Shown here piece by piece: positions 1-39,420 of a stretch of DNA of 39,420 nucleotides. The translations under genes and the position numbers were made by a program. This stretch comes from Eubacterium sp. (GTDB lineage: Bacteria; Bacillota; Clostridia; Lachnospirales; Lachnospiraceae): positions 1 to 39,420 of the forward strand of contig JAFXZW010000006.1 in assembly GCA_017541035.1 (NCBI GenBank). The letters run 5' to 3'. The stretch's first letter is position 1. Each line of letters begins with the position of its first letter. The notes under the pieces were generated by a model. It ran no database searches. It saw only the letters and a program-made list of their open reading frames with translations, and was not told the DNA's origin.

Positions 1-11
1 GGCGTATTCAT
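1..11 (-). CDS. Possible 5' end of a divergent gene (edge fragment)
   Basis: On the - strand an ATG at 11 is preceded by a purine-rich ribosome binding site (AGAGGAAAG) and by a plausible promoter at 56-85. Only the first three codons (Met-Asn-Thr) lie inside the window, so the product cannot be identified. A lexA gene is often found divergent from yneA in Firmicutes, but no LexA box lies close to this start, so that identity is not supported here. Confidence 0.35.
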
Positions 12-55
12 CTTTCCTCTCTTTCTGCACAGGCCAGGTAATCAGCAGCCTGATT

Positions 56-85
56 AGTATACTCGAAAAGATGTGCAAAGGTAAA
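56..85 (-). promoter_or_regulatory. Putative sigma-A promoter for the left-edge divergent gene
   Basis: Read on the - strand, TTTACC (80-85) is followed after 18 bases by TATACT (56-61), about 45 bases upstream of the ATG at 11. The -35 box lies inside one arm of the inverted repeat at 74-113, so a protein binding that repeat could control this promoter. The boxes are visible; their function is inferred. Confidence 0.4.
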
Positions 86-161
86 GTCAGCTCAACCTGA
101 ATTTACCTTTGCAATGAGGAATTTACTTTCGCAATCAACTAATTTACTTTCGCAATCAACT
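74..161. repeat. Array of 20-21-bp repeats plus one inverted copy (possible operator array)
   Basis: A motif of the form TTTACYTTYGCAA occurs three times in direct orientation, in units starting at about 100, 120 and 141, which puts them 20-21 bp or two helical turns apart. A fourth copy is inverted at 74-85 (TGCAAAGGTAAA) and forms a perfect 12-bp dyad with 102-113. The units at 120-140 and 141-161 share about 20 identical bases. There is no U-tract, so this is not a terminator. Equal spacing on one face of the helix suggests a cooperative DNA-binding site, but a decayed mobile repeat is also possible. Confidence 0.7.
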
Positions 162-200
162 TCAGTCATACCAAAAAATAAAAAAAATCGAAAATATGTC

Positions 201-229
201 TTGACTTTCGAACGCGTGTTTGTTATTCT
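201..229 (+). promoter_or_regulatory. Promoter of the yneA-like gene
   Basis: TTGACT (201-206) and TATTCT (224-229) are separated by 17 bases, a standard sigma-A arrangement 41 bases upstream of the yneA-like start codon. A LexA box occupies the spacer, so LexA binding should block RNA polymerase. Confidence 0.75.
209..222. promoter_or_regulatory. LexA (SOS) box 1
   Basis: CGAACGCGTGTTTG matches the Gram-positive SOS-box pattern CGAAC-N4-GTTYG. It sits between the -35 and -10 boxes of the downstream promoter, the typical repressing position. Confidence 0.8.
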
Positions 230-243
230 GTATTCACAGATGA

Positions 244-257
244 CGAACATACGTTTG
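244..257. promoter_or_regulatory. LexA (SOS) box 2
   Basis: CGAACATACGTTTG is a second close match to the Gram-positive SOS box. It is centred 35 bp downstream of box 1 and abuts the ribosome binding site (GGAGGTGA, 257-264). Two boxes over the promoter and leader imply tight repression until DNA damage. Confidence 0.8.
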
Positions 258-269
258 GAGGTGACTCTT

Positions 270-599
270 ATGAGATCAGCACTTGGACATTCTCTTCTCA
301 ACATACGAAACCGAAGACTGCTCCTTATCGCAGTCGTTCTGATGATCCTTCTTCTCGCTTTAATCCTTTTGTTCGGGAAAGGAACATCCATGGGTTCTGC
401 GGAAGCAACCACCGTAAAGGAGAAGATGTATACCAGTATCGAAGTACAGTATGGAGATACCCTCTGGAGTCTGGCAGAGGAGTACGGCCAGGAGTACGCG
501 GATCCCTCCGTGTTCATCAGGGAAGTATCCGCCATCAACAAGTTATCCGGTGATCGGATCACCGCAGGCGCATGTCTGTTTATTCCGGTCTACAGATAA
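270..599 (+). CDS. yneA: LysM-domain membrane-anchored protein, YneA-like SOS division inhibitor
   Basis: This 109-residue protein has a basic N-terminus, one membrane segment (about residues 17-36) and a C-terminal LysM domain (about 57-107) that starts with the usual YGDTLWSLAEEY-type motif. Bacillus YneA has the same plan (single membrane helix, LysM, about 105 residues) and delays cell division during the SOS response. The start at 270 is chosen because it follows GGAGGTGA; the frame stays open upstream but would run through the promoter and the repeats. Two LexA boxes and a promoter lie directly upstream, which fits an SOS function. The LysM membrane protein is clear; the division-inhibitor role is inferred from size, layout and regulation. 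Confidence 0.8.
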   Translation: MRSALGHSLLNIRNRRLLLIAVVLMILLLALILLFGKGTSMGSAEATTVKEKMYTSIEVQYGDTLWSLAEEYGQEYADPSVFIREVSAINKLSGDRITAGACLFIPVYR

Positions 600-630
600 A
601 TCTTCCTTTTTTTCACCTACTTTTTTCATA

Positions 631-672
631 ATAGGGCTCTGTATGCTTCCCGATCATACAGAGTCCTTATTC
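631..672 (+). terminator. Hairpin after the yneA-like gene
   Basis: CTCTGTATG and CATACAGAG form a perfect 9-bp stem around a short loop, extended by imperfect pairs and followed by a moderately T-rich stretch. It lies about 30 bases after the stop codon and probably separates this gene from miaB. Confidence 0.6.
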
Positions 673-793
673 TGTTCTTTGGCTTCAATTGCTCTTCAAT
701 CAAATTCAGAGCAGCAAAAAAGAACCGCGTGAATATGGATACACGGCATCGTTACTCATGGCGGTCTTATCTCAGGATCGGAAGGAAAAGACT

Positions 794-823
794 TTGACCG
801 TAGTTGGCGTCCTGTGGTATAAT
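794..823 (+). promoter_or_regulatory. Promoter of the miaB-mutS-mutL-miaA operon
   Basis: TTGACC (794-799) and TATAAT (818-823) are 18 bases apart, with an extended -10 element (TGG) directly before TATAAT. It is the only strong promoter seen between the terminator at about 650 and miaB. The downstream genes are tightly spaced, so it may serve several of them. Confidence 0.75.
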
Positions 824-863
824 AAAGCGTTATAGCAGTTTTTGAAAGTGGAGACATAATCCT

Positions 864-2360
864 ATGAATCAGTGTGTGATCAGTAATATTCCCACCGAAT
901 TTCAGGTGGAGAAACCTGTCCCGGAAAAGGAGCCCGAACGCCAGGACTTCTTCATTTCCTTATGCCGGAATTACATCAAACAGAATCTGGAAAAAGGCCT
1001 TACCTATGCCATCGTTACCTTCGGGTGTCAGATGAACGTCTACGACTCCGAACGTCTGAAGGGCGTGCTGGAGAGGATCGGCTATACGGAAGCACCCGAG
1101 AAGGAAGCAGATCTGGTGATCTTCAATACCTGTACGGTACGTGAAAATGCAAACCAGCGGCTTTACGGACATCTCGGGCAGTTAAAACCGCGAAAAAAGA
1201 CAAATCCCCATTTTATGATCGGTCTCTGCGGCTGTATGATGCAGGAACCGGAGGTGGTTGCGAAGATCAACACCAGTTATCCCTTCGTGGATTTTCTGTT
1301 CGGAACCTTCAATCTGCACCGCCTTCCCGAGCTTTTATATGCCCGTCTGCAGGAGAATAAACGAATGATCGAGGTTCTCCCCGAGCCGAAGGAGCATGTG
1401 GAGATCAGAGGAGCGAAGCGGAAATACCCCTTCAAATCCGGTGTGAATATCATGTACGGCTGCAATAATTTTTGCACCTACTGTATCGTTCCTTATGTAA
1501 GAGGCCGGGAACGAAGCCGTACTCCCGAGGATATCCTGCAGGATGTGCGGGAGCTTGCAGAAGATGGCGTTACGGAGATCATGCTTCTGGGACAGAATGT
1601 CAATTCCTACGGAACGAATTTCATGGAGCAAAGTGAGATCATCGATCATGAACCGGAATACGGTTTTCCGGAGCTGCTGGAGGCTGTCTGCGGAATCCCG
1701 GGAATCATGCGCGTCCGGTTTATGACCAGTCATCCAAAGGATCTCTCCGAGAAGCTGATCCGTGTGATTGCAAGGAATCCGAAGGTCTGCCGGCATATCC
1801 ACCTGCCCATCCAGACCGGTTCCACAAAGCTTCTTCAGGCCATGAACAGGCATTATACCAAGGAATCCTATCTGGAACTGGTGGAAAAGATACGGGCTGC
1901 CCTTCCGGATGTATCCCTTACCACGGATATCATGGTAGGATTCCCGGGTGAAACCGAAGAGGATATTGATGACACCATTGATGTGGTACGTCGCGCCGCC
2001 TTTGACCAGGCCTTTACCTTTATCTACAGTCCACGGACTGGTACGCCGGCCGCTGCCATGGAACAGCTTCCGGAGGATGTGGTCAAAGCCCGGTTCCAAA
2101 GGCTGCTGGATGTGGTCAATGAAGTAGCTCACCGGCGCTGCGGAAGATTTGAAGGAACCGTAAAGCAGCTCCTAGTGGAGGAGGAAAATGATCAGATTCC
2201 CGGATATGTGACCGGAAGAACGGAAGAAAATCTGCTTGTTCATTTTCCGGGAGAAAAGTCTCTGATCGGGCAATATATTCCCGTACTCCTGAAAGAATCC
2301 AAGGGATTTTATTATATCGGTGAGGCTGATGGCACCGAAAACACATTAGAAAGTGAGTAA
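864..2360 (+). CDS. miaB: tRNA-2-methylthio-N6-(dimethylallyl)adenosine synthase MiaB
   Basis: MiaB is a radical-SAM enzyme that adds a methylthio group to N6-isopentenyl-adenosine at position 37 of tRNAs reading UNN codons. The N-terminal UPF0004 domain carries cluster cysteines Cys55 (TFGCQMN), Cys90 (NTCTVREN) and Cys124 (CGCMMQ). The radical-SAM CxxxCxxC motif is Cys200, Cys204 and Cys207 (GCNNFCTYCIVP), and a TRAM-like RNA-binding region is at the C-terminus. At 498 residues with an N-terminal extension of about 40, it resembles Firmicutes MiaB (YmcB). Its substrate is made by MiaA, encoded further along at 7256. A GTGGAG ribosome binding site precedes the ATG. The stop codon is 6 bases before mutS, so the two are probably co-transcribed. 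Confidence 0.97.
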   Translation: MNQCVISNIPTEFQVEKPVPEKEPERQDFFISLCRNYIKQNLEKGLTYAIVTFGCQMNVYDSERLKGVLERIGYTEAPEKEADLVIFNTCTVRENANQRLYGHLGQLKPRKKTNPHFMIGLCGCMMQEPEVVAKINTSYPFVDFLFGTFNLHRLPELLYARLQENKRMIEVLPEPKEHVEIRGAKRKYPFKSGVNIMYGCNNFCTYCIVPYVRGRERSRTPEDILQDVRELAEDGVTEIMLLGQNVNSYGTNFMEQSEIIDHEPEYGFPELLEAVCGIPGIMRVRFMTSHPKDLSEKLIRVIARNPKVCRHIHLPIQTGSTKLLQAMNRHYTKESYLELVEKIRAALPDVSLTTDIMVGFPGETEEDIDDTIDVVRRAAFDQAFTFIYSPRTGTPAAAMEQLPEDVVKARFQRLLDVVNEVAHRRCGRFEGTVKQLLVEEENDQIPGYVTGRTEENLLVHFPGEKSLIGQYIPVLLKESKGFYYIGEADGTENTLESE

Positions 2361-2366
2361 CCTGCA

Positions 2367-5090
2367 GTGGAAATTGACAGATCAAAACTATCTCCCATGA
2401 TGCAGCATTATCTGAAGACACGGGAAGAAGTAGGGGAGCCCATCCTGTTTTACAGGTTGGGAGATTTCTATGAAATGTTTTTTGAGGATGCCCAGCTGGT
2501 GGCCCGGGAGCTGGAACTGACTCTAACGGGAAAGGACTGCGGTCTTCCCGAACGTGCGCCCATGTGCGGCATTCCCTATCATGCGGCGGATACTTATATC
2601 AACAGGCTGATTGAAAAGGGTTATAAGGTGGCTATCTGCGAACAGGTGGAAGATCCGAAGCTGGCGAAAGGGCTGGTGGAACGGAAGGTGGTACGGATCG
2701 TCACCCCCGGTACCAATATCGCAGATCAGTCTCTGGAGGAAGGAAGGAACCATTTCCTGTTCTGTCTTTCCGAAAGCAGGGGACGATTCGGACTGGCCAT
2801 AACAGATATTTCCACCGGCGTTTTTCTCTGTACACGGGTTGATACCTGGAACAAGGTACTGGATGAGATCATCAAATACGAACCCAGCGAGCTTCTGCTT
2901 CCCACCCGTCTTTTGCCCCCGAAGGGGGAAGTGGTATTCACTGCTGATTCTCTTTCTGCAGAGGAGCTTTACCGTCTGGAGGAGATCACGGATAAGCAGC
3001 ATACCGCCAGAACAGCATTGCCGGAAAGTGATTATGAAGCCGGAAGTGCCAGAGAGGCCGTTCTTCGTCAGTTCCATGTAATGTCCGTGGAGGGTCTGGG
3101 ACTGCGGGATTATCCGGAGATTGTCAGCGCCTCCGGTGCATTGCTGCATTATATTCAGGATACACAGATGACAGAGCTTTCGCAGATCAATACCCTGCAG
3201 CTGTATTTTACGGATCAGTATATGGTGCTGGATTCCTCCACCCGTCGAAATCTGGAGCTTTGCGAAACCCTGCGGGATAAGCAGAAAAAAGGCTCCCTGC
3301 TCTGGGTGCTGGATCATACCCGGACTGCCATGGGCGCCCGGAAGCTGCGTGCCTGGGTGGAACAGCCTCTGCGGGACCGGAGGGCAATCCTGGAAAGACA
3401 GGATGGAATCAGTGCTTTGTCGGAACAGCTTGTGGTACGGGATGAAATGCGGGAATATCTGAACGCCATCTACGATCTGGAACGTCTGATGACGCGGATC
3501 TCCCTGCGCTCGGCCAGTCCGCGGGATCTGCTTGCCTTTAAGCAATCCCTGGGCTATCTCCCCTATATCCATAACCTTCTGAAGGAACTTCCGGAGAAGG
3601 AGATCTTCCGGGAAATGCTGGAGCATTACGATGATCTTTCGGATGTCTGGCAGTTGCTGGAAGCGGCCATTGATCCGGATGCACCCATCACCGTAAAGGA
3701 AGGCGGGATCTTTCGCCCGGGCTACAGTGCGGAAATTGACGACCTGAAAAATAAGAAGGGCAATTCCAAGCAGCTGCTGGATGAATTGGAAGAAAAGGAA
3801 AGAGAGGCCACGGGAATCCGGAACCTTCGCATTAAATACAACAAGGTTTTCGGCTATTACCTGGAAGTGACCAATTCCTTTAAAAATATGGTTCCGGACT
3901 ACTTTATCCGGAAGCAGACGCTGACGAATGCGGAACGTTATACAACAGATGAACTGAACCGTCTTTCGGATGTGATCCTGAACGCGGAGGATCGTCTTTT
4001 TGCACTGGAATATGCTCTATATGCCGAACTGAGGGATAAGCTGGCGCTGGAAGTGGAAAGAGTACAGCATATGGCGGATGTGATCGCCCGGCTGGATGCG
4101 CTCTGTTCCCTTTCCGTCGCCGCTGTTCGTTTTCATTACGTGCGGCCGAACATCAATGAGGAGCAGTACATTTCCATCAAAAATGGCAGACATCCCGTAG
4201 TGGAGCGCATGCTGGCCAATGATTCCTTTATTCCCAACGATACGCTGCTGAATCTGTCCGATGGACGGATTGCCATTATCACCGGCCCCAATATGGCCGG
4301 AAAATCCACTTATATGCGTCAGGTTGCCCTGATCGCCCTGATGGCGCAGATCGGAAGCTTCGTGCCGGCGGATGCGGCGGATATCTGCATCAGCGACCGG
4401 ATCTTTACCCGTGTCGGAGCCAGCGATGATCTGGCACAGGGCCAGTCCACCTTTATGGTGGAAATGAGCGAAGTAGCGTCCATTCTTCGAAACGCCACCC
4501 GGGATTCCCTCATCATTCTGGATGAGATCGGACGGGGTACCAGTACCTTTGACGGACTGTCCATCGCCTGGGCCGTGGTGGAATACATTGCGGACACCGG
4601 AAAGCTGGGAGCAAAGACTCTTTTTGCCACTCATTATCATGAGCTTTCGGAATTGGAGGGCAAACTGGCGGGAGTACAGAATTTCTGCATCGCCATCAAG
4701 CAGACCGGGAATGGGATTGCCTTCTTAAGAAAGATCATCCCCGGAGGAGCTGACCGCTCCTATGGTATCGAAGTAGCCGAACTGGCAGGTGTTCCCGTTG
4801 CCGTAACCAACCGGGCCCGCACCATAGCCCAGCTTCTGGCAGAGGAGGATCTGACGGGAAATATCCGTTATCTTACGGTGCAGTCAGGAGAGAATACAGC
4901 AGCTGCCACGGAAGCAGCCATGGTCCCGGCGTCGGAAAACAGCAAGGCAAAAGAAACTCCGGGCGGAAAAAAACGCATGACCGCAGCGGAGCAGAAGGTA
5001 CTGGATTCCCTTCGGGAAATGGAAGTGAATGACATGACCCCCATTGCAGCGCTTCTGACGCTGCTGCAGCTGAAAGAAACCTTAAGTTAG
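2367..5090 (+). CDS. mutS: DNA mismatch repair protein MutS
   Basis: MutS recognises mismatches and small loops and recruits MutL. The N-terminal mismatch-binding motif (GDFYEMF) carries the Phe-x-Glu wedge. The C-terminal ABC-type ATPase has Walker A GPNMAGKST near residue 640 and Walker B with signature LDEIGRGTST near 717, followed by a helix-turn-helix/dimerisation tail. The length of 907 residues is normal for Firmicutes MutS1. The start is taken as GTG at 2367, directly after miaB, because the family has about 10 residues before the MMQHYL-like motif; an ATG at 2397 is the alternative. The ribosome binding site is weak, so translation may be coupled to miaB. mutL follows 13 bases downstream. 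Confidence 0.97.
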   Translation: MEIDRSKLSPMMQHYLKTREEVGEPILFYRLGDFYEMFFEDAQLVARELELTLTGKDCGLPERAPMCGIPYHAADTYINRLIEKGYKVAICEQVEDPKLAKGLVERKVVRIVTPGTNIADQSLEEGRNHFLFCLSESRGRFGLAITDISTGVFLCTRVDTWNKVLDEIIKYEPSELLLPTRLLPPKGEVVFTADSLSAEELYRLEEITDKQHTARTALPESDYEAGSAREAVLRQFHVMSVEGLGLRDYPEIVSASGALLHYIQDTQMTELSQINTLQLYFTDQYMVLDSSTRRNLELCETLRDKQKKGSLLWVLDHTRTAMGARKLRAWVEQPLRDRRAILERQDGISALSEQLVVRDEMREYLNAIYDLERLMTRISLRSASPRDLLAFKQSLGYLPYIHNLLKELPEKEIFREMLEHYDDLSDVWQLLEAAIDPDAPITVKEGGIFRPGYSAEIDDLKNKKGNSKQLLDELEEKEREATGIRNLRIKYNKVFGYYLEVTNSFKNMVPDYFIRKQTLTNAERYTTDELNRLSDVILNAEDRLFALEYALYAELRDKLALEVERVQHMADVIARLDALCSLSVAAVRFHYVRPNINEEQYISIKNGRHPVVERMLANDSFIPNDTLLNLSDGRIAIITGPNMAGKSTYMRQVALIALMAQIGSFVPADAADICISDRIFTRVGASDDLAQGQSTFMVEMSEVASILRNATRDSLIILDEIGRGTSTFDGLSIAWAVVEYIADTGKLGAKTLFATHYHELSELEGKLAGVQNFCIAIKQTGNGIAFLRKIIPGGADRSYGIEVAELAGVPVAVTNRARTIAQLLAEEDLTGNIRYLTVQSGENTAAATEAAMVPASENSKAKETPGGKKRMTAAEQKVLDSLREMEVNDMTPIAALLTLLQLKETLS

Positions 5091-5103
5091 AGATGGAGAT
5101 GCT

Positions 5104-7245
5104 ATGATTCATATACTTGACCAAAAGACCATCGATCGAATCGCTGCCGGCGAGGTGATCGAACGTCCTGCCTCCGTCGTAAAGGAACTGGTGGAAAATG
5201 CCATCGATGCCGGTGCCACCCGGATAACCGTGGAAATAAAGGACGGAGGGATCGCGATGATCCGGGTAACGGATAACGGCAGCGGGATCCCGGCGGAGGA
5301 TGTACGCCGTGCCTTCTTACCCCACGCCACCTCCAAGCTGCGGGATGCAGCGGAGCTTGTGGGGATCGGAACCCTGGGATTCCGGGGTGAAGCGCTTTCC
5401 ACCATTTCCGCGGTTACGGAAACGGAAATGATCACCAAAACACCGGAGGCGCTGACAGGCACCAAATATGTGATCCGCGGAGGAACTGAGGTGACCTGCG
5501 AGGAGATCGGAGCACCGGACGGAACGACGATCCTCAGCAGGAACATTTTCTACAACACCCCGGCACGTCTGAAATTCCTGAAAACGCCCATGACAGAGGG
5601 ATCCTATATCAGTGATCTCATGTCTCATATCGCTCTTTCCCATCCGGAAGTCTCCGTACGGCTGATCAACAACGGGAAAACCATGCTGGATACCGCGGGA
5701 AGCGGCAGTCTGAAGGATACGGTATATACTCTTTACGGACGGGACATCACGGGAGGACTGCTTTCCGTAGATCATACGGAGGGAGAAATGCATCTCACGG
5801 GCTTTATCGGTAAGCCTTTCCTGTCCCGCGGAAACCGCAGTTTTGAAAACTATTTTGTTAATCAGCGCTATATTAAGGCTCAGGTGGTAAATCGCGCCAT
5901 CGAAGAAGCCTATAAAACCTATATCATGCAGCACCGTTTTCCCTTCACGGTTCTTTTCCTGGAGCTTCCGAAGGAGCTCTGCGATGTCAATGTGCATCCA
6001 ACAAAGAGGGAATTCAAATATCAGGATGAAAAAGGACTTTTCTCCCTTGTCTTTCATGGTATTCAGGAAACTCTGAAGCAAAGCTCCCATATTCCGGACA
6101 TGAACACGGATTACGGAAACCGGGAGAAGATCTACAGGGGTAATCCGGATCTTGCAAAGGTACAGCCCCCCAGAGCAGTAGTTACATTTCCGGAAAGGGC
6201 TGTCCCTGAAAATCCTCCGGAAATATCCGTCACAGGACAGGGGACGAATGCTTCCATCTCAGGACAGGGGACTAATGCTTCCATCTCAGGACAGGGAACG
6301 AATGCTTCCATCTCAGGACAGGGAACGAATGCTTCCGTCACAGGACAGGGATCAACCGCACCCGCCGAAGGACAGGGAATACCCTTATCTGAGGAGGTGA
6401 AAAGGCCATTCCTGCAGCAGGCAGCGGATCATGACGGACATTCCGCAAAGTCCGGCTTTGTATCCGAACCCGCACCGAAGGGTTCCTCCTACCGGATTCT
6501 GGAAGCACTGATGCCGAAGGATTTCCGGGAGAAGCTGAAGAATAAGGATGAACAAAAGCAAAAGCAAGCCTTGGAAAACCGCCTTGCAGAGGAGAAAAGG
6601 GAAGAGGCTCGCAGAATGACCTTCCGGCAGGAACTGCTCACGGATGAACAGTATCTGCAGGCGGCACCGGAGATCACCGTCATCGGACTTGCCTTTGATA
6701 CCTACTGGATCACCCAGTATCAGGATACTCTCTATCTGATGGACCAGCATGCCGCACATGAGAAGGTGAATTACGAACGGTTTCTGGCAGAGTTCCGCAG
6801 TCGTGACATACATAGTCAGCAGCTGTTCCCGCCCAGGCAGGTTACACTTTCCGGACATGATAAGGAGGCTGTATTAAATCATATTCCTCTGCTGGAGAAG
6901 ATGGGTTTTTCCGTTTCGGATTTCGGAGGAAATGAAGTTCGCATCACCGCGGTCCCTGCCAATCTGCTGGGATTATCGGATGATGAGGTTTTTCATGAAC
7001 TGGTAGCGTACATTTCCGCCGGCGTTGAAGGCGTGACTGAGGATATCTTCGTCCGGAAGCTGGCCACCATGGGCTGCAAGGCAGCAGTGAAAGGAAATCA
7101 GAAGATCTCTCTGCAGGAGGTAAAGGTTCTGATGCAGGAGCTTCTCAAGCTGGAAAACCCCTATACTTGTCCCCACGGACGGCCTACCATCATTCGAATG
7201 ACGAAGGATGAACTGGACAGGAAATTCAAGCGGATAGTGGAGTGA
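5104..7245 (+). CDS. mutL: DNA mismatch repair endonuclease MutL
   Basis: MutL is the ATP-dependent partner of MutS. GHKL ATPase motifs are visible: ENAIDAGAT, DNGSGIP and GFRGEAL in the first 110 residues. The C-terminal domain has the nicking-endonuclease metal motif DQHA-x2-E-x4-E at about 547-558 and the conserved CPHGRPT near 689. This is therefore the nuclease type used by bacteria without MutH. The linker (about 378-425) contains a nine-residue tandem repeat, GQGTNASIS-like, encoded by 27-bp units. An ATG with an upstream GGAG-like site starts 13 bases after mutS, and miaA follows 10 bases after the stop. Function is near certain; the repeat is unusual. Confidence 0.97.
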   Translation: MIHILDQKTIDRIAAGEVIERPASVVKELVENAIDAGATRITVEIKDGGIAMIRVTDNGSGIPAEDVRRAFLPHATSKLRDAAELVGIGTLGFRGEALSTISAVTETEMITKTPEALTGTKYVIRGGTEVTCEEIGAPDGTTILSRNIFYNTPARLKFLKTPMTEGSYISDLMSHIALSHPEVSVRLINNGKTMLDTAGSGSLKDTVYTLYGRDITGGLLSVDHTEGEMHLTGFIGKPFLSRGNRSFENYFVNQRYIKAQVVNRAIEEAYKTYIMQHRFPFTVLFLELPKELCDVNVHPTKREFKYQDEKGLFSLVFHGIQETLKQSSHIPDMNTDYGNREKIYRGNPDLAKVQPPRAVVTFPERAVPENPPEISVTGQGTNASISGQGTNASISGQGTNASISGQGTNASVTGQGSTAPAEGQGIPLSEEVKRPFLQQAADHDGHSAKSGFVSEPAPKGSSYRILEALMPKDFREKLKNKDEQKQKQALENRLAEEKREEARRMTFRQELLTDEQYLQAAPEITVIGLAFDTYWITQYQDTLYLMDQHAAHEKVNYERFLAEFRSRDIHSQQLFPPRQVTLSGHDKEAVLNHIPLLEKMGFSVSDFGGNEVRITAVPANLLGLSDDEVFHELVAYISAGVEGVTEDIFVRKLATMGCKAAVKGNQKISLQEVKVLMQELLKLENPYTCPHGRPTIIRMTKDELDRKFKRIVE
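6235..6375 (+). repeat. 27-bp in-frame tandem repeat in the mutL linker
   Basis: Four nearly identical 27-bp units begin at 6235, 6262, 6289 and 6316, each starting GGACAGGG. Degenerate copies follow at 6343 and, in part, at 6370. Every unit encodes Gly-Gln-Gly followed by six residues, mostly Thr-Asn-Ala-Ser-(Ile/Val)-(Ser/Thr). Copy number changes would keep the frame and only lengthen or shorten the flexible linker between the ATPase and endonuclease domains. Confidence 0.95.
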
Positions 7246-7255
7246 TCACAGGCAA

Positions 7256-8212
7256 ATGAACAATGAATTTCTACAAGATAACCCCCTCATTATCCTGACA
7301 GGACCCACTGCAGTCGGGAAATCGGGACTTTCCCTTCAGCTTGCAAAGCTTTTGAACGGAGAGATCATTTCCGCTGACTCCATGCAGGTCTATCGCGGAA
7401 TGGATATCGGGACGGCAAAACTGATGCCTTCGGAAATGCAGGGGATTCCTCATCATCTGATTGACATCCTTGATCCGACGGAGGCCTTTGACGTAACGCT
7501 TTTTCAGAAGCTTGCAGGGGATGCTGTAAGAGAGATTTCCGACCGGGGGCATGTACCCATTCTGGTCGGAGGCACCGGCTTCTATATCCAGGCCTTGCTT
7601 TACGGGATTGATTTCACGGAAGAGCCGGCGAATGAGATCCGAAAGCAGCTGGAGGAGCAGGCGAAATGTGAGGAAGGGCGAAATGCTCTGGTGGAGGAAC
7701 TTCGCCGGGTGGATCCGGATGCCCTGCTTACCATTCATCCGAATAATATCCGTCGCGTGATAAGAGCCATTGAATTCTACCGGATTCACGGGCGGCCCAT
7801 TTCCCGGCATAACCGGGAAGAAAGGGAAAAAAAGGCAGCATTTCCCTTCCGTTATTTCGTCCTTACCATGGAGAGAGAGGAGCTTTACAGGAGGATCGAA
7901 GGAAGAGTGGAGAAAATGCTTATGGACGGACTGGTTGATGAGGTAAGAAGTCTCATGGATCAGGGACTGAATCAAAGCTTTTCATCCATGCAGGGGATCG
8001 GATATAAGGAAATCCTTTCTTACCTGAAGGGGGATACGGATTATGAATCTGCCGTGGCATTGCTGAAACAGAATACACGGCATTATGCCAAACGACAGCT
8101 CACCTGGTTCCGCAGGGAACGGGATGTGATCTTTATGGAACGGGAAAATTTCCGGGAAGATAAGGAAATACTTGAATTTATGCTGAAAAAAATCGCTGAT
8201 CCGTCTTGTTAA
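7256..8212 (+). CDS. miaA: tRNA dimethylallyltransferase MiaA
   Basis: MiaA transfers the dimethylallyl group to N6 of A37 in tRNAs reading UNN codons, giving the substrate of MiaB. The P-loop GPTAVGKS is at residues 16-23, followed by the ISADSMQVYRGMDIGTAK region that binds substrate and the VGGTGFYIQ motif. The length of 318 residues is normal. It is the fourth gene of the miaB-mutS-mutL-miaA run, a common Firmicutes grouping, with 10 bases between the mutL stop and its ATG. It ends 29 bases before the next gene. Confidence 0.96.
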   Translation: MNNEFLQDNPLIILTGPTAVGKSGLSLQLAKLLNGEIISADSMQVYRGMDIGTAKLMPSEMQGIPHHLIDILDPTEAFDVTLFQKLAGDAVREISDRGHVPILVGGTGFYIQALLYGIDFTEEPANEIRKQLEEQAKCEEGRNALVEELRRVDPDALLTIHPNNIRRVIRAIEFYRIHGRPISRHNREEREKKAAFPFRYFVLTMEREELYRRIEGRVEKMLMDGLVDEVRSLMDQGLNQSFSSMQGIGYKEILSYLKGDTDYESAVALLKQNTRHYAKRQLTWFRRERDVIFMERENFREDKEILEFMLKKIADPSC

Positions 8213-8241
8213 AAGACGATTGAGGATCAAAGGAGAAAAAA

Positions 8242-9531
8242 ATGTCTGACACCATTAAGGATTACTACCTGTCCCTCGGAATCGATGAACGTGTTTACGA
8301 TTATTGTGAGGGAATAGAAAAGAAACTGACGGATCGTTTTCAGGCTATCGATAAAATAGCCGAACAGAATCAGGTAAAGGTTCTCCGGGCCATGCAGAAG
8401 GCAAGACTGGAGGAGTCACATTTGTACGGGACAACAGGATACGGTTATAATGACAGCGGCCGTACCGCACTGGAGGAGATCTACGCCGGATATTTCAACA
8501 CCGAGGATGCGCTGGTGCGGCAGCAGATCACCTGCGGCACCCATGCGCTTTCCATCGCTCTGGCAGCGGTATTACGGCCCGGAGATGAAATCCTGTCGGT
8601 AGCCGGTAAGGTTTATGATACATTGCAGGGCGTGATCGGTATCCGTCCTGAGCCCGGATGTCTTGCGGAATTCGGTATCACTTATTCCCAGGTAGACCTG
8701 CTTCCTGACGGTTCCTGGGATTTCCCCGGAATCAGCAAAGCACTGAAAAAGGAGACGAAGCTTGTACATATTCAGCGCTCCAAGGGGTATGATACCCGGC
8801 CCTCTCTTTTCGTGGATCAGATCGGAGAAGTGATCCGTTATATCAAAAAAATCCGACCGGACATCATTACTCTTGTGGACAACTGCTACGGGGAATTCGT
8901 GGAAACCCGTGAGCCCTCGGATGTGGGGGCGGATCTGGTGGTGGGATCCCTGATCAAAAACCCGGGCGGCGGTCTTGCCCCCATCGGTGGATATATTTGC
9001 GGAAAAAAAGAACTGGTCCGTCTGTCCGCAGCCCGTCTCACAACGCCTGGACTGGAGAAGGAGGTAGGAGCCTCCCTCGGCGTAACCCGTCAGCTGGCAC
9101 AGGGCTTCTTCCTGGCTCCCGTGGTAACCGCGGCTGCCCTGAAGGGTGCGATCTTTGCCGCCAATGTTTATGAAGGACTTGGCTTTCCAACCGTTCCCAA
9201 CGGAACGGAGGAACGGACCGACATCATCGAAGCGGTGGAATTCGGCAAACCCGAACTGATCAGAGCCTTTTGTGAAGGGATTCAGTCCGCTGCACCGGTG
9301 GACAGCTTCGTCACGCCTATTCCCTGGGACATGCCCGGATATGACGCTCCGGTGATCATGGCTGCGGGAGCCTTTATTTCCGGTGCTTCCATCGAGCTTT
9401 CCGCCGATGCCCCCATGAAAGAACCCTACGCGGTATATTTTCAGGGAGGACTCACCTATCCCCATGCAAAATTCGGGATTCTTTCCTCCCTGCAAAAAAT
9501 AGTGGAAAAAGGACTGCTTAACGTGGTATAA
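8242..9531 (+). CDS. Methionine gamma-lyase family protein (YnbB-like, PLP-dependent)
   Basis: This 429-residue protein belongs to the PLP fold type I group annotated as the methionine gamma-lyase or aluminium-resistance family (Bacillus YnbB). The likely PLP lysine is Lys239 in GSLIKNPGGGLAP; the aspartate-containing LVDNCYGEF segment lies about 20 residues upstream, and a glycine-rich GTTGYGYND region occurs near residue 65. Its position after miaA is typical for this family in Firmicutes. The family has no firmly established physiological substrate, so sulfur amino acid breakdown is a guess. Its ATG is preceded by AAAGGAG. The stop codon overlaps a candidate -10 box for radC. Confidence 0.85.
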   Translation: MSDTIKDYYLSLGIDERVYDYCEGIEKKLTDRFQAIDKIAEQNQVKVLRAMQKARLEESHLYGTTGYGYNDSGRTALEEIYAGYFNTEDALVRQQITCGTHALSIALAAVLRPGDEILSVAGKVYDTLQGVIGIRPEPGCLAEFGITYSQVDLLPDGSWDFPGISKALKKETKLVHIQRSKGYDTRPSLFVDQIGEVIRYIKKIRPDIITLVDNCYGEFVETREPSDVGADLVVGSLIKNPGGGLAPIGGYICGKKELVRLSAARLTTPGLEKEVGASLGVTRQLAQGFFLAPVVTAAALKGAIFAANVYEGLGFPTVPNGTEERTDIIEAVEFGKPELIRAFCEGIQSAAPVDSFVTPIPWDMPGYDAPVIMAAGAFISGASIELSADAPMKEPYAVYFQGGLTYPHAKFGILSSLQKIVEKGLLNVV

Positions 9532-9532
9532 T
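9524..9532 (+). promoter_or_regulatory. Candidate extended -10 promoter before radC
   Basis: TGG followed directly by TATAAT (9527-9532) forms a perfect extended -10 element overlapping the stop codon of the preceding gene. The -35 region is poor (TGGAAA, 18 bases upstream). It could start transcription of radC and the mre block about 47 bases before the radC ATG. Confidence 0.4.
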
Positions 9533-9578
9533 ATTTGTCTGCCTGACAGCTCCCGAAGAGGCAAAAGGAGGAGTCAGG

Positions 9579-10304
9579 ATGGATAAAAAACAAAAAGAAA
9601 AAAGCACACATCTCAGGATTTCGGACATGTCCGAGAAGAGCAAACCCCGGGAAAAGGCCGAGAAGTATGGTGTTCAGGTGCTGACGGATGCCGAGCTTCT
9701 CGCCGTGATCCTGCGAAGCGGAACGCCGGATGAAAATGTCATCGTTCTATCCGAACGTCTGCTGAATCTCGACCCGAAGCATCCCGGACTGACGGGGCTC
9801 TATTATTTGTCCCTGCGGGATCTGACACAGGTGAGCGGAATCGGCAAAGTGAAGGCGATCCAGCTTCTTGCCGTTGCCGAGCTGTCCCGCCGGATCAGCA
9901 GGGAAGGAACTGCGGAGCACGTCCGGATGAACAGTCCCGATACCATTGCGGATTTCTTTCGTGAGGATATGCGTTATCTGAAGCGGGAGAGAGTGATGGC
10001 CGCTTTCTTTAATTCCGCAGGAGAACTGGTGGGGGAATCCCTCATTTCCGAAGGAACCGTAAACTGTTCCCTGGTATCTCCCAGGGAAGTCTTTATTGAA
10101 GCACTTAACTGCGGAGCGGTTTATTTCGTTCTGCTTCATAATCATCCCTCCGGAGATCCGGAACCCAGCAGGGAGGATCTCCGGATCACGGAAGACCTGC
10201 ATATTCTGGGCAAAATGATGGGGATTCCCTTAAAGGATCACATTATTATCGGGAACCGGGATTATGTCAGTTTCGCCGAGAGAGGAATTCTGAATGAAGT
10301 TTAA
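9579..10304 (+). CDS. radC: RadC family protein (JAB/MPN+ domain)
   Basis: This 241-residue protein has an N-terminal UPF0758 region with a helix-hairpin-helix (SGIGKVKAIQLLA) and a C-terminal JAB/MPN+ fold. The metal motif is His187-x-His189-P-x-G with Asp200 (HNHPSGDPEPSREDL). The role in DNA repair is not settled: the Bacillus homologue is dispensable for repair, and related proteins are linked to competence and mobile elements. A strong GGAGGAG site precedes the ATG. radC commonly heads the mreB-mreC-mreD cluster in Firmicutes. Here its last codons overlap the start of mreC by 11 bases and no mreB lies between. Confidence 0.92.
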   Translation: MDKKQKEKSTHLRISDMSEKSKPREKAEKYGVQVLTDAELLAVILRSGTPDENVIVLSERLLNLDPKHPGLTGLYYLSLRDLTQVSGIGKVKAIQLLAVAELSRRISREGTAEHVRMNSPDTIADFFREDMRYLKRERVMAAFFNSAGELVGESLISEGTVNCSLVSPREVFIEALNCGAVYFVLLHNHPSGDPEPSREDLRITEDLHILGKMMGIPLKDHIIIGNRDYVSFAERGILNEV

Positions 10305-11145
10305 TTATAAAAAGGATATATCGCCCAAATACCTTCTGCTGGGTCTCTCCCTGATCTGCATGCTTCTTCTGGGAATCTCTCTTTTCTCCGAAAGTGCACT
10401 GGAGAAGACACGCATTCTATTCGGAAAGGTCTTTATCCCTCTACAGGAGGGCGCCAGTGCCATCGGAGAGTGGACGGCAGAGCGCTTTCAGGTTTTTGGG
10501 GATGTAAAGGAACTGCGCGAGGAAAATGACAAGCTCAAGGAAAGAAACCGTGAGCTGGAGGATGCCATTGCCCGCAACCAGGCTGAGCTCTCCGAGCTTT
10601 CCGAGCTTCGGCGTCTGTATCAGCTGGATCAGATGTATCCGGAATACAATACCACCGCTGCCCGGGTTTTTTCCGTGGACAGTTCCGGGTGGTTTAATGA
10701 ATTCTATATTAACAAGGGTCTGAATGACGGAATTTATGAAGACTGCAACGTGCTTTACGACGGTGGTCTTTTAGGTATCGTCGTGGAGTCTTATGCCGAT
10801 TATTCCCGCGTACGGGCCATCGTTGATGACCGTTCCCGTATCATGGCCGAAATAGGTCCAAACGGAACCCTGTGTACCGTGGAAGGAAGTCTTACCACCT
10901 ATGCGGATGGTTACATTCTGGCCACCGACATCGATAAGGACGGCAATATCTCTGTGGGAGATACCGTGCTGACCTCCAATGTATCGGATCGTTTTCTCTA
11001 TGGTCTTACCATCGGCTATGTAAAAGAGATTTACAACGACCCCAATAATCTGACCGTCACCGCAAAGATCAAGACGGCGGTTGATTTCCGCAATGTCCGT
11101 GATGTGCTGGTGATCACCGATCGAAAACAGGAAGTGACTTACTGA
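10294..11145 (+). CDS. mreC: Rod shape-determining protein MreC
   Basis: MreC is a membrane-anchored scaffold of the lateral wall elongation complex. The 283-residue protein shows a short cytoplasmic N-terminus, a membrane helix (about residues 12-31), a coiled coil rich in Glu/Leu/Arg (about 66-105) and the C-terminal beta-barrel domain with the usual FNEFYINKG- and VLYDGGLLG-type segments. It overlaps radC by 11 bases with AGAGGAAT as ribosome binding site, and its TGA overlaps the mreD ATG (TGATG), so the three are translationally linked. The expected partner mreB is not in the window. Confidence 0.95.
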   Translation: MKFNYKKDISPKYLLLGLSLICMLLLGISLFSESALEKTRILFGKVFIPLQEGASAIGEWTAERFQVFGDVKELREENDKLKERNRELEDAIARNQAELSELSELRRLYQLDQMYPEYNTTAARVFSVDSSGWFNEFYINKGLNDGIYEDCNVLYDGGLLGIVVESYADYSRVRAIVDDRSRIMAEIGPNGTLCTVEGSLTTYADGYILATDIDKDGNISVGDTVLTSNVSDRFLYGLTIGYVKEIYNDPNNLTVTAKIKTAVDFRNVRDVLVITDRKQEVTY

Positions 11146-11651
11146 TGCGAAGAATCCTTACGCTGACAATTCTCATCCTGCTGTGCCTGACGCTCCAGTC
11201 GACGCTTTTCTCCTTTCATGATCTTGCGGGAAATGTGCCGAATCTTCTCCTGATCCTGACCATGTCCTTCGGAATCATGCGGGGAAGGAAGGAGGGATTG
11301 CTGACAGGCTTTTTCTCAGGACTTTTTTACGATATCCTTTTCGGAACCTATCTCGGTCCCTATGCCTTTCTTTACATGATGATCGGCTATTTCAACGGGA
11401 AGTTCCACAGAAAGTACCTGATGGAGGATATCAGTCTTCCGGTGCTGATCATTGCCTTTGATCAGCTGGTATTTGATCTTACGGTCTACATCGTTACCTT
11501 CCTGATGCGGAACCGTACCCAGCTGGGTTATTTTTTCATTCACCGGATGCTTCCCCATATCCTTTTTGACATACTGATCACTGTACTGATCTACCGTATT
11601 CTTCTTTCCATCAATCGTGCTCTGAGAAGAAAGGCTGCCCGTATAAAATGA
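11145..11651 (+). CDS. mreD: Rod shape-determining protein MreD
   Basis: This small, very hydrophobic protein of 168 residues has about five predicted membrane helices, as in MreD. The loop IMRGRKEGLLTGFFSGL and the later GLxYD-like segment (GLFYDILFGTYLG) are typical of Firmicutes MreD. It works with MreC, PBP2 and RodA in side-wall synthesis. It starts inside the mreC stop codon and its own end overlaps the PBP2 start by 4 bases (ATGA), consistent with one operon. Confidence 0.92.
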   Translation: MRRILTLTILILLCLTLQSTLFSFHDLAGNVPNLLLILTMSFGIMRGRKEGLLTGFFSGLFYDILFGTYLGPYAFLYMMIGYFNGKFHRKYLMEDISLPVLIIAFDQLVFDLTVYIVTFLMRNRTQLGYFFIHRMLPHILFDILITVLIYRILLSINRALRRKAARIK

Positions 11652-14500
11652 AGTTGGTAAAAGAATTCCTCATCTACATAAAGGAACTTTTCGTGGCCTA
11701 CGTGAAAAGCAGGATTTTTCCGGTCACGCTTCTTTCGGTTGTCCTCAGCATCATTCTGGTCAACAGGCTGTTCTATCTGCAGATCCGCCAGGGTGCGACT
11801 TATACGGATGATCTTGTGGTCCGGACGGAAAAGACTCTGACCATTCCATCCATCCGGGGAAGGATCCTGGATAATACGGGAAAGGTACTGGCCTATAATA
11901 AGCTCACCTATAATCTGACCTTCGGAAATGATACCCGTCTTTCCGCAAGAGCCGAGGAACTGGGAGTTGAGGAAAATGTTCTGAAAAATCAGGTGGTGAG
12001 CGACACCATTGATATCCTCACTGCGGAAGGAGACAGTCTGTCCCTTTATTTCCCCATCAAACTGGAGAAGGGCATTTACAGCTTTACCAACAGTGAAACA
12101 TCCCGTCCCGGTTTTCTCCGGGATGTATATGCAGCCAGCTCCTATGACGAGCTTTCCGACGAAGAGAAGAACAGTACGGCAGAGGAAGTGGTTCAGGTAC
12201 TCCGGAAACGCTTTGATCTTCAGGATACCTATACACCCGAACGTGAACTGATGATCATGGGCTGCCGTTATCAGCTCTGGCTGAACCGTTTTCAGCAGTA
12301 TGTTCCCGTGGAGATCGCACAGGACATTTCCGAGAAGAGCCGTTCCACCATTCTGGAAAATCAGGACAGGCTGTTCGGAATGGATATCAAGATCGATTCC
12401 ATCCGCATTTACAATGACGCGAAGTATTTTGCCCATATCATCGGTTATGTGGGAACTGCATCCGAGGATGATCTTCTCCGTCTGAATCAGGACGAGAATT
12501 CCGGCATCACCTATACCACTTCGGATGTGGTTGGTAAAACAGGCGTGGAGCTTATTTATGAAAATGAACTGCATGGCCGGGACGGAAGCGAAACCATGCA
12601 GGTAGACAATCTGGGACGTATTATGGAGGTTACCAGCACAACCCCGGCCCAGTCCGGCGGAGATGTCTATCTGACCATAGATGCCAACCTGACCAAATAC
12701 TGCTATGACATGCTTGAAAAGGAAATCGCGTCCATCCTCATTGCCCATATGATCGATTATAATTATCCGCCTGATGACAATAAGGATAATGTGATCGCGA
12801 TCACTGATGTCTATGCAGGTCTGTTCAATAATAACCAGATCAGGCTTTCCCGCATGAAGGAAGCCGGGGCGACGGCTCATGAACAGCAGATCTACCGGAT
12901 CTTCCGGGATAAAAAGGAGGCTGTTCTTTCCGGTCTCAGGAGCCAGCTGGGAGAATCTCCGGCACCTGTGGGTGGACTTTCCGTAGAATATCAGAACTAC
13001 TGCGAGTATATTTGTGAATTCCTTGCGGCAAAAGGGACCTATCTGAGATCCCGCGTGGAGGATACGGATCCCACATTTGTATCCTACATCAACGGAACCA
13101 TCAGCCTGCAGAGTTATCTCCGTTACCTGATCAGTATCGAGGCGATTGATGTAACGGAGATCGAAGAGAAGGATGTTTACTACGACTCCGATGAGATCTA
13201 CCATCTGCTGGCGGAATATATCCTGAAGTATCTGGCTGAGGATGATTCCTTCGATAAAATGGTGATCAAGGTTATGCTTCAGCAGGGAAGCATCAGCGGA
13301 AATGATGTGATCCATCTGCTTTATGAGCAGGGCGTTTTGAATGAAGAAAACGATCGGGATTATGCTGATTACCGTTCCGGACTGATCAATGCCTTCACTT
13401 ATTTCAGGAATAAACTGACATCCTTGGATATTACACCGGCCATGCTGGCCTTGAAGCCCTGCTCCGGATCCATCGTTGTTACGGATGTAAGGACAGGCGA
13501 GGTACGTGCTTTAGTCAGCTATCCCAGCTATGATAATAATTATCTGACGAATTCCGTGGATCCTGAGTATTATTCCACGCTTCTTGCCGATAAGACCACG
13601 CCGCTGAATAACCGTGCCTGCACCATGCGTACGGCACCCGGTTCCACCTACAAGGTGATCTCATCCATAGCAGGCGTGGAAGAGGGGGTTCTTCGTCCGA
13701 CGGAAACAATCAAGGACGAAGGAATCTTTGAGGAAGTATATACCAAACCGGCCTGCTGGCTGTACAACAAGAACGGCAGTAATCACGGAGATGTGGATAT
13801 CATCAAGGCTCTGGACGTATCCTGTAACTATTTCTACTACGTAGTCGGATTCCGTTTATCCACACGGACAGGAACCTACATCGATTCAGAGGGCATCAAC
13901 GCCCTTGCCAAATACGCCTCCCAGTTCGGACTGGATGCCAAGAGCGGCGTGGAGCTGGATGAGATCTCACCGCACATTTCCGACAATGATGCAGTTACCT
14001 CTGCCATCGGACAGGGTAAAAATTCCTTTGCCCCGATCCAGCTGTCCCGTTATGTATCCACCGTGGCAAATAACGGGACCTGCTATGATCTGACGCTGCT
14101 TTCCCGGATCACGGACAGCTCCGGCCGGACCATCAGGGCAGGAGAGCACCAGGTACATTCCAAGGTACAGATATCGGATGACCTCTGGAACAGAGTGCAC
14201 GAGGGTATGCGTCTTGTGGTAACGGATGACCTGGATAAAGACAAAATGCTGAACGGGATCCGCGTAGCCGTAGCAGGAAAGACCGGAACGGCACAGGAGA
14301 ATACAAATGATCCTTCCCATGCGCTTTTCCTTTCCTATGCGCCCTATGAAGCACCGGAGGTGTCCGTAACAACGGTCATTCAGAACGGATATGCTTCCGC
14401 CAATGCAGCGGAGGTTACGGCATTTATTTATGCCTATATGTATGATAAGGAGAAGCTGACGGATTCTTCCCTGAACGGAACGGGAACTCTGTCTGATTAA
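11648..14500 (+). CDS. mrdA: Class B penicillin-binding protein 2 (elongasome transpeptidase), unusually large
   Basis: This is the monofunctional DD-transpeptidase that cross-links side-wall peptidoglycan together with RodA. A membrane helix (about residues 24-43) is followed by the class B pedestal (IRGRILDNTGKVLAYN; VVGKTGVELIYE) and the transpeptidase domain. The three active-site motifs are intact: Ser666-TY-Lys669, Ser725-Cys-Asn727 and Lys878-Thr-Gly. The protein has 950 residues against about 600-720 for usual PBP2. The excess is an insertion (about 352-600) between the TIDANLTKY strand and the GSIVVTDVRTGEVRALVSYP strand. It is rich in Glu, Tyr and Ile and I recognise no domain in it. 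The gene overlaps mreD and rodA follows 9 bases later. Confidence 0.93.
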   Translation: MKLVKEFLIYIKELFVAYVKSRIFPVTLLSVVLSIILVNRLFYLQIRQGATYTDDLVVRTEKTLTIPSIRGRILDNTGKVLAYNKLTYNLTFGNDTRLSARAEELGVEENVLKNQVVSDTIDILTAEGDSLSLYFPIKLEKGIYSFTNSETSRPGFLRDVYAASSYDELSDEEKNSTAEEVVQVLRKRFDLQDTYTPERELMIMGCRYQLWLNRFQQYVPVEIAQDISEKSRSTILENQDRLFGMDIKIDSIRIYNDAKYFAHIIGYVGTASEDDLLRLNQDENSGITYTTSDVVGKTGVELIYENELHGRDGSETMQVDNLGRIMEVTSTTPAQSGGDVYLTIDANLTKYCYDMLEKEIASILIAHMIDYNYPPDDNKDNVIAITDVYAGLFNNNQIRLSRMKEAGATAHEQQIYRIFRDKKEAVLSGLRSQLGESPAPVGGLSVEYQNYCEYICEFLAAKGTYLRSRVEDTDPTFVSYINGTISLQSYLRYLISIEAIDVTEIEEKDVYYDSDEIYHLLAEYILKYLAEDDSFDKMVIKVMLQQGSISGNDVIHLLYEQGVLNEENDRDYADYRSGLINAFTYFRNKLTSLDITPAMLALKPCSGSIVVTDVRTGEVRALVSYPSYDNNYLTNSVDPEYYSTLLADKTTPLNNRACTMRTAPGSTYKVISSIAGVEEGVLRPTETIKDEGIFEEVYTKPACWLYNKNGSNHGDVDIIKALDVSCNYFYYVVGFRLSTRTGTYIDSEGINALAKYASQFGLDAKSGVELDEISPHISDNDAVTSAIGQGKNSFAPIQLSRYVSTVANNGTCYDLTLLSRITDSSGRTIRAGEHQVHSKVQISDDLWNRVHEGMRLVVTDDLDKDKMLNGIRVAVAGKTGTAQENTNDPSHALFLSYAPYEAPEVSVTTVIQNGYASANAAEVTAFIYAYMYDKEKLTDSSLNGTGTLSD

Positions 14501-14509
14501 GGAGCCGGC

Positions 14510-15622
14510 ATGCTGAAGCGATATAAGCTGAAAGACTACAACTTCATCCTTCTTTTGCTGGTGATCGGCATGATGATCTTCGGGATCTTTGTGATCAACA
14601 GGGCCAATTCCGCCTTCACGGTAAAGCAGACGATCGGTGCCGGGGGAGCCATTGTGCTCATGATCGCGGTATCCCTTTTTGATTACCATATCTTCTTTGA
14701 GCTGAAATGGCTGATCTATATTTTCATCATCGGGATCCTGATTGCTGTCCTTCTGTTTGGTCTGAATGTGAATAATGCTACCCGATGGTTTGCCATCGGC
14801 GGTTTCACCTTTCAGCCCTCCGAGCTGGCCAAGGTACTGATGATCATTTTCATGGCCGGACTTCTGGCCAGGCTCATGGAAGAGGAGCAGGTTTCACGGC
14901 TGAAGGGACTGGCTGTTTTTGGAGCTACGGTGCTTCCCGTTGCATTTCTGATCTCCCGGGAACCTGATCTTTCCACCACGCTCTGTACGCTGGGAATTAT
15001 GCTGCTGATGCTGTATATGGCCGGACTCAGTTATAAGATCATTTTCATCGGATTGCTGATCCTGATCCCCGCTGCCGGTACCTTTATGTGGTATATACAG
15101 CAACCGGACCAGAAGCTTCTGAACGGATATCAGGTAGATCGTATCATGACCTTTCTTTTCCCGTCGGAGCACATGGATCTGAATTCCCAACAGGCAAATT
15201 CCGTTATGGCAATCGGTTCGGGCCAGCTCTTCGGAAAGGGGCTTTCCCCCGGAGATGATGTGGTAACTGTCAGCTCCACACGGATGATCTCCGAGCAGCA
15301 GAACGACTTTGTTTTTTCCGTGATCGGAGAGTCATTTGGCTTTGTGGGAAGCGTAATTGTTATTGCAATCATCTTGCTCATAGTGTTACAATGTATAAGG
15401 ATTGCGCGCAGGGCGAAAGACGCCGGCGGCATGCTTCTGGCAGGCGGCGCGGCCAGTCTTTTCTCCCTTCAGTCCTTTATCAACATCGGTGTTGCAACGG
15501 CACTTCTTCCCAACACCGGTATCCCTCTGCCGTTTATCAGCTACGGTCTTTCGTCCCTTCTCAGTTCGGCCATAATCATAGGGGTCGTTCTGAATGTAGG
15601 AATGCAGCCGGAGCGATACTGA
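14510..15622 (+). CDS. rodA: SEDS peptidoglycan glycosyltransferase RodA
   Basis: RodA polymerises lipid II into glycan strands in partnership with the class B PBP encoded just upstream. The 370-residue protein has about ten membrane helices. SEDS hallmarks include TFQPSELAK, SREPDLSTTL, ANSVMAIGSGQLFGKG and NDFVFSVIGE, where Asp266 corresponds to the conserved catalytic aspartate, and it ends with a proline/glycine segment (GIPLPFISYG). The ATG follows AAGGAG. The pairing with PBP2 and MreCD favours RodA over FtsW or SpoVE, although sequence alone does not fully separate these paralogues. The 162 bases after its stop contain no gene or clear terminator. Confidence 0.92.
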   Translation: MLKRYKLKDYNFILLLLVIGMMIFGIFVINRANSAFTVKQTIGAGGAIVLMIAVSLFDYHIFFELKWLIYIFIIGILIAVLLFGLNVNNATRWFAIGGFTFQPSELAKVLMIIFMAGLLARLMEEEQVSRLKGLAVFGATVLPVAFLISREPDLSTTLCTLGIMLLMLYMAGLSYKIIFIGLLILIPAAGTFMWYIQQPDQKLLNGYQVDRIMTFLFPSEHMDLNSQQANSVMAIGSGQLFGKGLSPGDDVVTVSSTRMISEQQNDFVFSVIGESFGFVGSVIVIAIILLIVLQCIRIARRAKDAGGMLLAGGAASLFSLQSFINIGVATALLPNTGIPLPFISYGLSSLLSSAIIIGVVLNVGMQPERY

Positions 15623-15784
15623 GTACAGGTAAGACGGACAGGCAGAGCATGATAATACAGAAAGCTTTGGCAGCATAATCTGCAGAAAACAAATGGGGTG
15701 GGTTCCGCAGATCAAAAAAAGCAAGGAAAATGGGGTTTGGATCCGACTGAACATCCTGAGCGGATCCTGCAGGAGAAGGAGATT

Positions 15785-16183
15785 ATGAACGTTGTACTTA
15801 TCGCACATGACCCGAAGAAGAAGCTGATGCAAAATCTCTGCATTGCCTATCGGGGGATACTCAGTCATCACACGCTTTATGCCACGGAAACCACCGGTCG
15901 TCTGGTGGAAGAAGCCTCCGGTCTGACAGTGAAGAAGTTCCTGGCCGGACATCTGGGTGGTGTTCAGCAGATTGGCACCCAGATTGAAGCGAACCAGATG
16001 GATCTGGTGATCTTCATGCGGGATCCGATGGTGCACATGACGGCAACCAATGATTTTGTGAATATCTGCACACTTTGCGATGTTCACAATATTCCCATCG
16101 CCACGAATCTGGCTTCCGCAGAACTGATGATCAAATCACTGGAGCGCGGAGATTTGGACTGGCGGGATCTTTACAAGCATTAG
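15785..16183 (+). CDS. mgsA: Methylglyoxal synthase homologue with substituted active site
   Basis: The 132-residue protein aligns along its length with MgsA, which converts dihydroxyacetone phosphate to methylglyoxal. Retained are His8-Asp9 (IAHD, E. coli His19/Asp20), the Thr-Thr-Gly loop, Asp80 (RDP, E. coli Asp91) and Asp90 (E. coli Asp101). Key differences are Val60 in GGVQQ, where the family has the catalytic base GGDQQ (E. coli Asp71), and Ala87 where E. coli has His98 (PHDPDV becomes TATNDF). YATGTTG has become YATETTG. The start is ATG 15785 after AAGGAG; the frame is open upstream to a GTG at 15698 without family similarity. The fold assignment is firm; enzyme activity is doubtful. 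Confidence 0.85.
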   Translation: MNVVLIAHDPKKKLMQNLCIAYRGILSHHTLYATETTGRLVEEASGLTVKKFLAGHLGGVQQIGTQIEANQMDLVIFMRDPMVHMTATNDFVNICTLCDVHNIPIATNLASAELMIKSLERGDLDWRDLYKH

Positions 16184-16187
16184 AGTT

Positions 16188-17177
16188 ATGAATAAAGGAA
16201 TCATTTTTATCATTATCATGTTGCTTATCGGCGGAGGCGTGATCTTTTACCTTTGTAAACAAAGCGGAAGTTATAGCGATGCCTATTCGAAGGAAACCAT
16301 CGAATCACAGCAATCGCTTGAGAATCTGGCAACCTCTCCGCTTCCCGGCTATGCTTCAAAATTCGCCGTGATCGGAAAGGACGAGGAGATCAATGCGGCA
16401 AGCTTCCAGGATAATACCTATGCGGCCATAATGGTAAATAACGATACCGGCGAGGCTGTTGTGGCGCACAATGTGCACCGCAGGATCTATCCCGCCAGTA
16501 TGACCAAGCTGATGACCGGAATGGTTGTCTGCGACGCAATAAAAAAAGGCGAGATCGCACTGGATGACGTGATCACCATTCCACGTGATATCACATTCCG
16601 TGATACGGACGCGGTTTCCAGTTATCTTCATCCCGGCGACAGGATCAGTGTCCGGAACATGCTTTACGCACTGATGCTGTCCTCTTATAATGACTATTGC
16701 ATTTATCTGGCTGAAGCGATCAGCGGAAGCGAAGAAGGCTTTGTAGAAAGAATGAATCAAAAGGCTGCGGAGATCGGCGCAACTTGTACACATTTTATGA
16801 ATCCCCACGGACTGGATGATCTGGAGCATTATACGACAGCCTATGATATGTATCTGATTGTAAATGCCGCTTCGGAATATGAGATCATTCATGATATAGA
16901 TTCCTATACCACTTATACATACAGCTATACGGATTCATATGGAAATGTCATGGAGGATACGGCGGAGGCAACCAACCAGTTCCTGGTGGGAGAGGCAAGT
17001 CTTCCGTCAAATATCACGATCAGAACCTGGAAAACAGGGACCACGGGCGGGGCAGGGAACTGTCTTACCATGCGTGTGAGGATCAATGGAACGGATTACA
17101 CCATGATGGTGGCGGATTCCATATCTCACAGTGATCTCTATCATTGCTACAGCATCATGTTTAACATGGCAGAGTAG
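16188..17177 (+). CDS. D-alanyl-D-alanine carboxypeptidase (DacF/PBP5 type, S11 family)
   Basis: This enzyme trims the terminal D-Ala from peptidoglycan stem peptides outside the membrane. An N-terminal hydrophobic segment (about residues 5-22) serves as signal or anchor. The three penicillin-binding motifs are Ser104-M-T-Lys107, Ser166-Tyr-Asn168 and Lys282-Thr-Gly. At 329 residues it has the catalytic domain but no room for the C-terminal PBP5 domain, so membrane attachment must be N-terminal. It starts 4 bases after the methylglyoxal synthase homologue and ends 10 bases before the HlyD-like gene. Its place after the mre-PBP2-rodA block fits wall maturation. Confidence 0.93.
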   Translation: MNKGIIFIIIMLLIGGGVIFYLCKQSGSYSDAYSKETIESQQSLENLATSPLPGYASKFAVIGKDEEINAASFQDNTYAAIMVNNDTGEAVVAHNVHRRIYPASMTKLMTGMVVCDAIKKGEIALDDVITIPRDITFRDTDAVSSYLHPGDRISVRNMLYALMLSSYNDYCIYLAEAISGSEEGFVERMNQKAAEIGATCTHFMNPHGLDDLEHYTTAYDMYLIVNAASEYEIIHDIDSYTTYTYSYTDSYGNVMEDTAEATNQFLVGEASLPSNITIRTWKTGTTGGAGNCLTMRVRINGTDYTMMVADSISHSDLYHCYSIMFNMAE

Positions 17178-17187
17178 GAGACTTGCT

Positions 17188-18594
17188 TTGGCGGGAAAGA
17201 AAAGAAAAAACAACAAAGTCCTCCGGATGAACAAAGCTTTCCGGATCAACTCGGCACTGATCATATTCGGAGTGATCCTCCTGTATGTTCTGGCGAGTAT
17301 TTTCCTGTCTCTGCGTAAGGAACCCATTACCACCTACAAGGTGAATTCCAGTAATATCAATAATAATATCACCTGCGATGCGGTAGCCCTCCGGAGCGAG
17401 AAGGAGATCACCGCGGGAAAATCCGGTTATGTCTGCTATTATGTCCGGGACGGAGAGAGAGTAGCGAAGAATGCGGCAGTCTGTACCGTGGATGAGACCG
17501 GAAGTCTGATCCAGTCCATTTCCCTTGTTCCCGAAGGAACCAGCATTTTTACCGCCCGGGATTATCTGGAGATCCGCGGAACCATCGATAACTTCAAGTC
17601 CGGTTATTCCGACAATGCCTTTTATAACATTTACAACTTCCGGAAAACCATCGAAAGCAAGGTGCTGGAAATGTCCAACCAGATCCTGATGAAGGAATAC
17701 CGGACTCAGGGTCCCTCCGTTCAGGCAACCATCATGAATATGGTGGCCCCGGAAAGCGGGATCATTACCTATTATACCGACGGATATGAAAAACTGACTC
17801 CGGAGACATTGAAGGCGGAGGATTTTGACAGATCCCGTTATGAGAGGAATATCCTGAAGGCCGGTGATATCGTTGAAGCAGGCAGTATCATTTACAAAAT
17901 CCTTTCCAACGAAGAGTGGAACATTTGCTGCAGGATCACCATCGATCAGGCCAATACGCTTCTGGATGAGAACCGGCTTCTGTATACCATCAATAATTCG
18001 GATATCCTGATGTCCTCCAATTATGATCTGATCCGGATGAATGATGACAGCTATGTTCTGACGCTTCCCATGAATAAGTATATGATCGATTATGTGGAGG
18101 AACGGTTCCTTACCGTGGAGATCATTCTGGATGACTTTGCCGGTCTGAAGGTTCCCAATACGGCAATCCTGGATAAGGATGTACTGCTTGTTCCGGAAGA
18201 GTATATGACAGCGGGAGGAAATGAAACCGGGGTCAACAAGCTCTATGTGAGGTCAGTCGGAGAGGACGGTGAGCCCACCGTCAGTGAGGCAAGTCCCGAA
18301 ATCTACCGGTATGATAAAGAAAAGAAGCTCTATTATGTCGGAGCAGACAGTCTTCCCGACGGCGCGGTTCTGATCAAACCCGACTCCACCGATACACTGG
18401 CTGTGTCAACTCTGGACCGGGATAAACTGAAGGGCGTTTATCAGGCAAATAAAGGTGTGGCTGATTTCACGGAGATTACCGTAGTAAAATATGGTGATGA
18501 GTTCACCATCGTTACAGACGGAGAAGGACTCCGGGAGTACGATAATATCGTTATGGATGCAAACGGTGTAATTGAAAACCAGATACTATATTAA
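17188..18594 (+). CDS. HlyD-like (membrane-fusion-type) protein in the division cluster
   Basis: This 468-residue protein has a lysine-rich cytoplasmic N-terminus, one membrane helix (about 21-40) and a long extracytoplasmic part with lipoyl/barrel-sandwich-like segments (SGYVCYYVRDGERVAKNAAVC near the start; APESGIITYYTDGYE in the middle). It resembles proteins annotated as HlyD-family periplasmic adaptor subunits that sit upstream of yggS-sepF in Clostridia. No transporter gene is adjacent, so an export role is unsupported. The start is TTG at 17188 with AGGAG 7 bases upstream; an earlier ATG at 17131 would overlap the carboxypeptidase gene by 47 bases. Confidence 0.7.
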   Translation: MAGKKRKNNKVLRMNKAFRINSALIIFGVILLYVLASIFLSLRKEPITTYKVNSSNINNNITCDAVALRSEKEITAGKSGYVCYYVRDGERVAKNAAVCTVDETGSLIQSISLVPEGTSIFTARDYLEIRGTIDNFKSGYSDNAFYNIYNFRKTIESKVLEMSNQILMKEYRTQGPSVQATIMNMVAPESGIITYYTDGYEKLTPETLKAEDFDRSRYERNILKAGDIVEAGSIIYKILSNEEWNICCRITIDQANTLLDENRLLYTINNSDILMSSNYDLIRMNDDSYVLTLPMNKYMIDYVEERFLTVEIILDDFAGLKVPNTAILDKDVLLVPEEYMTAGGNETGVNKLYVRSVGEDGEPTVSEASPEIYRYDKEKKLYYVGADSLPDGAVLIKPDSTDTLAVSTLDRDKLKGVYQANKGVADFTEITVVKYGDEFTIVTDGEGLREYDNIVMDANGVIENQILY

Positions 18595-18608
18595 AGAGGT
18601 TATGGGTA

Positions 18609-19307
18609 ATGATTGAGGAAAACTATCGAGAGGTCGCAAAGAAAGCGGCAGCAGCGGCGGAAAGAGCAGGGAGAGATCCCAAAGATATCACCCTCATAGC
18701 TGTAAGCAAGACAAAACCCCTGTCGGATATCGAAAAGCTGATCCGGATCGGAGTAACGGAATTCGGTGAGAACAAACCGCAGGAGCTGAAAGAAAAGGCT
18801 GATCATGTTTCCGCTCCTGTACATTTTCATCAGATCGGACATCTGCAGACGAACAAGGTGAAGGATGTGGTGGGACGTTCGGTCCTGATTCATTCCGTGG
18901 ACAGCATGCATCTGGCAGAGGCCATCGAAAAGGAAGCGGCGAAAAAGGAGATCGTTATGCCGGTTCTCATCGAAGTGAATGCTGCGGGAGAAGAGACTAA
19001 ATTCGGCGTTGCACCGGGTGAAACCGCTGAACTGGTCCGATCTGTAAGCCGTCTTCCTCATGTACGCGTCAAAGGGCTGATGACGATCGCGCCCTTCGTG
19101 GATGATCCGGAAGAAAACCGGGAAGTCTTTCGCATCATGAAGCAATTATTACTTGACATAAAATTGCAAAGTATAGATAATGTAGATATGGAAATTCTGT
19201 CCATGGGAATGACGAATGATTATGAGGTTGCCATCGAAGAGGGTGCCACCATGATCCGTGTGGGGACTGCCATTTTCGGAGCGAGAGATTATGGATCGTC
19301 ACATTGA
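18609..19307 (+). CDS. yggS: YggS family PLP homeostasis protein (PLPBP)
   Basis: YggS/PLPBP binds pyridoxal phosphate and controls vitamin B6 and amino acid pools without known catalysis. The PLP lysine is Lys34 in AVSKTKP, and later motifs FGENKPQE, HFHQIGHLQTNKVK and LSMGMTNDYEVAIEEGATMIR (read as parts) are characteristic. The length of 232 residues is normal. Its location before sepF and divIVA mirrors the ylmE-ylmF order in Bacillus. The 3' quarter carries a consensus promoter for the next genes (19153-19181), which explains the short AT-rich stretch there. Confidence 0.95.
   Translation: MIEENYREVAKKAAAAAERAGRDPKDITLIAVSKTKPLSDIEKLIRIGVTEFGENKPQELKEKADHVSAPVHFHQIGHLQTNKVKDVVGRSVLIHSVDSMHLAEAIEKEAAKKEIVMPVLIEVNAAGEETKFGVAPGETAELVRSVSRLPHVRVKGLMTIAPFVDDPEENREVFRIMKQLLLDIKLQSIDNVDMEILSMGMTNDYEVAIEEGATMIRVGTAIFGARDYGSSH
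19153..19181 (+). promoter_or_regulatory. Consensus promoter inside yggS, probably for sepF-divIVA
   Basis: TTGACA (19153-19158) and GATAAT (19176-19181) are separated by exactly 17 bases, about 175 bases upstream of the sepF start. It lies within the yggS coding sequence, in an unusually AT-rich patch. Such a match is better than most promoters in this window, so sepF and divIVA can probably be transcribed separately from the upstream wall genes. Confidence 0.65.
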
Positions 19308-19356
19308 TCTCATGCAGATTTTCACAGTGATAGGATGAAGAAAAGGGAGAAATGAC

Positions 19357-20019
19357 ATGGCTAAGGGGAAAAAGAGTTTTCTGGATTATTTTCGCGTAAG
19401 TGACGACGAAGATGATTACGATGAGGAGACCGACGATCTCTTTGATGAAGAGGATGATGATGACGATGAGGGCTTTTCCTTCCGTCGTAAGAAAAAGGAA
19501 GTAACGGCTCAGCCGCCGGAAGAACCGGCTCCGCGCCCGCAGTACAGCAGGCCTGCCGCAGCACCGGCTCCGCGTCCGGCATCATCTTATCAGCCGGCAT
19601 CTACCGCTTCCTATACACCGCGTTCAACAAAGAGCAGCAGTGCAGGGAAAAAACCCCGTCCCCGGCAGGAGGAGGATCCGGGTAAACTGGTATCCTTCGA
19701 TAATCAAAGGAGAAGAAACTTGAATCCGTCCAGTGAAGTATATGTAATCAAGCCCCAGGAATTTGATGATGCTCAGACTGTCACAGATCTGCTGAAGGGC
19801 GGGAAGACCATCGTGATCAATATGGAAGGCGTGGAGATCGATCCCGCACAACGTATTATTGACTTTATCGGTGGTGCATGCTATGGACTGGGAGGCGATC
19901 TCAGAGCCATTTCCGCAAGCATTTTCATTGCAGCGCCTCATAACATTGAGGTTTCCGGGGATCTGAGGGATGAAATCTTAAATGAGTCCACACTTTCCCC
20001 GCAGCTTGGGAAATACTGA
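19357..20019 (+). CDS. sepF: Cell division protein SepF
   Basis: SepF polymerises at the membrane and tethers FtsZ in Gram-positive bacteria. The N-terminus (MAKGKKSFLDYFRV) is the amphipathic membrane-targeting helix. It is followed by a very acidic stretch, then a Pro/Ala/Ser-rich linker (about 45-110). The C-terminal SepF/DUF552 domain (about 125-215) shows VYVIKPQEFDDAQTV, KGGKTIVINMEG, QRIIDFIGGACYGL and the IFIAAP strand. At 220 residues it is longer than Bacillus SepF (about 150) because of the linker. It lies between yggS and divIVA. Confidence 0.96.
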   Translation: MAKGKKSFLDYFRVSDDEDDYDEETDDLFDEEDDDDDEGFSFRRKKKEVTAQPPEEPAPRPQYSRPAAAPAPRPASSYQPASTASYTPRSTKSSSAGKKPRPRQEEDPGKLVSFDNQRRRNLNPSSEVYVIKPQEFDDAQTVTDLLKGGKTIVINMEGVEIDPAQRIIDFIGGACYGLGGDLRAISASIFIAAPHNIEVSGDLRDEILNESTLSPQLGKY

Positions 20020-20050
20020 TCCGTAAAGAACGGATGGATGGAGGAGAAGG

Positions 20051-20683
20051 ATGCTGACACCGGTTGATATTCAACAGAAAAAGTTCAAGACAGGACTTGG
20101 CTATAATAAAGAAGATGTAAATCAGTTTTTTCATGAGGTTTCCGTCAGCTACGAAGAGCTGTATCGTTCCAATGCGGAGCTGAAGGAAAAAGTCATTACC
20201 ATGGAGGATTCCCTGCAGCATTATAAGGCTACAGAGGAGAATCTGCAGAAGTCGCTTTTGCTGGCAGAGAAAAACTCCGAGGAATCCAAGACAAATGCGG
20301 CCCGTGAAGCGAGAAATATCGAGGCAGAGGCCAGAAGCCGCGCCAATGAGATCGTAAAAGAAGCCAGAGAGCAGCTGGCTGACATGGAAAACCGGATGAA
20401 GGAGCTTGAAATCCGGTACGCGGAATACAAGCAGAGATTTATTGATACGGCGAAAATGCATCTTGCTTATCTGGATTCCACCGACTTTGATCCTTCCGCA
20501 AAGATTTCCGACAGACGATCCTCCCGGGATGAGTCTGACAGACGGTCCGGTGATTCCGGAGGCAGCGGTCTGGGCGGAGCCGGGAGTGTCGGTGCATCCA
20601 GGGATGAACGGCGCAGCAGCGCATCCAATGTTTACGGTTCCGTTTTGGGCGGTGAGGGGATCGATCCCTTTGCCGGATTTTAA
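20051..20683 (+). CDS. divIVA: DivIVA domain protein
   Basis: DivIVA-type proteins bind strongly curved membrane at poles and septa and recruit division or wall partners. The N-terminal lipid-binding domain is recognisable in MLTPVDIQQKKF and GYNKEDVNQFFHEV. A long coiled coil runs to about residue 140, and the last 60 residues are a Ser/Gly/Arg-rich low-complexity tail. The length of 210 residues is within family range. GGAGGAGAAGG precedes the ATG, and a clear intrinsic terminator follows the stop. GpsB is shorter (about 100 residues), so DivIVA is preferred. Confidence 0.93.
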   Translation: MLTPVDIQQKKFKTGLGYNKEDVNQFFHEVSVSYEELYRSNAELKEKVITMEDSLQHYKATEENLQKSLLLAEKNSEESKTNAAREARNIEAEARSRANEIVKEAREQLADMENRMKELEIRYAEYKQRFIDTAKMHLAYLDSTDFDPSAKISDRRSSRDESDRRSGDSGGSGLGGAGSVGASRDERRSSASNVYGSVLGGEGIDPFAGF

Positions 20684-20697
20684 AAAGTATGAGGATC

Positions 20698-20726
20698 AGC
20701 ATCCATACCGGATGCTTTTTCTCTTT
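20698..20726 (+). terminator. Intrinsic terminator after divIVA
   Basis: AGCATCC (20698-20704) pairs perfectly with GGATGCT (20710-20716) across a 5-base loop and is followed by TTTTTCTCTTTT. It lies between divIVA and lspA, so lspA transcription must come from readthrough or from a promoter I cannot place. Confidence 0.8.
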
Positions 20727-20742
20727 TCATGGAGAGAGATTC

Positions 20743-21339
20743 ATGACGACAGAAAAGAAAAAATCAATCCTTTGGATGCTGATCGGATGTATCCTGATCA
20801 TTGCCGCAGATCAGCTGACAAAACAGTTGATCATTCATCATTATGCAGAGGGAGAGGGGACACCCCTGATCGAAGGAGTTTTTGAGCTGCACCATATCCA
20901 TAACTCCGGCTCAGCCTTCGGCATGCTTTCGGGAAAGACCTTCTTTCTTACTCTTTTTTCCCTGCTGCTGATCGGAGCCATCATCTATGTCCTGATCCAC
21001 ATTCTTGGGGATCCCCGTTATCGGATCCTGCGGATCATTTTTACCTGCATACTTGGCGGAGCCCTGGGAAATATGATCGACCGGATCCGCCTGGGTTATG
21101 TTACGGATTTCCTGTATTTCAAACTGATCGATTTTCCTGTCTTTAATGTGGCGGATATTTTTGTCACCCTTCCCGTAATTCTGCTCATCATTCTGCTGAT
21201 CTTCAAGTTCCGTGGAGATGATCTGGATGTCCTTTTAGGGGATAAGATCCATAATCCCGACGGAACGTATACGGAAAAGGAAAAAGGGAAAAAAGCTTCC
21301 GAAGAAGCCGATACGGAAAAAGAGGAGAAGCGTGAATGA
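20743..21339 (+). CDS. lspA: Lipoprotein signal peptidase (signal peptidase II)
   Basis: LspA is the aspartyl protease that removes signal peptides from prolipoproteins in the membrane. Four hydrophobic segments are visible. The two catalytic aspartates are Asp113 (GNMIDRI) and Asp138 (FNVADIF), with the conserved HNSGSAFGM motif nearer the N-terminus. An ATG at 20743 preceded by GAGAGAG gives 198 residues; the frame is open to 20689, but that part encodes the terminator hairpin. The C-terminal 40 residues are an unusual charged Lys/Glu-rich tail. The stop overlaps the next start (ATGA). Its substrates may include the lipoproteins at 23629 and 33421. Confidence 0.95.
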   Translation: MTTEKKKSILWMLIGCILIIAADQLTKQLIIHHYAEGEGTPLIEGVFELHHIHNSGSAFGMLSGKTFFLTLFSLLLIGAIIYVLIHILGDPRYRILRIIFTCILGGALGNMIDRIRLGYVTDFLYFKLIDFPVFNVADIFVTLPVILLIILLIFKFRGDDLDVLLGDKIHNPDGTYTEKEKGKKASEEADTEKEEKRE

Positions 21340-22250
21340 TGGAAGAAACCCTTACCCTTTTTCCGGAACCGGAGGAGACGGGGGAACGGCTGGACAAATA
21401 TCTCTCAGCGGTCCTTACCGATTATTCCCGTAGTTTTCTTTCGGGGCTGATCGCCGAAGGACGGATCACCGTTAACGGCAGTACGAAAAAGGCTTCCTAC
21501 AATCTGAAGGAGGGAGATACGGTCCAGGCCGTGATACCGGAACCGGAGCCCCTCAGGATCGAAGCAGAGCATATTCCTCTTGATATCATTTATGAAGACG
21601 GAGATATTCTGGTTGTGAATAAACCCCAGGGCATGGTTGTGCATCCTGCACCGGGGCACACCTCCGGAACTCTTGTCAATGCCTTGCTTTATCATTGTGA
21701 AGGCAGTCTTTCCGGTATTAACGGCATTTTACGACCAGGTATCGTTCACCGGATCGATAAGGATACCAGCGGACTCCTTGTGGTCTGCAAAAATGATCTG
21801 GCACACCGCAGACTGGCTGAACAGTTTGCCGTACATTCGATTACGCGGATCTATACGGCTATATGCTACGGAAAAATAAAGGAGAGCGGTACCGTGAATG
21901 CGCCCCTCGGACGGGATCCCCGGGACAGGAAAAAGGTAACGATCCTACCGAGCGGTCGTCATGCTGTTACTCATTATGAACCGGCCCTGGAATTGAAAAA
22001 GGATTTTACCCTGATTCACTGCAGACTGGAAACAGGAAGAACTCATCAGATCCGTGTCCATATGGCATCCCTCAAACATCCGATTCTCGGTGACCCGGTT
22101 TATGGGCCGGCCCATTCGCCCTTTACATTGAACGGACAGCTCCTGCATGCAGGAACGCTGGGATTCCAACATCCGGTGTCAGGTGAATATCTTGAATTTT
22201 CCAGTCCGTTGCCGGAACATTTTCAACGGATACTGAATATCCTTTCATGA
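21336..22250 (+). CDS. rluD: RluA/RluD family 23S rRNA pseudouridine synthase
   Basis: The 304-residue protein has an N-terminal S4 RNA-binding domain (about 15-75: RLDKYLSAVL, SGLIAEGRITVNG) and a pseudouridine synthase domain with catalytic Asp141 in HRIDKDTSG. Further family motifs are NKPQGMVVHPA, RTHQIRVHM and HPILGDPVYG. RluD in E. coli modifies 23S rRNA helix 69; the exact target here is inferred from the closest family. It overlaps lspA by 4 bases, a common Firmicutes pair (lspA-ylyB). Only a weak hairpin follows. Confidence 0.93.
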   Translation: MMEETLTLFPEPEETGERLDKYLSAVLTDYSRSFLSGLIAEGRITVNGSTKKASYNLKEGDTVQAVIPEPEPLRIEAEHIPLDIIYEDGDILVVNKPQGMVVHPAPGHTSGTLVNALLYHCEGSLSGINGILRPGIVHRIDKDTSGLLVVCKNDLAHRRLAEQFAVHSITRIYTAICYGKIKESGTVNAPLGRDPRDRKKVTILPSGRHAVTHYEPALELKKDFTLIHCRLETGRTHQIRVHMASLKHPILGDPVYGPAHSPFTLNGQLLHAGTLGFQHPVSGEYLEFSSPLPEHFQRILNILS

Positions 22251-22259
22251 ATGGGAAAC

Positions 22260-22285
22260 CTTTCGGCAGATGAAAGATCGTTTTT
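22260..22285 (+). terminator. Weak hairpin and T-run after the rluD-like gene
   Basis: CTTTC (22260-22264) and GAAAG (22272-22276) can pair and are followed by ATCGTTTTT. The stem is only 5 bp, so termination here is uncertain. Confidence 0.3.
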
Positions 22286-22338
22286 ATATCATGACGCAAA
22301 AGAAGAGGAATGTTTGAACTTCATGGATTTCTGCGTTG

Positions 22339-22372
22339 ATTATTTCGTGAAACCATAGTTTTCCGAAATAAT
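22339..22372. other. dif-like Xer recombination site (difSL-type candidate)
   Basis: Two 14-bp arms, ATTATTTCGTGAAA (22339-22352) and TTTTCCGAAATAAT (22359-22372), form a dyad matching at 12 of 14 positions around a 6-bp centre, CCATAG. This is the arm-spacer-arm layout of a tyrosine recombinase core site. On the - strand the core reads GGAAAACTATGGTTTC, close to the GAAAAACTATAATTTTC core I recall for streptococcal difSL. As with difSL, it lies just upstream of a XerS-like gene, 55 bases before its start. An autoregulatory operator is the main alternative. The dyad is seen; its function as dif is inferred. Confidence 0.6.
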
Positions 22373-22384
22373 AATGTGTTTTTA

Positions 22385-22413
22385 TTGTGAATACTTTTCG
22401 TATCCGGTATATT
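22385..22413 (+). promoter_or_regulatory. Putative promoter of the XerS-like recombinase gene
   Basis: TTGTGA (22385-22390) and TATATT (22408-22413) are spaced by 17 bases, right after the dif-like dyad. The ribosome binding site GGGAGG (22414-22419) follows immediately. A start site at about 22420 would leave that site outside the RNA, so this promoter is only moderately convincing. Confidence 0.4.
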
Positions 22414-22426
22414 GGGAGGTCCTTCC

Positions 22427-23572
22427 ATGGCAAATGATTATCACAAACAGGTGGCTCGCGATCAGACGGTCCGGCTTCGGGAAATCACCGCAGAGTTACC
22501 TCCGTATGTAAGGGATTATTTTCGCAGCATTTCGGAAACAACCCAGCCCCGGACCAGAACGGCCTATGCCTATGACATTAAGCTTTTCTTCGAATTTCTG
22601 ATTGACAATAACTCTTATTTCCGTGGAAAAACCCCCAAGGATATTGATCTGGAATCTCTGAACCGCTTAACGGCCGAGGATTTTGAGGAATATCTGGATT
22701 ACCTCAGTCTTTATACAAAAAACGGCAAGGAATACACCAACAGTTCCTCGGCCAAAAAAAGAAAAATCGTTTCACTCCGGGCTTTCTTCCGGTATCTGTA
22801 TCAGACGGAACGAATTGACCAGAATGTAACCGAGAAGGTAAAAACCCCGAAAATACACGATAAAAATATTATTCGTATGGAATCGGATGAGGTGGCTAAT
22901 TTCCTCGACACTGTCGAATTCGGCAATCGGCTTACGAAAAATCAACAAAGGTTTCACGAAAAAACAAAGGTCAGGGACCTTGCCATGCTTACGCTTATGC
23001 TATCAACCGGGATTCGTGTTTCCGAATGCGTCGGGATCAATATTTCTGATGTGGATTTTGACCGGACCTCCGTCCGCGTGGTCCGAAAAGGCGGAAATGA
23101 GGATCTGGTTTATTTCTCCGATGAAGCTGCGGAAATTCTGCTGGAATATCTGGAGGAAAGGAAAAAAATCGATGCAGCGCCCGGCTCTGAGGATGCACTC
23201 TTCCTCTCCTCTCACAGGTCCCGTATGACCCAGCGAAATGTTGAGTATCTGGTGAAAAAATATGCCCGGGTTGCTACACCCTTAAAGAAAATAACGCCCC
23301 ATAAGCTTCGCAGCACCTATGGAACGGCGCTTTATCAGGAAACCGGTGACATTTATCTTGTTGCTTCCGTGCTTGGCCATAAGGATGTCAACACTACAAG
23401 AAAGCACTATGCCGACTTGGATGATCATAAGAAATGGGAATCCCGGAATGAAGTGCGGTTGCGGGAGGATGACCGGATCAGCGCCGGCATTCAGAAGGAT
23501 GACCGGATCAGTACCGGCATTCAGAAGGATGACCGGATCAGTACCGGCATTCAGAAGGATGACAAAGAATAA
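22427..23572 (+). CDS. xerS: XerS-like site-specific tyrosine recombinase
   Basis: This 381-residue recombinase has an N-terminal SAM-like DNA-binding domain (about 20-135) and a catalytic domain. The full catalytic set is visible: Arg197 (STGIRVSE), Lys221 (VRKGGNE), His292-x-x-Arg295 (TPHKLRSTYG), His318 (LGHKDVNT) and Tyr328 (RKHYADL). It is longer than XerC/XerD (about 300), and the N-terminal LPPYVRDYF and internal RDLAMLTLMLSTGIR segments resemble XerS, the single recombinase that resolves chromosome dimers in streptococci. ATG 22427 follows GGGAGGT. After the catalytic Tyr a short region leads into a 30-bp tandem repeat encoding DDRISTGIQK units. A phage integrase is less likely because no phage genes are nearby. 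Confidence 0.8.
   Translation: MANDYHKQVARDQTVRLREITAELPPYVRDYFRSISETTQPRTRTAYAYDIKLFFEFLIDNNSYFRGKTPKDIDLESLNRLTAEDFEEYLDYLSLYTKNGKEYTNSSSAKKRKIVSLRAFFRYLYQTERIDQNVTEKVKTPKIHDKNIIRMESDEVANFLDTVEFGNRLTKNQQRFHEKTKVRDLAMLTLMLSTGIRVSECVGINISDVDFDRTSVRVVRKGGNEDLVYFSDEAAEILLEYLEERKKIDAAPGSEDALFLSSHRSRMTQRNVEYLVKKYARVATPLKKITPHKLRSTYGTALYQETGDIYLVASVLGHKDVNTTRKHYADLDDHKKWESRNEVRLREDDRISAGIQKDDRISTGIQKDDRISTGIQKDDKE
23468..23563 (+). repeat. 30-bp in-frame tandem repeat at the 3' end of the recombinase gene
   Basis: Three 30-bp units start at 23468, 23498 and 23528; the second and third are identical, the first differs slightly, and six bases of a fourth follow. Each encodes ten residues (DDRIS-A/T-GIQK). 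The repeat forms the C-terminal tail after the catalytic tyrosine, so unit gain or loss would change tail length without a frameshift. Confidence 0.95.
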
Positions 23573-23573
23573 T

Positions 23574-23606
23574 AAAAAATGGCGGAAACCGATTTCCGCC
23601 ATTTTT
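23574..23606. terminator. Bidirectional intrinsic terminator at the strand switch
   Basis: AAATGGCGGAAA and TTTCCGCCATTT form a perfect stem with a 4-base CCGA loop, flanked by A-runs on the left and T-runs on the right. It can therefore terminate in both directions. It lies directly after the recombinase stop and between the convergent halves of the window. Confidence 0.93.
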
Positions 23607-23628
23607 AATTAATCGTCTGAGATAAGAA

Positions 23629-24201
23629 TTATTTCAGCTTAATACCTGAAAGAATCGCCATTGTACGGGGATCCTCCGCATTATACCAGGATGCAGAAAC
23701 GAGGATTCCCGTTTGGCCGTCCATGGAATAAACCTGAAAACAGTCCATCATGTCCATATAACGGTAGGTAACTCCGGTCCAGGTTCTACCGCCTGCCACA
23801 AAGGTGACATCTTTGGAATCCTTGTTACTCTCCTTTGAATACGCTATGCTGCTTTTACAGATTTCTTCATCTTCCAGCTGTAACAGATAAGAATGGGCAT
23901 CATTTTCTTTCAGCTGTATCCACAGAGCCTTGGGATTGTCACTTCCGGCCAGTTTCCCCGGCTCCGGCTTCATATCCGCAGGTATGAAAACCTCCGTAAA
24001 ATTCCCGTAGCTCTGGGTTTTCCCATCTATGCCGATTTCGGCTTCCGTTGTCACCTTTTCCGTCACGGCGGCCGCTATTTGAGTAGCCTCTTCCTTATTA
24101 CCGCAGCCACTGCAAAGGAGCATAGCTCCGGCAAATATCAAGTATTTCAGAGAGCTTACCGCTCTTCTTCCCTTCATTTTATTCTGTCCTTTCTTCATCA
24201 T
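23629..24201 (-). CDS. Small lipoprotein of unknown function
   Basis: The 190-residue product has a basic N-terminus, a hydrophobic segment and a lipobox-like CSGC, so it is probably lipid-anchored outside the cell after LspA cleavage. The remainder is hydrophilic, with no catalytic motif I recognise. The start could be ATG 24201, directly after the upstream stop, or ATG 24177, which has a better placed AAAGGA site and gives a more typical signal peptide. It is the last gene of a four-gene unit with the DUF4153 protein, the cytidylate-kinase-like protein and the patatin. It ends about 23 bases before the shared terminator. Confidence 0.75.
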   Translation of the reverse strand: MMKKGQNKMKGRRAVSSLKYLIFAGAMLLCSGCGNKEEATQIAAAVTEKVTTEAEIGIDGKTQSYGNFTEVFIPADMKPEPGKLAGSDNPKALWIQLKENDAHSYLLQLEDEEICKSSIAYSKESNKDSKDVTFVAGGRTWTGVTYRYMDMMDCFQVYSMDGQTGILVSASWYNAEDPRTMAILSGIKLK

Positions 24202-24203
24202 CC

Positions 24204-25979
24204 TTATTTGATAAAGAGGTAGCCCTCTAACCGCAGTTCCTTAACCTGCTTGGATATTTCCGAATAGCGGTAGGTGATCTGTGTAATGATCAGACGTCCC
24301 TCCGGAATCTCCGTAGAGAACAGCGTGGTGGGATCGATCATCTTTCCTTTTTCCTGCTCCACCATATTCCGGATCACAGAGGAAAGATCCACCTGCATCA
24401 GCTGGTTCATGCCATAGGTAAGCCGTATTTTTTTTAGGTCATCCAGACCGAGTGTTTCATCATAAACCCCGTTACGGGAAACCAGATAAAACTGAGAATA
24501 ATCACGAATCGGTATTGCCAGATGATTGGTAGGATAACCATTGGAATAATAACTGCTGAAGGACCATTCATCATACTCATCATAAGCATATCCGGAAGCA
24601 CTCGGAGTGTCCGGCATTTTTAAAAGGGACTCCAGCTGTTCACTTTTATAACTGGTTTTCAGGAATACTTCCCCGTAAATATTATGTAATAGTACCAGGC
24701 GTGCACTTTTTCCGTCGTACTGGAGCTTCGCCATGTTCTGATACTCCTCCGGTGTCCAGTCCCGGTTCAGGCTTTTCAGCTCTGTTATTTCCCTGACAAT
24801 GTCCGTCAGTCTGCTCTCCTGCGATATATCCTCCACATATTCCGCACTGGTCCATGGAAGGATGATACCGAAGAAATATACAGCCATCAGTACATAGAGC
24901 ATCCATTCATAATGTTCACTGTAGGAAATCCGGGTTTTTCTGAGCAGAATGAAAACCAGATTGACAAGCGGCTCCCAGGCAGTATAAATAAACTGAACAA
25001 TAATGAAATAAACGCCAAATACCCGAAGTGTCGTCCATCCGCAGGCATTGATGCGGAGGATGATGGCATATAGCTCCAGCAGGATAAACGGTGACACGAT
25101 ATATTTCATATACCGGATCAAAATGTTATACAGTGATTTCGGCAGATGCTTTGTAAAGGCATAGGCCATGGTCCAGATGACCACTCCGACAGAGAAAATC
25201 CCCGCGCAGAAATAAAATACCTGATTAACCGGAAAAGTCCATGTAATCACGATCCGTGCCATATAAATGTATATAACAAGGACCGCCGCCATGTAGATCG
25301 GCATCAGGGCATAGAGCACCAGTCCCTTCACAAAGCCGGAGGGACGTTCCTCTGTACGGTTCGTCAGACAGGAAAGGAAATAAGGAACGTAGACAATGGG
25401 TATCAGGAATAATTCCATACGGACGATCCAGGTACCGATCTTCAGAGGAACGATCAGCAGATCGACCATGTATAAAATGAGCAGGAAACCCAGATTCAGC
25501 ACAAGCAGGATCAGAAAGATCCGGAAGCAGGAAAAGATCATGCGCACGGCATACTGCTCAAAGGAAAGCCGGCTTTCCCGTATGATTGCAAGAAGGGAAA
25601 GGCCTGTCAGGATCAGTACATAAAATCCCATCAGGGCAATATAATAATATTTTACCAAAGTGGACTCATTATTATAGCAGACAACATCTACGATCACCCA
25701 AAGAAGAGCCAGTACTCCGGAAAGAATATAGCCTGTGATGGTGATCTCCTTGCTTTTATTGGGGCGAAGGCAGTTTTCGGTAAAGAAAACCCCTGTCAGC
25801 ATCATAATAAGAAGGATCGTCAGATACTCCTCATTTCTTGCAAATGTTATATCTGCGATATCCAGAACCAGACAATACATGCAGAGAAGAAAAACAATGG
25901 ACAGTGTTCCCACATATTTGCGAAGCACAAGCAGAATGCTGCGTTGTTCATTTTGGAAGAAGTTTTTTACTTTTCCCAT
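24204..25979 (-). CDS. DUF4153-type polytopic membrane protein
   Basis: This 591-residue protein has about ten hydrophobic segments through roughly residue 385, followed by a soluble C-terminal part of about 200 residues. The layout and local sequence resemble the DUF4153 family found in Clostridia; function is unknown. Its ATG overlaps the stop of the cytidylate-kinase-like gene (TAATG) and its stop lies next to the lipoprotein start, so the products are probably made together. The C-terminal soluble part has no recognisable enzyme motif. The assignment to DUF4153 is from memory of the family pattern and needs a profile search. Confidence 0.6.
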   Translation of the reverse strand: MGKVKNFFQNEQRSILLVLRKYVGTLSIVFLLCMYCLVLDIADITFARNEEYLTILLIMMLTGVFFTENCLRPNKSKEITITGYILSGVLALLWVIVDVVCYNNESTLVKYYYIALMGFYVLILTGLSLLAIIRESRLSFEQYAVRMIFSCFRIFLILLVLNLGFLLILYMVDLLIVPLKIGTWIVRMELFLIPIVYVPYFLSCLTNRTEERPSGFVKGLVLYALMPIYMAAVLVIYIYMARIVITWTFPVNQVFYFCAGIFSVGVVIWTMAYAFTKHLPKSLYNILIRYMKYIVSPFILLELYAIILRINACGWTTLRVFGVYFIIVQFIYTAWEPLVNLVFILLRKTRISYSEHYEWMLYVLMAVYFFGIILPWTSAEYVEDISQESRLTDIVREITELKSLNRDWTPEEYQNMAKLQYDGKSARLVLLHNIYGEVFLKTSYKSEQLESLLKMPDTPSASGYAYDEYDEWSFSSYYSNGYPTNHLAIPIRDYSQFYLVSRNGVYDETLGLDDLKKIRLTYGMNQLMQVDLSSVIRNMVEQEKGKMIDPTTLFSTEIPEGRLIITQITYRYSEISKQVKELRLEGYLFIK

Positions 25980-26608
25980 TATACTCTCCCCTGCCTTTTT
26001 TCCGCGGCCTGAATGATCAGGTCAACGACATCTCTTTTTCCAAAGGCTGCACTGTTAATGGAAAGATCATAATTATCCGCTTTTCCCCATTTTGATGAGG
26101 TATAGTAGTTATAATAAGCCGCTCTTCCCTTATCTTCCTTTTGAATCTGTTCCCGGGCCTGCTTTTCGGAAAGGGAAAAACGCTCCATAACGGTACGGGT
26201 ACGTACTTCTGTGGGGGCATATATGAACACGTTCAGAACACCGGTCTGATTCCGGAGAACATAATCCGCACAACGGCCGATGAAAACACCGGAGCCTTCA
26301 TTCGCCAGCTTTTCAATGGTATGGTAGGTGGCCATAAAAGCCTTCTGATTGAGACTCATTCCGTAGCCCTGCTGCTCATAGGAATAGGTAAAGGCATAGG
26401 GATCCATGACCACGGAATAGAGAAAGCTGTTGGAACGCTTTTCATCCATTTCATCAAGAAGATTCTCCCAAAGCCCGGACTCCTTCGCGGCCTGCTTGAT
26501 CAGTTGCTTATCATAACAGGGAATTCCCAACTGCTCGGCTACTTTTTCGCCGATGATACGTCCGTTACTTCCAAATTGCCGTCCGATGGTGATCAGTACC
26601 TTTCCCAT
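25979..26608 (-). CDS. Cytidylate kinase-like family protein
   Basis: This 209-residue protein resembles the cytidylate-kinase-like family (PF13189). The N-terminus VLITIGRQFGSNGRIIGEKVAEQLG carries a modified P-loop (GRQFGSNG rather than a classical GxxxxGKS), followed by the family's YDKQLIKQAAKESG segment. A lid-like Arg-rich region occurs near residues 135-165. Members are annotated as nucleotide kinases by fold, but their substrates are mostly unknown. It starts 3 bases after the patatin stop and overlaps the DUF4153 gene, placing it in a four-gene unit. A true CMP kinase would be expected to carry a classical P-loop. Confidence 0.85.
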   Translation of the reverse strand: MGKVLITIGRQFGSNGRIIGEKVAEQLGIPCYDKQLIKQAAKESGLWENLLDEMDEKRSNSFLYSVVMDPYAFTYSYEQQGYGMSLNQKAFMATYHTIEKLANEGSGVFIGRCADYVLRNQTGVLNVFIYAPTEVRTRTVMERFSLSEKQAREQIQKEDKGRAAYYNYYTSSKWGKADNYDLSINSAAFGKRDVVDLIIQAAEKRQGRV

Positions 26609-26611
26609 AAC

Positions 26612-27646
26612 TCAGATCCCCCATTTCTTTTCAATCTCGTTAATATAATCAAATCGACTGTTGATGTTCTTTTCCAGTTCTTCAACCTTCTTCTCATGTT
26701 CGATCTGATGAACAGCCTCCTCATAATCCCGGAGTGCCAGTGCCCTCTCCATCAGAATGGCATTTTCATCCTTCTGGATCTTGGTCCTGATGGCCCTTTT
26801 TCCGTCCTTATAGCCCAGGAGACGCTTGATTGCCTTGTCCTTATCATAGAAATTCAATGTTCCCGTGAAGATGTCCCCCAGATCATGGCTTGGATCGATC
26901 ACAATGAATTCCGCATCCGAATACTGGGGATAGGAAAAAGTTCTACCGGCCGTAAGCCCGATCACGATGAACCGGCGGATTCCCGCATCATAAAGAGGCT
27001 TGATGGGTTCATTATCCACCACGCCGCCATCCCGGTATTTCTGTCCTCTGATGTCAACCGTATCATAAACCACCGGCATCGCCGTGGAAGCCATCAGAGC
27101 CTTTCGGATCTCATCCCGGGATGCCCCGTTCAGCAGCAGATATTCCGGTACATAGCTGTCACCGACCTGGCGTGCTACTCCGCAGTAGATGGTCTTCTCG
27201 CTTCCGGAAATGGCGTTGATATCCAATTTGGTATCCATCAGCCGGTTCATTTCATCTCTGGAGAAATAGATTTTTCCGGATGCCAGCATGGCGGGATCGA
27301 TATCGAAAAGAACTCCCATATTGATCTCATCCCAGGTTTTATAAGCTTTTTCATAATCCTTCTGGATATAAAGGACGGCGTTGATCGCACCGATGGATGT
27401 TCCCGCCACTGCCTTAACGTCATCCAGTATACCTTCTTCATCCAGCGCACGAAGCACGCCGATCTGATAGGCGCCCTTTCCGCCACCTCCAGAAAGAACA
27501 AGTCCCAGATCGGATGCTTCAAAATGCGGCTTCGGTACGGAAGGCACCTCGGCCGGCAGTGGTATTATCTCAGTGGTTCCCTCCTCCGGCGGAACTTCCA
27601 GAAATGAAGTTTCCTCCGACGGAACCTCAAGATAGGAATTATCCAT
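26612..27646 (-). CDS. Patatin-like phospholipase
   Basis: This 344-residue protein has the patatin Ser-Asp dyad: the oxyanion motif GGGGKGAYQIG (about 53-63), nucleophile Ser84 in GTSIG and Asp206 in RDGG. It probably hydrolyses acyl esters of membrane lipids from the cytoplasmic side; no signal peptide is visible. The first 35 residues contain two copies of an acidic FLEVP/YLEVP-like motif, an odd low-complexity N-terminus. GGGGAGGG precedes the ATG. It is the first gene of the patatin, kinase-like, DUF4153, lipoprotein unit, which suggests a lipid- or envelope-related role. Confidence 0.92.
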   Translation of the reverse strand: MDNSYLEVPSEETSFLEVPPEEGTTEIIPLPAEVPSVPKPHFEASDLGLVLSGGGGKGAYQIGVLRALDEEGILDDVKAVAGTSIGAINAVLYIQKDYEKAYKTWDEINMGVLFDIDPAMLASGKIYFSRDEMNRLMDTKLDINAISGSEKTIYCGVARQVGDSYVPEYLLLNGASRDEIRKALMASTAMPVVYDTVDIRGQKYRDGGVVDNEPIKPLYDAGIRRFIVIGLTAGRTFSYPQYSDAEFIVIDPSHDLGDIFTGTLNFYDKDKAIKRLLGYKDGKRAIRTKIQKDENAILMERALALRDYEEAVHQIEHEKKVEELEKNINSRFDYINEIEKKWGI

Positions 27647-27707
27647 GGCAAACCCTCCCCATATTGATTACCTGTCAGTCTGACAGAAAATGTGCGACAA
27701 GGAAAAG

Positions 27708-28955
27708 TTACGGTCTTACCTGTCCATCTCCGTAGATGATAAACTTCGTTGTCGTCAGTGCAAGCAGACCCATGGGGCCTCTGGCATGCAGCTTTTGTGT
27801 GGAAATGCCGATTTCTGCACCAAAGCCGAATTCAAAGCCATCCGAAAAACGTGTGGATGCATTGACATAGACACAGGCGGAATCCACCTCCCGCAGGAAT
27901 TTCTGCGCGTTAGCATAGTCCTTCGTCAAAATGGATTCGGAATGACCGGTGCTGTATTTATTGATATGAGCAATCGCTTCATCTACATTTTCCACAATCT
28001 TTGCGGAAATGATTTTGTCCAGGTATTCTCTGCCATAGTCCTCTTCTGTCGCGGGAATGACCAGATTACTGATCTCCTGTGCCGCTTCATCGCCCCGGAT
28101 CTCACAGTCATCCTCGGCCAGATCCGCCGCGATCAGCGGGAGTACATCATCCGCGATGGCCTTATGGATCACCAGGGATTCTGCTGCGTTGCAGACTCCC
28201 AGCCTCTGCAGCTTGGCATTCCTTACGATACGGACAGCCATATCCGGATCGGCTGTTTCGTCTATATAAATGTGGCAGTTTCCGGTACCGGTTTCGATTA
28301 CGGGAACTGTGGCATTTTCAACAACGGACCGGATCAGACCGGCTCCGCCCCGGGGAATCAGGACATCCACATAACGGTTCATGCGCATCAGCTCCGTGGC
28401 TATGGCGCGATCCGTATTTTCGACCAGCTGAACACTGTCTTCGGGAACGCCCGCTTCCCGCAGGGTATCGCGGATCACACGCACAAGAACCATATTGGAG
28501 TGAATGCAGTCGCTTCCTCCCCGCAGGATCACAGCATTTCCCGCTTTAAAGGTAAGGGCAAAGGAATCCACGGTCACATTCGGACGAGACTCAAAAATGA
28601 TTCCGATCACACCCATGGGAACACGCATCTGACCGATCATAAGACCATTGGGCCGACGTTTCATGGAAAGGATCTCCCCGATGGGATCGTCCAGTGCAGC
28701 TACCTGACGCACCCCTTCCGCAATCCCCTCTATACGAGCCTCGGTCAGGCGCAGACGATCCATCAAAGCAGGAGACATACCGTTTTCCTCTCCGTGCTCC
28801 AGATCGACCTTATTGCCCTTCAGAATTTCTCCGGTGTGGGCCACAAGGGCATCTGCGATACGCAGCAGCGCGTCATTTTTTTCTTTTGAACCAAGGCGTC
28901 CCATCTCAAAGGATGCTGCTTTGGCTTTTTTTCCCATTTCCTGAAGTTCGCTCAT
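27708..28955 (-). CDS. proA: Gamma-glutamyl phosphate reductase (glutamate-5-semialdehyde dehydrogenase)
   Basis: ProA reduces gamma-glutamyl phosphate to glutamate-5-semialdehyde with NADPH, the second step of proline synthesis. The 415-residue length is typical. Family motifs include the [10 protein letters not shown] segment, LRGGSD, the cofactor-site loop IPRGGAGLI and the catalytic Cys255 in LGVCNAAES. It is downstream of proB with a formyltetrahydrofolate cyclo-ligase gene between. AGGAGAGG precedes the ATG. A short perfect dyad (27672-27686) follows the gene but lacks a U-run. Confidence 0.97.
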
Positions 28956-28970
28956 ATGATTTATCCTCTC

Positions 28971-29546
28971 CTATATGATTTGTGATTCGGTTATGATCAT
29001 CTGTGGCTGAATATCCGTTTCCTCCAGAGGGATTCCTTCTTCATCGATCTGAATGGAATATGCGGCGGCCGCGGTTGTTATAATGTACCACTCGCGGATC
29101 TCAGGTATGTACCTGTCGTAATACCCTCCTCCGTAACCAAGCCGGCAGTGCCTGCGGTCGAAGGCAAGTCCCGGCATGATCATCAGGAGTCTGCTGCCCG
29201 CAGGCATAATCTCCTGAAGAATGGGTGCAGAGAAATCCGGTTCTTCGATTCCCAGAGGATTCTTGACAAGTGTGTCTCCGGGATTAACAAGATGGAATTC
29301 CATCTGCTCTCCTTCCATTCGCGGAAGGAATAATTTCTTCCCTTCCGCCCATGTAGTTAACATAATATTTTTAAGGTCAACCTCTTTCCGAAACGCCATG
29401 TATGCAAGGATTCCATCTGACTCCCTGTATTCCGGAAGATCATGGATACGGGAACAGATTTTATCGGAAAAGGTCTTCGTTTTTTCATCGGAAAGCTGTT
29501 CCCGCAGCTTTCTGTACTTCCTTCGATACTCGTCCTTCATCCGCAT
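28971..29546 (-). CDS. 5-formyltetrahydrofolate cyclo-ligase
   Basis: This enzyme converts 5-formyl-THF to 5,10-methenyl-THF using ATP. The 191-residue protein has the N-terminal basic helix (MKDEYRRKYRKLR), the central MPGLAFD segment and the ATP/phosphate loop LGYGGGYYDRYI characteristic of the family. It begins 5 bases after the proB stop and ends 15 bases before the proA start, so it is probably co-transcribed with the proline genes even though its reaction belongs to one-carbon metabolism. Confidence 0.95.
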   Translation of the reverse strand: MRMKDEYRRKYRKLREQLSDEKTKTFSDKICSRIHDLPEYRESDGILAYMAFRKEVDLKNIMLTTWAEGKKLFLPRMEGEQMEFHLVNPGDTLVKNPLGIEEPDFSAPILQEIMPAGSRLLMIMPGLAFDRRHCRLGYGGGYYDRYIPEIREWYIITTAAAAYSIQIDEEGIPLEETDIQPQMIITESQII

Positions 29547-29551
29547 ATCAT

Positions 29552-30406
29552 CTACCGTTCCAGATATCTTTTGTTGACAATGAAATCCGTCACATCAAAG
29601 CTTTCGTCATTATGGGCAAGAAAAAGCGTGCCCTCTTCCTCTCCGTTCAGCAGTCGAAGGATGATTTCGAGATCCTCCGCATTACAGATAGCCATATCAG
29701 CACCGGAATCCGTAGCGATCCGGGCTGCGGACAGCTTGGTAGCCATACCGCCGGTTCCGTAACCGGTTCTGGTATTTTTCCCCATTTTCAGCAATTCATC
29801 ATTGATTTCCTTCACAACGGAAAGCTTCCTGGCATCGGGATTGCTCCGGGGATCATCTGTATACAGACCGTCAATATCCGTAAGAAGCACCAGCAGATCC
29901 GCATTGATCAGGGAAGCCACGATGGCGGAAAGCGTATCATTATCGCCGAACTCAATCTCCTCCGTTGCAACCGTATCATTCTCATTTACCACCGGGATCA
30001 CATCCAGATCCAGCAGCTGCTTCAATGTGTTGGTGGCATTGATCCTCCGCTCCGCATTGGAGATAACATCAAAGGTGAGAAGAACCTGTGCCGCCCGGTG
30101 ATTGTATTCCAGAAAAAGCTTCTGATACAGCATCATCAGTTCCAGCTGGCCAAGGGCTGCGCAGGCCTGAACCATGGAAAGCACTTCCGGGCGTTTCCGC
30201 AGTCCCAGTGTTTTGCAGCCTACGACGATGGCTCCGGAGGATACCAGAACCACATCTTTCCCCTGATTCTTCAGGTCACTCAGGATACGGATCAGCTTCT
30301 CGATCCGCATAAGGTCAATCTCGCCGGTTTCCTTATGAACCAGCGAACTCGAACCGATCTTAATGACGATCCTTTTTTTATTTTTCAGTTCTTCTCTTGC
30401 ACTCAT
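29552..30406 (-). CDS. proB: Glutamate 5-kinase, short form without PUA domain
   Basis: ProB phosphorylates glutamate to gamma-glutamyl phosphate, the first and usually proline-inhibited step. The amino-acid-kinase motifs are KIGSSSLV near residue 16, VSSGAIVVG near 55 and GTGGMATKLSAA near 215. The protein has 284 residues and ends soon after the kinase domain, so it lacks the C-terminal PUA domain of E. coli ProB (367 residues). Truncated forms occur in other bacteria and can be functional. The ATG follows GTGGAG. It starts about 70 bases after the preceding flavoprotein gene. Confidence 0.96.
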   Translation of the reverse strand: MSAREELKNKKRIVIKIGSSSLVHKETGEIDLMRIEKLIRILSDLKNQGKDVVLVSSGAIVVGCKTLGLRKRPEVLSMVQACAALGQLELMMLYQKLFLEYNHRAAQVLLTFDVISNAERRINATNTLKQLLDLDVIPVVNENDTVATEEIEFGDNDTLSAIVASLINADLLVLLTDIDGLYTDDPRSNPDARKLSVVKEINDELLKMGKNTRTGYGTGGMATKLSAARIATDSGADMAICNAEDLEIILRLLNGEEEGTLFLAHNDESFDVTDFIVNKRYLER

Positions 30407-30476
30407 TTTCTCTACTCCACAATATGATGTTCATTTTCCGGACGCATTTTGCCCCATACGTTCGTTGCCGAACATT

Positions 30477-32186
30477 TCATTTTTCTACATGATTACGACA
30501 TTGCATAAGAAACGATGCCACAGCCTCTGCGGTATGAATCCCGTCTACGGCTGCTGACATGATACCTCCTGCATAGCCCGCTCCTTCTCCGCAGGGGAAA
30601 ATGCCCGGATGTCCGATGGCCTGAAGGTCATCGCCCCTAAGGATCCTGACCGGTGAAGAGGTACGGCTCTCAATACCGGAGAGCACGGCATCCGGCGAAT
30701 CGAAGCCCGCAAGCTTTTCGGCAAAGGAAGGAACAGCCTCTATTATAGCACGGGAAACCTCACCGGGCAAACCGGGTCTGAGATTCGTAAAATGATACGC
30801 TCCCTTAATGGCCGGAGTCACTTCACCTGCCCTGTAAGAGGGACGGTCCTTGCAAAAATCCTCATAACGCTGAACAGGAATCTTTCCTTCACCCAGTCTG
30901 TAAAATGACCTTTCCAGCTCCTGTTGAAAATGAACCGCGGAAAAAGGATCCTCACCCGGGATATCCTCCGGAAGGATATTCACGACAAGCGCACTGTTGG
31001 AGTTCGGGCCACGCCGTCCGCTGTAGCTCATTCCGTTCACAACGATTCCTTCCTCCTCGGTGGAAGCATTGACCACATAACCTCCGGGACACATGCAGAA
31101 GGAAAAAACCGCCCTTCCTTCACTGCTGTGGAAGGTAAGCTTATAATCGGCAGCGGGAAGATTTCCCGAATCAGCTGCTTCTCCGTAGCAGTCCCTGTCA
31201 ATCCATTCCCTTGGATGTTCGATCCGAAGACCGATGGCAAAGGGCTTTTTTTCCATGGATAGACCTCTTTCATTCAGAAGGGAAAAGGTATCCCGTGCGC
31301 TGTGACCGATAGCCAGGATCACGGCAGGAGTAAGCAGGATAATTTCACTCTCCTCCTCTGATGAATTGTTCATTGAGGATTTCGGGCCGTTTTGTTTACA
31401 TAACTTTTTTATGGTTAACTGATAGACAGGAACCGACAGATGATGTGCCTTTCTTTCCTCATCCGAAAGGGGACAAATATCCGTTAACCGGTGGGAGAAT
31501 AAAATCGTTCCCCCGCAGCTTTCAATCTCCCGGCGCATATTCTCCATTACGTGGTAAAGTACATCCGTACCGATATGGGGCTTTGCGTCATAACAGATTT
31601 CCTCCGGTGCCCCGAAGCGAAAAAAGCTTTCCAGCACGAAAGCCTGGCTTCCGTCCTTATCCTTATTTCCCGTGTAAAGCTTTCCGTCGGAAAATGTACC
31701 TGCTCCGCCTTCCCCGAAGGAAACATTGCTGTTCCTGTTCAGCTTTCCGCCATTCCAGAAGGCTTCCACATCCTGCTTTCGTTCGTCTACTGCCTTGCCG
31801 CGTTCGAGAAGTATCGGGCGGAAACCTGCTCTTGCCAGCATAAGTCCTGCATAATAGCCGGCCGGACCGGTTCCCACGATAACAGGACGCAGTTCATCAG
31901 GGAAATTCGTTTCTTTTTCCTGAGGAAAACAATATTGTATGCTGCTAGTTAACATAACATTATTATTGTTAACTGATTTAAGAATTTTCCTTTCCTTTTC
32001 CTCCGAAAAGCCGAAAACCCCTGCTGTGATATGAAAATGGATCTGATCCTTTTTCCGGGCATCAAGGGAACGCCTCAGGATCCTTACCTCCGGAAGACTG
32101 CTTTGGTGCAATATTTTTTCACATCGACGGATAATATCTTTTTTTGTATGATCCACCGGGAGTTTTAAATTCTGTATTCTGATCAT
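30477..32186 (-). CDS. FAD-dependent dehydrogenase of the COG2509 type
   Basis: The 569-residue protein has an N-terminal region of about 100 residues without a known catalytic motif, then a Rossmann dinucleotide motif VGTGPAGYYAGLMLARAG with acidic Glu in LLERGK near residues 105-135. It also shows a SFGEGGAGTFSDGKL segment, a typical HSARDTF motif and a C-terminal GEGAGYAGGIMSAAVDGI FAD-binding end. These features match the uncharacterised FAD-dependent dehydrogenases grouped as COG2509. The substrate is unknown. It starts 11 bases after the next flavoprotein gene, so two flavoprotein genes are paired. Confidence 0.88.
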   Translation of the reverse strand: MIRIQNLKLPVDHTKKDIIRRCEKILHQSSLPEVRILRRSLDARKKDQIHFHITAGVFGFSEEKERKILKSVNNNNVMLTSSIQYCFPQEKETNFPDELRPVIVGTGPAGYYAGLMLARAGFRPILLERGKAVDERKQDVEAFWNGGKLNRNSNVSFGEGGAGTFSDGKLYTGNKDKDGSQAFVLESFFRFGAPEEICYDAKPHIGTDVLYHVMENMRREIESCGGTILFSHRLTDICPLSDEERKAHHLSVPVYQLTIKKLCKQNGPKSSMNNSSEEESEIILLTPAVILAIGHSARDTFSLLNERGLSMEKKPFAIGLRIEHPREWIDRDCYGEAADSGNLPAADYKLTFHSSEGRAVFSFCMCPGGYVVNASTEEEGIVVNGMSYSGRRGPNSNSALVVNILPEDIPGEDPFSAVHFQQELERSFYRLGEGKIPVQRYEDFCKDRPSYRAGEVTPAIKGAYHFTNLRPGLPGEVSRAIIEAVPSFAEKLAGFDSPDAVLSGIESRTSSPVRILRGDDLQAIGHPGIFPCGEGAGYAGGIMSAAVDGIHTAEAVASFLMQCRNHVEK

Positions 32187-32197
32187 ACCGTTATCCC

Positions 32198-33424
32198 TTA
32201 TATTCTCTGTCCTGCCCGGATTCCGCTGATCAGAGCAAACATTAGGTTATACCCACCGCATCGGCCGGTCACATGGCACATTTCACCGGTCACAGCGATC
32301 CTTCTGTCCCGCTTTACCTGCATGGTATTGGGATCCAGAATGTGTGTCAGTACACCGCCCCGGTTAGCCTGGGCCATATCAGCCCTCTTTCCGGTGATCC
32401 TCAGCCGCCAGTCCTTCAGGTTCCGGATCAGAAGCAACAATTCTTCATCCGTAAAAGCCGCCAGCTTTTTCTTCAAGGACTCTTCGCCGAAGCATTTCGT
32501 AAGAAAAAAGCTGCAGAGTTTTTCATGAAGCATACCGTTGCAGGCCGCGAACAGCCTGCGTTCGGGATTTTGAGCCTTAAGAAACCGCAGGACCTCTTCT
32601 TCCTGATTCCAGAGAGGAAGAAGATCAATGGCGATTTCCTCCCCGACCTCCGCCAGTGTGGAAATATTAAAGACTGCAATGCCGGAAATACCGTAATCCG
32701 TGATCTGCAGTTCTCCCGTTTCCGTAAGCTTCCCCTCCGAGGATGGTTGATCCATGGCGAGACCAAGCCGCAGACGGGCCTTTACCCTGACCCCAGCCAG
32801 CGGACTTACATCCTCATTTGTGACCAGAGGACAAAGCGCCGGTGTAAACTCTTCATAGGGAAGGGAGAGATCGTTTATTATGTCATACAACCGTTCTTCC
32901 CTGGCAGCCCCCAGCTCCTGTGCGGCCGGACTTCCCATGGACAGGACCAGTCTGTTACAGCGGATCTTTTTATCCGTGAGGGTAAGAAGAAACCCTCCTT
33001 CCTCCGTGCGGGCTGCATGAAGGACCTCTTCTTCGCAGAGGACAGGTACATTCTGCAGCTTAACGGCATCCGTCAAAGCCCAGACTACGGATGATGCCTG
33101 CAAACTCTGGGGATAATAATAACCATTCTTTTCCACAAGAGGAATCCCGAGCTGCTCCAGATAGGATAACAGTTGGGACACAGCTCCTTCCGAAACAACT
33201 TCCTGGGCGAAGCGGTCATAGTAATAGGCAGAAGCAGAAATAACGGCATTTGCCACATTGCATCTGCCGTTACCCGTTGCATAAAGCTTTCGTCCGCTTT
33301 TTTTATTCTTTTCGATAAGGAGGACATCATACCCTCTTTTTGCAAGTTCGGACGCGCAGACGAGACCGGAGGCACCGGCTCCGATCACACAGGCGTCATA
33401 GATTCTTACTTCCGGAAGCTTCAT
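32198..33424 (-). CDS. BaiN/HI0933-type flavoprotein (NAD(P)/FAD-dependent oxidoreductase)
   Basis: The 408-residue protein starts with a FAD-binding GAGASGLVCASELAKRG motif and the family signature KSGRKLYATGNGRCNVAN. The C-terminal part has RGGVLTHILDPNTMQ and the conserved CGGYNLMFAL end. It fits the HI0933-like (YhiN/BaiN) family, whose cellular role is mostly unknown; a bile acid 7-dehydroxylation link in some gut Clostridia cannot be assumed here. The start ATG overlaps the upstream yerB stop (ATGA), with AGGAGG as ribosome binding site. Confidence 0.9.
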   Translation of the reverse strand: MKLPEVRIYDACVIGAGASGLVCASELAKRGYDVLLIEKNKKSGRKLYATGNGRCNVANAVISASAYYYDRFAQEVVSEGAVSQLLSYLEQLGIPLVEKNGYYYPQSLQASSVVWALTDAVKLQNVPVLCEEEVLHAARTEEGGFLLTLTDKKIRCNRLVLSMGSPAAQELGAAREERLYDIINDLSLPYEEFTPALCPLVTNEDVSPLAGVRVKARLRLGLAMDQPSSEGKLTETGELQITDYGISGIAVFNISTLAEVGEEIAIDLLPLWNQEEEVLRFLKAQNPERRLFAACNGMLHEKLCSFFLTKCFGEESLKKKLAAFTDEELLLLIRNLKDWRLRITGKRADMAQANRGGVLTHILDPNTMQVKRDRRIAVTGEMCHVTGRCGGYNLMFALISGIRAGQRI

Positions 33425-34548
33425 TGCTCCTCCTGTTCTTCAGCTTGCTTTGCTTCAAAGAGAACACCTTCCTTATTAGTGTCCTTGTATACGGAGATCC
33501 AGGTCTTTCCCGGATTCATCTTCAGTTCCTCCCCGTTCAGGCGGTACCAACGGGTGGTATAATTCTCATTCTTCCATGTGACGGGAATCATCTTTCCTGC
33601 CGTACAGTAATAGCCTTCACCGGAGCCGCTCCAGTCAATATCTTGACTTCCCGCATTTTCATAGCCGGGAAGATCCGAATAATGAACAAACTGGATCAGA
33701 ATATTCGTTGCAAACAGCTGCCAGCGATTCTCGTAATCCACCTGTTCGTCGCCGAACTGATAACGGTAGTACACCCTGTCATCCTCGTAATACTCGAACC
33801 ACGGACGGTTATTGGAAAAAGGTATGGTTACAATTTCGGCCACACTTCCGTCAAGCTCGGTAAATTCCTCCAGGAACTTATGATTTTCCTGATAATAGGA
33901 ACGGTGTGTCCTGCTGAAGCCCTTCCTGTTAATCTCGCTGTCAATGTCGGAGGGCAGCGTGTAGGCATTATGCGGTGCATAACGCGTATCATCCCTACGA
34001 AGACCGGGATCACTGATCAGATCAATAAAATCGAGATACGGATAATGATTCTGGTAGAGATCATTTTCATTGGCATAATCCGACGCCCCACAGAAGACAT
34101 GAATCGCATCATACTCCACGGCCTTCCGGTCATAGTAATGCCGGTCGGAACGAATAGGTTCAAACTTCTCCACCTTGTCATATTCGGTGAAAATGGCCAT
34201 CAGACGGGTAATTCCGCCCTCTGTATACATCTCATAAATGATATCCGCATGGGTCATTCCGTACTGCGGGTTTGCCAGACTGGTATTTTCATACTGTACG
34301 GCAATGGGGCGCTGATACATGTATTTCACATCAATCCATCGTCCCGTCAGAGGATTTCTGAATTCACCGTCTCTGGTGATCGTTAAAGCCTTGGGATCCT
34401 TCATTCTTGCCGTTTCACTGACACTGAGATCAGCAGGCGGAAACTGGGTATCCTCCTGATCCCCGCCACTTTTCCCGCATCCGGCAAGCAGAAATGCCGC
34501 CGTGAGGATCATCGCTGCGGCTTTATATTTTAACCTGAATTTTATCAT
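33421..34548 (-). CDS. yerB: DUF3048 lipoprotein (YerB-like)
   Basis: The 375-residue product carries a lipoprotein signal peptide ending in the lipobox LLAGC, so the mature protein is lipid-anchored outside the membrane. It then matches DUF3048/YerB: NPLTGRWID, RPIAVQYEN, GMTHADIIYEMYTEGGITR and PIRSDRHYYDRKAVEYD in the N-terminal domain, and a C-terminal domain ending in WKNENYTTRWYRLNGEELKMNPGKTW-like sequence. The function of the family is unknown. It overlaps ybeY by 4 bases upstream and the flavoprotein gene by 4 bases downstream. Confidence 0.92.
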   Translation of the reverse strand: MIKFRLKYKAAAMILTAAFLLAGCGKSGGDQEDTQFPPADLSVSETARMKDPKALTITRDGEFRNPLTGRWIDVKYMYQRPIAVQYENTSLANPQYGMTHADIIYEMYTEGGITRLMAIFTEYDKVEKFEPIRSDRHYYDRKAVEYDAIHVFCGASDYANENDLYQNHYPYLDFIDLISDPGLRRDDTRYAPHNAYTLPSDIDSEINRKGFSRTHRSYYQENHKFLEEFTELDGSVAEIVTIPFSNNRPWFEYYEDDRVYYRYQFGDEQVDYENRWQLFATNILIQFVHYSDLPGYENAGSQDIDWSGSGEGYYCTAGKMIPVTWKNENYTTRWYRLNGEELKMNPGKTWISVYKDTNKEGVLFEAKQAEEQEEQ

Positions 34549-35054
34549 TCCCTGGAATATCCTTTCCTTAGCAGGATCTCCTCTTGCATACGTTCCATCT
34601 CTTCTCTTTCGTTCTCCTCTTCATGGTCGTAGCCGAAAAGATGCAGCATACTGTGGGCAGTGAGAAAGGCAACCTCTCTCCTGACACTGTGCCCGTATTC
34701 CGCAGCCTGTGCCAGTGCCCGGTCCAGCGAGATCACGATATCCCCCAAAACAAGCTCACCCGAATCCGGTTCAAAATACCCTGCTTCTTTATCATCCAGG
34801 AACCCAAAATCCCCGGGAGTATCATATTCCAGCATGGGAAAGGAAAGCACATCCGTGGCGCGGTCGATCTCCCGGTTTTCCCGGTTTATCTCCCGTATCA
34901 CCTCATCTGTGACAAAGGTTACTTCAACCGTACATGAAAAAGGACAGCTGACATAGTTTTCCGCCTCTTCCGTCACATCCCGGATGATCTTTTCCAGTTC
35001 AGCCTCCGAAAGTGGAAAATCCCCGGAATATTCGTTCGTAATATAGCTGGTCAT
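34545..35054 (-). CDS. ybeY: Endoribonuclease YbeY
   Basis: YbeY is a metal-dependent RNase involved in 16S rRNA maturation and ribosome quality control. The 169-residue protein ends with the metal motif H-x3-H-x5-H in HSMLHLFGYDH and shows the conserved IREINRENREIDRATDVLSFP segment. The start is ATG 35054 after AAGGGGAC, giving the usual length. The open frame reaches further upstream to 35315, but that extension would overlap phoH and include the promoter. Its stop overlaps the yerB start. phoH lies just upstream, the common Firmicutes phoH-ybeY order. Confidence 0.95.
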   Translation of the reverse strand: MTSYITNEYSGDFPLSEAELEKIIRDVTEEAENYVSCPFSCTVEVTFVTDEVIREINRENREIDRATDVLSFPMLEYDTPGDFGFLDDKEAGYFEPDSGELVLGDIVISLDRALAQAAEYGHSVRREVAFLTAHSMLHLFGYDHEEENEREEMERMQEEILLRKGYSRE

Positions 35055-35166
35055 AAATGTCCCCTTCCGTGTGATTTCCAACGTCAAATCCACAGCAGTA
35101 CGAAATATGTCATTCTGCAGCCGGGAGGCCGCAGCATATTTATGATATACGCAGATAATTACGCTT

Positions 35167-35195
35167 AGTATACCATAACTGATCCGGTTTGTTAA
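35167..35195 (-). promoter_or_regulatory. Promoter of ybeY and downstream genes
   Basis: On the - strand TTAACA (35190-35195) is followed after 17 bases by TATACT (35167-35172), with an extended -10 TGG just before it. It lies 112 bases upstream of the ybeY ATG in the 145-base gap after phoH. It probably drives ybeY, yerB and the two flavoprotein genes. Confidence 0.65.
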
Positions 35196-35199
35196 TATG

Positions 35200-36180
35200 T
35201 TAGTGACGTTTACGCAGGGCTTCCTGCTTTTTATCGTATACCTCGTAGGCCTCCACGATCTTCTGTACCAGAGGGTGACGTACCACGTCCTTGGAGGTGA
35301 GCTGGCAGACCTCAATCCCTTCGATTCCCTTCACAACCTTCAGTGCGATATCCAGTCCGCTGGCGGTACCGGTGGCCAGATCCTTCTGACTGGCGTCTCC
35401 TGTAATGATCGCCTTGGAACCAAAGCCGATACGGGTGAGGAACATTTTCATCTGGGCTGCGGTGGTATTCTGCGCTTCGTCCAGGACGATGAAGGCATTG
35501 TCAAGGGTACGCCCTCGCATGTAAGCAAGAGGGGCAACCTCAATGAGTCCCTTTTCCATATTCTTTGTAAACTGCTCTCCTCCCATGATGTCATAAAGTG
35601 CATCATAAAGAGGACGCAGATACGGGTCGATCTTGGACTGAAGATCCCCCGGAAGAAACCCAAGACGCTCTCCCGCTTCGATAGCCGGTCTTGTCAGAAT
35701 GATCCTCTCCACTTCGTTCTTTTTAAATGCTGTAATGGCCTTGGCCATGGCCAGGTACGTTTTGCCTGTTCCGGCGGGACCGGTCCCGAAGACAACCATA
35801 TTTTTATCGATGGCTTCCACATATTTCCGTTGGCCGAAGGTCTTGGGACGAACCGGTCTGCCACTGATATTATGGCAGATCACATCCTGTTCAAGATCAC
35901 TGAGTCGCTCCACCCTTTCGTCCATGACAAGAGAGATGGCGTAATCCACAGACTGCTCCGTGATCTCGTTCTTCTTTGCCGCCATTTCGGATAAGTCAGC
36001 AAGAACACGTCCTGCCTTCTCTACATAGGGCTCCTCACCGGAGATCATAAGGCGGTCATTGCGGACCACGTAGCTGATATGAAAAGCCCTTTCCAGCTTT
36101 CGGATATTCCGGTCAAATTGTCCGAATACGGCCTGCATGCTCCCCAGAGGAAGCTCGATCTCGATTTCCTTATATGCCAT
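35200..36180 (-). CDS. phoH: PhoH family ATPase
   Basis: PhoH-like proteins are RecA-fold ATPases, with likely RNA helicase-type roles and a genetic link to YbeY. The 326-residue protein has Walker A GPAGTGKTYLA and Walker B FIVLDEAQNTT, followed by the RIGFGSKAIITGDASQ motif. The N-terminal 90 residues form a KH/R3H-like region (MISGEEPYVEKAG). The start is ATG 36180 with AAAGGAG in front; the frame is open up to 36297 but that part has no family similarity. ybeY follows on the same strand. Confidence 0.95.
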   Translation of the reverse strand: MAYKEIEIELPLGSMQAVFGQFDRNIRKLERAFHISYVVRNDRLMISGEEPYVEKAGRVLADLSEMAAKKNEITEQSVDYAISLVMDERVERLSDLEQDVICHNISGRPVRPKTFGQRKYVEAIDKNMVVFGTGPAGTGKTYLAMAKAITAFKKNEVERIILTRPAIEAGERLGFLPGDLQSKIDPYLRPLYDALYDIMGGEQFTKNMEKGLIEVAPLAYMRGRTLDNAFIVLDEAQNTTAAQMKMFLTRIGFGSKAIITGDASQKDLATGTASGLDIALKVVKGIEGIEVCQLTSKDVVRHPLVQKIVEAYEVYDKKQEALRKRH

Positions 36181-36267
36181 AGAAAACTCCTTTATACAAA
36201 TCCCATATTGAGCAGAAGGAGGATTGTCTTCTACTCGATTGTCGTGTCGGATGTCATGCAGTTCTTC

Positions 36268-36288
36268 GTGCATACACGACTCATGCAC
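36268..36288. repeat. Short perfect dyad between rpsU and phoH
   Basis: GTGCAT (36268-36273) and ATGCAC (36283-36288) form a 6-bp inverted repeat with a 9-base centre, about 90 bases upstream of phoH. A competing fold (TCGTG/CACGA) overlaps it. It could be an operator or a leader structure for phoH; nothing else in this 177-base gap suggests a gene. Confidence 0.4.
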
Positions 36289-36304
36289 CCTTAGCACATA
36301 TCAA

Positions 36305-36337
36305 AGAAAGCACTCCAGACAATCTGAAGTGCTTTCT
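36305..36337 (-). terminator. Terminator after rpsU
   Basis: Read on the - strand, AGAAAGCACTTCAGA and TCTGGAGTGCTTTCT pair over 15 positions with one G-U wobble around a 3-base loop, followed by a short T-rich stretch. It begins about 20 bases after the rpsU stop. Confidence 0.75.
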
Positions 36338-36357
36338 ACCTGTTCTAAACGCTATTA

Positions 36358-36537
36358 TTATTTGTTGAACTTACGCTTTCTTGCAGCCTCAGACTTCTTC
36401 TTCCGTCTTACTGAAGGCTTCTCGTAATGCTCTCTTTTGCGAATTTCCTGCTGAATACCGGCCTTTGCACAGTTTCTCTTGAAACGGCGGAGTGCACTGT
36501 CCAGAGTCTCATTCTCTTTAACCACTACGCTTGACAT
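36358..36537 (-). CDS. rpsU: 30S ribosomal protein S21
   Basis: This 59-residue, highly basic protein (starting [21 protein letters not shown] when read in parts, ending in a Lys/Arg-rich tail) is ribosomal protein S21 of the small subunit. The start is ATG 36537 preceded by GGAGGGA; the frame is open upstream to 36600 but that stretch is the untranslated leader. It has its own consensus promoter and terminator, as expected for a strongly expressed single gene. It lies upstream of phoH. Confidence 0.97.
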
Positions 36538-36598
36538 CTTTATCCCTCCCTCCAGTTGTGGAATAAACGGCTTCCGTAAAACGAAACGCACATCGAAC

Positions 36599-36627
36599 AT
36601 TTAACCATAGAAAGACGAGAATGTCAA
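36599..36627 (-). promoter_or_regulatory. Promoter of rpsU
   Basis: TTGACA (36622-36627, - strand) and TTAAAT (36599-36604) are 17 bases apart, 62 bases upstream of the rpsU ATG. It begins 9 bases beyond the stop of the HerA-like gene. Confidence 0.8.
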
Positions 36628-36635
36628 GTCCTTTC

Positions 36636-38303
36636 TCATTTCTTTGAGCTAAATAGAGTGGAGAAAATGCCCCGGCCAAGGCTGGCGCCTACATTTCCAC
36701 CCAGCGTCTTTCCGAATTTACCAAAGGAACTACCCACCGTCTTGCCAACTTCCCGGCCAACCGTTCCTGTAATGGTATTACCTACGGACTTCACAGCACG
36801 GCGTTTCTCCGCATCTTTTTTTGCCGCTTCCCGCTCAGCATCTCTCTGGGCCTTCTCAGCTGCACGCTGAGCCTCTCTTTCAGCTCTTTCCGCCGCCCGC
36901 TGAGCTTCTCTTTCCTCACGTTCCGCCCGTTTAGCCGCTTCTTTTTCTTCCAGGGCAGCCTGCTTTGCAGCGGCAGCCTCTTCTCTGGCCCGTTCTGCTT
37001 CCTCCGCCAGTTCGATTCCGCGGCGCTCCAGGAATTCGTAGGCCGAATCCGGATCCACTTCCTCATAATACTTGCTGTAAAGAATGCTGCTCTTGATCAC
37101 CTGATCCCGCTTTGCATCATCGATGGCACCGAAGCTGCAGGCAGGAGGAAGGATGTAAACCTTCTGAGCCATTCCCGGAACACCGTCCTCTCCCAGGAAG
37201 GAAACAACTGCTTCACCCTTACCGAGGGACAGAATGGTTTCGTAGGTATTAAATGCCGGATTGGCACGGAAGGACTCGGCAGCTGCCTTGACAGCCTTCT
37301 GATCCGCCGGTGTATAGGCATGGAGTGCATGCTCGATCTTATTTCCCAGCTGAGCCAGAACGCCATTGGGAATATCCTTCGGATTCTGAGTACAGAAGTA
37401 AACTCCGACTCCCTTGGAACGGATCAGCTTTACCACCTGCTCGATCTTCTCAAGAAGAGCCTTCGGTGCATCGTTAAAGAGCAGATGGGCCTCGTCAAAG
37501 AAGAAGACCATCTTTGGCTTCGGAAGATCCCCCACCTCCGGAAGGCGCTCAAAAAGCTCGGACAACAGATACAACAGGAAGGTGGAATACATCTTCGGAT
37601 TATTGATCAGACTGCTGCTGTCGATGATATTGATCATACCCTTTCCCATATCCTGGGTAAAGAAATCCATGATATTCACAGCGGGCTCACCGAAGAATCT
37701 GTCTCCGCCTGCCATTTCCAGCGCAGCTACCCCGCGTATGATCGTGGCAATGGACTGAGGACTCATTTTACCGTATTGAGCTTCAAATTCCTTTGCATTC
37801 TCAGATACAAAGTTCAGCATGGCTTTCAGGTCCTTGGTATCCAGAAGGAGCAGATCAGCTTCATCGGCGATCCTGAAAACGATGGTAAGGATATCGGTCT
37901 GAAGCGGATTCAGATCCATCAGCCTTGCAAGCAGGGTGGGACCGATCTCGCTGATGGTGGTCCGTAAGGTAACACCCTTTTCTCCGTAAATGTCCCATAA
38001 TGTAACGGGGGATCCCTTATAGCTAAAGCCCGCTTCATCCAGTCCGAATCTTCTGATGCGGTTCTGCATATCCTCACTGTCGGTATTGGGATTCACAAGT
38101 CCCGCGATGTCTCCCTTTACATCCGCAAGTATCACCGGAACTCCCATCTCGGAAAAGCTTTCTGCCAGGACCTTGAGTGTGACTGTTTTTCCTGTACCCG
38201 TTGCTCCGGCCACCAACCCGTGCCGGTTTGCCAGTGCCGGAAGAAGATTTATTCTTTCTCCCTCTTCATTGACACCTACCCATACTTTGCCATCACTGAA
38301 CAT
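36636..38303 (-). CDS. HerA-like/DUF853 P-loop ATPase with coiled-coil tail
   Basis: The 555-residue protein has a HerA/FtsK-type ATPase domain with Walker A GATGTGKTVTLK near residue 34 and Walker B VFFFDEAHLLF near 270. The GDIAGLVNP segment and the sequence near CTQNPKDIPNGVLAQLGNKIEHAL are typical of the DUF853 (YjgR) family. Residues about 430-510 form a long Ala/Glu/Arg/Lys coiled coil, and the last 45 residues are Gly-rich. The cellular role of DUF853 proteins is unknown; a DNA or protein translocase is a family-level inference. AGGAGG lies before the ATG. Confidence 0.9.
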   Translation of the reverse strand: MFSDGKVWVGVNEEGERINLLPALANRHGLVAGATGTGKTVTLKVLAESFSEMGVPVILADVKGDIAGLVNPNTDSEDMQNRIRRFGLDEAGFSYKGSPVTLWDIYGEKGVTLRTTISEIGPTLLARLMDLNPLQTDILTIVFRIADEADLLLLDTKDLKAMLNFVSENAKEFEAQYGKMSPQSIATIIRGVAALEMAGGDRFFGEPAVNIMDFFTQDMGKGMINIIDSSSLINNPKMYSTFLLYLLSELFERLPEVGDLPKPKMVFFFDEAHLLFNDAPKALLEKIEQVVKLIRSKGVGVYFCTQNPKDIPNGVLAQLGNKIEHALHAYTPADQKAVKAAAESFRANPAFNTYETILSLGKGEAVVSFLGEDGVPGMAQKVYILPPACSFGAIDDAKRDQVIKSSILYSKYYEEVDPDSAYEFLERRGIELAEEAERAREEAAAAKQAALEEKEAAKRAEREEREAQRAAERAEREAQRAAEKAQRDAEREAAKKDAEKRRAVKSVGNTITGTVGREVGKTVGSSFGKFGKTLGGNVGASLGRGIFSTLFSSKK

Positions 38304-38336
38304 GAATAACCTCCTCTAACCTCGTCAAACCCCTGA

Positions 38337-39420
38337 TTAATCGACAAGATATCCTTCATTATCAAATGTGTAAGCTACACCGTCGATGATATAGGTATTG
38401 TTCTTTGCATACCATCCGGTCTTATCACCATACCACCAGCCCTTTGCAGTCTTATGCCATTGAGACTTGTAGGGATATGTGCACTGACAGGTCTTTTCAT
38501 TAACCCACCAGCCCTGAACGAATTCACCGCTTGCTGCGTGACCGTCTTCATGGAAGTAATACCACTTGCCGTTGATTCTCTGCCAGCGGTTCGTGGGATA
38601 CCAGCCGGCTGTATCCTTGAACATCCAGCCTTTGTCATCCTGAACCCAAGCGCCGGTAGGCTTGTAGGTCTGGCTTCCGTCCTTATTGTACCATTTTCCC
38701 TTCATCCATTCGGATGAATAACCACTCTTCTTGTCGGAATCGCCGGACTTATTATTATCATGAAGCTGTGTAAGTTTACTCTTCAGCGTGGTAATGACAT
38801 TTTCAACTCTTGCAACATTCTGCTCATAGGTCTTGTTAATATCATACTTTATACCCTCGACCGCTTCTTTTGCTTCTTTAATCAGATTCTTTAAGGATAA
38901 ACTGTCATGAAGTCCTGCATATTTTTTTGTGATCTCATCGATCGTATCGATGGCTTTTTTCTTAAACTCATCGAATTTTTCATAAAGAACGTCTGAAGCT
39001 CCCGATGCGATTGCTTCCGTAATACCTGCTGTCAGATTTTTGATGATGGTATCGACACGTTTCTTACCTTCCTCCAGAGTTTCAGTTGCATGTAATTTCA
39101 GATTGTCAATGGCTTTCTTTGCATTCTTGATAAGGTTTTGAATACTAATGACATCTTTGAATTCAGCATATTTTTCCGCAATGGCATCGACTGCCTCCTT
39201 TGCTTTTTCCTTATACTCATCGAAAAGGTCCTGTACCTGGTGCAGCATGTCTTCTTCATGCAGTGCGGAAAGCTTTTCCTTCAGATCGGAAATAATGCTG
39301 TCTACGCGTTGCTTATTCTTCTCAAGAGTATCCTTCGCATCGTACTTCAGATTTTCAATGGCTGATTTCGCAGAATCCACGAATTCATGAAGCTTATCGG
39401 GATCCACAGCATTGGAATAA
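38337..39420 (-). CDS. Coiled-coil repeat protein with C-terminal cell-wall-binding repeats (5' end cut)
   Basis: The frame stays open to the right edge, so the N-terminus, probably with a signal peptide, is missing; GTG 39407 is an internal in-frame codon, not a supported start. Counting from it, three related helical repeats occur (about residues 5-50, 87-132 and 170-216), each with a LI/FVxxAKxAIxNLKY-like start, a Thr/Lys middle and a RVDxII-like end, at a period of about 82. The C-terminal 120 residues carry Trp/Tyr/Gly-rich cell-wall-binding repeats (KWYNKDGS, GWYPTNRWQRINGKWYYF, GWWYGDKTGWY). It is likely a secreted surface or wall-bound protein; its target ligand is unknown. Confidence 0.85.
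   Translation of the reverse strand, partial: YSNAVDPDKLHEFVDSAKSAIENLKYDAKDTLEKNKQRVDSIISDLKEKLSALHEEDMLHQVQDLFDEYKEKAKEAVDAIAEKYAEFKDVISIQNLIKNAKKAIDNLKLHATETLEEGKKRVDTIIKNLTAGITEAIASGASDVLYEKFDEFKKKAIDTIDEITKKYAGLHDSLSLKNLIKEAKEAVEGIKYDINKTYEQNVARVENVITTLKSKLTQLHDNNKSGDSDKKSGYSSEWMKGKWYNKDGSQTYKPTGAWVQDDKGWMFKDTAGWYPTNRWQRINGKWYYFHEDGHAASGEFVQGWWVNEKTCQCTYPYKSQWHKTAKGWWYGDKTGWYAKNNTYIIDGVAYTFDNEGYLVD

Follow-up and report, generated by a model that had tools for sequence, protein, structure and literature searches.

A dif-type site with an adjacent XerS-like recombinase at the replication terminus of a Eubacterium chromosome, a probable single-recombinase system in Lachnospiraceae

The question raised by this locus is whether a clostridial chromosome is freed from its dimers by one long recombinase acting at a site beside its own gene, in the manner of XerS and difSL. 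It arose in the window, by which we mean the whole stretch of 39,420 nucleotides that was analysed (contig JAFXZW010000006.1 of assembly GCA_017541035.1, Eubacterium sp., family Lachnospiraceae), where an initial annotation had proposed a single-recombinase module consisting of a dyad and a recombinase gene (Table 1). XerS/difSL is known from streptococci and lactococci, and in the accessible part of a 2017 review its site is described as 31 bp long, the unequal arms, one of which has an extra base, being set around a centre of 11 bp (PMC5357621). The initial reading is upheld in the main by the results presented below, from which we consider it very likely that the site and the gene of the window form a chromosome dimer resolution module, probably with a single recombinase, that works like XerS/difSL.

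Table 1. Features at the locus, with positions counted in the window
Feature	Position	Strand	Basis or remark
sepF, divIVA, lspA and RluA-family pseudouridine synthase genes	19357-22250	+	directly before the site
dif-type recombination site (dyad ATTATTTCGTGAAACCATAGTTTTCCGAAATAAT)	22339-22372	+	sequence, conservation, terminus position
core of the dyad site, TTCGTGAAACCATAGTTTTCCGAA	22344-22367	+	24 bp
XerS-like tyrosine recombinase, 381 aa	22427-23572	+	frame, NCBIfam/Pfam, alignment, tree
30-bp in-frame tandem repeat, 3.3 copies, peptide DDRISTGIQK	23466-23563	+	C-terminus of the recombinase
terminator-like hairpin, called on the - strand	23575-23606	.	between convergent genes
block of - frames past the recombinase	23629-39407	-	8 of 10 scanned frames (25982-34548) with a Pfam match; beyond these, frame list only

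The dyad site and the recombinase gene

The 34-bp inverted repeat of the initial annotation was recovered in a scan of the window, with 12 of 14 arm positions paired round a 6-bp centre (a second scan returned these arms in a different register), and it lies directly upstream of the gene as proposed, 54 bases rather than 55 separating its end from the ATG. Dyads of this grade (12/14 with a 6-bp centre) numbered three in the window versus one in total over 10 mononucleotide shuffles, and an Rfam search of the window gave no match. The dyad taken alone is not far beyond chance, and conservation is decisive: the dyad is credible beyond chance because its core is conserved while its flanks vary. 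Across 29 of the 30 genus loci (one was dropped for its short flank), each column of the 24-bp core carried 1.88 bits of information on average, versus 0.28 and 0.36 in the 50-bp flanks, and the 6-bp centre was almost invariant. When up to 3 mismatches were allowed, the core was found in 41 of 61 genus genomes, in single copy in every one of them and never twice, versus one match of the reversed control over all 61. The surveyed genomes differ in completeness; the core was present in 27 of the 31 genomes of good quality (completeness of 90% or more, contamination of 5% or less), and the 20 genomes from which it was absent at this threshold include the other 4 of the 31.

The site and the gene were paired on one contig in 37 genomes. 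The site lies 44 to 427 bp before the gene match in 33 of these and 1.2 to 3.6 kb from it in the remaining four, the distances being counted up to the point where the gene match begins and not to the start codon. In two of the four site-bearing genomes that were not paired, G039 and G049, the gene begins on the contig of the site, 223 and 93 bp off. On the point, raised in the initial annotation, of whether the dyad is lost where the gene is kept, the site occurs once in each of the 41 genomes, and some gene-bearing genomes, such as G031 and G053, have no core at 3 mismatches.

The start of the recombinase was placed at the ATG at 22427 (381 aa, with GGGAGG upstream), which was judged likelier than the TTG at 22412 (386 aa). 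The protein matches the tyrosine recombinase family of Pfam (PF00589, 121 bits), and the R-K-H-R-H-Y set noted initially is complete, with R197, K221, H292, R295, H318, and Y328 invariant in an alignment of 31 rows including the window protein. The DDRISTGIQK repeat is missing from the other 30 rows. The best NCBIfam model is that of XerS (NF003462, 219.2-219.3 bits, profile positions 8-356 of 360), the XerA, XerC, and XerD models trailing at 169-173 bits, and all 31 alignment rows match the XerS model. The window protein falls short of the curated cut-off of NF003462 (267 bits), which is reached in none of 298 family genomes among the matches listed, and which three plasmid XerS proteins exceed with 419.8-456.7 bits. 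Among structures in the PDB, the match to XerH (5jjv, 2.5e-12) is weaker than that to XerD (1a0p, 2.8e-23). Of 16 named loci, the 14 closest belong to Lachnospiraceae, Eubacterium, or an uncultured Clostridiales, and the recombinases of Eubacterium ruminantium strains are 64-66% identical to that of the window.

The tree of tyrosine recombinases that the initial annotation had called for comprised 79 rows and was built by a quick method with SH-aLRT support and long branches flagged; it took 16 of the 31 alignment rows, skipped 3 candidate rows that had no usable frame, and left out streptococcal chromosomal XerS and XerH. In this tree, 27 clostridial proteins form one set (support 98), which lies inside a 47-row set (support 97) together with five NCBI-named plasmid XerS proteins (support 96) and other long recombinases. 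The XerD- and XerC-type rows fall outside the 47-row set, and the window protein is thereby grouped with NCBI XerS and apart from XerC/XerD. As judged by model scores, the recombinase is XerS-like and is no member of the curated XerS family. The initial assignment is thus upheld by the best model and by the clade shared with named XerS proteins, and is qualified by a score below the cut-off and by a clostridial clade of its own.

Position of the site at the replication terminus

The cumulative GC skew of the window peaks at about 21-24 kb, the skew being mainly positive before the site and the gene and mainly negative after them. Among the scanned genes with a Pfam match, 7 of 7 from 17131 to the recombinase are on the forward strand and 8 of 8 from 25982 to 34548 are on the reverse strand, and the frame list hints at the same pattern of polarity farther out in the window. 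The two reverse-strand frames beside the recombinase (190 aa, 23629-24201, and 591 aa, 24204-25979) had no Pfam match. Elsewhere in the window, a 27-bp tandem repeat of 4.7 copies (6226-6379) lies within a 713-aa frame (5104-7245).

The same switch was observed on a larger scale. In G006, a single contig of 3.86 Mb, the site is at 3,689,909 and the skew changes sign between the bins at 3,689 and 3,690 kb, and in G004, a single contig of 3.19 Mb, the site is at 183,189 and the sign changes between the bins at 182 and 183 kb, with the exception of one positive 1-kb bin at 187 kb. When sampled round the chromosome, both genomes showed one skew sign per replichore, and the flip was located no more than about 1 kb from the site. 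In the genus, where loci were available for 30 of the 41 sites and 3 of the 30 were too short, the skew before the site exceeded that after it in 26 of 27 loci. The terminus-type skew, higher before the site, was also found in 23 of 27 loci of the wider family (3 of 30 again being too short), and in 17 of 18 of those in which the outer 8 bp are also paired at five or more positions.

Three genomes, G020, G022, and G029, separate the site from the gene, since 1.2-3.6 kb of other genes lie between the site and the recombinase gene. In all three, the forward-strand genes stop at the site, reverse-strand genes come next, and the forward-strand recombinase gene follows; in G047, the stretch from the site to the gene conforms to this order, and the contig does not cover the opposite flank. 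The polarity flips at the site despite the intervening genes, and therefore it is the site, not the gene, that marks the switch. The intervals of G022, G020, and G029 (loci L286, L287, and L288) encode proteins with Uma2, Big_2, or Cthe_2159 domains. Putative nucleases of the Uma2 type, a few of them with HTH domains, were met again and again in these intervals, and the spot may therefore be one where genes are taken up repeatedly.

These observations bear on whether the dyad might serve the recombinase gene as an operator or promoter and not be a recombination site. Such a role would suit a dyad that precedes the ATG by 54 bp and shares bases with a weak promoter-like match, but promoter-like matches number 3 versus 2.9 in shuffles. 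In 4 of 37 genomes, 1.2-3.6 kb separate the site from the gene, and in G026, a member of the paired set, the site is inverted. Furthermore, skew and gene polarity flip at the site and not at the gene, and 19 of 30 site loci in the wider family lack a XerS-like gene in the surrounding 1.5 kb or so. A purely regulatory role of the dyad is therefore very improbable. It is even harder to regard the pair as an integrase and the attachment site of a mobile element lodged in the terminus. Related tyrosine recombinases do occur on plasmids too (504 records), but no second copy of the site was found in the 41 site-bearing genus genomes, cell-division genes adjoin the site, and no mobile-element family was detected among the scanned window proteins except the recombinase itself. 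A dif-type site with an adjacent recombinase, located at the terminus, is real.

Some records of plasmids and phages were also inspected. A phage-borne XerS was considered for MT835478 and MT835555 (about 51% identity), and no phage claim is made, the stretch read from MT835478 holding, to judge by its translations, bacterial genes. The end of this record (L190, MT835478.1 89802-102279, 'Bacteriophage sp.') reads as bacterial chromosome, with a site of the family type, a XerS-like gene, and, by reading of the translations, sepF, lspA, and a pseudouridine synthase gene. The Butyrivibrio proteoclasticus plasmids pCY360 and pCY186 (L188 and L189) each carry a long XerS-like recombinase of their own, annotated merely as tyrosine-type, with no exact family motif within about 2.5 kb.

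Distribution in the family and relation to known Xer systems

For the survey of the wider family, a generalised motif, TTCGNNAAA-N6-TTTNNCGAA, was derived from sites in other Lachnospiraceae; it replaced a generic scan for the best dyad, which often chose other hairpins. With zero mismatches, the motif was found in 160 of 298 Lachnospiraceae genomes, as compared with 41 of 298 (52 matches) for the reversed pattern, and 145 of the 160 carry exactly one copy. Part of the family matches must be background because the reversed control matches in 41 genomes, and the exact motif is missing from 138 of the 298. In the wider family, only 11 of 30 site loci have a XerS-like gene at a distance of up to about 1.5 kb, and the linkage is therefore looser than in the genus. 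Adjacency of site and gene thus applies to the genus, with 33 of 37 paired genomes below 500 bp, and to a smaller part of the wider family.

In at least 144 of the 298 family genomes, the XerS model was matched over almost its whole length; beyond these, a match to this model can also be a protein of the XerC/D type. Outside that list, G067, G126, and G160 encode a relative, about 53% identical, beside the site. In a sample of 98 genomes of the class, a search with our own alignment detected a close relative in 16 (at least 444 bits), 3 of which are family members including the window genome, a distant relative in 10 (215-253 bits), and none in 72 at an E-value of 1e-60. The motif with at most 1 mismatch was found within 1.5 kb at 4 of 15 loci of close relatives (L194-L208, the window's own being excluded) and at 1 of 10 loci of distant relatives, as compared with 0.002 per locus in shuffles. 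The proposal that such a pair in Clostridia would extend the XerS-type system is borne out in that the pair is widespread in the family and not peculiar to one genome. From the matches to the motif, a site system with a symmetric spacing plan of its own is common in Lachnospiraceae.

The two arms of the sites tend to differ. A C at position 5 in one arm and not in the other was seen in 53 of 69 unique family sites (34 expected from base frequency), and the inner arms were identical in 3 sites (10.5 expected); these figures refer to 75 listed sites (69 unique), which are a part of all sites, include some background, and come partly from related genomes that are not independent. The window site has TG and GA at those arm positions, which fits the difference between arms and not the C rule. 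Provided that both arms are bound by one protein, the order of strand exchange may be set by this difference.

When compared with XerS/difSL as described in the accessible part of the review (PMC5357621), the locus is alike in having one long recombinase (348-381 aa, as compared with 356 aa in the published system), a gene adjoining the site, and a location at the terminus. Of the difSL site, for which the published arms alone were compared, the left arm TTTCCGAAAA matches the window site at 9 of 10 positions and the right arm TTTTCTTGAAA at 8 of 11, on the reverse complement (PMC5357621). An arm match sum of at least 17 was reached in 30 of 5000 shuffles, and the forward strand gave 9 and 9 with the order of the arms swapped. 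In contrast to difSL as the available text presents it, the site here has AAA-N6-TTT with equal spacing of the half-sites round 6 bp, in the genus and in the family (PMC5357621). The difSL-like core proposed initially therefore holds for the arms and not for the spacing. Unlike in XerS/difSL, moreover, the protein here scores below the XerS cut-off and belongs to its own clade, and a XerD is also encoded.

Other systems share some of these traits. The difH sites described for Campylobacter and Helicobacter (PMC2731167, consulted in part) go with a single long recombinase that is often beside its own site and with an AAA-N6-TTT core, as here, but the outer arms differ: in comparisons with 5 of the 12 listed difH sites, 25, 38, 43, 430, and 658 of 2000 shuffles were as good. 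The plasmid XerS proteins of Bacillaceae (Niallia, Bacillus badius, and Peribacillus) are in the same larger clade and have like sites just upstream, whereas they are 31-33% identical to the window protein and the two that were scored exceed the XerS cut-off. Such a site just upstream was found at 3 of 5 NCBI-named plasmid xerS loci, with 1, 1, and 2 mismatches to the motif, and was not found at the Lactococcus and Paenibacillus peoriae plasmid XerS loci or at 4 of 4 other long plasmid recombinases. In a Bacillus cereus mobile element, a difSL-like site occurs with an integrase of the XerS superfamily, according to the portion of the report available, a setting that differs from the terminus site here (PMC4876114). 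XerS has been placed within a broad Xer subgroup (PMC8138268, available in part), and dif has been predicted in XerC/XerD genomes by a study that, in its accessible part, lists XerC, XerD, and XerS together in Lactobacillus helveticus (PMC3025954). A literature search, most subscription papers being outside its reach, returned no description of a system such as the present one and no paper joining 'XerS' and 'Lachnospiraceae'.

One recombinase or two

The initial annotation proposed a single-recombinase system and pointed to a XerC/XerD pair with a canonical dif as the contrary case. The window genome, a draft of 139 contigs that is 95% complete, contains eight Phage_integrase matches, namely the recombinase, one XerD (332.7 bits versus a cut-off of 329.6), and six others in three frames of 370-398 aa and three of 97-180 aa. 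The neighbours of the XerD gene are genes that we take, by reading their translations, to be a NUDIX gene and aroC. When searched with the XerC model at 1e-50, the window genome returned the XerD protein as its sole match, and no XerC was found. One XerD and no second protein of the XerC type were thus found in this draft; the proposal of a single-recombinase system is favoured by the lack of a detected XerC and weakened by the presence of XerD, and we infer from the anatomy and distribution of the pair, rather than observe, that the enzyme acts alone. In a pattern search for canonical dif, the matches did not exceed the frequency of the reversed control, even in clostridial genomes chosen as positive controls. 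The likeness to XerC/XerD-dif includes a site at the terminus, a tyrosine recombinase, and the FtsK gamma domain, which was over the cut-off in 8 of 8 genomes including that of the window. The differences are the lack of a detected XerC, a terminus dyad without a XerD half-site, the separate clade, and a window protein that exceeds the XerD of its own genome by 83 aa.

The family offers a broader comparison. By our own count over 50 family genomes, the XerC model gave at least 230 bits in 28, a doubtful match (about 196 bits) in 2, and less than 190 bits in 20; a frame of XerS length was present in 15 or more of these 20. With the same model at 1e-50, no match was obtained in 4 of 8 class genomes with a close relative (G403, G358, G406, and G360). 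Several clostridial relatives instead have two or more proteins of the XerC/D type. Single-enzyme action is favoured mainly because many genomes that bear the XerS-like protein have no strong XerC-model match.

These data have to be weighed against a two-enzyme variant, in which the XerS-like protein replaces XerC and partners a XerD encoded elsewhere. A full XerD is indeed encoded in the window genome, a second Xer-type match (70-91 bits, frame length about 290-340 aa) was counted by us in 53 of 61 genus genomes as a candidate of the XerD type, the arms of the sites are seldom identical (3 of 69, as given above), and a dyad with XerD-type arms is present within the window. However, both arms of the terminus site share the TTCG..AAA core and neither carries the TTATGT of the XerD arm, and the 20 of 50 family genomes without a XerC-model match of at least 190 bits include the 15 or more with a XerS-length frame. 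We therefore regard a partnership with XerD as improbable, although less so than the regulatory or mobile-element alternatives.

The XerD-armed dyad is a 28-bp sequence at 31947-31974 (reverse strand), 9.6 kb past the site, with 9 of 11 positions paired, and it sits within a frame for a FAD-dependent protein; the best such dyad within 19 kb round the terminus of G004 and G006 has 6 of 11 positions paired. Three XerD-type half-sites (TTATGTWAACW, reverse strand) were noted in the window, at 29355-29366, 31393-31403, and 31947-31974 (this last one belonging to the 28-bp dyad), within a span of 2.6 kb that lies 7-10 kb past the site. These half-sites are possible XerD binding sites, as judged from their sequence. 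In the window genome (G000), TTATGTWAACW occurred 15 times versus 2 for the control, 3 of the 15 being in the window. Over the four genomes to which this comparison extends, the counts were 15 versus 2, 44 versus 23, and 25 versus 9 in the three with a XerD-type protein and 1 versus 8 in G086, a genome in which the XerC model matched nothing at 1e-50. Of 11 genomes, 5 contained the exact 12-mer ATTATGTTAACT. Clustering of XerD half-sites at the terminus was considered and dropped: the nearest in G006 is at 3,376,815 versus a site at 3,689,909, and G004 has one 1.4 kb off.

For the single-recombinase module, the following course of events would apply. The dyad would be the dif site at the replication terminus, and copies of the XerS-like recombinase would bind its two similar half-sites (TTCGnnAAA and its mirror image) round the 6-bp centre. 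A chromosome dimer would bring two sites together at the division septum, where strand exchange would presumably be started by FtsK, and the dimer would then be resolved into monomers. Binding of the protein to the site, its sole action, and control by FtsK are parts that we infer. The XerS score below the cut-off, the encoded XerD, the XerD-armed dyad at 31947-31974, and the absence of the core from 20 of 61 genus genomes count against this reading, as do the 138 family genomes that lack an exact motif, the looser linkage in the wider family, and the plasmid recombinase loci that have no like site.

The same type of site and the same type of enzyme recur across the family, and therefore one enzyme, and not the usual two, may separate doubled chromosomes in these bacteria. 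XerD of Bacillus subtilis has been reported to unload SMC from DNA (PMC8669397 and PMC13342612, each available in part). As a tentative and rather doubtful extension, Lachnospiraceae and some other clostridial families might rely on a single XerS-like enzyme, with half-sites kept different for strand order, and XerD, without XerC or dif, might have been freed for other tasks such as the removal of SMC. It has been asked, in the accessible part of the 2017 review, whether single recombinases arose from XerC/XerD or the reverse (PMC5357621). A XerS-like system in a main gut family, with some genomes that also have XerD and others without a strong match of the XerC/D type, offers a natural series for this question of origin. 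In addition, the site provides an exact marker of the terminus for many draft genomes.
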